Shown here: positions 1 to 42,073 of the stretch, one piece after another
Position numbering within the stretch: position 1 is the first letter of the stretch
How the letters are laid out: the number at the start of each line of letters is the position of its first letter
NCBI RefSeq assembly: GCF_026013615.1
Contig: NZ_JAPDPI010000047.1
Span: 1 to 42,073 of the forward strand
Length of the DNA stretch: 42,073 bases
Direction: 5' to 3'
Source: Plebeiibacterium marinum
GTDB taxonomy: Bacteria; Bacteroidota; Bacteroidia; Bacteroidales; Marinilabiliaceae
Notes under the pieces: model-generated
Told to the model about the DNA's origin: nothing
What the model saw: the letters and a program-made list of their open reading frames with translations, nothing else
The model's database searches: none
Program-made: the position numbers and the translations under genes

Positions 1-720
1 TAAGATCGGATCCGTAAGTAATAGCTGTTAGCCAATAGCTGATAGGACGGCTGCGCCTTTAGGACGCTACGCTTTAGCTTAAATGCATGCTACTAATACA
101 CCTTTTTACTCAGGAAAAACATTCCCGGATCCGTTCTTTATAAGCACCTTGTAATTAAGATCGGATCCGTAAGTAATAGCTGTTAGCCAATAGCCAATAG
201 GACGGCTGCGCCTTTAGGACGCAACGCTTTAGCTTGATTGCTTGCTACTAAAACATCTTTTTTACACAGGAACAACATTCCCGGATCCGATCTTTATAAG
301 CGCTTTGTAAATAAGATCGGATCCGTAAGTAATAGCTGTTAGCCAATAGGACGGCTACGCCTTTAGGACGCTGCGCTTTAGCTTGAATGTTTATACTACA
401 GCATTTTTTGCACAGGAACAACATTCTCGGATCCGATCTTTATAAGCTTCTTGTAAATAAGATCGGATCCGTAAGTAATAGCTGTTGGCCAATAGGACGG
501 CTGCGCCTTTAGGACGATACGCTTTTGCTTGATTGCTTGCTACTAATACACCTTTTTGCACAAGAATAGTATTTCCCCCTTGCCTCAGGGCAAAGAGGAA
601 GATTGGTTTTCGTAGGGGAAGCTACTATCTGCTCTCAACCCTCAGCTCTTTGCACTCTGCACTTCGCCATCTTAATACTTGGTTCTTTTTATAAGCACCT
701 TTAATTAAGATCGGATCTTT
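1..720 (-). repeat. Array of ~155-bp composite repeat with 42-bp GATC hairpins (left array)
   Basis: Units begin near 2, 156, 312 and 458, with a degenerate fifth near 706, so the period is about 146-156 bp. The array probably continues beyond the left edge. Each unit holds a TAATAGCTGTTAGCC-type word block, a pair of related modules (GGACGGCTGCGCCTTTA and GGACGCTACGCTTTAGC), a TACTAATACACCTTTTT block and a hairpin with arms GGATCCGATCTT and AAGATCGGATCC. Complete hairpins lie at 127-168, 283-324 and 429-470, each exactly 42 bp. The same unit occurs reverse-complemented at 11.3-12.3 kb and 13.1-13.65 kb. I call this orientation minus only to contrast it with the right arrays. A 30-bp second hairpin module lies at 572-601. 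No gene is seen in this stretch. Confidence 0.9.
572..601 (-). repeat. 30-bp hairpin module (copy 1, reverse orientation)
   Basis: Reverse complement of the module seen at 11257-11286, 11694-11723, 13007-13035 and 13354-13383. Its form is CTTCCTCTTTGCC, loop CTGA, then GGCAAGGGGGAAG. The arms pair over 13 positions if G-T pairs are allowed. It is flanked by a heptamer-word block (ctcaaccctcagctctttgc) and replaces the usual end of the composite unit here. Confidence 0.7.
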
Positions 721-721
721 T

Positions 722-796
722 TTACTAAAAACTATATGCTATTTGCTATTTGCCATAAGCCATAAGCTATTTGCTACAGGCTATAAGCTATTACCC
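722..796. repeat. Heptamer word array, GCTATTA type
   Basis: The stretch is made of degenerate 7-bp words such as GCTATTT, GCCATAA, GCTATTA and GCTACAG, ending at the stop of the DUF255 gene. It shows no terminator or other signal. Similar arrays occur at about 2960-3050, 4738-4785, 5335-5390, 6780-6810, 8525-8560 and 8915-8985. Confidence 0.75.
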
Positions 797-2809
797 CTAC
801 AACTCTTTCAGCTTTTGCAAAACTTCTTTATATGACGACATTGGTAAATGGCAACAATTGTTCTTGCACAGGTGAAAAACAACCTCATCACTATCTTTTC
901 CTTTTGCTATGGGTATTGTATGATCACCGGAAGCAATAAAAACAAAAGGATCAAAACGCTTTAAAATATCTTTATGCTCTTTGTCTTTGCTATTACCAGA
1001 GAGCACTAACTCAAAATTTTCGTATATAAAAAACAGTTTTAAACGCTGCCAGTTGGCATAATACTTTCCATGCTCATCTATTCGTCCACTCAAATTTTTC
1101 AGCATCTGGCATGAAGTATGGTAGGCCTCTTTATTAAGATAATATTTACTCAACCGATACAAATTAATGGCCATTACCGAATTTGAAGCCGGTATAACAT
1201 TATCTGATGTTTCACTCTTGCGCACAAGCAATGGGTCGTCCTTTACCGAGGTGTAATAAAACAACTGATTGTCATCATTAAAAAAATGTGCGCTTACGTA
1301 TTCACACAATGTATGCGCCAATTCTATCCATTTCTCTTCAAAACTTGCCATATACAGTTCAATCCAGGCGTCGATCAATAAAGCATAGTCATCTAAAAAT
1401 CCATTAATCACCCCCTTCTCTCCCTTTAAACTCCTCCAAAGGCCTCCATCATCCCGAAAGGCCGTATCCTTGATAAATTCTGAAGTTTTAATGGCATCCG
1501 ATAAATACTCCTCTTCCCCTGTAGCCTTGTAGGCCATCACCAAACCTTTAATCATGATGGCATTCCAGGAGGTCAATATTTTATTATCCAATAAAGGCCG
1601 CTTTCTACACTGTCTTCTCTCGAAAAGCAGATCCTTACATTTACTTATTTTCTCTTCCAACTCTTCACTTTCAAGGCCTGACCTGACAGCTATATCACCC
1701 ATAGCACTCGATTGAAACAAAATATTGTTACCACATTCCCAGTTTCCCTGCTCGGTAATATTAAAAACATCACAAAACAAATCGGCATCCCCGGCTAAAA
1801 CATCACGGATTTCTTGATAAGTCCATACATAAAACTTCCCTTCTCTGCCTTCGCTATCTGCATCCAAGGAGGCAAAAAAACCGCCTTCTTCCGATTGCAG
1901 CTCCCGTTTTACAAAGGCAATCGTTTCTTTTACCACCCTCTTATACAATGGATTCCCTGTAACCATATGGGCAATTGAATACACTTCTACCAACTGTCCC
2001 TGATCGTACAACATCTTCTCAAAATGGGGAACCTTCCAATATTCATCTACCGAATACCTTGCAAATCCACCTCCAAGGTGATCGTAAATACCTCCCTGAG
2101 CCATACGTGTCAGGCTCGTATCAACATAATCGAGAACTACAGGATTGTCCTGCTTTTGTAAATACGAGAATAAAAAATGATACTCAACAGGCATTGGGAA
2201 CTTGGGTGCCCCTTTGCTTCCACCCCAGACAAAATCAACGTTCTGCATCCAGCCCTCAATAGCCTTTTCCATAACCTCTTTGGTAAACAAGGCAGAATCC
2301 TTTACCAGTCCAACAAAATCCATCCGCTCTATCCCGGCTTTTATCTGCATCGACAAATCTTTTAGTCGCAAGGGGTCATTATCATGCAACTTCTTCACTT
2401 CTCTTAACAGGTTCATCCATTGTCTTTTCTGAAAATAAGTCCCTGCAAAAAACGGTTGACCATTGGGTAAAGCAATTATATTTAATGGCCACCCTCCCTT
2501 GCCGGTAGTCAAGTGCGCCACATCCATAAACACCTGATCGAGATCCGGTCTTTCTTCACGATCTATTTTTATTGACACAAAATGCCCATTCATTACCGAA
2601 GCCACTTCTTGATCGCTAAAGCTCTCTTTTTCCATAACATGACACCAGTGACATGCAGCATATCCAATGGATATAACCAATAGCTTATTTTCATTCCTGG
2701 CCTTTGTAAGAGCATCTTTTCCCCATGGAAACCAATGTACCGGGTTATGGGCATGCATCTGTAAATAAGGACTATTTTCTTTTGCCAATGCATTTTCAAT
2801 TTGCATCAT
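797..2809 (-). CDS. Thioredoxin domain-containing protein (DUF255, YyaL/SPATA20 family)
   Basis: A 670-residue protein of the COG1331 type. The N-terminal 165 or so residues form a thioredoxin-like DUF255 domain with the redox motif CHWC at residues 53-56, after the family signature [19 protein letters not shown]. The rest resembles an (alpha/alpha)6-barrel, with family motifs around [15 protein letters not shown] and [11 protein letters not shown]. Length is normal for the family. The biochemical role is not established; B. subtilis YyaL and human SPATA20 are relatives. Two ATG codons stand in tandem at 2809 and 2806, and either may be used. There is no signal peptide, so it is probably cytoplasmic. 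It stands alone, divergent from the DUF3820 gene. Confidence 0.93.
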
Positions 2810-2959
2810 CTATAAATACATTTAGTCTTTTATAATTCATAAGTAATGCTGACAAGAAAAGCACCTACACTACCTTATTTATGAATTTTTACTATGATTA
2901 TCTCTATTTCAAACACATTACCTCCAAATAAGGTTTAAAAGTTTTTTGAGAAATATTAT

Positions 2960-3050
2960 TATAGCTTATAGCTGATGGCTTATGGCTTATGGCTTATAGC
3001 TAGTGGCTATTAGCTATCGGCTATTAGCTATTAGCTAATTGCTATAATTT
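2960..3050. repeat. Heptamer word array, GCTATTA type
   Basis: A run of 7-bp words (GCTTATA, GCTGATG, GCTTATG, GCTATTA, GCTATCG) fills the spacer just upstream of the -7 box of the DUF3820 gene. The words run directly into the promoter region. Confidence 0.8.
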
Positions 3051-3052
3051 CA

Positions 3053-3060
3053 TATCTTTG
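3053..3060 (+). promoter_or_regulatory. Bacteroidota -7 box for the DUF3820 gene
   Basis: TATCTTTG matches the Bacteroidota -7 consensus TAnnTTTG. It lies 18 bp before the ATG at 3079. It overlaps an in-frame TTG at 3058, so that TTG cannot be the start of a transcript made from here. No TTTG -33 box is seen at the usual spacing. Confidence 0.65.
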
Positions 3061-3078
3061 CCCAAAAGACAAAGACAC

Positions 3079-3285
3079 ATGAACGAAAAATTACTGCTTG
3101 ATTTAGTAAAAACAAGAATGCCTTTTGGAAAATATAAAGGAACCATATTATGCGATTTACCAGAACCTTACCTGGTCTGGTTTCACCAAAAAGGCTTTCC
3201 GGAAGGTAAATTGGGTATGTTGTTGGCAACTTTATACGAGATTAAATTAAACGGACTGGAATACCTGCTTAAACCACTGAGGTAG
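3079..3285 (+). CDS. DUF3820 family protein
   Basis: A short basic protein of about 68 residues. MPFGKYKGTILCDLPEPYL followed by VWFHQKGFPEGKLGMLL is the typical DUF3820 sequence, a small single-domain family related to parts of exonuclease-associated proteins; its function is unknown. I start it at the ATG at 3079 rather than the upstream TTG at 3058 because the TTG lies inside the -7 box. It is a single gene between the divergent DUF255 gene and serB. Confidence 0.85.
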   Translation: MNEKLLLDLVKTRMPFGKYKGTILCDLPEPYLVWFHQKGFPEGKLGMLLATLYEIKLNGLEYLLKPLR

Positions 3286-3483
3286 ATCAAAGTTACTTCA
3301 CTGATATTTATACCTTTACGATTAAACAAATAAAATAATATGGTGGTTACAAAAGTAAACCAAACTATATCTGCTACCAACAAATAACCTTTCCCCAACA
3401 TCAATTCTCCCCCTCTGATGTTAAAAAAGATGAAATTTGTCATTATTTTACGACATGTGAATACCGCATTAGAGTTGATTTGC

Positions 3484-3491
3484 TATTTTTG
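3484..3491 (+). promoter_or_regulatory. Bacteroidota -7 box for serB
   Basis: TATTTTTG fits TAnnTTTG and lies 24 bp before the ATG at 3516. It overlaps the beginning of the longest open frame (TTG at 3480), which argues for the ATG as the start. No clear -33 box is seen. Confidence 0.6.
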
Positions 3492-3515
3492 TTTACCGAA
3501 AACACAAATTATACT

Positions 3516-4739
3516 ATGGCTAGTAATAGAGAGATCATTCTTGTAAATATCTCCGGTGATGATAAGCCCGGATTAACCTCTTCCTTAACCGAAATTTTAT
3601 CTCATTATAATGTACAGATCCTGGATATTGGCCAGGCTGTTATCCATGACGACTTAGGGTTGGGCATCTTATTTGAAGTACCACAAGCCTACGAGTCGGC
3701 CCCGATTTTAAAAGATCTGCTTTTCAAATCATACGAGATCGGCGTTAAAATTAAGTTTACCCCTATTTCGGAGTCAAGATACGCAGAGTGGGTTATGCAC
3801 CAGGGCAAAGAAAGGTTCATCATTACTTTATTGGCTAGAAAAATCACGGCTGAACACCTGGCAAAGGTTACCAGGGTGATCTCATCTCAGCAATTAAATA
3901 TTGATACCATCACACGCCTTTCGGGAAGGATCGACCTGAACAATGAACCAACCCAAAACAAGGCTGTGGTTGAACTTTCGGTACGTGGCAACCCCATTGA
4001 TGCTGAAATAATGAAAAGCGACTTTATGGAGCTTTCGAGCAAAATAGGTGTGGATATCGCATTCCAGGAAGACAACATTTTCAGGAGAAACCGCCGTTTG
4101 GTTTGTTTCGATATGGATTCTACATTGATACAAACCGAAGTTATCGACGAACTTGCTGAAAGAGCGGGAGTTGGAGCTAAGGTAAAAAAGATTACCGAAG
4201 CGGCTATGCGTGGCGAAATCGATTTTAACGAGAGCTTTATCCAGCGCGTGAGCCTTCTTAAAGGCCTTAACGAAAACGTGATGAAAGAAGTTGCAGAAAA
4301 CCTTCCTATCACTGAAGGTGCCGAGCGACTGATGAAAACACTGAATAAATACGGTTACAAAACTGCAATCCTTTCCGGTGGGTTCAATTATTTTGGAAAT
4401 CACCTGAAAGCAAAACTGGGTGTTGACTATGTTTTTTCGAACGAACTGGAAATTAAAAAAGGCAAACTGACCGGGAAACATGTTGGCGAGATTGTTGACG
4501 GCAAGAAAAAAGCTGAATTACTGAAGCTCCTTGCCTTTAAAGAAGATATACATTTGGATCAGGTTATTGCTGTTGGCGATGGTTCCAACGACCTGCCTAT
4601 GCTCCAACTGGCTGGTTTGGGTATTGCATTCCACGCCAAGCCAAAAGTAAAAGCTGGTGCCGACAATTCAATTTCCACCATTGGTCTCGATGCCATTTTA
4701 TATATGCTTGGCTTTAGAGACAGGGAGATTAGTATATAG
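3516..4739 (+). CDS. serB: Phosphoserine phosphatase SerB with N-terminal ACT-like region
   Basis: Hydrolyses L-3-phosphoserine to L-serine, the last step of serine synthesis. From the ATG at 3516 the protein has 407 residues. The first 190 or so look like two ACT-type regulatory domains (opening with ILVNISGDDKPGLTSSL). A haloacid-dehalogenase catalytic domain follows: nucleophile motif DMDST at about residues 199-203, the SGGFNYF motif in the middle, and GDGSNDLPML binding Mg2+ near the end. It is longer than single-domain SerB but usual for Bacteroidota. The ATG is preferred over TTG 3480 because a -7 box overlaps the latter. It is a single gene ending at a strong bidirectional terminator. 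Confidence 0.95.
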   Translation: MASNREIILVNISGDDKPGLTSSLTEILSHYNVQILDIGQAVIHDDLGLGILFEVPQAYESAPILKDLLFKSYEIGVKIKFTPISESRYAEWVMHQGKERFIITLLARKITAEHLAKVTRVISSQQLNIDTITRLSGRIDLNNEPTQNKAVVELSVRGNPIDAEIMKSDFMELSSKIGVDIAFQEDNIFRRNRRLVCFDMDSTLIQTEVIDELAERAGVGAKVKKITEAAMRGEIDFNESFIQRVSLLKGLNENVMKEVAENLPITEGAERLMKTLNKYGYKTAILSGGFNYFGNHLKAKLGVDYVFSNELEIKKGKLTGKHVGEIVDGKKKAELLKLLAFKEDIHLDQVIAVGDGSNDLPMLQLAGLGIAFHAKPKVKAGADNSISTIGLDAILYMLGFRDREISI

Positions 4740-4785
4740 CGGGTAGCCAATAGCAGGTAGCTAATAGCGGATAGCGGATAGCTAT
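4738..4785. repeat. Heptamer word array, AATAGCGG type
   Basis: Words such as GGTAGCC, AATAGCA, GGTAGCT, AATAGCG and GATAGCG begin right at the serB stop codon. They are the complement-like form of the GCTATTA words found upstream of genes. Confidence 0.7.
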
Positions 4786-4807
4786 TTTGCATTATTTAAA
4801 ACATAAA

Positions 4808-4850
4808 ACAAAAGGATATTTCCAATTAATATCCTTTTGTCATTTTTATA
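4808..4850. terminator. Bidirectional intrinsic terminator
   Basis: A perfect 12-bp stem, ACAAAAGGATAT (4808-4819) with ATATCCTTTTGT (4829-4840), encloses a 9-nt loop. T-rich runs follow on the plus strand (ATTTTTAT) and on the minus strand (TTTTATGTTTTA). It lies between convergent serB and the four-helix bundle gene and could end both. Confidence 0.85.
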
Positions 4851-4860
4851 GAATCACACC

Positions 4861-5223
4861 CTATCTTAATCTAACCAGAAGCCCATTTATCATTTTAACC
4901 ACTTCTTCTCCTAAACTTTCCAACTCATTTAATTTCTCTTTAGAAATCCATTTCTTCATATAAAATAAATTTACCAAGGTAAGTGTTTCATATAAAGAGC
5001 CTCTTGAATAAGCAAGAAACTTAGCAAAATCTTTATCCGTGGCCCGTCCTTTGCCTTCAGCAATATTTTGAGGAACAGATGCGGATGCCCCCTGGATCTG
5101 ATCAATTAGCTTGAAGTAGCACTTTTGTGTATCAAGTTGTTCTGTAATATCAATAGCCAAACTAGCAAATTGCATAGCTTTTTGCCACACAACCATTCTT
5201 TTAAAATTAAACTCATTGTCCAT
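4861..5223 (-). CDS. Four helix bundle protein (S23/IVP family)
   Basis: About 120 residues from the ATG at 5223, beginning MDNEFNFKRMVVWQKAMQF. It carries the family hallmark SVPQNIAEGKGR, followed by FLAYSRGSLYET. The family was first described from intervening sequences in 23S rRNA genes and is common as free-standing genes in Bacteroidota; its role is unknown. The open frame extends further upstream, but that part is mostly a terminator hairpin (5241-5278) with a run of T, so the ATG at 5223 is the likely start. Two broken relatives lie at 35770-36120 and 38482-38688. Confidence 0.9.
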   Translation of the reverse strand: MDNEFNFKRMVVWQKAMQFASLAIDITEQLDTQKCYFKLIDQIQGASASVPQNIAEGKGRATDKDFAKFLAYSRGSLYETLTLVNLFYMKKWISKEKLNELESLGEEVVKMINGLLVRLR

Positions 5224-5240
5224 GGTCAGAATATGATTAG

Positions 5241-5278
5241 ATAAAAAAAGCCTGCCCTTTTCAAAAAGCAGACTTAAA
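5241..5278 (-). terminator. Intrinsic terminator on the minus strand, after rlmL
   Basis: Read on the minus strand: AAGTCTGC, a loop TTTTTGAAAAGG, GCAGGCTT and then a T run. The 8-bp stem has one G-T pair. It lies about 115 bp after the rlmL stop and 18 bp before the start of the four-helix bundle gene, so it probably ends rlmL transcription and separates the two genes. It could also act as an attenuator for the second gene. Confidence 0.7.
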
Positions 5279-5334
5279 TCTATAATATTTTTCAATATTT
5301 CACAATATTCTCAAACTCTTGTGCTATTTGCCAT

Positions 5335-5392
5335 AAACTAAAAGCTATTAGCTATTAGCTATTAGCCCTAAGCTATACGCTATAAGCTACCC
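5335..5392. repeat. Heptamer word array, GCTATTA type
   Basis: Nearly perfect tandem GCTATTA words, then GCCCTAA, GCTATAC, GCTATAA and GCTACCC. The array ends at the rlmL stop codon. Confidence 0.8.
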
Positions 5393-5393
5393 C

Positions 5394-6545
5394 CTACCTA
5401 AACTTAATAATCTTCTTCATGGTGCCATCATAAATATTGAATTTATGGAAACCACATTCAAGGGCACCATTATATAACCTAAGTTTTTCCAACGGTTTTA
5501 AACCAACATTCTTCAAGGCTTCTTTGTTTGATGTAAGCACCCAGGCATCGTATCCTGTAAAAGTATGCTTTAACTGATTACCTATCATCCTGTAAAAATC
5601 AACCATATCCTTACCGTTCATTAAGCGCTCACCGTATGGAGGGTTCATTATAATCATCCCTTTAGGGTAATGTGGTTCTAATTTTTCAAAAGAAGAAACT
5701 GAAAAATTTATATCCCTGTTAAAGCGGAATCCCAAGGCAGATTCCCTTGCAATATCAATCGCTTTTATTGAGGCATCGCTACCAAAAATTTTAAGACGCG
5801 GATGTTCTATCTTGTCCCTGGCTTCTTCCACCACTTTATTCCACAAAGACTCATCGTAATCTTTCCACCCCATAAATCCAAAATGCTTTTTATGAAGTCC
5901 CGGCGGGTAATTTCGGGCGTACATTACAGCTTCCATCAAGATAGTACCCGAACCACACATTGGGTCAATCAAAGGCATCTTCCGATCCCATCCCGACAGC
6001 AAAACCATTCCGGCTGCCAGCACCTCATTCAATGGTGCCTTATGGTTTCCAACACGATACCCCCTCTTATGCAAAGAATCACCTGAACTATCCAATGATA
6101 TAGTAGCTTTATCCTTTGCCACATGAATAACCAGACGAACATTAGGATTTTCAACATCTACCGAAGGCCTTTTATCAAATTTATCCCTAAACTGGTCTAC
6201 AATAGCATCTTTTGCTTTTAATGCCACGAATTTGGAGTGGGTAAATATTTCCGAATACACCACCGGATCGATAGCCAGGGTATCATCCACCCCCATAATT
6301 TCAGCCCAGTCGTATTTTTTTACTCCATCATAAAGCTCCTGATCATTTTTTGCAGTAAAAGTATGTATGGGATGAAGCACTCTGATTGCTGTTCGTAGCA
6401 ATAGGTTTGATTTATACAAAATTTCCTTATCCCCTTCAAATTCAACAGCCCGGTTAACCTCGTTAATCTCCTGAGCTCCAATTCCCTTTAGCTCCTCAGC
6501 CAGAACACCTTCCAGCCCATGAAAAGTTTTTGCAATCAGCTTCAA
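5394..6545 (-). CDS. rlmL: RlmL-type 23S rRNA (guanine-N2)-methyltransferase with THUMP domain
   Basis: A class I SAM-dependent RNA methyltransferase of the COG0116 type, 383 residues. A THUMP RNA-binding domain occupies roughly residues 45-155. The methyltransferase domain shows the SAM-binding motif DPMCGSGT at 194-201 and the catalytic NPPYGERL starting at 301. By family it methylates N2 of a guanine in 23S rRNA (G2445 in E. coli). It corresponds to the N-terminal half of the fused E. coli RlmKL, without the RlmK half, as is usual in Bacteroidota. The start is TTG; no in-frame ATG lies nearby and MKLIAKTFHGLEGVLAEEL is the normal family N-terminus. A weak -7-like TAAATTCG lies at 6609-6602 on the minus strand. 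Confidence 0.9.
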   Translation of the reverse strand: MKLIAKTFHGLEGVLAEELKGIGAQEINEVNRAVEFEGDKEILYKSNLLLRTAIRVLHPIHTFTAKNDQELYDGVKKYDWAEIMGVDDTLAIDPVVYSEIFTHSKFVALKAKDAIVDQFRDKFDKRPSVDVENPNVRLVIHVAKDKATISLDSSGDSLHKRGYRVGNHKAPLNEVLAAGMVLLSGWDRKMPLIDPMCGSGTILMEAVMYARNYPPGLHKKHFGFMGWKDYDESLWNKVVEEARDKIEHPRLKIFGSDASIKAIDIARESALGFRFNRDINFSVSSFEKLEPHYPKGMIIMNPPYGERLMNGKDMVDFYRMIGNQLKHTFTGYDAWVLTSNKEALKNVGLKPLEKLRLYNGALECGFHKFNIYDGTMKKIIKFR

Positions 6546-6853
6546 TGTAGTATGTCTTAAATGAATAAATAAATGGCAAATCGTTACTGCCTTTTCCGCT
6601 GCGAATTTAGATTAATTTGATTGTTTTTGCAAGATAACTTTTGCACTATTTAAAAGGACTAAAAGAAACACAGAAGGACTCCACAGCGTACTTTAAACAT
6701 GAAGCTATCGGCTATTGACAATTCCATAAGGATCAGATCTTCTTCACATGGCGCTTATACAGATCGCCCCCTAACAACTACCCGCCATAAGCCATAAGCT
6801 ATAAGCTACGCCCCCCTTATGCTCAACAACATCTGTATTAACGAGTGTTAAAA
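6546..6853. other. Spacer between rlmL and the fumarase gene
   Basis: No gene is seen. It holds a degenerate isolated copy of the 42-bp GATC hairpin at 6730-6771 and a short GCTATAA-word stretch at about 6780-6810. The rest is AT-rich sequence with no further recognisable signal. Confidence 0.6.
6730..6771 (+). repeat. Isolated degenerate 42-bp GATC hairpin element
   Basis: GGATCAGATCTT, a loop with CACATGGCGCTTATA, then CAGATCGCC. This matches the array hairpins in length and loop sequence, but the arms have mutated. It lies outside the large arrays, so single copies of the element exist. Confidence 0.7.
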
Positions 6854-6885
6854 TCTGTTTTAGGATTTAATCTTTGTTATCTTTG
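6854..6885 (+). promoter_or_regulatory. Bacteroidota promoter of the fumarase gene
   Basis: A -7 box TATCTTTG (6878-6885) is preceded, at 20-bp spacing, by TCTG (6854-6857), a one-mismatch form of the -33 box TTTG. The ATG at 6920 lies 34 bp after the -7 box. The longer open frame starting at GTG 6845 would begin upstream of this promoter. Confidence 0.7.
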
Positions 6886-6919
6886 GGGACTTTTAAAAAA
6901 TATCAATAAATCATATATC

Positions 6920-8527
6920 ATGTCTGATTTCAAGTATCAAAAACCGTTTCCTATTTTAAAGGATACAACAGAATATCGACTGTTAACAAAGGATTATGTT
7001 TCAACAATAGAAGTTGATGGAAGAAAAATCCTTAAAGTAGATCCGGAAGGATTAAAGATGTTGGCCAAAGAGGCTTTTAATGATGTTTCGTTTTACTTGC
7101 GCCCTGCCCATCTTGAAAAACTTACCAATATTTTAAAAGATGACGAGGCTTCGGATAATGATAAATTTGTAGCCCATACCATGTTAATGAACCAGGTGGT
7201 TGCTGCAGAAGGAGAACTACCTACCTGTCAGGATACCGGTACTGCCATTGTTGTAGCAAAAAAAGGCGAAGATGTATACACCGGAGCTTGTGATGCAGAT
7301 TATTTATCGCAAGGGGTTTACGAAACCTATAATGAGCGTAACTTACGCTATTCACAGGTGGTGGCCAAATCCATGTTTGACGAGAAGAATACCGGAAACA
7401 ACCTTCCTGCTCAAATTGACATTTATGCTGATCAGGGTAATAAATATGAGTTTTTATTCCTTACCAAAGGAGGTGGTTCAGGAAACAAAACTTTCTTGTA
7501 CCAACAAACAAAAAGTTTATTGACAGAAGAGAACCTCACTAAATTTGTTGAGGAAAAGATAAAGGACCTGGGAACTTCTGCTTGTCCCCCATACCACCTG
7601 GCATTGGTAATAGGAGGAACTTCTGCTGAAGCAACCCTGGCAACAGTTAAAAAGGCATCTGCTGGTTATTTGGACCATTTGCCTACCGAAGGAAATGATG
7701 GCGGACAAGCATTCCGCGACCTGGAGTGGGAAGAAAAAGTATTGAAGATCTGTCAGGAAAGCCAGATTGGTGCTCAGTTTGGCGGTAAATATTTCGTACA
7801 TGATGTACGTGTAATCCGCTTGCCGCGTCATGCCGCATCTTGTCCTGTAGGTTTAGGAGTTAGCTGTAGTGCCGACAGAAATATCAAAGCAAAAATCACT
7901 GAAGAGGGAATTTTTGTAGAGCAACTGGAGAAAAATCCATCAAGATTAGTACCTGAAAGAGCACCAGAACTTGAGCCTGCTGTGGATATTGATCTGGACC
8001 AGCCAATGGAAGAAGTACTAAAGGTACTGACCAAGCACCCAATCAAAACACGCCTGAACCTATCAGGAACTTTAGTTGTTGCCCGCGATATGGCACATGC
8101 CCGTATCAAGCAAATGTTGGATGAAGGACAAGAAATGCCTGAATATTTAAAGAACCACCCTGTTTATTATGCAGGTCCTGCAAAAACACCGGAGGGAATG
8201 CCTTCAGGTAGCTTTGGTCCTACAACAGCCGGAAGAATGGATCCTTATGTTGATCTTTTCCAAAGCAAAGGCGGCTCAATGATTATGGTAGCCAAAGGAA
8301 ACCGTTCTCAACAAGTTACCCATGCATGTAAGGTACATGGAGGTTTCTACCTGGGATCGATAGGTGGTCCTGCGGCTATCCTTGCCAAAACAAATATTAA
8401 ATCGGTTGAGGTAGTTGATTTCCCTGAGTTGGGCATGGAGGCTGTTCGTAAAATCCGCGTAGAAAACTTCCCAGCATTTATTATTGTTGACGACAAGGGT
8501 AGTGATTTCTTTAGCGAAATGAAGTAG
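6920..8527 (+). CDS. fumA: Class I fumarate hydratase (fumarase, [4Fe-4S])
   Basis: Interconverts fumarate and malate in the citric acid cycle. The protein has 535 residues from the ATG at 6920 and combines the N-terminal alpha domain and C-terminal beta domain in one chain, like E. coli FumA/FumB. Visible motifs are [40 protein letters not shown] and, in the C-terminal domain, [15 protein letters not shown]. The conserved cysteines are those expected for the oxygen-sensitive iron-sulfur cluster. The enzyme type suits anaerobic or microaerobic life, but that is an inference. It has its own promoter and a terminator at 8757-8790. Confidence 0.96.
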
Positions 8528-8756
8528 TTGGTAGCTCTTGGCTTATAGCAGATAGCTTATACTGGGTGCTTGAGAGCACTTTTCACCAAGAGTTATTTAA
8601 CAATAGATCGTTAGATTTTAGATAATAGACATTAGACTGATTTACAATTCGCTTAAAATAAATAAGATAATAATTTTGTCATAAATTATTCAATATATTT
8701 AGAATCAGCACATTATAAAGATTTAACGAACTAATGATTTAACAAACAATATATAT
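8528..8756. other. Spacer after the fumarase gene
   Basis: It begins with a short heptamer-word stretch (GGTAGCT, GGCTTATA, GATAGCT). A stretch of short TTAGATTTTAGATAATAGAC-like words lies at about 8605-8640. No gene is seen. The rest is AT-rich. Confidence 0.5.
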
Positions 8757-8790
8757 AATGCCGTTCCCGAATATAGGAACGGCATTTTTT
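8757..8790 (+). terminator. Intrinsic terminator of the fumarase gene
   Basis: A perfect 11-bp stem, AATGCCGTTCC (8757-8767) with GGAACGGCATT (8776-8786), an 8-nt loop and a run of T. It lies about 230 bp after the fumarase stop codon and is the only clear terminator in this spacer. Confidence 0.85.
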
Positions 8791-8914
8791 ATGATATCAT
8801 ATATGGATAAAAAATAACGATAGACAATCCTATTTCAGAATAAATAGTGTTTGCAAACTCGATTCTATCCCAACACACACCAGCAAGCCTTTGAACAATA
8901 TGTCATTCATTCGC

Positions 8915-8985
8915 TATAAACCATTAGCCATTAGCTATAAGCCATCAGCTATAGGCTATTCGCTATAAGCTATTAGCCATTAACC
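8915..8985. repeat. Heptamer word array, GCTATTA type
   Basis: Words such as GCCATTA, GCTATAA, GCCATCA, GCTATAG and GCTATTC run up to the stop codon of the NifX-like gene. Nothing else is seen between 8791 and 8989. Confidence 0.75.
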
Positions 8986-8989
8986 ACAA

Positions 8990-9379
8990 CTAACACCCCG
9001 AACAGGAAGAACAACCATCTGAAGAACATGAACTTTTACTCTCAATCATAGCTTCAGTAAAATCTTTCAGCAATCCCCTTTTTAAAAGGGAAATATTTTC
9101 CTCCACCAATGATGCGGAAGCTTTGTATACTTCAATTTCGTTTTCAAAAAGTATTTTGGCAGCCATGGGACGAAGGTTTGGGGTAATAATGGCTTCTATT
9201 TCAAGTTTCTTAATCTCATCCATCGTCAGATATATAGCACTTGTATCGCTTAACGAATAAATAGACGACTGATCGGTATCAATATCAATGATATTATAGT
9301 GTTGTGCTTTGTAAAAATCAGGTGCTAATAACTCTTTCTTTAAAGCACTCTCTCCTAAAATTGGCATACATACTTTCAT
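8990..9379 (-). CDS. NifB/NifX family (dinitrogenase iron-molybdenum cofactor-type) protein with cysteine tail
   Basis: About 129 residues from the ATG at 9379 (MKVCMPILGESALKKE). It fits the small NifX/NifB-like fold (PF02579-type), whose members carry metalloclusters or bind iron-sulfur or FeMo-type cofactor precursors. The end is unusual: CSSDGCSSCSGC gives a C-x4-C-x2-C-x2-C pattern that could bind a metal or cluster. No nitrogenase or cofactor gene is nearby. Many anaerobic Bacteroidota carry such orphans of unknown role. The open frame extends to 9433, but the MKVCMPI start matches the family. It is a single gene with no clear promoter. Confidence 0.8.
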   Translation of the reverse strand: MKVCMPILGESALKKELLAPDFYKAQHYNIIDIDTDQSSIYSLSDTSAIYLTMDEIKKLEIEAIITPNLRPMAAKILFENEIEVYKASASLVEENISLLKRGLLKDFTEAMIESKSSCSSDGCSSCSGC

Positions 9380-9857
9380 AATCTTTTGTGTTTTAAGGTT
9401 GAACTCTACATTCTGGTAACTCCCAAATTGCATTTTCTACATAATTGTAGGATTAATTGGTTTTGTACTCATTGTTATTTTACTGATTAACAGTAAGTAT
9501 TATTCTTATTTTGTGTTATTCTGGTTATTATACTGCAAGCAACAGGCCAAGTTTTACAATGATCAATGACCAATTAGCAATGATCAATGACCAACAACCA
9601 ACAACCAATGACTAATCACTAATGACCAATGGCCAATGACTAATGGCCAATGACTAATGGCCAGTAACAATGATCAATTAACAAATAAGCATCAACCAGC
9701 GCAGTAAGCAGTTAAAAAATCAGCCAAACAAAAACAAAAAAAAATACTTCTCCAATAGGGGTAAAAAACCACAGTAATGTCTTTAATATAGAAGAACAAA
9801 CAGGCAATGGCCAGCTGTAAAACAAAAACAACTTAGTAAAACCTAAAATTTAATATC
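9380..9857. other. Spacer with CCAATGA-type heptamer word array
   Basis: Positions 9556-9680 are mostly degenerate 7-bp words (CAATGAC, CAATTAG, CAATGAT, CAACAAC, TAATGGC). The rest is AT-rich with A runs before the next gene. No gene, terminator or clear promoter is seen. Confidence 0.7.
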
Positions 9858-11174
9858 ATGAGAACAGAAAAATATTATAAGCGCAGGATTTTGAATATCC
9901 TTATTGCCATAGTTTTTATGGTAGGAATTGTACCCGTATCTATTTTAGCCAATCCGGTTGTTGATGATGATATACTGCCCGATACATTAAACACCATTCA
10001 ATACCGGGGAAAAATAATCGATAGTGAATCAGGAGCCCCATTGGTGTTTGCAACACTAACCATCGAAGGGACGAATATTGCCACTGTATCCAATTCGGAA
10101 GGTGATTTTTTATTGAAAGTACCAAAAGAAATGCCTCTGAATACAAAAATCAGTGTTTCCTACCTTGGATATAAAGGAAAATCGTTTGTATTGTCGGATT
10201 TAAAACCTGACAAAAACAAACTAAAACTTGACCTGTTAACAATATCTTTGTCGGAAATTAATGTAGCACCCAAAGATGCACACCAAATTATCAGGGAAGT
10301 AATCTCCAGGAAAAAAGAGAATTACATCCAGGAACCTTTGCGAATGACTACCTTTTACCGGGAAACAATTAAGCGAAGGCGGAACTATGTATCTTTGGCC
10401 GAAGCCGTGATTGATGTTCACAAACAACCCTACTCCAACTATCGTTTGGATGGGATGAAATTATTCAAGGCACGTAAAGATGCTGATTACAGTAAAATGG
10501 ATACCCTGACTTTTAAATTGCAGGGAGGCCCCTATTCTACCTTGATGTTAGATATTATGAAAGAGCCTTATTCCATCATTACGGTAGAAGAAATTGATTA
10601 CTACATCTTTAAATTAGAAAACATCACCAAGGTCAATAACCGCTTGATATATGTTATCAGCTTTGAACAGAAGCCTTATGTAGAAGAACCCTTGTTTTAC
10701 GGCAGGTTATATATCGATGTGGAATCCATGGCCATTTCAAGTGCAAATTACAGCATCAATATTGAAGATAAGAATAAAGCTTCGGCTATGTTTATTAAGC
10801 GCAAGCCTGTTGGCGCCGTGGTTTATCCTACCGAAGCCAGTTACCTTGTAAATTACCGTCAGCACCAAGGCAAGTGGATGTATGGCTATTCGCGGGGACA
10901 GATTACTTTTAAAATTAACTGGAAGAAAAAACTGTTCAACACAAGCTATACTTCTACTATTGAAATGGCGGTTACCGATTGGCGCAAAGCCACCGAACGT
11001 CCGTTTAAAGTGAGCGAACGCCTGAACCAAAACATTATTTTACAGGATAAGGTAGCCGGATTCAGCGATCCACAATTCTGGGGCGACTATAACGTTATAG
11101 AACCGGAAGCTTCTATTGAGTCGGTAATTAAGAAGATAAAGAAAAGATTGGATAAGGTGGCCGAGAGTGAGTAG
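9858..11174 (+). CDS. Exported carboxypeptidase-regulatory-like domain protein
   Basis: 438 residues. A hydrophobic segment at about residues 10-31 (ILNILIAIVFMVGIVPVSIL) acts as a signal peptide or anchor. A CarboxypepD_reg-like beta-sandwich spans roughly 47-130, with the typical GKIIDSESGAPLVFATLTI and GTNIATVSNSEGDFLL. The remaining region, with TTFYRETIKRRRNYVSLAEA, is common in Bacteroidota envelope proteins related to the DUF5686 group. It is probably exported to the periplasm or outer membrane, but its function is unknown. It lacks the TonB-receptor barrel that often follows this domain. It stands alone, and its stop codon is followed at once by heptamer-word DNA. Confidence 0.85.
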   Translation: MRTEKYYKRRILNILIAIVFMVGIVPVSILANPVVDDDILPDTLNTIQYRGKIIDSESGAPLVFATLTIEGTNIATVSNSEGDFLLKVPKEMPLNTKISVSYLGYKGKSFVLSDLKPDKNKLKLDLLTISLSEINVAPKDAHQIIREVISRKKENYIQEPLRMTTFYRETIKRRRNYVSLAEAVIDVHKQPYSNYRLDGMKLFKARKDADYSKMDTLTFKLQGGPYSTLMLDIMKEPYSIITVEEIDYYIFKLENITKVNNRLIYVISFEQKPYVEEPLFYGRLYIDVESMAISSANYSINIEDKNKASAMFIKRKPVGAVVYPTEASYLVNYRQHQGKWMYGYSRGQITFKINWKKKLFNTSYTSTIEMAVTDWRKATERPFKVSERLNQNIILQDKVAGFSDPQFWGDYNVIEPEASIESVIKKIKKRLDKVAESE

Positions 11175-11175
11175 T

Positions 11176-11256
11176 TTATGGCGGAGGGCAAAGAGCGGAG
11201 GGCTGAGAGCAAAGAGCAGAGGGCAAAGAACAGTTCCTTCTCCTATGAAAAACAAT
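11176..11256. repeat. Heptamer word array, GGCAAAG type
   Basis: The words read GGCGGAG, GGCAAAG, AGCGGAG, GGCTGAG, AGCAAAG, AGCAGAG, GGCAAAG in strict 7-bp register directly after the stop codon. The same word type recurs at about 12951-12985 and 13292-13330. Confidence 0.8.
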
Positions 11257-11286
11257 CTTCCTCTTTGCCCTGAGGCAAGGGGGAAG
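11257..11286 (+). repeat. 30-bp hairpin module (copy 2)
   Basis: CTTCCTCTTTGCC, loop CTGA, GGCAAGGGGGAAG. Near-identical copies lie at 11694-11723 and 13354-13383, a variant at 13007-13035, and a reverse copy at 572-601. It is always preceded by a CCTATGAAAAACAAT or AAAACCAAT block. Confidence 0.75.
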
Positions 11287-12270
11287 TACTGTTCCTGTGC
11301 AAAAAAGGTATATTAGTAGCATGTAATCAGGCTAAAGCGCAGCGTGCTAAAGGCGCAGCCGTCCTATTGGCTAACAGCTATTACTTACGGATCCGATCTT
11401 ATTTACATGGCGCATATAAAGAACGGATCCCGGAATATTGTTCCTGTGCAAAAAGGTGTATTAGTAGCTAACAATCAGGCTAAAGCGTAGCGTCCTAAAG
11501 GCGTAGCCGTCCTATCAGCTATTGGCTAACAGCTATTACTTACGGATCTGATCTCATTTACAATACGCTTATAAAGATCGGATCCGGGAATATTGCTCCT
11601 GAGCAAAAGATGCTGTAGTAGCGAGCAATTAAGCTAAAGCGCAGCGTCCTAAAGGCGCAGCCGTCCTATCAGCTAATAGCTATTAAAACCAATCTTCCTC
11701 TTTGCCCTGAGGCAAGGGGGAAGTACCATGCAGCAAGCATGGGGATGGGGGTCATTTAGAGAATAACTCTTTAGACGTACGCCCATAAGCTAAAACACAT
11801 TATAGAGGCAGGACTTCTCTTACGGATCCGATCTTAATTACATGGCGCTTATAAAGATTGGATCCGGGAATATTGTTCCTGTGCAAAAAGGTGTATTAGT
11901 AGCAAACATTCAAGCTAAAGCGCAGCGTCCTAAAGGCGGAGCCGTCCTATTGGCTAACAGCTATTACTTAAGGATCCGATCTTAATTACAAGGTGCTTAT
12001 AAAGAACGGATCCGGGAGATGTTGTTCCCATGCAAAAGGTGTATTAGTAGCAAGAAATCAAGCTAAAGCGCAGCGTCCTAAAGGCGAAGCCGTCCTATCA
12101 ACTATTGGCTAACAGCTATTACTTACGGATGCGATCTTATTTACATGGCGCTTATAAAGATCGGATCCGGGAGATGTTGTTCCCATGCAAAAAGTGTATT
12201 AGTAGCAAACAATCAAGCTAAAGCGCAGCGTCCTAAAGGCGGAGCCGTCCTATCTGCTAATAGCTATTGA
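11287..12270 (+). repeat. Array of ~155-bp composite repeat with 42-bp GATC hairpins (right array A)
   Basis: Reverse complement of the left array. Five hairpins of exactly 42 bp lie at 11389-11430, 11544-11585, 11824-11865, 11972-12013 and 12127-12168. Between them are GGTGTATTAGTAGC, a variable 10 bp or so, AAGCTAAAGCGCAGCGTCC, AAAGGCGCAGCCGTCC and GGCTAACAGCTATTACTTA blocks. The second and third hairpins are separated by an extra block (11690-11823) carrying the 30-bp hairpin module and a GTACCATGCAGC to GCAGGACTTC segment. No gene is seen. The array ends at the stop codon of the antiterminator gene. Confidence 0.9.
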
Positions 12271-12276
12271 CTATTG

Positions 12277-12804
12277 TCAATTGCTTCCCCCCTCCTCTTT
12301 CATCACGGTTGCCTCTTCCAGGTTTACTACCAGTGTATAACCAATATTTGAAATGTTCAGGTACAGTTTTTTGGTTCCCTGAATGGTTTCTACCGTACCT
12401 TTTATCCCTTTCAACGGACCGGAAGTAACGGTAATCTCCTCTCCCTTTTTAATATTTCGTGCCTCAACATCAAAAGCAATCTTGTTTTCAATGGTTCTGC
12501 GCATGGCTTCAATTTCATATTCAGGAATATTAACAGCCTTGCCCTTGTACGACACATAAGCCACTATTCCATTTACCTGAAAAACATCATTATACCTTTC
12601 CTTAGGAATTTTAATGAAAATATAGGAACTGATCGCAGGTACCTCAACCCACTTTTTACGGTCGCTCCACTGGCGCAATTCCCTTTTTATGGGCAGGTAG
12701 TTTATAATCCCAAGCTTATTAAGCTCTTCTGCCACTTTCTTCTCTGCCCTCGACTTGGTATACAGGGCATACCAATAGTTTGCTGTTGTTGTGCTTTCTT
12801 TCAA
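12277..12804 (-). CDS. NusG-like (UpxY-type) transcription antiterminator
   Basis: 175 residues with an N-terminal NGN domain at about residues 9-105 (YWYALYTKSRAEKKVAEEL, then VPAISSYIFIKIP). A KOW-type segment follows at about 115-150 (KKGEEITVTSGPLKGIKGTV). It belongs to the specialised NusG paralogues that, in Bacteroides, let RNA polymerase read through the leader of a capsule operon. Unlike typical upxY it is not the first gene of the operon: it faces the other way, 1.2 kb from the regulator pseudogene and about 2.8 kb from the first glycan gene. The start is TTG (12804), 24 bp after a -7 box. Repeat arrays in the same orientation flank it. Confidence 0.88.
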   Translation of the reverse strand: MKESTTTANYWYALYTKSRAEKKVAEELNKLGIINYLPIKRELRQWSDRKKWVEVPAISSYIFIKIPKERYNDVFQVNGIVAYVSYKGKAVNIPEYEIEAMRRTIENKIAFDVEARNIKKGEEITVTSGPLKGIKGTVETIQGTKKLYLNISNIGYTLVVNLEEATVMKEEGGSN

Positions 12805-12828
12805 AATCCTCTAATTTTCTCAATTATG

Positions 12829-12836
12829 CAAATGTA
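12829..12836 (-). promoter_or_regulatory. Bacteroidota -7 box of the antiterminator gene
   Basis: TACATTTG on the minus strand fits TAnnTTTG and lies 24 bp before the TTG start at 12804. A TTG is present upstream, but at 23-bp spacing, longer than usual. Confidence 0.6.
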
Positions 12837-12889
12837 ATTTTTTTGAAATAAAAACTATTCAATCACCAACAAATTATTGCGAAGAAATC

Positions 12890-13136
12890 CGACGTGACAT
12901 ATAACCATGGAGCAGTTTCTTGAAAAGAATCGAGTAGCAAGATGGCGGAGCGCGGAGTGCAAAGAGCTGAGGGCGGAGAACAGTGCCTTCTCCTATGAAA
13001 AACAATCTTCCTCTTTGCCCTGAGGCAACGGAAAGTACCATGCTGCAGTGTATGGGGATGGGGGTCATTTAGCGAACAACTCTTTGGACGTACGCCCATA
13101 AGCTAAAACACATTATAGAGGCAGGACTTCACTTAC
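12890..13136. repeat. Spacer of word DNA and 30-bp hairpin module (copy 3)
   Basis: It contains GGCAAAG-type heptamers (12951-12985), the block TGCCTTCTCCTATGAAAAAC and a variant of the 30-bp hairpin module at 13007-13035. A segment from GTACCATGCTGCAG to GAGGCAGGACTTCAC repeats the one at 11724-11820. Open frames on the minus strand here are translations of repeats, not genes. Confidence 0.75.
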
Positions 13137-13650
13137 GGATCCGATCTTATTTACAAGATGCTTATAAAGATCGGATCCGGGAATATTGCTCCTGTGCAAA
13201 AAGGTGTATTAGTAGCTAACATTTAAGCTAAAGCGCAGCGTCCAAAAGGCGGAGCCGTCCTATCTGCTATTGGCAAATCAGTATCAATATTGCGAAGTGC
13301 GAAGTGCAAAGAGCTGAGGGCAGAGAACAGTGCCTCCTCCTACGAAAACCAATCTTCCTCTTTGCCCTGAGGCAAGGGGGAAGTACCATGCAGCAGGCAT
13401 GGGGATGGGGGTCTTTTAGAGAACAACTATTGGGACGTACGCACATAAGCTAAAACACATTATAGAGGTAGGACTAATACGCAGCAAGCCTGTTATATGT
13501 TATTTAAGGATCCGATCTTATTTACAATACGCTTACAAAGATCGGATCCGGGGAAATGTTGTTCCTATGCAAAAGATGCTATAGTAGCAATTAGTTAAGC
13601 TAAAGCGCAGCGTCCTAAAGGCGCAGCCGTCCTATCAGCTATCAGCTATT
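13130..13650 (+). repeat. Composite repeats with 42-bp GATC hairpins (right array B)
   Basis: Two more units with hairpins at 13137-13178 and 13508-13549, both exactly 42 bp with perfect 12-bp arms. Between them lie the usual TATTAGTAGC and AAGCGCAGCGTCC modules, a GGCAAAG-type word stretch (13292-13330), a fourth 30-bp hairpin module (13354-13383) and its GTACCATGCAGC to GAGGTAGGAC partner segment. The orientation equals that of right array A, so the antiterminator gene is flanked by direct repeats. Confidence 0.9.
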
Positions 13651-13726
13651 AGCTAACCCCTACCCCACCAAGCTCTACCTCTAACATTCTACTCACTTTT
13701 TCGAAAAAAGAAACTTCTAAAATTAC

Positions 13727-13756
13727 TTTGTATTTCCCGTAACAAAACTAATTTTG
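13727..13756 (+). promoter_or_regulatory. Bacteroidota promoter facing the regulator and glycan locus
   Basis: TTTG (13727-13730), an 18-bp spacer and TAATTTTG (13749-13756) fit the Bacteroidota -33/-7 pattern. It points toward the AlbA-type regulator and the glycan genes and would give a leader of about 220 nt. A GC-rich hairpin follows at 13798-13823. Confidence 0.6.
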
Positions 13757-13797
13757 CACCGTATTTCTCTCTTGGTTTGGGTGGTTTGCTGTAACTC

Positions 13798-13823
13798 ACC
13801 GTGCCGTAGGCATACCCGGCGGT
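13798..13823 (+). promoter_or_regulatory. GC-rich leader hairpin
   Basis: ACC..GCCG and CGGC.GGT arms with an inner GG/CC pair enclose CATA. It is a compact GC-rich hairpin in an otherwise AT-rich spacer, about 40 bp after the -7 box. It has no T run, so it is not a terminator. It might be a leader signal for the neighbouring antiterminator, but nothing in the sequence proves this. Confidence 0.35.
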
Positions 13824-13984
13824 CAACAATGACCAATTAGCAGTTATCAATAACCAATGACTATTGACCAGTAACCACCATTCCTGTATGAAAAACAAAG
13901 ATATACGTTGGAAACAACGACTTTCAAATATTTTAAGCTTTTATCTGAGGATAAATAAAAAACCGCTAAATAACAATTATATCC

Positions 13985-15375
13985 ATGAACTCCGATCAAC
14001 TTAAATACATAATAGCTCAAGGTGAAAATGAAGCGGTTGAGTTCAAATCTTCTTTTAACAAAGCCGCAATTGAAACTATAGTTGCATTTTCAAACACAAA
14101 AGGAGGCTTGGTTATCATTGGGGTTTCTGATAATATGGAAGTAACAGGGGTTAATACTAACAACGAATCTATTCAAAACTGGCTAAATGAGATAAAACAA
14201 AAAACCGAACCTTCAATCATCCCAAATAAAATAGAAGTTGGAGTTGATTCAAAAGAACTGGTAGTCTTATCTATTCCTGAAGTCCCGGTAAAGCCTGTAG
14301 CCTTGCAAGGTCGTTATTATTTAAGAAAAGGAAATTCGAACCACTTGTTAAATGCAGATGAAATTGTTGAATTACGAATGGAAAGTATGAATCTCTCTTT
14401 CGATGCATATCCGGTAAAAACAAAATTTAAAGCGCTCAACAATGCTGCATTAAAACTGTTTTCCACCAAAACCAAAGAAAAGGGGCGTTACATACCTTCA
14501 CCAATATTAGAAAACGACTTTCATAAATTGGGATTAATTCAGAATGATACACTAACACGAGCTTGCGAACTTCTATTTGGCTTGCATCACACGTCAATAC
14601 ATATAGGCAGATTTAAATCATCGTCCACAATTATTGACGACATACTCATTAAAAGCCCATTAATCCAAGCTGTTGAAGAAGCTATGGATTTTATAAAAAA
14701 GAATATAAGGTTAGGTTATGAATTTACAGGAGACCTTAGCCGCAAGGATAAGTGGCAATTCCCTTTACAGGCAATTAGAGAACTATTGCTTAATGCTATA
14801 ATCCATAAAGATTACCGAAATCCAACAGATGTGATCATAAAGATATATGACAATGAAATTCAGTTTTCAAACCCGGGTAATTTATTTGGTAACTTAACTA
14901 TCGATGAATTAAATACGGATAGCTATCAACCTAGACATAGAAACAGGTTATTAGCTGAAGTGTTTTATTTAATGGGAGAAGTAGAAAAGTACGGTACCGG
15001 TTTTAAAGAATACGCGATTGGCTTAAAGAATACCCAAATCTTACTTATAGGATCGAAAACATGAATGATTTCACACGGATTATACTTAGACAAAAGCATG
15101 AAACATTTGCTTCAGATCAAGTAAATGTCCCCGTAAATGTCCCCGTAAATGTCCCTGTAAATGTCCCTGTAAATGAAAGACAACAAAAAATATTAGAGAT
15201 AATACCAACCACCCCTTATATAACAAGTCAGGAGTTGGCAAACCTATTAAACGTAAGTCTGAAAACAATAAAAAGAGACTTAACCAAACTTAAGAATATC
15301 AAACTAATACAAAGAGTTGGTTCGGATAAAACAGGATACTGGAAAGTAATTAGTAACCTATATGCTAAGAGATAA
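13985..15375 (+). pseudogene. AlbA_2-type DNA-binding/ATPase-like regulator, frameshifted
   Basis: One gene in two open frames, 13985-15064 and (from ATG 15061) to 15375. The first has a Schlafen AlbA_2 domain (GENEAVEFKSSF, ETIVAFSNTKGGLVIIGV) and a GHKL-like ATPase region (LLNAIIHKDYRNP, GTGF). The second has a C-terminal helix-turn-helix (SQELANLLNVSLKTIKRDL). A -1 shift at about 15007 joins them: it reads GTGFK then RIRDWLKEYPNLTYRIENMN, which is what this COG2865-type family has there. The site TTTTAAAG is not a proper slippery heptamer, so loss of one A in the A run is most likely. A 12-bp tandem repeat (about 15122-15173) encodes VNVP units, common in this family. A base-call error is possible. 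Confidence 0.8.
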
Positions 15376-15558
15376 GAGCAGAGAGATGAGTTGTTTTACA
15401 AACCAGTAACCAATGACCAGTGACCAATTAGCAATTATCAATAACCAATGACCAAAAACCAATAACCAATAACCAATGACCAGTAACCAATTAGCAGTTA
15501 TCAATAACCAATGACTATTGACTATTGACCAGCAACCAGTAACAAGTAACAAGCAACA
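15376..15558. repeat. Heptamer word array, CCAATGA type
   Basis: Words such as CAATGAC, CAGTGAC, CAATTAG, CAATAAC and TATTGAC fill the space up to the ATG of the dehydrogenase. The first part, with the end of the preceding open frame (15352-15420), recurs in near-identical form at 16964-17021. Confidence 0.85.
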
Positions 15559-16839
15559 ATGAAAAATAAAATAGCCGTAGTTGGGTTAGGATATGTGGGA
15601 CTACCACTAGCCGTAGAATTCGGAAAAAAATATCCAACTGTAGGATTTGATATCAATATACAAAGAGTAACAGAACTTCAAACGGGGCATGACCATACCC
15701 TGGAAGTGGAAAATGACTACCTTCTGGAAGTGATCAACAACTCAAACGGAAATTCCGGTATACAATTTACTGCAGACAGTAAAAACATTGCCGACTGCAA
15801 CTATTATATTGTAACAGTTCCTACCCCAACCGACAAAAATAACCGTCCTGTTTTAACTCCTTTGATTAAAGCCAGTGAAACCATTGGCCGGGTGCTCAAA
15901 AAAGGGGACATTGTTATTTACGAATCAACAGTATATCCGGGACTAACCGAAGAGGAATGCATCCCTGTACTGGAAAAAACATCAGGTCTGCAGTACAACA
16001 AAGATTTCTTTGCTGGCTACTCGCCGGAGCGTATCAATCCCGGCGACAAAAAGCATACAGTTACCAAAATTCTTAAAGTTACCTCAGGCTCTACCCCTGA
16101 AGTAGCTGAAAAAGTGGATCAACTATATCAATCCATTATTGTTGCAGGAACACACAAAGCACCATCAATAAAAGTAGCAGAGGCTGCTAAAGTTATTGAA
16201 AACAGCCAGCGCGATATTAACATTGCTTTTGTAAATGAGCTGGCTAAAATATTTAGTTCTTTGGGCATTGATACACAGGATGTATTGGAAGCCGCCGGAA
16301 CAAAATGGAACTTCCTTCCTTTTAAACCTGGCTTGGTTGGGGGACACTGTATAGGCGTGGATCCCTATTATTTGGCCCAAAAAGCACAGGAGGCAGGCTA
16401 TAACCCCGAAATTATTTTGGCAGGCCGTCGCATGAACGATGGCATGGGGGCCTGGGTAGCTTCACAGGTGGTTAAGCTCATGATAAAAAAAGGACACACC
16501 ATCATCAAAAGCCGTGTTTTATGTTTGGGTATCACCTTTAAAGAAAATTGTCCGGACATACGCAACACCAAAGCTATTGATGTAATTAATGAGCTAAAGG
16601 ATTATGGTTGTGCTGTAGATGTATATGATCCCTGGGCTGATAAAAAGGAAGTTGAGGACGAGTATAATATAACACTTATCAATAGCTACGAAAACAAAGC
16701 ATACGATGCCATTGTGCTAAATGTAGCTCATAATGAATTTAATGAATTGGATATCGCATCTCTTAAAAACGGGAACAATACTGTAGTGTATGATATTAAA
16801 GCTGTTTGGGATGTGGATATGGTGGATGGGAGGCTGTAA
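15559..16839 (+). CDS. UDP-N-acetylhexosamine 6-dehydrogenase (WbpO/TviB type)
   Basis: A nucleotide sugar dehydrogenase of 426 residues that oxidises C6 of UDP-GlcNAc or UDP-GalNAc to the uronic acid with two NAD+. The N-terminal NAD-binding motif is [13 protein letters not shown]. The catalytic cysteine lies in [13 protein letters not shown], and a C-terminal UDP-binding domain follows ([20 protein letters not shown]). The motif pattern resembles WbpO/TviB more than UDP-glucose dehydrogenase, but the substrate (Gal or Glc isomer) cannot be decided. It is the first glycan gene of the locus and probably supplies HexNAcA. Partly duplicated word DNA on both sides suggests it is a separately acquired cassette. 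Confidence 0.92.
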
Positions 16840-17141
16840 GGGATAGCTTTTAGGACGGCTACACCTTTAGCTGATAGGACGCTGCGCTTTAGCTTCATAT
16901 GTCGCAACCAAAACACAGTTACAGAGCATTTCTGTCTAAAATAAGAGTTGAAAACCAGAATCCAGTAACCTATATGCTAAGAGCAGAGAGATGATTGATT
17001 TTGCAAACCAGTAACCAATGACTATTGACTATTGACTATTGACCAGTACACTAAGAAGTGAGAAGTGAGTTATGAAAAAAAGATAAAAACTATTAAAGCC
17101 AGAATTAACCAGAAACCAGCAACTAGAAACCAGTACAAAAA
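16840..17141. repeat. Spacer with partial composite repeat and duplicated word DNA
   Basis: Positions 16850-16900 carry a fragment of the ~155-bp unit (TTTTAGGACGGC, GGACGCTGCGCTTTAGCTT) without its hairpin. Positions 16964-17021 repeat 15352-15420, including the 20-mer AGTAACCTATATGCTAAGAG. CCAATGA and TATTGAC words follow. No gene and no clear promoter are seen. Confidence 0.8.
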
Positions 17142-18896
17142 ATGAACAACCTTATATTCTCAACAATAAAACGTATTCTACAAGTATTACCACCCGGGTA
17201 TAAAAAGAAAAGTGCAAAAATGATGATACTTCTTTTTATTAACTCAGTGATGGAACTTTTTGGGTTGGCGGCTTTCCTCCCTCTCTTCTCTGTTATTTTA
17301 CAAGATGGAGTAATTCAAACGCATCCAATAATTAGTAAAGTGTATAATAGTGGGGGTTTTACTAGCGAAAACCAATTTATACTCTTCTTAGCTGGATTTA
17401 TTGTTTTTGCGATAATCTTTAAAAACATAATGAGTCTGTATATACTACGATCACAAGCTAGTTTTTCATTATCATTGTATCAAAACTTTGCCATACGGTT
17501 ACATCAACTATATTACAGAAGAGGCTTTGCCTATTTTAAAAGTACAAATAGTAATGTAATTATGCGTGATGTGAATGTTATCCCTAAATTATTTTCAAAT
17601 AACATTGTATTACCAATTTTTAATTTCCTAAATGAACTATTTGTACTAGGTTTTATAATAGTAAGTTTGGTATTATACGATTGGAAAGCCATTGTATTAT
17701 TAAGTTTTACTATTTTACCAATTTTCCTATTATTCTACAATTGGGTAAAAGGGCGCAGTGCAAAAATTGAACAAGAATCTAATAGAATTCAGCCTCTACT
17801 AGGGAAAAGCATTTTTCAGAGTATTTTTGGATTTATTGATGTGGAAATAACCAATACGCAAAGACAATTTAGAGAAAAAATAAAGTACTATCTAAATAAA
17901 ATGGTTACTTTAAGTATTAAGCGAACTATTTATGCACAAGCGCCTACAAAAGTTATTGAGGCAGGTATGGTTATCACTATTTTTGCTATTACTGCTTATG
18001 GTTTATACTTTATTCCCGAGCGTACCGGACTTGCAGCTCTTTTAGGATTATTTGCCTTGGCTGCGTACCGTATTCTTCCTTCTGTCAATAGAATTATGAT
18101 AGCTCTGATAAGTATTAAGGGTCATCAATTTACTTTTGATACAATTAAAGACATCAAGGGTACTAAGTTTTCAGACATGGATGATAAACCTATATCATTC
18201 GACAAAAGTATTCAATTAGAAAACCTTTGTTTTCGTTTTCCCGATCAAAAAAATAATTTACTCAAAAATATCAACTTTACTATTAACAAGGGTGACAATA
18301 TTGGCTTTATTGGACCATCTGGAGCTGGAAAAACAACTTTAATGAATCTTCTTTTGGGTTTTTGGCAGCCAAACGATGGACAAATTACCGTTGACAATAT
18401 TATTTTGGATAAATCTACCTTAAGACATTGGCGTGATAAAGTTGGTTATGTACAACAAGAAGTTTATATATTAGATGGAACTATTGCTGAAAATATAGCT
18501 TTTGGTGAAAATACAACCGAAATAGACAATAATAAACTGGAACATGCGCTTAAACAAGCCAGCTTATGGGATTTTGTTAATACGCTTGCGAAAAGAGCCA
18601 ATACAATTATTGGCGAACGTGGTGCCAAACTTTCAGGTGGTCAGCGACAACGAATAGGTATTGCCAGAGCTATATACTCTGGAGCTTCTGTACTTTTTTT
18701 TGATGAGGCAACCTCTGCCCTTGATACTCAAACAGAGGAAGAGATTACGGAAAGTATACGACAACTTAGTAATGGAGAATTAACTTTGGTTGTTATAGCA
18801 CATAGAATTAGCACATTAAAGTATTGTGACAAGATAATTGAAATCAACCAAGGTATTATTACAAAAGAAACAAATTACAAAGAAATTAACAAATAA
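17142..18896 (+). CDS. ABC transporter, fused membrane and ATPase domains (PglK/MsbA-like flippase)
   Basis: 584 residues. About six membrane segments lie in the first 320 residues (for example FILFLAGFIVFAIIFK at about 80-95). The ATPase domain has Walker A GPSGAGKTT at about 392-400, the Q-loop GYVQQE, the signature LSGGQRQR at about 495-502 and Walker B VLFFDEATSALD near 515-526, then the H-loop IAHR. PglK-type half-transporters flip undecaprenyl-linked oligosaccharides across the inner membrane. Placed directly before pseB, it probably exports the pseudaminic-acid-containing glycan unit. Lipid A export (MsbA) is less likely given the context. pseB follows after 11 bp. Confidence 0.88.
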   Translation: MNNLIFSTIKRILQVLPPGYKKKSAKMMILLFINSVMELFGLAAFLPLFSVILQDGVIQTHPIISKVYNSGGFTSENQFILFLAGFIVFAIIFKNIMSLYILRSQASFSLSLYQNFAIRLHQLYYRRGFAYFKSTNSNVIMRDVNVIPKLFSNNIVLPIFNFLNELFVLGFIIVSLVLYDWKAIVLLSFTILPIFLLFYNWVKGRSAKIEQESNRIQPLLGKSIFQSIFGFIDVEITNTQRQFREKIKYYLNKMVTLSIKRTIYAQAPTKVIEAGMVITIFAITAYGLYFIPERTGLAALLGLFALAAYRILPSVNRIMIALISIKGHQFTFDTIKDIKGTKFSDMDDKPISFDKSIQLENLCFRFPDQKNNLLKNINFTINKGDNIGFIGPSGAGKTTLMNLLLGFWQPNDGQITVDNIILDKSTLRHWRDKVGYVQQEVYILDGTIAENIAFGENTTEIDNNKLEHALKQASLWDFVNTLAKRANTIIGERGAKLSGGQRQRIGIARAIYSGASVLFFDEATSALDTQTEEEITESIRQLSNGELTLVVIAHRISTLKYCDKIIEINQGIITKETNYKEINK

Positions 18897-18907
18897 GTAT
18901 TTATATC

Positions 18908-19924
18908 ATGGCTTTAAATTATAAATCAGTATTAATTACAGGTGGAACAGGATCTTTTGGTAAAAAATTTACTGAATTAATACTTAAAGATTATCCAGAA
19001 GTAAAGCGAATTGTTATTTATTCAAGAGATGAATTAAAACAATTTGAATTACGCCAGAAATATCCCCCGACACAATATCCTCAATTACGTTTTTTTATTG
19101 GCGATGTTCGTGATAAAGCAAGATTAACAAGAGCTTGCGAGGGAATAGACGTGATTATCCACGCTGCAGCGATTAAACAAGTGGATACCGCAGAATATAA
19201 CCCAACAGAATGCATTCGCACAAATGTGGATGGTGCCGAAAATGTTATAGATGCAGCCTTGTCTTGTGGTGTTAAAAATGTAGTAGCCTTAAGTACAGAC
19301 AAAGCATGTGCACCAATTAACTTATATGGCTCTACTAAACTAACATCAGATAAGTTATTTACCGCTGCAAATAATATTAGCGGATCAAAAGACATACGTT
19401 TTTCTGTTGTTAGATATGGAAATGTTATGGGGTCACGTGGTTCTGTTATTCCGTTCTTTATGAATAAAAGAAAAGAAGGAGTTCTACCTATCACTCATAT
19501 GGAAATGACTCGATTTAACATCTCGTTAGAAGAAGGAGTTCGTCTTGTGTTCTTCTCGATTGAAAATGCCTTAGGTGGGGAAATCTTTGTTCCTAAAATT
19601 CCATCTTATAGAATTACTGATGTTGCCAAAGCAATTGCACCCGAATGTAAATTAAAAGAGGTGGGAATACGTCCAGGTGAAAAATTGCATGAAGAAATGA
19701 TTACGGAGACTGATTCACTAAATACGATTGAGCTCGGCAAATATTATGCAATATTACCTTCTGTATCATATAAGCATACAAAAGAAGATTTTATTAAGCA
19801 TCATAGAGCCAATCCTGTTCCGTTTGGATTTAAATATAACTCAGGAACTAATACAGAGTGGGAAACAGAGGAGACATTAAGAGCAAAAATTAAAACATAC
19901 GTAGATCCAAATTTTACAGTTTGA
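18908..19924 (+). CDS. pseB: UDP-N-acetylglucosamine 4,6-dehydratase (inverting), PseB
   Basis: First enzyme of pseudaminic acid synthesis: UDP-GlcNAc to UDP-2-acetamido-2,6-dideoxy-beta-L-arabino-hexos-4-ulose. An extended short-chain dehydrogenase of 338 residues with NAD motif TGGTGSFG (residues 10-17). The active site region is LSTDKACAPINLYGSTKL, where the dehydratase triad and the Y/K pair lie. IKQVDTAEYNP is typical of the PseB/FlaA1 group. The length is normal. The next five genes complete the pathway in the same direction with overlaps, so this is an operon. Confidence 0.96.
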   Translation: MALNYKSVLITGGTGSFGKKFTELILKDYPEVKRIVIYSRDELKQFELRQKYPPTQYPQLRFFIGDVRDKARLTRACEGIDVIIHAAAIKQVDTAEYNPTECIRTNVDGAENVIDAALSCGVKNVVALSTDKACAPINLYGSTKLTSDKLFTAANNISGSKDIRFSVVRYGNVMGSRGSVIPFFMNKRKEGVLPITHMEMTRFNISLEEGVRLVFFSIENALGGEIFVPKIPSYRITDVAKAIAPECKLKEVGIRPGEKLHEEMITETDSLNTIELGKYYAILPSVSYKHTKEDFIKHHRANPVPFGFKYNSGTNTEWETEETLRAKIKTYVDPNFTV

Positions 19925-19926
19925 TT

Positions 19927-21084
19927 ATGAAGCCAATTTCGTACGGAAGACAATCTATTGCTCAAGAGGATATTGATGCCGTGGTAGAGACATTAAAATC
20001 AGAATACCTAACTCAAGGACCCCAAATAAAAGAATTTGAGGAGAAATTTGCAAAATATGTAGATACTAAATATGCGGTGGCAGTGGCTAACGGAACTGTT
20101 GCATTGCATTTATGTGCAATGGCTTTGGATGTTCAACCTGGAGATAAATGGTTGACAACTCCAATCACATTTGCTGCAAGTGCAAACTGTATAAAATATT
20201 GTGGTGGTGAAATAGAATTTGTTGATATTGATCCTGAAACGTATTGTATTGATATAGATAAAATCGAACAAAAGTTAATTTCTGCACCTGCAGGAACATA
20301 CAAAGGCATTATTCCTGTCGATTTTGCTGGCTATCCTGTTGATATTGAAAAAATATACGCTGTTGCAAAGAAATATGATCTGAAAATAATTGAGGATGCT
20401 TGTCATGCTCCAGGAGGATATTTTATTGATTCTAAAGAAATAAATCAAAAATGTGGTAATAGTCGGTTTGCTGATTTAGCAATATTTTCTTTTCACCCAG
20501 TTAAACATATAGCAACCGGAGAGGGGGGAATGGTAACAACAAACGATAAAGAATTATATGATAAACTTTGCCTTTATAGAACTCATGGAATTACCAAAGA
20601 TGAAAATCTGATGGATGAAAATCATGGAGGTTGGTACTATGAGATGGTCGAATTAGGATATAATTATCGCTTATCAGATATGCAAGCTGCTTTAGGGATA
20701 TCTCAATTGAAACGAGCAGCTGAAGGAGTTTCTCAACGACAAAAAATAGCTGATTCATATACAAAAGCTTTCTCGGAAATTGAAGAAATACAAACTCCTG
20801 TTGTTCCCAAAAATGTTAGCCATGCCTATCATTTATATGTAATTCAGGTTGATGACAGAAAAGGATTATACGAACACCTGAGAGAAGCAAAAATATTTAG
20901 TCAGGTTCATTATATTCCTGTTCATACTATGCCATATTACAAAAAGCAAGGTTGGAAAAAAGGAGATATGCCTGTTGCAGAAGCTTATTACAAAAAGTGT
21001 TTAAGCTTGCCAATGTTCCCGACTTTATCAAATGAGGAACAACAATATGTTATCAATAAGGTAATAGAATTCGTAAGCAAATGA
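19927..21084 (+). CDS. pseC: UDP-4-amino-4,6-dideoxy-N-acetyl-beta-L-altrosamine transaminase, PseC
   Basis: A PLP-dependent aminotransferase of the DegT/DnrJ/EryC1 family that adds the 4-amino group to the PseB product. 385 residues from the ATG at 19927; a TTG at 19921 in the same frame is the less likely start. The PLP-binding lysine is K193 in FHPVKHIATGEGG. The N-terminal SYGRQSIAQEDIDAV and EDACHAPGG fit PseC. The start lies 2 bp after the pseB stop, and the end overlaps pseF by 4 bp (ATGA), so translation is coupled. Confidence 0.95.
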   Translation: MKPISYGRQSIAQEDIDAVVETLKSEYLTQGPQIKEFEEKFAKYVDTKYAVAVANGTVALHLCAMALDVQPGDKWLTTPITFAASANCIKYCGGEIEFVDIDPETYCIDIDKIEQKLISAPAGTYKGIIPVDFAGYPVDIEKIYAVAKKYDLKIIEDACHAPGGYFIDSKEINQKCGNSRFADLAIFSFHPVKHIATGEGGMVTTNDKELYDKLCLYRTHGITKDENLMDENHGGWYYEMVELGYNYRLSDMQAALGISQLKRAAEGVSQRQKIADSYTKAFSEIEEIQTPVVPKNVSHAYHLYVIQVDDRKGLYEHLREAKIFSQVHYIPVHTMPYYKKQGWKKGDMPVAEAYYKKCLSLPMFPTLSNEEQQYVINKVIEFVSK

Positions 21085-21773
21085 ATAAGTCAATCGCAAT
21101 AATACCTGCTCGTGGCGGAAGTAAGCGGATACCGCGAAAAAACATAAAAGAGTTTTGTGGGAAACCCATTATTGCATACTCAATTGAAGCAGCATTGCAA
21201 TCAAATCTTTTTGATATTGTAATGGTTTCAACCGACGATGAAGAAATCGCTGAAGTCGCAAAGAGCTTTGGAGCTCAGGTTCCATTCTTCAGATCAGAAG
21301 ATAGTGCTAACGATTATGCACCTTTAGCAGTTGTTGTTGAAGAAGTTTTACAATCATTCGCAGAAATAGGTGAGACTTTCGACTCGTTTTGTTGTATTCT
21401 GCCAACTGCTCCATTTATAAATGCTGATTTTTTAATATCTGCTTACGATAAATTAAGTAAGACTGATTGTACTGCAGTTTTTCCGGTTGCACAGTTTTCT
21501 TACCCTATACAACGAGCTTTGCATTTCGATGAAAATAGAATCAAGATGATTCACCCTGAAAATATGCAAGCTCGCTCTCAGGATTTGGAAGATACATTCC
21601 ATGATGCTGGTCAGTTCTATTTCTTAAAAACAGATGCTTTTTTGAAAGAGAAGGTGTTGTTTACAAAAAATGCCTCATCTGTAATTTTGCCGGAATTGAT
21701 GGTTCAGGATATTGATACAGAGGTTGATTGGCAAATAGCAGAATTAAAGTATAAACTCGTAAATGAGCAATAA
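21081..21773 (+). CDS. pseF: Pseudaminic acid cytidylyltransferase, PseF
   Basis: Activates pseudaminic acid with CTP to CMP-pseudaminic acid. 230 residues of the CMP-sialate synthetase superfamily. The nucleotide-binding N-terminus is AIIPARGGSKRIPRKNI. The signature MQARSQDLEDTFHDAGQFYF distinguishes PseF from NeuA. The start overlaps the pseC end by 4 bp, and the end overlaps pseG by 11 bp. The product is the donor for the pseudaminyl transferase, which should be encoded near by (see 24307 and 25619). Confidence 0.94.
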   Translation: MNKSIAIIPARGGSKRIPRKNIKEFCGKPIIAYSIEAALQSNLFDIVMVSTDDEEIAEVAKSFGAQVPFFRSEDSANDYAPLAVVVEEVLQSFAEIGETFDSFCCILPTAPFINADFLISAYDKLSKTDCTAVFPVAQFSYPIQRALHFDENRIKMIHPENMQARSQDLEDTFHDAGQFYFLKTDAFLKEKVLFTKNASSVILPELMVQDIDTEVDWQIAELKYKLVNEQ

Positions 21774-22770
21774 TAAAAGAACAGTATATCTCAGAGTTGA
21801 TGGAAGTAAAGTAATAGGATATGGGCATATATTCCGTTGTATTGCTTTAGCTCAGATGTTAAACACTGAGTTTAACTGCATTTTCGCAACTCGCATCTTT
21901 GATTCATTTCTAAAAAATACAATTTCACAAGTAGGATTTGACATTATTGAATTACAGCAAGATGAATCTCATTATAGTGAATTTTTAGATAAGTTAGCAG
22001 GTGATGAGATTGTTGTTCTTGATAATTACTTTTTTGAGACGTCGTACCAGATAGATATAAAACAAAAAGGCTGCAAATTAGTTTGTATTGATGACATTCA
22101 CAACAAACACTATACTGCAGATATTGTTATTAATCATTCAGAAGGGATAAACCAAGAATCTTATTCTATAGAAAAATACACAAAGCTTTTATTGGGATAT
22201 AAATATACTTTATTACGTCCAGAGTTTTTAGAAGCTTCCAAACAAGAGAAAATAATCTCGAATAAAAAGAAGGATGTATTAATCAGTTTAGGGGGAACAG
22301 ATCCTGAAGATTTAATAATAAAGATTGTAAATACATTCTTGAAACATCCTATTATTAATTCGATTTCTTTAATTTCAAAAATAGATTGTAGTAAATTTGA
22401 CAATCCAGACAATAAAGAAATAAAAGAATATTGGGAATTAAATGCCTCTGAATTATATAATACAATGTTAAATTCAGATATTGGATTTCTCCCTGCAAGT
22501 ACTATTTCTGTAGAAGCATGTGCATGTAAATTGCCGTTTATCGGAGGTTGGTTTGTCGATAATCAGGTAAATATTTATAGAGCCATTATTAATAAAGGAT
22601 TAGCTCTTGGGATAGGAAATATCAATGAACTGAGCGTAGGAGAATTATATAAAGCAATTTCTGATATTTCAATACATGAAAATGCAACAAGAATAGCTTC
22701 TCATCAATCAAGAGTTATTGATGGAAATTCAGGTGCCAGAATATTAAAAGCATTCAAACAAATATGTTAA
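21763..22770 (+). CDS. pseG: UDP-2,4-diacetamido-2,4,6-trideoxy-beta-L-altropyranose hydrolase, PseG
   Basis: Removes UDP from the PseH product to give the free 2,4-diacetamido sugar. 335 residues of the GT-B-like PseG family. The N-terminal motif is GYGHIFRCIALAQML, with the GHxxR arrangement of the family; VCIDDIHNKHYTADIVINH lies in the middle and LISLGGTDPED before the C-terminal half. In some bacteria PseG is fused to the acetyltransferase; here the two are separate but overlap (TAATG). Confidence 0.92.
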   Translation: MSNNKRTVYLRVDGSKVIGYGHIFRCIALAQMLNTEFNCIFATRIFDSFLKNTISQVGFDIIELQQDESHYSEFLDKLAGDEIVVLDNYFFETSYQIDIKQKGCKLVCIDDIHNKHYTADIVINHSEGINQESYSIEKYTKLLLGYKYTLLRPEFLEASKQEKIISNKKKDVLISLGGTDPEDLIIKIVNTFLKHPIINSISLISKIDCSKFDNPDNKEIKEYWELNASELYNTMLNSDIGFLPASTISVEACACKLPFIGGWFVDNQVNIYRAIINKGLALGIGNINELSVGELYKAISDISIHENATRIASHQSRVIDGNSGARILKAFKQIC

Positions 22771-23231
22771 TGACCGAATTATCATACAGACGAGCAACTA
22801 TTGGTGATGCTAAATTATTATACGAATGGGCTAATGAACCATTGGTTCGTAAAGCATCGTTTTATTCCGATACTATAATTTGGGAGAATCATGTTGCTTG
22901 GTTCAAAAGAAAGTTGAAAGATTCTAATGCTCAAATATTAATATTTGAAAGCGAAAACAGAGCTGCCGGACAAGTCAGAATTGAAAATGGAGAAGAAGCG
23001 ATTATTGGTATTTCTATAGACGAATATTTCAGAGGGAAAAAACTTGCTCCTATGATACTGAAAATGTCCTGTAAAGAATTTTGGAAAAACAATAATAATC
23101 CAGTTTTTGCATATATTAAAACAGACAATACTGCTTCTGTAAAATCGTTTAAAAAAGCAGGTTTTAAGTTCGAACGAAACGATTGTGTTAATGGGAATGA
23201 TTGTTTTGTATATAAAGTTAAAAACTATTAA
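22764..23231 (+). CDS. pseH: UDP-4-amino-sugar N-acetyltransferase, PseH
   Basis: A GNAT-fold acetyltransferase of 155 residues that acetylates the 4-amino group of the PseC product using acetyl-CoA. YRRATIGDAKLLYEWANEP at the start and IGISIDEYFRGKKLAPMIL as the CoA-binding part are typical. A second ATG at 22770 overlaps the pseG stop (TAATG) and may be the true start. Its place between pseG and pseI supports the call more than sequence alone. Confidence 0.9.
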   Translation: MLMTELSYRRATIGDAKLLYEWANEPLVRKASFYSDTIIWENHVAWFKRKLKDSNAQILIFESENRAAGQVRIENGEEAIIGISIDEYFRGKKLAPMILKMSCKEFWKNNNNPVFAYIKTDNTASVKSFKKAGFKFERNDCVNGNDCFVYKVKNY

Positions 23232-23254
23232 TGAAAAAACTTTAATTATAAAAT

Positions 23255-24298
23255 ATGCAAATTGGAGATTTCAATATCAATTCAGGAAAGACTTTCATTA
23301 TAGCTGAATTATCAGCTAATCATGGACATGATATCAATATTGCCATAGAAACCATTCGAGCAGCAAAACGTACCGGAGCAGATGCAATAAAACTACAAAC
23401 ATATACTCCTGATACCTTAACGATTGATTGTGACAATGAGTATTTTCAGGAATTGCTAAAAGGAACAATTTGGGAAGGTAAAAAATTTTACGATTTGTAT
23501 AAAGAAGCTTACTTACCATGGGAGTGGCATGAGACGCTTTTCTCTGTGGCAAAAGAAGAAGGGCTAATCTGTTTTTCATCTCCATTTGATAAAACAGCAG
23601 TTGATTTTCTTGAACAGTTTAATCCTCCGGCATATAAAATTGCATCGTTTGAAATTCAGGATATCCCATTGATAGAATACACGGCTTCTAAAATGAAACC
23701 AATTATTATCTCTACAGGAATGGCAGAAAAAGAAGATATTGCTTTAGCTGTTGAAACATGTCGTAATGTTGGGAATAACGATATAATACTTTTAAAATGT
23801 ACATCATCATATCCTGCCCCAATTGAAGAAGCCAATCTTGCAACAATTCCCGATTTAAAAAAAATATTTGGCGTTGAAGTCGGACTTTCTGATCATACAA
23901 TGGGATTTATAGCTCCTGTTACAGCTACATGTCTTGGCGCACAGGTTATTGAAAAACATTTTATTCTCGATAAATCTATAGGAGGACCTGATGCTCCTTT
24001 CTCCCTCGATGAAAAGGAATTTACAGATATGGTTGCTGCTGTTCGGCAAGCGGAAAGCGCAATTGGTAAAGTAAATTATGAATTAACTGAAAAAGCTCAA
24101 CAGAATAAAAAATTTGGACGATCACTTTTCGTTGTAAAAGACATAAAAAGAGGTGATGTCTTTACAGAAGAAAATATTCGTTCCATTCGTCCATATTACG
24201 GATTACATCCAAAGTACTTAAAAGAGATTATTGGCCAAATTTCAAATATTGATATAAAAAAAGGAACCCCATTATCCTATAAGCTAACACGCAAATAA
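23255..24298 (+). CDS. pseI: Pseudaminic acid synthase, PseI
   Basis: Condenses the 2,4-diacetamido sugar from PseG with phosphoenolpyruvate to give pseudaminic acid. 347 residues: a NeuB-type TIM barrel (IIAELSANHGHDINIA; DAIKLQTYTPDTLT; GLSDHTMG; EKHFILDK) and a C-terminal SAF antifreeze-like domain (FGRSLFVVKDIKRGDVFTE). The arrangement is that of sialic acid synthases; the surrounding pse genes fix the substrate. It lies 23 bp after pseH, with the next gene 8 bp further on. All six pse enzymes are thus present. Confidence 0.95.
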   Translation: MQIGDFNINSGKTFIIAELSANHGHDINIAIETIRAAKRTGADAIKLQTYTPDTLTIDCDNEYFQELLKGTIWEGKKFYDLYKEAYLPWEWHETLFSVAKEEGLICFSSPFDKTAVDFLEQFNPPAYKIASFEIQDIPLIEYTASKMKPIIISTGMAEKEDIALAVETCRNVGNNDIILLKCTSSYPAPIEEANLATIPDLKKIFGVEVGLSDHTMGFIAPVTATCLGAQVIEKHFILDKSIGGPDAPFSLDEKEFTDMVAAVRQAESAIGKVNYELTEKAQQNKKFGRSLFVVKDIKRGDVFTEENIRSIRPYYGLHPKYLKEIIGQISNIDIKKGTPLSYKLTRK

Positions 24299-24306
24299 TT
24301 CCATAT

Positions 24307-25617
24307 ATGATAGATATTTTAAATCTTGAATGGTATTCTGGTGCAAGACGAGATAACTATATTTCAACATTAATCTGCAATTATCTAAATCTTTGTGGAT
24401 ACAATGTATTGAGAGGTTGCATATTTGAGGGTAAACAACTTATTTATAAAAATAGACCAAGAATAGTATTTCTTGCAAATGGAATCGGAGCTCCTGAAAA
24501 TATAAGCATTGTTAAATTTGCAAAATCATTTGGTTGCATGGTTATTACTGGAACCTCTGAAGGTAATATAAAAGAATTTGCAGTTGAACAAATGTTTTGG
24601 GGATGGAATAAGAAAAAGATCCTTATAGAAGATATAAATTTGCAATGGACATTTAGAGCAAAAAAACTGATTACTACCCAATACCCACACCTTGAACAAT
24701 ACATAAAAGTATGTGGTGGTATTGGTTTTGATCTTTATAAGTTAAAATCTAATACCAAGAAAGTTAAAAGACTGGTTAAAGACGGATTAAACATTCCCAA
24801 AAACAAACCTCTAATTGGTTTTGCTTGTTGGGATTTTGGAATTTTGTATCCTCAAGACCATAGATTTAAAATTACAAAAAAACACTACTCTCAAGATCAA
24901 ATAATTAGATTTCAAGAAGATGGAAAAAAACTAAATAAGATCCTCTACAGTATTATTAATAGTAATCCTCAATATTATTTTCTTATAAAAGAACATCCAG
25001 GTTCTTTATTGGGAGACAAGGCTTCTGCTATAGAAGGTTTGAGAGGATTGGATAACGTAATAATTTTAAAAAATGAAGAGTCAATTGAAAATTGTATCAA
25101 AGCTAGTGATATCTGGTTAGGTTATGAAACAACTACGTGTCTAGAAGCTTGGTTATGTGGGTTAAATACTATATTGATTAATCCATCAGGTTCTGATTTT
25201 AAAAGAGATCAATTATATAAGGGTTCTGTTATAGTTAATACATATAAGGACTTAAATGCAATTTTAAAGAAGTTCTTTTCCTCTCCCACCCAAACACTTC
25301 CTGAGTTTCAATCTTTAGCTAATGTTAGAACAAGGGAGATTGAAAATGTAATACAATGGACTGATGGTTTAAATCATAAACGAGCAGGTGATTATATAGT
25401 TGAATTACTTAAAAATGGAAAAAACAACCTTAACTCATACAGACCTGATATTCTTTATCAAGTAATAAAAGAATTTGCGATAAACAATAAGCTATTAGGA
25501 TCTATAATTAATAAAGGACGTCATGCCTTTGTTGCAAACAAACTGAAAGCTTTTAGCCATTATGAACTAAACAGTTTAGAAAAGGAACTGATGATTTATC
25601 AAAAACAACTATATTGA
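24307..25617 (+). CDS. Surface carbohydrate biosynthesis protein, candidate glycosyltransferase
   Basis: 436 residues without membrane segments. It resembles the surface-carbohydrate (TIGR04396-like) GT-B proteins, with an N-terminal half opening ILNLEWYSGARRDNYIST and a C-terminal nucleotide-binding half. The middle part has VCGGIGFDLYKL in the place of the family's GNPRFD segment, and FLIKEHPGS. KASDIWLGYETTTCLEAWLCG looks like the C-terminal donor-binding region. The family is poorly characterised. Standing directly after pseI, it is a candidate for transfer of pseudaminic acid, but a role in another linkage is equally possible. Confidence 0.6.
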   Translation: MIDILNLEWYSGARRDNYISTLICNYLNLCGYNVLRGCIFEGKQLIYKNRPRIVFLANGIGAPENISIVKFAKSFGCMVITGTSEGNIKEFAVEQMFWGWNKKKILIEDINLQWTFRAKKLITTQYPHLEQYIKVCGGIGFDLYKLKSNTKKVKRLVKDGLNIPKNKPLIGFACWDFGILYPQDHRFKITKKHYSQDQIIRFQEDGKKLNKILYSIINSNPQYYFLIKEHPGSLLGDKASAIEGLRGLDNVIILKNEESIENCIKASDIWLGYETTTCLEAWLCGLNTILINPSGSDFKRDQLYKGSVIVNTYKDLNAILKKFFSSPTQTLPEFQSLANVRTREIENVIQWTDGLNHKRAGDYIVELLKNGKNNLNSYRPDILYQVIKEFAINNKLLGSIINKGRHAFVANKLKAFSHYELNSLEKELMIYQKQLY

Positions 25618-25618
25618 A

Positions 25619-27118
25619 ATGAATATAGCAGCAATAAATTTCTATCACCCATATCAAAAAGAAGCTATTGAATTAATATTGGATAAACTTGATGTTAAAA
25701 TATTTTACCAATTCACTTACCCTCAACTAATAATAGAAAATACACAAGTCGATATACAAACTTATGATCTTTTTGCCCTTTACTTCCCGTTACACATTGA
25801 TGATTACTACAAATCTATTCCATTAGTAAATAATACAGAGGTATTAAAGTACATCCAATCCCTGAATCAAGAAACTAATATCTATCAAATGATGGATAGA
25901 TTAGTTCATCCCGATTCTGTATTCTTTCTTAAAACATATTCAAAATCCAATATTTTACAGAGATATATAAGCGATCCTGATTACTTCAATAAGTATATTA
26001 GTTCTTTATCATTGGACGAAAAAATGTTAACACTAAAGTATTATATCTCTTTCTGGACCAATTTCTATCTATCTAGTAAACTTGATACAATACTATTTCA
26101 AGAAGCTCCATCAATGCCGTTTGATTTTGTTGGATATCTTGTTGCACATTATTTTAAGATTAAAACAATTTTACCGGAGCACACTCCAATACCCGGAATG
26201 CGAGTATTCATAAAGAATATCGATGAACATGCCGTGCAATTAAACGAGTACATACAAAACATGGGTGATATGAATGATAAAAAATTCTTATCCCTATTAA
26301 ATCCAGAATTTAAGAAAGAAATTGAAAGAGTATATTATAAACAACACTATAAGCAACAACCATATTATATGTCTGGTATTAAATTCAGTAAAATTAGGAA
26401 AGCTCCTAATATATTGAATATATTTAGAAATCTTAACATTGATTACTTTTACGCAAAACTCAAAAAGATCACTAACCAATATTCTCAAGATAATTTTATC
26501 AGGCAACATTATAATAAACTAGCTAATACAAATCTTGATTTAAGTAAAAAGTTTATATATTTTCCTTTACATTTACAACCAGAAAAGACAACACATCCAC
26601 TTGGTGGAATTTTCGCAGATCAATTAAATGCCCTAACTTTATTGTCTGAAACTTTACCAAAAGATGTATTTATATATATTAAAGAAAATCCCAAACAAAC
26701 TTCAGCATTCAGAACATCTCATTTTTATAATTACATTTCAAAGCTTAAAAATATTGAGCTCATACCAATCTCATTCGATACATTCAAATTGATAGATGAA
26801 TGTATTGCTGTTGCCACAATTACAGGTACAGCTGCATGGGAAGGATTGTGGAGAGAAAAACCAGCACTTTTATTTGGCAGTTCATGCCTCAATTACTGTA
26901 ATGGCGTATACAAAATTAATACTAAGAATGATCTTGAATTTTTCTGGAAAAACCATCATAAGTTAAAAATTAATATTAGTGAATTAAAAAAATTCACATT
27001 ATCACTCCAAAACATTACATATAGTTTACCCTATTATTATGCTTATGAACAAGATAAAGCAACTTGGATAGATGAATATTTTAAAGGTTATTCAGGTTTA
27101 ATGATGGAAAACAAATGA
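25619..27118 (+). CDS. KpsS/capsule-synthesis-like protein (PF05159-type), candidate pseudaminyl transferase
   Basis: 499 residues, no membrane segments. The C-terminal half carries FPLHLQPEKTTHPLGGIF, YIKENPKQ and TITGTAAWEGLWREKPALLFG, the pattern of the KpsC/KpsS capsule synthesis family. Those enzymes transfer nonulosonic-type sugars (Kdo), and related proteins in other capsule loci have been linked to pseudaminic acid. The gene starts 1 bp after the previous stop and overlaps the next by 4 bp. I infer, but cannot show, that it uses CMP-pseudaminic acid as donor. Confidence 0.65.
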   Translation: MNIAAINFYHPYQKEAIELILDKLDVKIFYQFTYPQLIIENTQVDIQTYDLFALYFPLHIDDYYKSIPLVNNTEVLKYIQSLNQETNIYQMMDRLVHPDSVFFLKTYSKSNILQRYISDPDYFNKYISSLSLDEKMLTLKYYISFWTNFYLSSKLDTILFQEAPSMPFDFVGYLVAHYFKIKTILPEHTPIPGMRVFIKNIDEHAVQLNEYIQNMGDMNDKKFLSLLNPEFKKEIERVYYKQHYKQQPYYMSGIKFSKIRKAPNILNIFRNLNIDYFYAKLKKITNQYSQDNFIRQHYNKLANTNLDLSKKFIYFPLHLQPEKTTHPLGGIFADQLNALTLLSETLPKDVFIYIKENPKQTSAFRTSHFYNYISKLKNIELIPISFDTFKLIDECIAVATITGTAAWEGLWREKPALLFGSSCLNYCNGVYKINTKNDLEFFWKNHHKLKINISELKKFTLSLQNITYSLPYYYAYEQDKATWIDEYFKGYSGLMMENK

Positions 27119-28269
27119 AGAAAAAAATTTATTTCCTCACAAGATCTTATGATGGTTTTCATCAAGGTGGAGGACCTAGAGCAAGGCGTTTCCAAGTAGA
27201 AACACTTGAAAATAACGGCTTTAATGTAATTATAGTAATTCCAAATTTTACAATTAAAGAAGTTAATGTTACCAAAAATATTATTCAAGTTCCCGCTAAG
27301 TATAACGAAAAAATAACTTATAAGAAAGTATCATTCGGATTAAAATATGATTATTTAGATAATTGGATAAGAAATTCATATAAATATCTCAAAGATAAAG
27401 TTTATAAGAACGACATTATATTCGCCACAACAGGAAATGAATTAGCCAGTTTCATACTTGGTTTAAAACTAAAAAAGATAAGTAAGGCAAAGTTGGTTAT
27501 CAACTATCATGATCCAATAGATCCATTTAGTTCTAATAAGAAAATTATAAAATATTTTTTATATAAGAACAGAATAAGTATAGAGAAAAAAATTATAAAT
27601 CAGAGCGACCTTATTATTACATCAACTACCTCTCAAAAAAAGAATATTTTACAATCTAACAAGAAAGTTGACTATCAAAAAGTCGTCAATATTAACTTTG
27701 GTTATTTTGAGAAATCATTGCAAATAAACAAATCAAAATTCAATACAAAAAAACTTATATTTGGATATGGAGGAAGCATGGGAAGTGCACAAAGAATTGA
27801 TAAAGTTTTAAATTTATTTAAAGAAATAGAAGGTCATGAATTATGGTTATTCGGATCATACAAACATAAAGATAAATATAAAAACTACCCAAATATTAAA
27901 TTCTATGAATGGGTTTCTCAAAAAGAATATGAAAATGTTTTTCTTGATAAAATTAACTACGGAATTGCATCTCTAGGCAACCCAAATTTCTCAGAATGTG
28001 TTCCATCAAAAATTTATGATTATATAAACCTATGTATACCAATTCTAGGATTATTTTACAATGGCCAAGCAAAAGAAATTATTGAAGTTAATCAATTTGG
28101 AGTTTGCATTAATCCGGACATTAAAAATTCAGAATTTAAAAAAATTATTAAATCGTTAGAAAATGTTGCTAAATTCAATTTTTTCAAACAAAATATTATT
28201 AAGCAAAAAGATTCTTGGCATTATAAGAATTTAATGCAACCTGGAATATCTAGATTAAGAAACTTATAA
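27115..28269 (+). CDS. Glycosyltransferase, GT4-like (GT-B fold)
   Basis: 384 residues. The N-terminus MKKKIYFLTRSYDGFHQGGG with GPRARRF is typical of GT-B enzymes that open with a GG loop. The C-terminal half has GYGGSMGSAQRIDKVL and the acceptor/donor motif ECVPSKIYDYINLCIPILG, a variant of the E-x7-E region. It is lysine-rich and AT-rich, like the preceding genes. It overlaps the upstream gene by 4 bp (ATGA) and is the last member of the pse transcription unit before a short spacer. Confidence 0.82.
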   Translation: MKKKIYFLTRSYDGFHQGGGPRARRFQVETLENNGFNVIIVIPNFTIKEVNVTKNIIQVPAKYNEKITYKKVSFGLKYDYLDNWIRNSYKYLKDKVYKNDIIFATTGNELASFILGLKLKKISKAKLVINYHDPIDPFSSNKKIIKYFLYKNRISIEKKIINQSDLIITSTTSQKKNILQSNKKVDYQKVVNINFGYFEKSLQINKSKFNTKKLIFGYGGSMGSAQRIDKVLNLFKEIEGHELWLFGSYKHKDKYKNYPNIKFYEWVSQKEYENVFLDKINYGIASLGNPNFSECVPSKIYDYINLCIPILGLFYNGQAKEIIEVNQFGVCINPDIKNSEFKKIIKSLENVAKFNFFKQNIIKQKDSWHYKNLMQPGISRLRNL

Positions 28270-28295
28270 GATAACTTTCATAAAAAAAAGAATAT

Positions 28296-29453
28296 ATGCC
28301 AATAAAAAAAAGTAAAATTCTTTTAATATTCGGTACACGTCCCGAAGCTATAAAAATGGCTCCTCTTTGTAAATATCTAGAATCAGATCATTTTTTCAAT
28401 TTAAAAGTGTGCGTTACTGCGCAACATAGAGAAATGCTTGACCAAGTACTAGACATATTTGATATTAAACCAGATTACGATTTAGACCTGATGAAACAAG
28501 GCCAAGATTTATATGATATTACCTCCAGAGTTTTGTTGGGTCTAAGAGACGTATTGGATGATTTTAAACCGGATATAGTATTAGTACATGGAGATACCGG
28601 AACCAGCACTGCTGCTGCCTTGGCTGCTTTTTACAAACAAACACCTGTAGGTCATATAGAAGCCGGGCTCAGAACCAATAATATTTATTCGCCCTGGCCA
28701 GAGGAAATGAATCGACAATTAACCGGACGAATTGCTAATTTTCACTTTGCACCTACTCCATGGTCAAAGCAAAATTTACTTAACGAGAATATAAATGAAG
28801 TAAATATTGCTGTAACAGGTAATACTGTTATAGATGCACTCCAATTGGCATTGAATAAAATTGACCATTCAAGCCAGTTAAAACTAGAGATTATCACATT
28901 ATTGAACAATTATATACCAAATATTGAAACCGAATTAAACAATAAAAAGCTAGTTTTAATCACAGGTCATCGTCGTGAGAACTTTGGTGAAGGCTTTATT
29001 CATATTTGTGAAGCCATAAAAGAAATTGCTACTCAACAAAAGGAGGTCTTAATTATTTACCCGGTTCATTTGAATCCCAACGTACAAAGGCCGGTTAATG
29101 AAATATTAGGTAATATTAATAATGTACACTTAATTCCTCCTTTGGAATATCTACCATTCATTTATTTAATGAGTCAAAGTTATTTTGTGTTGACCGACAG
29201 TGGCGGAATACAGGAAGAAGCACCAGGGCTAGGAAAGCCGGTATTGGTCATGCGAGATACAACTGAACGACCGGAGGCAGTTGAAGCTGGTACAGTAAAA
29301 CTTGTAGGTACTAACAAGAAGATGATCATTAAAGAATCACTGGAACTTTTAAATAACCCGGCTGTCTATTCTCAAATGTCTAAGGCTCATAATCCTTATG
29401 GAGATGGCAATGCCTGTGAGCGAATTATTAAATTTTTAAAAGACAAGTTATAA
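28296..29453 (+). CDS. wecB: UDP-N-acetylglucosamine 2-epimerase (non-hydrolysing)
   Basis: Interconverts UDP-GlcNAc and UDP-ManNAc. 385 residues. Family motifs are all present: [13 protein letters not shown] at the N-terminus, [39 protein letters not shown], and the C-terminal [20 protein letters not shown] with [12 protein letters not shown]. It supplies UDP-ManNAc for WecC immediately downstream. The two genes are separated by 69 bp that contain octamer-word DNA. Confidence 0.95.
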
Positions 29454-29461
29454 AATCTCAT

Positions 29462-29518
29462 TAAACAATATACCATTGCACCGTTACACCTCTGTACCGT
29501 TGCACCTTTCTAGTAAAA
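29462..29518. repeat. Octamer word array, ACCATTGC type
   Basis: Words such as ACCATTGC, ACCGTTAC, ACCTCTGT, ACCGTTGC and ACCTTTCT in 8-bp register, pyrimidine-rich on the plus strand, end just before the ATG of wecC. Confidence 0.8.
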
Positions 29519-29522
29519 AAAC

Positions 29523-30725
29523 ATGCAAACACCAATCGTATCAATAATAGGAATGGGCTATATCGGCCTGCCAACGGCAGCATTAATTGCCAATAATCAG
29601 ATCAAAGTCAACGGGTTTGATATTAACCAGGAAGTGATTGAAACCATTAATAAAGGAGAAATACACATTATTGAGCCGGGTTTAAAAGAAATGGTGCAAA
29701 AAGGCGTTAACAATGACTATTTAAAAGCTAGTATAACCTTACATGATGCAGACGTTTATATAGTTGTGGTACCTACCCCTTTTAAGGGCAATAATGAGCC
29801 GGATATTTCATTTGTGGAAGCAGCAACACTCAATGTAATACCCCATTTGAAAGATGACGACCTATTTATTATTGAATCCACTTCACCTGTTTTAACAACG
29901 GAAAAGATGGCTGCAATTATTTATGCAGAACGTCCTGAACTAAAGGATAAAATTAATATTGCCTATTGTCCTGAACGAGTATTACCAGGTAAGGCATTGG
30001 AAGAACTGGTAAGTAACGACAGAGTAATTGGAGGTGTTAATGAATCATCAACACAAAAAGCCATTGATTTTTATCGTTTGTTTGTTAAGGGACAGCTCCA
30101 CCCTACTAATGCCCGTACCGCTGAAATGTGCAAGCTAGTAGAGAATTCTTCACGCGATGTGCAGATTGCTTTTGCTAATGAATTATCTATTATATGTGAT
30201 AAAGCTGGCATTAATGTGTGGGAGTTAATCGAATTAGCCAATAAACACCCTCGTGTCAATATACTTCAACCGGGATGTGGTGTGGGAGGGCATTGTATTG
30301 CTGTTGATCCTTGGTTTATAGTATCTGATTACCCAGAACAGGCTCATGTAATCCGACAGTCACGAGAAATTAATGATTATAAAGCAGATTGGTGTGTGGA
30401 AAAAACTTTAAAAACAGCTCTTGAATTTGAAGTTCAATATGGACGTCAACCTATTATAGCCTGCATGGGACTCGCTTTTAAACCAGATATCGATGATTTG
30501 CGTGAATCACCTGCTAAATACATTACTTCAAAGATTGTAGCAGAAGCACGCGGTGAGGTTTTGGTTGTTGAACCGCATATACGAGAACATGCTAGCTTCT
30601 CTTTAACGGAGCAAAAAAATGCTGTTGAAAAAGCCGATATTATTGTTTGGCTGGTTCGTCATACCACTTTTTTGGGAACAAAAACAGATAAGCTGGTGCT
30701 GGATTTTTGTGGAATTAAGAAATAA
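29523..30725 (+). CDS. wecC: UDP-N-acetyl-D-mannosamine dehydrogenase
   Basis: Oxidises UDP-ManNAc to UDP-ManNAcA. 400 residues with NAD-binding IGMGYIGLPTAALIA, the catalytic cysteine in GVGGHCIAVDPWFIV, and the C-terminal CMGLAFKPDIDDLRESPAKY. These motifs are closer to WecC than to the WbpO-type enzyme at 15559, so the locus makes two different aminouronic acids. The upstream wecB provides the substrate. The length is normal. Confidence 0.94.
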   Translation: MQTPIVSIIGMGYIGLPTAALIANNQIKVNGFDINQEVIETINKGEIHIIEPGLKEMVQKGVNNDYLKASITLHDADVYIVVVPTPFKGNNEPDISFVEAATLNVIPHLKDDDLFIIESTSPVLTTEKMAAIIYAERPELKDKINIAYCPERVLPGKALEELVSNDRVIGGVNESSTQKAIDFYRLFVKGQLHPTNARTAEMCKLVENSSRDVQIAFANELSIICDKAGINVWELIELANKHPRVNILQPGCGVGGHCIAVDPWFIVSDYPEQAHVIRQSREINDYKADWCVEKTLKTALEFEVQYGRQPIIACMGLAFKPDIDDLRESPAKYITSKIVAEARGEVLVVEPHIREHASFSLTEQKNAVEKADIIVWLVRHTTFLGTKTDKLVLDFCGIKK

Positions 30726-30816
30726 TGATAGATTAAAAGATATTTCCCCATAATGAATGGGAATGGTTTTACAGTTACTTCCTAATAATAATCCAATGGG
30801 GAAATTGATTAGAAAT

Positions 30817-31944
30817 ATGAAAAAACAAATCATCTATTTTACCTTTAATGACCCACCCAATGGCGTTTATAACAGTCAGGTTATAGATGTCGTCAATTTC
30901 ATAAATACTCTTGATAAGGACGTTAATATTCGTTTATTTGCTTTAATATCACCAAGATCTTTCAAGAAAAACAAAGTGAAAATTAAAGCACTTAACCCAC
31001 AAGCAACAGTATTACCTACGATTGCCCCACTTAAGTATTGGTACCTGAACAAGCTACTTTTATGGATTGTAAGTTTATTCATTTCTACTAAAAAGGTTAT
31101 TTGCCGTGGGCCTCTAGCAACATGTCTGGCATTAAATGTGTTTAAAAAGGCTATTGTTGTTTATGATGGCCGTGGGGCAGTCGTTGCTGAACATGAAGAA
31201 TATGGAGTGTTTGAAAATTCTGGATTAGAAAAACAGCTATTTGAAATTGAGAAAAAAGCCGTCTTAAATAGCGACTTTAGAATTGCAGTAACGGAGAAAT
31301 TGACTAACTATTGGAAGGAACGTTTTTTTTATAACTCGGACAAACATTTTATTATTCCTTGTACTGTTTCAGATAGCAAAACTAAAACAAATGTACCTCA
31401 AGCAATTAAGTCATTCATCCTACAAAATAAGAACAAAGTAATCTATACTTTCGCTGGAGGTAACGGAAAATGGCAAGGTATTGATTTAATGATAGAATTT
31501 CTATCGAAGCAATTTGACAATAATGAACAAGCAGCTGCTCTTCTTTTATGCCCAATTAATAATGAATTAAAAAACTTTCAAAAAAGATATAATGAAAGGT
31601 TACTAATAACTACTGTTGAGCCAGAACAAGTAAATTCAATTATTTGTCAATGTGATTATGGATTATTACTGCGTCATTCTACTATTACAAATAAAGTTGC
31701 TTCTCCGGTCAAAATAGCTGAATATTTGCAAGCCGGCTTAAAGGTGATCATCTCTTCATCAATAGGTGATTATTCAAACTTTATTGAAGTTCATAAATTA
31801 GGTTATATTCACAGCGACAATGAAACACCTATCTATAATAAAGTACCACCCTCATTAAAGGATCATTGCAAGAATATTGTTGAAAGCAAACTGAGAAAAA
31901 ATTCCAAAGAAATTAAATTAAAGTATAAAAGTCTTTTAAAATGA
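30817..31944 (+). CDS. Glycosyltransferase family protein (GT-B)
   Basis: About 375 residues starting at MKKQIIYFTFNDPPNGVY. The open frame runs further up to ATG 30757, but those extra 20 residues look like read-through of spacer. The middle part has VVYDGRGAVVAEHEEYG. The C-terminal half has TFAGGNGKWQGIDLMIEFL and KVASPVKIAEYLQAGLKVI, typical of GT4-like donor-binding domains. The end overlaps the next gene by 4 bp. Donor and acceptor are unknown. Confidence 0.75.
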   Translation: MKKQIIYFTFNDPPNGVYNSQVIDVVNFINTLDKDVNIRLFALISPRSFKKNKVKIKALNPQATVLPTIAPLKYWYLNKLLLWIVSLFISTKKVICRGPLATCLALNVFKKAIVVYDGRGAVVAEHEEYGVFENSGLEKQLFEIEKKAVLNSDFRIAVTEKLTNYWKERFFYNSDKHFIIPCTVSDSKTKTNVPQAIKSFILQNKNKVIYTFAGGNGKWQGIDLMIEFLSKQFDNNEQAAALLLCPINNELKNFQKRYNERLLITTVEPEQVNSIICQCDYGLLLRHSTITNKVASPVKIAEYLQAGLKVIISSSIGDYSNFIEVHKLGYIHSDNETPIYNKVPPSLKDHCKNIVESKLRKNSKEIKLKYKSLLK

Positions 31945-32828
31945 TATTAGGAAGGTATGTAATTGCAAAATTACCAAGAACAGGATTAGGAAACAGACTA
32001 TTTGTATTATACAGAGCCCTATCTTATGCATATTTAAACAATTCGCAATTGCTAATAACAAATATATACTCAATATCTATTGGTCCATTTATAAGAAAAG
32101 AACAAAGAAAAAGGATATATTTATTTAGTTTCAATTTTTCACCATTTATGTGTATAAAGGGAAAAACAAAAATGATTTTAGCTAAAAATAAAATATATGA
32201 TCCCAATTTTGCAGATAAAAAAATTGACAAATCTTCTTTAATAATATTCCACTCTCATATATATAAAGGTATAGATCATAGTGACCTTTTTAAAGATATT
32301 CGTCCTTTTCGATCACAGATAATTTCACATTTTTATTCTCACCTCAGTAAAAATGAGAATAAAATTATTGCAAATTTATATAAACCTGTAATAGGAGTCC
32401 ACTTAAGAAGGGGGGATTTTAAATTTGTTAATTGGGAATTAACTTCTATTGAATATATTATTAAGACAATTAATAATATTAGAATGGTCGGCAATAAAAA
32501 TTTCTCGGTAACTATTTTTACAGATGCGCATAAAGAAGAAGTAAAAGAATTACTTTTATTAGAAAATATAGCTTTATCTCCATCTTATTCCGACTTATCA
32601 GACCTTGTACATCTCAGTAAAAGTAAAATTATTATTGCGTCGAAAAACAGCACTTTTAGTTATTGGGCTGGTTTTTTTTCTGAGGCTGCAATAATACTAG
32701 ATAATGAATCAAAAAAGATAAGATATTGCGAGGATACAAAAGATAAAAGAATTTTTGAAGGAAGTATACCCAATAATCCCAAGTTATGGCCTAAAAATTT
32801 AATACAATACATTAAAGAATTATCATAA
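31941..32828 (+). CDS. Fucosyltransferase-like protein (GT11 type)
   Basis: 295 residues. The N-terminal PRTGLGNRLFVLYRALSYA corresponds to the GGLGNQLFQ region, and GVHLRRGDF at about residues 151-159 is the HxRRxD motif of alpha-1,2-fucosyltransferases. The later HLSKSKIIIASKNSTFSYWAG fits the family's third motif. Similar proteins act on other sugars, and no GDP-fucose synthesis genes are seen here, so fucose as donor is not certain. It overlaps the upstream gene by 4 bp, and the next gene starts 1 bp after its stop. Confidence 0.78.
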   Translation: MILGRYVIAKLPRTGLGNRLFVLYRALSYAYLNNSQLLITNIYSISIGPFIRKEQRKRIYLFSFNFSPFMCIKGKTKMILAKNKIYDPNFADKKIDKSSLIIFHSHIYKGIDHSDLFKDIRPFRSQIISHFYSHLSKNENKIIANLYKPVIGVHLRRGDFKFVNWELTSIEYIIKTINNIRMVGNKNFSVTIFTDAHKEEVKELLLLENIALSPSYSDLSDLVHLSKSKIIIASKNSTFSYWAGFFSEAAIILDNESKKIRYCEDTKDKRIFEGSIPNNPKLWPKNLIQYIKELS

Positions 32829-32829
32829 T

Positions 32830-34050
32830 ATGACCATCGCACTCCTTACTGACGGCTTTTATCCATTTACTTTAGGTGGTATACAAAAACATAGCTATTA
32901 TCTGGCTAAATACTGGGCTAAGCAAAACCATAAAGTGCACGTTTACCATCCGAATCAATACTATAAAGACGAGCTGAAAACTTATTTTAACTCAGAGGAA
33001 TTACAAAACATCTCATTTATCCATGTAGCTCACCCTTCCTCTATTCGCTTTTTCGGTCATTATATTTATAATAGTTACTGCTATTCGAAAGCTTTATATC
33101 AAGCTCTTCAACAAAACACCTATGATGCTATATATGCTCAGGGTTTTACTAGTTGGTATTTCCTAAAGAAAAAACCCTTTGATAAAAAGATAGTGACAAA
33201 TCTGCATGGCATAGAAATGTATCAGAAGGCGATTGATGTAAAGAATAAATTACAGCATTATTTGCTGCGCTTAGCGGCAAAACCCATAATCCATAATTCA
33301 AATAAACAAATATCTTTAGGCGGTAAATTAACCGATTTACTATATCAATATGGAGCTAAGTTGCATTCGGTTTACAACGTCCCCAATGCCATTTCGCCGG
33401 AGTGGCTTAAACCCAACCTGACAGCGTCATCAGACCTGTTGGCGTTAAAAGGTTTAAGACGCTTTATTTTCATCGGTCGTTACGAACGCCGAAAAGGTAT
33501 AGAAGAAATCAATACAGTTTTACAACAATTGATTAATGAAGCCCAGTCGTTTGAATGTCATTTTATAGGGCCGATACCAGAAAATAAAAAGGTACAAGGG
33601 TGCAACGGTACAAAGGAAGAAGCATTAAACACAGTAAAAGATTCTAACCTTTGTACCATTAAACCATTAAACCGTTATACCATTATATATCACGGTTCTA
33701 TTACTGATCAACAAAAGATTCAGCAATTATTAACCGAAAGTGACATTCTACTCTGTCCCTCCTATTCTGAGGGTATGCCTACTGTAATATTAGAGGCGAT
33801 GGCCTGTCAATGTGCCATAATAGCAACAGATGTTGGTGCTTCCGGAGAATTAGTAAATGAAAACAATGGTTGGTTAATAAATGGGGATAACATTGTTAGC
33901 GGATTAAAAAAAGCAATGATGGAAGCAATTAATATAAACAATGAAATACTTGAACAAAAAAAAGAATATTCATTTAATAAAGTTAAAACAAAATATACCT
34001 GGGATATTGTAGCCAAAAAAACGCTGGAAATTATAAAAATTAGGATATAG
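32830..34050 (+). CDS. Glycosyltransferase family 4, with in-frame word-DNA insertion
   Basis: 406 residues. N-terminal LLTDGFYPFTLGGIQKHSYYL and the C-terminal E-x7-E motif in PSYSEGMPTVILEAMACQCA are typical of GT4. IFIGRYERRKGIEEIN begins the donor domain. Residues about 254-286 do not look like GT4: they are encoded by octamer-word DNA (33591-33687) inserted in frame between CHFIGPIPENKK and IIYHGSITDQQK. The protein may still work if the insertion forms a surface loop. Donor and acceptor are unknown. Confidence 0.85.
   Translation: MTIALLTDGFYPFTLGGIQKHSYYLAKYWAKQNHKVHVYHPNQYYKDELKTYFNSEELQNISFIHVAHPSSIRFFGHYIYNSYCYSKALYQALQQNTYDAIYAQGFTSWYFLKKKPFDKKIVTNLHGIEMYQKAIDVKNKLQHYLLRLAAKPIIHNSNKQISLGGKLTDLLYQYGAKLHSVYNVPNAISPEWLKPNLTASSDLLALKGLRRFIFIGRYERRKGIEEINTVLQQLINEAQSFECHFIGPIPENKKVQGCNGTKEEALNTVKDSNLCTIKPLNRYTIIYHGSITDQQKIQQLLTESDILLCPSYSEGMPTVILEAMACQCAIIATDVGASGELVNENNGWLINGDNIVSGLKKAMMEAININNEILEQKKEYSFNKVKTKYTWDIVAKKTLEIIKIRI
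33591..33687. repeat. Octamer-word insertion inside the GT4 gene
   Basis: GGTACAAGGGTGCAACGG and GGTACAAAGG (33607-33616) on the left; CCTTTGTACC (33648-33657), ATTAAACC words and CGTTATACC on the right. The inner arms form a perfect 10-bp inverted repeat around about 31 bp. The words are those of the intergenic arrays. The reading frame is kept. Confidence 0.75.
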
Positions 34051-34186
34051 GATTTAGGGTTATTTCATCCCCCCTATACCCTAAGTCCTATTTCCTAAAC
34101 CCAACAACCTACAACCTAATATTTACCATTGTACCTCTATACTCATTTACCTTTGTACCATTACACCTTTGCACCATTAAAAATAC
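34051..34186. repeat. Octamer word array, pyrimidine-rich, with TTTAGGG-like words
   Basis: The first part has GGATTTAGGGTT and TACCCTAAGTCC words. From about 34110, ACCATTGT, ACCTCTAT, ACCTTTGT, ACCATTAC, ACCTTTGC and ACCATTAA words lead to the ATG of the polymerase gene. Confidence 0.8.
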
Positions 34187-35497
34187 ATGATTGATTATAT
34201 ACAAAAAGAAAAAAAACTCTTCCTCACCCTCCTATTCTGGATGCTAGTAGGAATATTTTCTGCAACTGCAGCAATGGTTATTATACCCATACATATCTTT
34301 CTACACAGAAAGAAAGAATCATACCTCTTACTTTTATTAGGCTTATGGTTTTTATTTATATTATCCGATAGTCGTCAGTATATTTTTCATTTTGCGCAAT
34401 CAGTAAAACCACTGGCAATGGTTGTAACTGCATTTTTAATATGGGAAGAACGTAACTATTGGCCGAAACATAATTTTTATATACCTTTTACTCTATTCTT
34501 TATAATTACTTTATTTTGTCTACAATTTAGTCCAATTAAATTCAAATCTTTACAAAAAATGTTATCGTACTTTTTATTGCTGTATATAGTACCACATATA
34601 GTGCAGCAAGCATTATATTTAAATAAGGTAAGATTTTTGAAAGGGATAATAGCTACGGGAGCATTAATCCTTATAATTGGATTAGCGTTAAAATATATTT
34701 CACCAAGTTTAGTAATGTTTAAAGGGGGACGGTATAATGGTTTATTAGGAAATCCAAATGGTTTAGGAATATTTGCGTTTTGCTTTTTTATGATGTATTT
34801 GCTTATCTACAAATATCACAAACATTATTTTTTTAAAAGCGAACATTTAATCATACTGTCTATCATAGGCCTTTCACTTATATTAGCGGGTAGTCGTGGA
34901 GGCATATTTTCATCTAGCTTATTTCTTATTGGCTATTTTCTATTTGAACGTTCTATAACATTAGGCTTTATTGTATTAAGTTCAACCTTTATATCATATC
35001 AATTAGTAACAACTAACCTGATCGAAATAATTGATTTTTTGGGCCTTCAAGAGTACTTTAGATTAAATAGTCTTGAGGAAGGTTCAGGAAGATTAGTGGC
35101 ATTTGAATTTGCATGGAAACAAATTCAAAACAATTATTGGATAGGAAAAGGTTTTGGTTATACAGACTACCTCATGTATCAATATAAAGATTACTTCCTA
35201 GGAAAAGGTCATCAAGGCAATGTACACAATAGTTACTTAACAATCTGGTTAAACTCAGGACTACTTGGATTACTTGCATTCTTATGGGGATGGCTGAAAA
35301 ACTTTTATATAGTCTCACTCAAATCGCCATTGGTTTGGGCTGTTCTTTTTGGAGTTATTCTTTCCACCACCGTAGAAAGCTGGCTGGCTGCCAGTATGAA
35401 TCCTTTTACTATACAATTAGTCATTATTTTATCATTGTTAGGGAATCCACTTTTTTATAAACAAGAAGAAAAAGAGGAGTTAGGGCTTAGGATTTAG
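34187..35497 (+). CDS. O-antigen ligase/polymerase family membrane protein (Wzy-like)
   Basis: 436 residues with about ten hydrophobic segments. Family landmarks are GLLGNPNGLGIFAFCFFMMY, LAGSRGGIFSSSLFLIGYF, the large loop with GKGFGYTDYLM and the motif HNSYLTIWLNSGLLGLL. It would polymerise repeat units or ligate the glycan at the outer face of the inner membrane. Polymerase and ligase cannot be told apart by sequence. Wzy usually works with Wzx, but only a PglK-type ABC flippase is seen in this window. Confidence 0.85.
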   Translation: MIDYIQKEKKLFLTLLFWMLVGIFSATAAMVIIPIHIFLHRKKESYLLLLLGLWFLFILSDSRQYIFHFAQSVKPLAMVVTAFLIWEERNYWPKHNFYIPFTLFFIITLFCLQFSPIKFKSLQKMLSYFLLLYIVPHIVQQALYLNKVRFLKGIIATGALILIIGLALKYISPSLVMFKGGRYNGLLGNPNGLGIFAFCFFMMYLLIYKYHKHYFFKSEHLIILSIIGLSLILAGSRGGIFSSSLFLIGYFLFERSITLGFIVLSSTFISYQLVTTNLIEIIDFLGLQEYFRLNSLEEGSGRLVAFEFAWKQIQNNYWIGKGFGYTDYLMYQYKDYFLGKGHQGNVHNSYLTIWLNSGLLGLLAFLWGWLKNFYIVSLKSPLVWAVLFGVILSTTVESWLAASMNPFTIQLVIILSLLGNPLFYKQEEKEELGLRI

Positions 35498-35765
35498 GAT
35501 AAAAAAGGGTGCAAGGGGAATAAAGGAGTAGGGGTACAAAAAAATGGGTGCAAGGGTATAAAGGAGTAGGGGTACAAAGGTACAGAGGGACAAGTAGATT
35601 AAAGGGACAGAGGGACAAGGGTGCAGAGGGACAGAGGTAAAGAGGTGCAAGGGAGCAGAGGTCACCATTAAACCATTGAACCACTGAACCTTTACACCTT
35701 CATACCTTTACACCTATGAACCATTGAACCATTACACCCTTAACCCATTACACCTAAAAAAAACA
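35498..35765. repeat. Octamer word arrays in opposite orientations
   Basis: Positions 35505-35662 are purine-rich (AGGGACAG, AGGTACAA, AGGTAAAG, AGGTGCAA words). Positions 35665-35760 are pyrimidine-rich (ACCATTAA, ACCATTGA, ACCTTTAC). The switch from one strand type to the other lies in the middle of the spacer. Frames on the minus strand here are translations of repeats. Confidence 0.85.
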
Positions 35766-35769
35766 CATC

Positions 35770-36120
35770 ATGGGTAATTTTAAAGAATTAAAAGTATGGC
35801 AAATATCAAAAGAACTTGCTGTAAATATTTATAAAACATGTAACAAAGGAAATCTGTCTAAGGACTTTGGTTTAAAAGATCAATTACAGAGAGCTGCAGT
35901 TTCAATTCCCTCAAACATTGCAGAAGGAGATGAATTAAATACTAACAAACAATCGGTAAAACACTTTTATATAGCAAAAGGATCCTGTGCCTAACTTGAA
36001 ACCCAACTCATAATAGCTGCAGAAATTGGTTATATTTCAACAGAAGAGGCAAATTCTTTAATAAATCAATGTAAAATAATCTCAACAATGCTTCTAAAAT
36101 TAATCAGAGCCCGACAATAA
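35770..36120 (+). pseudogene. Four helix bundle protein (S23/IVP), nonsense mutation
   Basis: Reads as a full-length 116-codon S23-type gene (FKELKVWQISKELAVNIY; QLQRAAVSIPSNIAEG) except for TAA at 35992-35994. Downstream the same frame continues LETQLIIAAEIGYIS up to a stop at 36120, giving the usual family C-terminus. GCC-TAA-CTT stands where GCC-GAA-CTT is expected, so a single G-to-T change explains it. The truncated product would have 74 residues. Confidence 0.85.
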
Positions 36121-36230
36121 AACCATTATCCTCTGAACCATTGCACCATTACACCTTTGAACCTCTAAACCGTTGCACCTCTGAACCGTTGCACCTCTGA
36201 ACCCTTAAACCTTTGCCCCCCTAAATATTT
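36121..36230. repeat. Octamer word array, ACCATTGC type
   Basis: Pyrimidine-rich words (ACCATTGC, ACCATTAC, ACCTTTGA, ACCTCTAA, ACCGTTGC) fill the spacer before the next glycosyltransferase gene. Confidence 0.8.
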
Positions 36231-36247
36231 AGACCTTTTTTAATTTT

Positions 36248-37276
36248 ATGAAAACATTATTCCTATACACCGAACTCGCCGGGTATGTCATGAGCTGCTT
36301 TAAAGCACTGGCAGAAAAAAACGTTGAAGTCCATGTGGTTCGATGGCCGGTCAACAAAGAAGCTCCCTTTGAATTTGATATTCCTAAGGGAGTTACTATT
36401 TATAACCGTACTGATTATACCAATAAAAGTTTATTGGAGCTGGTAAAAAATATAGATCCGGATAAAATTATATGTAGCGGTTGGGTTGATAAAGGGTATC
36501 TTAAAACAGCAAAGTATTATAAAGGTAAAATCCCAACCGTACTTACATTAGATAATCAATGGTTTGGCGGTATTAAACAACAAATAGCCCGCATTATTTC
36601 GCCTTTTTATCTAATAAAACACTTTTCACATGCCTGGGTACCTGGAGAACCTCAGGCAAAATATGCCCGCAAACTAGGATTTGGAGAAAATATATATACA
36701 GGTTTTTACAGTGCCGACATAAACAACTTCAACAATATATACAAGGAGAAAAACAATAAAGAAATTCCCAAACGACTATTATATGTAGGTCGCTATATCC
36801 CACAAAAAGGACTTGATTTATTATTTGATGCTTTTATCGAATTACAAAAAGAATCAGCTAACGATTGGGAATTATGGTGCTTAGGAACCGGGGAGCTATA
36901 CGATCAACGTCCCTCCCACCCCAAAATAAAACATTATGGCTTTGTACAGCCCACTGATATGCCCAAATACCTTAAAGAAACAGGTGTCTTTGTATTACCC
37001 AGCAGGTTTGAACCCTGGGGAGTAGTAGTTCACGAAATGGCTGCAGCAGGCTTTCCCATGGTATGCTCATCAGCCATAGGCTCAACCTCTCAATTCCTTA
37101 TGGAAAACCAAAATGGCTATATCTTTAAAAATGAAGATAAAGAAGAATTGAAACAGGCTCTAAAAAAGATCATGCAACTTGATCAGGAAGAATTAAAATG
37201 CATGAGCCAACAATCCAACAAACTGGGTATCAGCCATACACCGGAGAAATGGGCGGAGGTTGTTTTGAGGATATAG
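36248..37276 (+). CDS. Glycosyltransferase family 4
   Basis: 342 residues. The N-terminus MKTLFLYTELAGYVMSCFKA is a GT-B opening, and LLYVGRYIPQKGLDLLFDAF begins the donor domain. The E-x7-E motif lies in PSRFEPWGVVVHEMAAAGFP, after which GSTSQFLMENQNGYIF follows as expected. The length is a little short but complete. It is an isolated cassette with octamer-word arrays on both sides. Donor and acceptor are unknown. Confidence 0.88.
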   Translation: MKTLFLYTELAGYVMSCFKALAEKNVEVHVVRWPVNKEAPFEFDIPKGVTIYNRTDYTNKSLLELVKNIDPDKIICSGWVDKGYLKTAKYYKGKIPTVLTLDNQWFGGIKQQIARIISPFYLIKHFSHAWVPGEPQAKYARKLGFGENIYTGFYSADINNFNNIYKEKNNKEIPKRLLYVGRYIPQKGLDLLFDAFIELQKESANDWELWCLGTGELYDQRPSHPKIKHYGFVQPTDMPKYLKETGVFVLPSRFEPWGVVVHEMAAAGFPMVCSSAIGSTSQFLMENQNGYIFKNEDKEELKQALKKIMQLDQEELKCMSQQSNKLGISHTPEKWAEVVLRI

Positions 37277-37647
37277 GGGAGTAAAAAGGAGCAAAGGTAT
37301 AAAGGAGTAGGGGGACAGAGGTAAAGAGGTGCAGAGGTGTAAAGGTACAGAGGTACAGAGGTACAGAGGTACAGAGGTAAAGAGGTAAAGAGGTAAAGAG
37401 GGACAGAGGTAAAGAGGGACAGAGGGACAGAGGTGCAAAGGGACAGAGGTGCAGAGATAGGACATAGGGTTTAAAATGTAGGGCACTTTGTGGGTTGGAG
37501 GTTCTCCCATTAGGCAGTTAGAGGGTACTGTGTGGGGTATAACGCACTTTTCTTTGAGAGACTATTTAATCATTGATTTTTAGAAGATTTCTGAGAAAAA
37601 TAAAAAAACAAATAATGAATATTTCATAAAAATAGAATAGTTATTAC
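37277..37647. repeat. Octamer tandem array after the GT4 gene, then AT-rich spacer
   Basis: From about 37290 to 37455 near-perfect 8-bp tandem words AGGTACAG, AGGTAAAG, AGGGACAG and AGGTGCAG occur in register. From 37470 to 37647 is unique AT-rich sequence in which I recognise nothing. Minus-strand frames here are repeat translations. Confidence 0.85.
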
Positions 37648-37655
37648 TATTTTTG
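37648..37655 (+). promoter_or_regulatory. Bacteroidota -7 box of the toxin-antitoxin-like pair
   Basis: TATTTTTG fits TAnnTTTG and lies 21 bp before the ATG at 37677. No TTTG -33 box is seen at the usual spacing. Confidence 0.55.
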
Positions 37656-37676
37656 AGATGAATAAAATGATAATAT

Positions 37677-37850
37677 ATGAAGGAGAAGGATCAAATAAAG
37701 TTGTTGGTATCTTTAGCAAAAAAGATTAAATCGGAAGTAAAAGACAGGGAAAAAGTGATTACTTCTTTACAAGAAGCACACATTTTAACTAAAAATGAAA
37801 ACTTTACTACCCAATACACAAATCTCAAAAAAGTCGTTATCACGAAATAA
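37677..37850 (+). CDS. Small antitoxin-like protein
   Basis: 57 residues, lysine-rich and probably helical (MKEKDQIKLLVSLAKKIKSE), ending with LQEAHILTKNENFTTQYTNL. This LQ.A.IL...NFT..Y.NL pattern resembles small proteins encoded just before toxin genes in Bacteroidota; I cannot name a family with certainty. Its stop TAA at 37848-37850 is followed directly by the ATG of the next gene, so translation is coupled. A -7 box lies upstream. The gene is too short for many gene finders. Confidence 0.65.
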   Translation: MKEKDQIKLLVSLAKKIKSEVKDREKVITSLQEAHILTKNENFTTQYTNLKKVVITK

Positions 37851-38483
37851 ATGTACCGTAGAAGACCAAACCTAATGCTCGGATTTCATGGATGCGATGA
37901 ATCTGTCAGAGACAAACTTGTTAACTTTCCAAATAATGTAAAAAAAAGCGCAGAATCCTTTGACTGGTTAGGTAATGGATTTTATGTGTGGGAAAACAAC
38001 TATCAAAGAGCATATCAATGGGCTCTGGATAAACAAAAAAGAGGTAACTTAGATAAACCATCTGTGATTGGAGTAATCTTTTTACTTGATAACTGTTTAG
38101 ATTTTACAGACATGGAATATATAGATATACTTGCTACTTACTACGGTTTAATGAAAGATGATTTACTGATTACCGGTAAACAACTACCAAAAAACAAAGA
38201 CCTGCCCAAAGATAAATATCATGATTTAATACTTAGAGAATTAGACTGTGCGGTTATTGAGTATCTTCATCAAAAAATAGACGAACAAATATCTAAGGAT
38301 ATAAAAATACAGGGATTCAGTAATTACAGACATTTTGATACTGTAAGAGGTATATTTACAGAGGGAGGCCCTGCATTTGAAGGAGCTGGCATTCAAACCA
38401 AAAATCATATACAGATTTGCATCCGTAACCTAAATTGTATAAAGGGCTTTTTTATTCCTAGAAAAGAATCAAAATTCCCCTAA
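37851..38483 (+). CDS. Candidate ADP-ribosyltransferase-fold protein (DUF3990-like), toxin candidate
   Basis: 210 residues. GFHGCDESV near the N-terminus and DWLGNGFYVWENNYQRAYQWA about 30 residues later match the H and Y motifs of the ART/PARP-like fold seen in DUF3990-type proteins. A later glutamate region, RGIFTEGGPAFEGAGIQ, and HIQICIRNLNCIKGFF complete the pattern. It has no signal peptide. Together with the 57-residue protein just upstream it resembles a toxin-antitoxin pair. The NAD-dependent activity is an inference from motifs. No link to glycan synthesis is visible. Confidence 0.6.
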   Translation: MYRRRPNLMLGFHGCDESVRDKLVNFPNNVKKSAESFDWLGNGFYVWENNYQRAYQWALDKQKRGNLDKPSVIGVIFLLDNCLDFTDMEYIDILATYYGLMKDDLLITGKQLPKNKDLPKDKYHDLILRELDCAVIEYLHQKIDEQISKDIKIQGFSNYRHFDTVRGIFTEGGPAFEGAGIQTKNHIQICIRNLNCIKGFFIPRKESKFP

Positions 38484-38688
38484 AAAGCATTTTCGACTAT
38501 GCGAACAATTAGAGGCATGCTCATGCTCGGTACCACAAAATATTGCTGAAGGGAAAGGTCGTTTTTCAAATAAGGAATTCATTTCTACTATCGGATACAA
38601 TGTGGTTACTTTTCTTAATAAGTCTGATAATGATGTTATCACTACTAAAGCACAAGAAAAGTGGTCAGAAAAGTGGTCGGAAAAGTAG
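38482..38688 (+). pseudogene. Remnant of a four helix bundle gene fused to other coding debris
   Basis: The frame reads KKHFRLCEQLEACSCSVPQN then IAEGKGRFSNKEF, the core of an S23/IVP protein without its N-terminus. After about 38586 the family match stops and the frame continues with VVTFLNKSDNDVITTKAQ then EKWSEKWSEK to a TAG at 38686-38688. The WSEK repeat recalls the repeat linkers of AlbA_2-type regulators, so a fragment of a second gene may be joined here. No start codon at the family position is seen. Confidence 0.65.
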
Positions 38689-38779
38689 TCAGAAAAACTT
38701 AGTAATAACAACTTGAGATTATAGAGCTTATTAATAATAAAAATACAATTTACAAAAATGAACTTTCAGAAAAAATAAA

Positions 38780-38945
38780 CGCCTCTCACCCTCTGACACC
38801 ATTACCCCTTTGCACCATTAAACCATTGCACCTTTGTACCATTGCACCATTAAACCTTTGTACCATTGCACCCTTGTACCCTTGCTCCTTTATACCTTTG
38901 CCCCTTTTTACCCTTAAACCCTTTTACCTTTTTACCATTTTTGAA
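38780..38945. repeat. Octamer word array, ACCATTGC type
   Basis: Words such as ACCATTAC, CCCTTTGC, ACCATTAA, ACCATTGC, ACCTTTGT, ACCCTTGT and ACCCTTGC in 8-bp register. The array stops a few bases before the ATG of the asparagine synthetase gene. Confidence 0.85.
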
Positions 38946-38953
38946 TAAAAAAC

Positions 38954-40810
38954 ATGTGCGGAATAAACGGAATATTTTCTCATAGCAAACAAACATATAT
39001 ACCTCAGGTAACCAACATGAACAAGGCCATGGAACACCGGGGGCCTGACGATCATGGAATATGGTCAGCAGAAGGAATTACACTTGGTCACCAAAGGCTA
39101 TCCATCATTGATTTATCCTCTGCCGGACATCAGCCCATGAGTACACCCAATGGCAATTTAACCATCGTTTTTAATGGAGAGATATACAACTTTGAAGAAA
39201 TAAAAAAAGAATTAAACTATCCATTTACATCCCATTCCGACACAGAAGTGATATTGGCAGCCTGGCAACAATGGGGTATAAAATGCCTGGATAAACTCAA
39301 TGGAATGTTTGCCTTTGCCATATGGGATGAGCAACAAAAGAAAATCACATTAGTAAGAGATAGGCTGGGTATTAAACCATTATACTACTACTACAACAAT
39401 AAAACACTGGTATTCTCTTCCGAGATACGATCTATACTGGCTAGTAACCTGGTTCCTAAAGCAATAGATACCACAGGAATAGGAGATTATTTAAGGTATC
39501 AGACCGTGCAAGCTCCCAACACCATTTTAAAGGATATTTTTATGGTGGAGCCTGGTACATATATTGCAATTCAGACCGATAATCTTTCATTAAAAAAAGA
39601 AAAATGGTGGCATATTGATCATTGTAGTTTAAATGTTCCTGATACATATAATGAAATAAAAGAAGAGGTAAGAAAGCAATTTTATGATTCTGTTAAAAGA
39701 CGATTAGTAGCAGACGTTCCCTTTGGGGCTTTTTTATCCGGAGGAATAGATTCGAGCGCTGTTGTGGGTGCCATGTCAAAAGTTTCAAACAGACAGGTAA
39801 AGACATTTAACATCTCCTTTGCCGAGAAAGAATTCAGCGAAGCGAAATACGCTTCACACATTGCAAAATTACATCAAACCGATCATACCGAAATACAACT
39901 TTCTCCAAACGATTTCTTACAACATCTGCCACAAGCATTAAATTCCATAGATCATCCATCCGGTGATGGCCCCAATACATGGATGGTATCAAAGGCAACT
40001 AAAGATGCAGGAATTACCATGGCCTTATCAGGCTTGGGGGGAGATGAACTATTTGGAGGCTATGCCATTTTTAATCGCATGGCAAAGCTGGAAGGAAACA
40101 AATCCCTATGGAAGTTACCTCTACCCTTACGTAAATTATCCGGCACCTTATTACAAAAAGTTAAACCAGGTGTTGCTTCTGATAAATTAAATGCCCTGCT
40201 TAATCTGGATAAATACGATTTTATATCGCAATACGCTATATCGCGCCAGGTATTGTTAGACAATAAAGTGAATGAACTCCTGTCATATAACATTAATCAG
40301 GAGCACTTACCAATAGAATTAATAAAGAACTATCATCTCGGCAATAAAGAAGTATTAAGCAGAGTATCCATTTCCGAAATTAGCACTTACATGCAAAATG
40401 TGCTATTGCGTGACAGTGACCAAATGAGTATGGCTCATGCCTTAGAAGTCCGGGTTCCTTTCCTTGATCATGAATTAGTAGAATTTATGTTATCAGTACC
40501 CGATAGATTCAAATACCCTACCTCACCTAAAAAATTATTGGTTGACTCTCTAAAAGACCTATTGCCAGACTATATTGTAAATCGTGAAAAAATGGGTTTT
40601 GTATTCCCTTGGAGCGAATGGTTAAAAAAAGATCTTTATGCATTAGCAGACCATCATATTAATGCATTGGCTAACCGATCTTACTTTAATTATAATGCAC
40701 TCACCAAATTATGGAAAGAGTTTAATAGCAATAATCCTTCTGTTACTTATTCAAGAATTTGGCCACTTGTAGTTCTAAATCATTGGATGGAAAAGAATGG
40801 CATTGTATGA
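38954..40810 (+). CDS. asnB: Asparagine synthetase-like glutamine amidotransferase (AsnB/WbpS type)
   Basis: 618 residues. An N-terminal class II glutaminase domain opens with MCGINGIFS (catalytic Cys2), with GHQRLSIIDLS and NGEIYNF. The synthetase domain has the ATP pyrophosphatase motif SGGIDSSAV at about residue 262 and SGLGGDELFGGY. By sequence it could make asparagine. In polysaccharide loci such enzymes often amidate uronic acids, as WbpS does in a Pseudomonas O-antigen. The two HexNAc dehydrogenases of this locus make amidated uronic acids plausible. Its stop faces the minus-strand GT gene at 33-bp distance, with no terminator seen. Confidence 0.9.
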   Translation: MCGINGIFSHSKQTYIPQVTNMNKAMEHRGPDDHGIWSAEGITLGHQRLSIIDLSSAGHQPMSTPNGNLTIVFNGEIYNFEEIKKELNYPFTSHSDTEVILAAWQQWGIKCLDKLNGMFAFAIWDEQQKKITLVRDRLGIKPLYYYYNNKTLVFSSEIRSILASNLVPKAIDTTGIGDYLRYQTVQAPNTILKDIFMVEPGTYIAIQTDNLSLKKEKWWHIDHCSLNVPDTYNEIKEEVRKQFYDSVKRRLVADVPFGAFLSGGIDSSAVVGAMSKVSNRQVKTFNISFAEKEFSEAKYASHIAKLHQTDHTEIQLSPNDFLQHLPQALNSIDHPSGDGPNTWMVSKATKDAGITMALSGLGGDELFGGYAIFNRMAKLEGNKSLWKLPLPLRKLSGTLLQKVKPGVASDKLNALLNLDKYDFISQYAISRQVLLDNKVNELLSYNINQEHLPIELIKNYHLGNKEVLSRVSISEISTYMQNVLLRDSDQMSMAHALEVRVPFLDHELVEFMLSVPDRFKYPTSPKKLLVDSLKDLLPDYIVNREKMGFVFPWSEWLKKDLYALADHHINALANRSYFNYNALTKLWKEFNSNNPSVTYSRIWPLVVLNHWMEKNGIV

Positions 40811-40843
40811 TGTTGTATGTCTTTTCCATACCTTAAAGCCTTA

Positions 40844-42040
40844 TTAATACAACAACTCCTTATAGCTCTTTTCTAATTCTGGATTGCATATAAATCCATC
40901 TGCTTTAGCTCTTGCTCCCTCACACCACTTATCAAACTCATCTTGTTCCATCTCCAATAAATCACTAAGAGCCGTACTCCAATCACTCAACTCTTTCATC
41001 TCTCTTCTCTCATTTAACTGGATGTCCCAGCCACACTTTTCATCAATAAGCCCTCTCCAAGGCGTCTGGTCACTAATCAAAACCGGTCTGCCTGACATAA
41101 AACTTTCCAATATTACATGTCCAAAATTCTCTCCTCTGCTAGGTAAAAACAATACATGATATTGTTGTATCATCTCCCCTACCTTATCAGCATCAACAAG
41201 TCCTTTATGGGTTACTTTAATATTATTTGGTAAATTTGCAATTACTTTTTTACATTCTTCCCAATATTCCTGGTTATACACTTGACCGTATAAATCAAAA
41301 ACAATTTCTCCCTTCACCTCTTTCAACTCTGACAGTCTTTCTATTGCAAAAAGTGTATTCTTTTCTGGAGAAATACGAGCAAGGCTAACCAATTTTAGCT
41401 CCCCTGCTTCTTTATTTATCGCTTTAAAATGCGGTAATTCTTTTTTAGGAAGGTTATCAGCAATTACAACATTTGAATCAGAGCCTATTGACCTTAGAAT
41501 ATCTTCTTTTTCTTTTTCATTGGTTGCATGAAAGACTATACCTTTATAAAGATTTAGCATTTTCACCAATTTTAAAAATAGTTTCTTTTTCCCACCTTTT
41601 ACATCAATTGCACTTTGCGCCAACATTCCTCTGGAAGCCACAATCTTTTTTCCTTTAAACTTTTTTAATGCTATTAAAGGCATAATAGAATACTTCCACG
41701 AATAAATCCCATTTATATAAACAACATCAAAAGGTCCTGCTTCCCTTCTCCCTTCTCCCTTCTCCCTTCTTCCTATTATCTGCTTAAATGATTTAAAGTT
41801 TTGAAACTCTATAGAAGCATAAAAAACCTTTACCCCTTCTGCAAAATCAGTCCATACATTAGGAGTAATACCATCATAAGGAGTTGTTTCCGTATAGTCC
41901 GTATTCCTTGTCACTATAAAAAACTCATACTCATCCTTTAAATACTCCACCATATTTGCCATCGACCTCACGGGTCCCCCAGCCTTATACCCCGGCAAAA
42001 ACCAATCAATAAAAATCAGGATTTTCTTTTTCTCTTGCAT
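40844..42040 (-). CDS. Glycosyltransferase family 4, with purine-rich in-frame insertion
   Basis: 398 residues; GT-B fold. N-terminal FIDWFLPGYKAGGPVRSM is the usual GG-loop opening. LVSLARISPEKNTLFAIE begins the donor domain and PSRGENFGHVILESFMSGRP is the E-x7-E motif. Near residue 95 the segment GRREKGEGRREAG, coded by GGGAGAA-type repeats (about 41740-41778), interrupts the expected SFKQII to FDVVYING region. It is the only glycan gene on the minus strand, convergent with asnB. A near-consensus -7 box TATCTTTA lies at 42068-42061 on the minus strand. Confidence 0.88.
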   Translation of the reverse strand: MQEKKKILIFIDWFLPGYKAGGPVRSMANMVEYLKDEYEFFIVTRNTDYTETTPYDGITPNVWTDFAEGVKVFYASIEFQNFKSFKQIIGRREKGEGRREAGPFDVVYINGIYSWKYSIMPLIALKKFKGKKIVASRGMLAQSAIDVKGGKKKLFLKLVKMLNLYKGIVFHATNEKEKEDILRSIGSDSNVVIADNLPKKELPHFKAINKEAGELKLVSLARISPEKNTLFAIERLSELKEVKGEIVFDLYGQVYNQEYWEECKKVIANLPNNIKVTHKGLVDADKVGEMIQQYHVLFLPSRGENFGHVILESFMSGRPVLISDQTPWRGLIDEKCGWDIQLNERREMKELSDWSTALSDLLEMEQDEFDKWCEGARAKADGFICNPELEKSYKELLY

Positions 42041-42073
42041 AAACTATTCAAATTTGCACCTAAAGATAGTTTT

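Follow-up and report, generated by a model that had tools for sequence, protein, structure and literature searches.

Tag-less 42-nt hairpins of Plebeiibacterium marinum, probable REP-like palindromes of Bacteroidota RAYTs

Results

The window, the whole 42,073-nt stretch of Plebeiibacterium marinum DNA analysed here, contains 11 copies of a 42-nt hairpin. A sequence-only reading had reported ten complete copies and one degenerate copy, and all were recovered where it placed them; it had missed a right end at 1–13 and a degenerate copy near 685–720. Strands were assigned from the orientation of the ATTTRCA...GCTTATA top. The features are as follows.

1..566, minus: tandem array of a ~146–155-bp composite unit that includes the hairpin; period 146, 3.7 copies
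1..13, minus: end of a further copy, the rest cut off by the contig start; right arm at 2–13
127..168, minus: 42-nt hairpin copy; one non-Watson-Crick stem pair
283..324, minus: hairpin copy, stem perfect; 12 Watson-Crick pairs
429..470, minus: hairpin copy, stem perfect; 12 Watson-Crick pairs
685..720, minus: short degenerate copy; 688–720 is 94% identical to part of the composite unit
6730..6771, plus: degenerate copy standing alone between two genes, with 5 of its 12 stem pairs disrupted
11281..12273, plus: second composite array, in two stretches with an interruption at ~11690–11818
11389..11430, plus: hairpin copy in the second array
11544..11585, plus: hairpin copy in the second array; four GATC sites
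11824..11865, plus: hairpin copy in the second array
11972..12013, plus: hairpin copy in the second array
12127..12168, plus: hairpin copy in the second array
13137..13178, plus: hairpin copy, stem perfect, with one composite unit (13132–13269)
13508..13549, plus: hairpin copy, stem perfect, with one composite unit (13500–13655)

Within the window the 42-mer is one segment of a tandem unit of 146–155 bp (~150 bp), in which further short repeats make up the remaining ~105 bp. It also occurs without this unit elsewhere in the genome; in all, 13 copies are free of the unit, with varied flanks. Twelve Watson-Crick stem pairs are present in only 4 of the 11 window copies (283, 429, 13137, and 13508), and four GATC sites in 5 (283, 429, 11544, 13137, and 13508). 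Among P. marinum copies less than 400 bp apart in the analysed DNA, 41 of 48 spacings are 145–163 bp, and each hairpin group keeps one orientation and a regular spacing. Twelve of 34 groups lie at contig ends. The copies are dispersed and intergenic, and none of the 34 groups falls within a closed ORF of 100 aa or longer.

A genome search with fixed arms and an N18 loop, as the sequence-only reading had proposed, returned 14 places in P. marinum and none for the reversed pattern. Allowing up to 3 mismatches to the consensus gives 69 copies, against 0 in the control. A search with free spacing, allowing up to 4 mismatches over both arms together, found 84 arm pairs. The loop is 18 nt in 79 of these and 14, 17, 19, 19, and 21 nt in the other five, so that the constant length claimed earlier holds for all 11 window copies and nearly throughout the genome. 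Constant arms were not confirmed: besides the imperfect stems in the window, stem pair 8–35 is A.A in 29 of the 84 copies, without compensation. Freely varying length with uncompensated arm changes had been named as the mark of decaying repeat DNA; on this test the outcome is mixed, with a nearly fixed length and this one pair broken and uncompensated. The supposedly variable loop centre is not free, since columns 20–23 of the 84 copies are mainly A/G/T, G/A, G/A, and T/C. The hairpin is preceded on its 5′ side by NTA[C/A/T] in 83 of 84 copies, and neither GTAG nor GTGG is among the tetranucleotides listed there.

Two further features were considered and rejected. A paired upper stem is weak (67.5% of cells pair in 28 43-mers versus 62.5% when shuffled, a value reached by 13 of 2,000 shuffles), and most P. 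marinum forms fold with an open loop. A host-wide role for TTGCAAGATGCTT is not supported, because it occurs only 0–3 times in each of 60 relatives and its 28 occurrences in P. marinum are mostly in another repeat.

Another genus of the same family (g12) has this architecture, a stem of ~12 bp with an 18–19-nt top and a total of 41–43 nt, on other stems (GGAACGGTTCT, GGAGCGGCTCT, and GGATGCGATCT). One g12 hairpin, GGATGCGATCTTTATTGACAAGAAGCTCATAAGATCGCATCC, is nearly identical to the window element; the hairpin at G084:C4 differs from that of the window mainly by paired changes. A stem-only search of 149 genomes, with lengths of 39–44 nt allowed, found the stem in 12; all 68 listed places, of 69 found (one of G094 is missing), are 41–43 nt long. 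Tops at 43 of the 68 score at least 10/14 for the window motif (shuffled mean 1.16, maximum 7). Across these hairpins the pairing and the length are retained, as are in most cases a TAN at the 5′ side and a tip of the RCA-NNN-TGC type; the GATC letters are not kept. The 5′ TAN is not strict in foreign hairpins, being present in only 23 of 31 by hand count. Exact loop matches outside the P. marinum genome number 8 in the genus; three have full stems (L131, L136, and L138), one has a 5-bp stem (L129), and four have no stem. Both genes at the matching site are side by side in only three of eight genus relatives, and there both hairpins are absent, in an alignment too poor to place the exact joint. 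A scan of named genomes returned one contig, JAFMVD010000001.1 of Marinilabiliaceae bacterium N1Y90 (G094:C52), with a hairpin at 190087; an exact-pattern scan of viral contigs returned no match.

Between genomes, pairing is kept in 92.8% of cells and double changes occur at 7 of 12 pairs, in a comparison whose foreign rows came from a scan requiring pairing. P. marinum rows were chosen without regard to pairing, and their 72 distinct copies contain 8 double-changed cells versus a shuffled mean of 2.0; double changes affect 2 pairs, no more than in shuffles (880 of 2,000 reach this). The stem is maintained by compensatory change, with weaker support from the P. marinum rows alone. A selected structure rather than drift, as suggested earlier, is supported by the pairing and the 41–43-nt length kept between genomes, and not by any constancy of the arms.

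Hairpins of this architecture flank genes for REP-associated tyrosine transposases (RAYTs) in relatives (G019:C174, G098:C100, G084:C7, G094:C114, and G084:C4), and likewise a broken RAYT gene in G046. The flanked proteins match NCBIfam REP_Tyr_transpos at 1.8e-15, below its cut-off, and Y1_Tnp at 23.3 bits (cut-off 23); their best PDB match is 4er8, TnpA-REP (E 0.003). They carry the transposase motifs NHFH with YIHQNP, YIHNNP, or YTHYNP. Every one of the 5 genomes that carry this close RAYT group belongs to the 12 stem-bearing genomes (P 1.4e-6, assuming independent genomes, which they are not), and 7 of the 12 lack a close copy of the group.

No close relative of this likely cognate group was found in the P. 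marinum assembly, which has gaps at the arrays; its best RAYTs match the group at 36% (C88) and 40% over 62 residues (C163). C88 has its own triloop hairpins, and a RAYT at C22:97272 has other hairpins. At C163, hairpins with a different stem flank the gene and also sit inside its ORF, leaving the frame unbroken; the top of one flanking hairpin, ATTTGCAAGATGCTTATA, differs by a single letter from the most frequent P. marinum loop. G094:C50, near the RAYT group (52%), has triloop hairpins instead. The tip of the window hairpins is shared by three or more RAYT lineages, the relatives of which have 3-nt loops, with loop types labelled by hand and 9 of 79 RAYT rows left out (one duplicate, the rest fragments or incomplete, including the broken G046 gene). 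In the loop survey at 75 RAYT loci outside P. marinum, 8 of 151 hairpins have loops of 5–7 and belong to neither class.

Discussion

The 42-mers are probably (about three chances in four) REP-like palindromes of Bacteroidota RAYTs, spread singly and then multiplied in a composite tandem unit. That a RAYT binds and moves the hairpins is inferred here, as are the features it recognises and the way in which the arrays expanded. As single-stranded DNA, the 42-mers would be present or former targets of a Y1 tyrosine transposase of the RAYT/TnpA-REP type, which would recognise the pairing of the stem, its fixed overall length with the top, a TAN immediately 5′ of the stem, and the RCA-NNN-TGC-like tip. 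The stem could drift when both arms change, and genomes would therefore end up with their own stem versions. Single copies would have spread into intergenic sites, and one composite would then have been amplified into head-to-tail arrays, with unequal recombination or slippage as the most likely mechanism. P. marinum may have lost the cognate enzyme or substituted another RAYT for it, or the gene may lie in an assembly gap.

Plain tandem-repeat DNA, a unit growing and shrinking by recombination or slippage around a hairpin with no reader of its own, would account for the regular spacing and single orientation of each group, and the 12 of 34 groups at contig ends are as expected of homogenised repeats. 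It is an unlikely explanation of the whole family given the 13 unit-free copies with varied flanks, the pair-keeping stem changes, and the other stems of the same architecture beside RAYT genes in another genus; recombination or slippage probably accounts for array growth even if a RAYT reads the hairpins. Slightly less credible is an element acting in RNA, as a 3′-end, stability, or attenuation structure of transcripts, with only an ancestral link to RAYTs. The commonest form has a predicted RNA fold of −17.2 kcal/mol, and 6 of the 34 intergenic groups lie between convergent genes, but others lie between tandem (11) and divergent (5) genes. The 3′ flank, which reads GGGAA... in arrays and differs from one single copy to another, has no T-run of the intrinsic-terminator type, the window has no Rfam match at the gathering threshold, and 11 of 13 isolated copies carry an A.A mismatch (pair 4).

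Methylation at GATC, raised by the sequence-only reading, would make the four sites the functional part. Four are present in 26 of 84 P. marinum copies, three in 50, and two in 8. This explanation was set aside as very improbable because relatives share the architecture on GATC-free stems such as GGAACGGTTCT.

Returning to the RAYT palindromes, hairpins from three or more distinct RAYT lineages within one bacterial family share one tip, ATTTRCA-NNN-TGCTTATA or near forms, although their stems are unrelated. We tentatively consider a modular arrangement, with the stem as a private address and the tip as a common handle, to be possible, with the odds against it. The recurrence of this tip on stems that differ suggests a shared second reader (a host protein or a RAYT acting in trans) or exchange of tops between REP families.

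Canonical REPs are short palindromes of about 20–40 bp with a 5′ GT[AG]G directly before the hairpin. The earlier view that the element matches no known repeat family is partly right: it resembles the REP palindromes of RAYTs, and it differs from canonical REPs in having no such tag and in an 18-nt top that brings the total to 42 nt, slightly over the usual range. The REP/RAYT pairs that have been studied in depth carry a GTAG tag. Like the REP/BIME elements of E. coli with RAYT/TnpA-REP, the hairpins are short, intergenic, and present in many copies, with stem mismatches and pair-keeping stem variants, and the copies of relatives flank Y1 transposase genes. BIMEs, as described in PMC2817692, alternate in orientation, whereas the arrays here run head to tail in one orientation. 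IS200/IS605 ends share the Y1 transposase family and, as proposed here, hairpins read as single strands; they differ in that no enclosed two-ended mobile unit was seen here, the hairpins being single and in arrays.

Related structures are described in Quentin et al. 2018 (PMC6006769). Its subclass 2.6, atypical structures beside Bacteroidetes TnpA-Y1 genes, shares Bacteroidota hosts, the absence of GT[AG]G, additional genomic copies, and YIH[QN]NP in some proteins; the sections consulted give no sequence for that family and mention neither exchange of stems nor a fixed length or common tip, and the NHFH of the proteins here is tabulated there for subclass 2.4. Subclass 2.4, with a REP inserted inside the transposase gene, resembles the hairpins in the C163 ORF and shares NHFH, but its canonical 5′ GT[AG]G is absent here. 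The GTAG- and CGTC-tagged palindromes of PMC3733652 likewise change complementary stem letters, and CGTC repeats occur in Bacteroidetes; the table of that paper gives them 8–9-bp stems and 4–5-nt loops and does not link them to transposase genes. Palindromes like those described here exceed the defaults of RepRanger (a length of 32 nt and a loop of no more than 11; PMC12306157) and lack the tag required by the automatic search of Quentin et al., so other families of this sort may escape notice. This Bacteroidota family, tag-less and with its stem exchanged but its pairing, length, and tip kept, offers natural series of hairpins and transposases on which to test what these enzymes recognise.

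Hairpin copies and their surroundings

All 11 copies of the GATC-rich 42-bp hairpin that the sequence-only reading had claimed in the window were found where it placed them. Its claim of constant arms did not hold, with a fully paired stem in 4 of the 11 copies and not in the other 7. The 42-mer lies in a tandem unit of 146–155 bp in the window. Within the unit, the hairpin is followed by ~105 bp that carry further short repeats (AAAGCGCAGCGTCC, AAAGGCGCAGCCGTCC, and heptads such as TAGCTAT); NTA[C/A/T] then leads into the next hairpin.

The window is one entire contig of an assembly of 5.62 Mb and 187 contigs. Across this genome, 69 copies have ≤3 mismatches to the consensus (control, 0), and an ungapped search of the window and 25 further stretches of this genome with ≤9 mismatches gave 84 copies (L numbers denote analyzed stretches). 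These form 34 groups of uniform internal orientation, 12 of them at contig ends. None of the 34 is contained in a closed ORF of ≥100 aa, and such ORFs make up 79% of that DNA. On a looser list (90 aa, open ends counted), copies overlap a 97-aa ORF (L066:1621), an ORF running off a contig end (L077:99), and the start of an ORF (L068:10773). Thirteen copies lack the unit; stem pair 4 is an A.A mismatch in 11 of them.

Two 43-nt copies on contig C44 (L086:4539 and L086:4767) have the usual arms and a divergent loop centre, ATTTCCGTTTTTGATTATA. Arrays on C165 (L080:8540-9070 and 15240-15475) have the unit's non-hairpin part, with the 42-mer replaced by another palindrome-like segment. On C22, an interval of ~280–310 bp between two genes holds two hairpins. 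The matching intervals in genomes G008, G007, and G001 are 136, 103, and 37 bp and hold none, and align too poorly to place the exact joint.

Other features of the window are:
4861-5295, minus strand, 23S rRNA intervening-sequence protein gene
11680-11815, 12993-13128, and 13340-13475, second repeat family, 136 nt, 83–93% identity, interleaved with hairpin arrays
12277-12804, minus strand, NusG-domain protein
35501-38939, several intergenic arrays, periods 8, 16, 24, and 40 bp

The NusG-domain gene sits between two hairpin arrays, and genes for a sugar-nucleotide dehydrogenase and an ABC transporter lie downstream of it. A separate dispersed repeat of ~140 bp (L081:8975-9120; C22:28975-29120) has at least 30 further places in this genome, at 86–95% identity among the matches listed. 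It contains TTGCAAGATGCTT, which resembles the hairpin tip, and a ~46-bp part recurs in other genomes of the genus at ~80–87%.

Length and stem pairing

A free-spacing search found an 18-nt loop in 79 of 84 arm pairs. Copies from this genome, selected solely by consensus similarity, include 8 double-changed cells that still pair, all at pair 6-37 or 12-31; shuffles average 2.0, and 0 of 2,000 reach 8. The number of pairs with a double change is two, which shuffling also produces, and 29 of the 84 copies have a broken pair 8-35. Between genomes (28 distinct rows), 92.8% of cells pair versus 79.0% shuffled, and slid alignments reach at most 56.7%. Double changes occur at 7 of 12 pairs (3 of 500 shuffles reach 7) and in 43 cells versus 13.7 shuffled. 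The rows from other genomes were collected with a scan that requires pairing, so this is support, not proof, for a kept stem.

A stem-only search of 149 genomes with a free 17–22-nt top matched 12, all from this genus or a second one. Among the 68 places listed, lengths are 41 nt (2), 42 nt (38), and 43 nt (28). Scored against the loop motif of the window, 43 of the 68 tops reach ≥10 of 14 (shuffled mean 1.16, maximum 7), a contrast widened by shuffling A/T-rich edges with the centre.

Association with RAYT genes

The hairpins are probably REP-like palindromes of REP-associated tyrosine transposases (RAYTs). The genome has seven Y1_Tnp matches, five above cut-off. The C163 RAYT falls below it (21.5 bits) and has hairpins on its flanks and in frame within its ORF, with stems unlike the window's:
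L097:1069-1701 (C163), RAYT ORF, 210 aa, hairpin sequence read in frame

One flanking top, ATTTGCAAGATGCTTATA, is one letter off the commonest loop in this genome. Proteins related to that of C163 are present in 33 of the 61 genomes compared. Another RAYT, G019:C174, has matches in 58 of 149 genomes. Hairpins with the architecture seen in the window flank its closest relatives, found in G098, G084 (two genes), G094, and G046 (a broken gene). Among these hairpins are GGAACGGTTCT and GGAGCGGCTCT, and the one beside G084:C4 is GGATGCGATCTTTATTGACAAGAAGCTCATAAGATCGCATCC. However, three observations count against the link: G094:C50 (52% identity) has triloops, no close copy of the G019:C174 group was found in the P. 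marinum genome, and of the 12 genomes that bear the stem, 7 lack one.

A RAYT in G027:C231 (L192:1386-2220) also has hairpins within its ORF. By eye, an upstream ORF resembles one for a Cas6-type protein.

Hairpins with arms of ≥11 pairs lie near 63 of 75 RAYT loci of other genomes. The 151 hairpins have loops of 3–4 nt in 85 cases and ≥8 nt in 58, and 13 of the latter reach ≥10 for the motif, compared with 0.55 on average and at most 3 after shuffling. In a 70-RAYT tree, five changes are needed to account for the nine that bear the shared tip (RCA-NNN-TGC-like), and starred branches force at least three of them; the label still clusters, as 2 of 500 shuffles need so few changes. All nine belong to the bacterial family of P. 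marinum, also the family with the densest sampling. In other genomes, similar stems carry triloops (ACTCATCCGATGACT, L163 versus L247; CCTGACAGG, L190 and L227 versus L250).

Comparison with known systems

A literature search of partial coverage, based on passages, found no paper on the window's hairpin family, and the sections covered of PMC6006769 do not describe it. In those sections, subclass 2.6 comprises transposases of Bacteroidetes whose flanking structures are atypical and lack GT[AG]G, the canonical REP tag, and subclass 2.4 has REP insertions within the transposase gene. The RAYTs analyzed here share features with both. According to passages of PMC8266576, TnpA-REPs read a tetranucleotide and irregularities of the stem, and some groups also read the loop. 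By analogy, the tag, A.A mismatch, and tip of the window's hairpins are plausible counterparts of these features.
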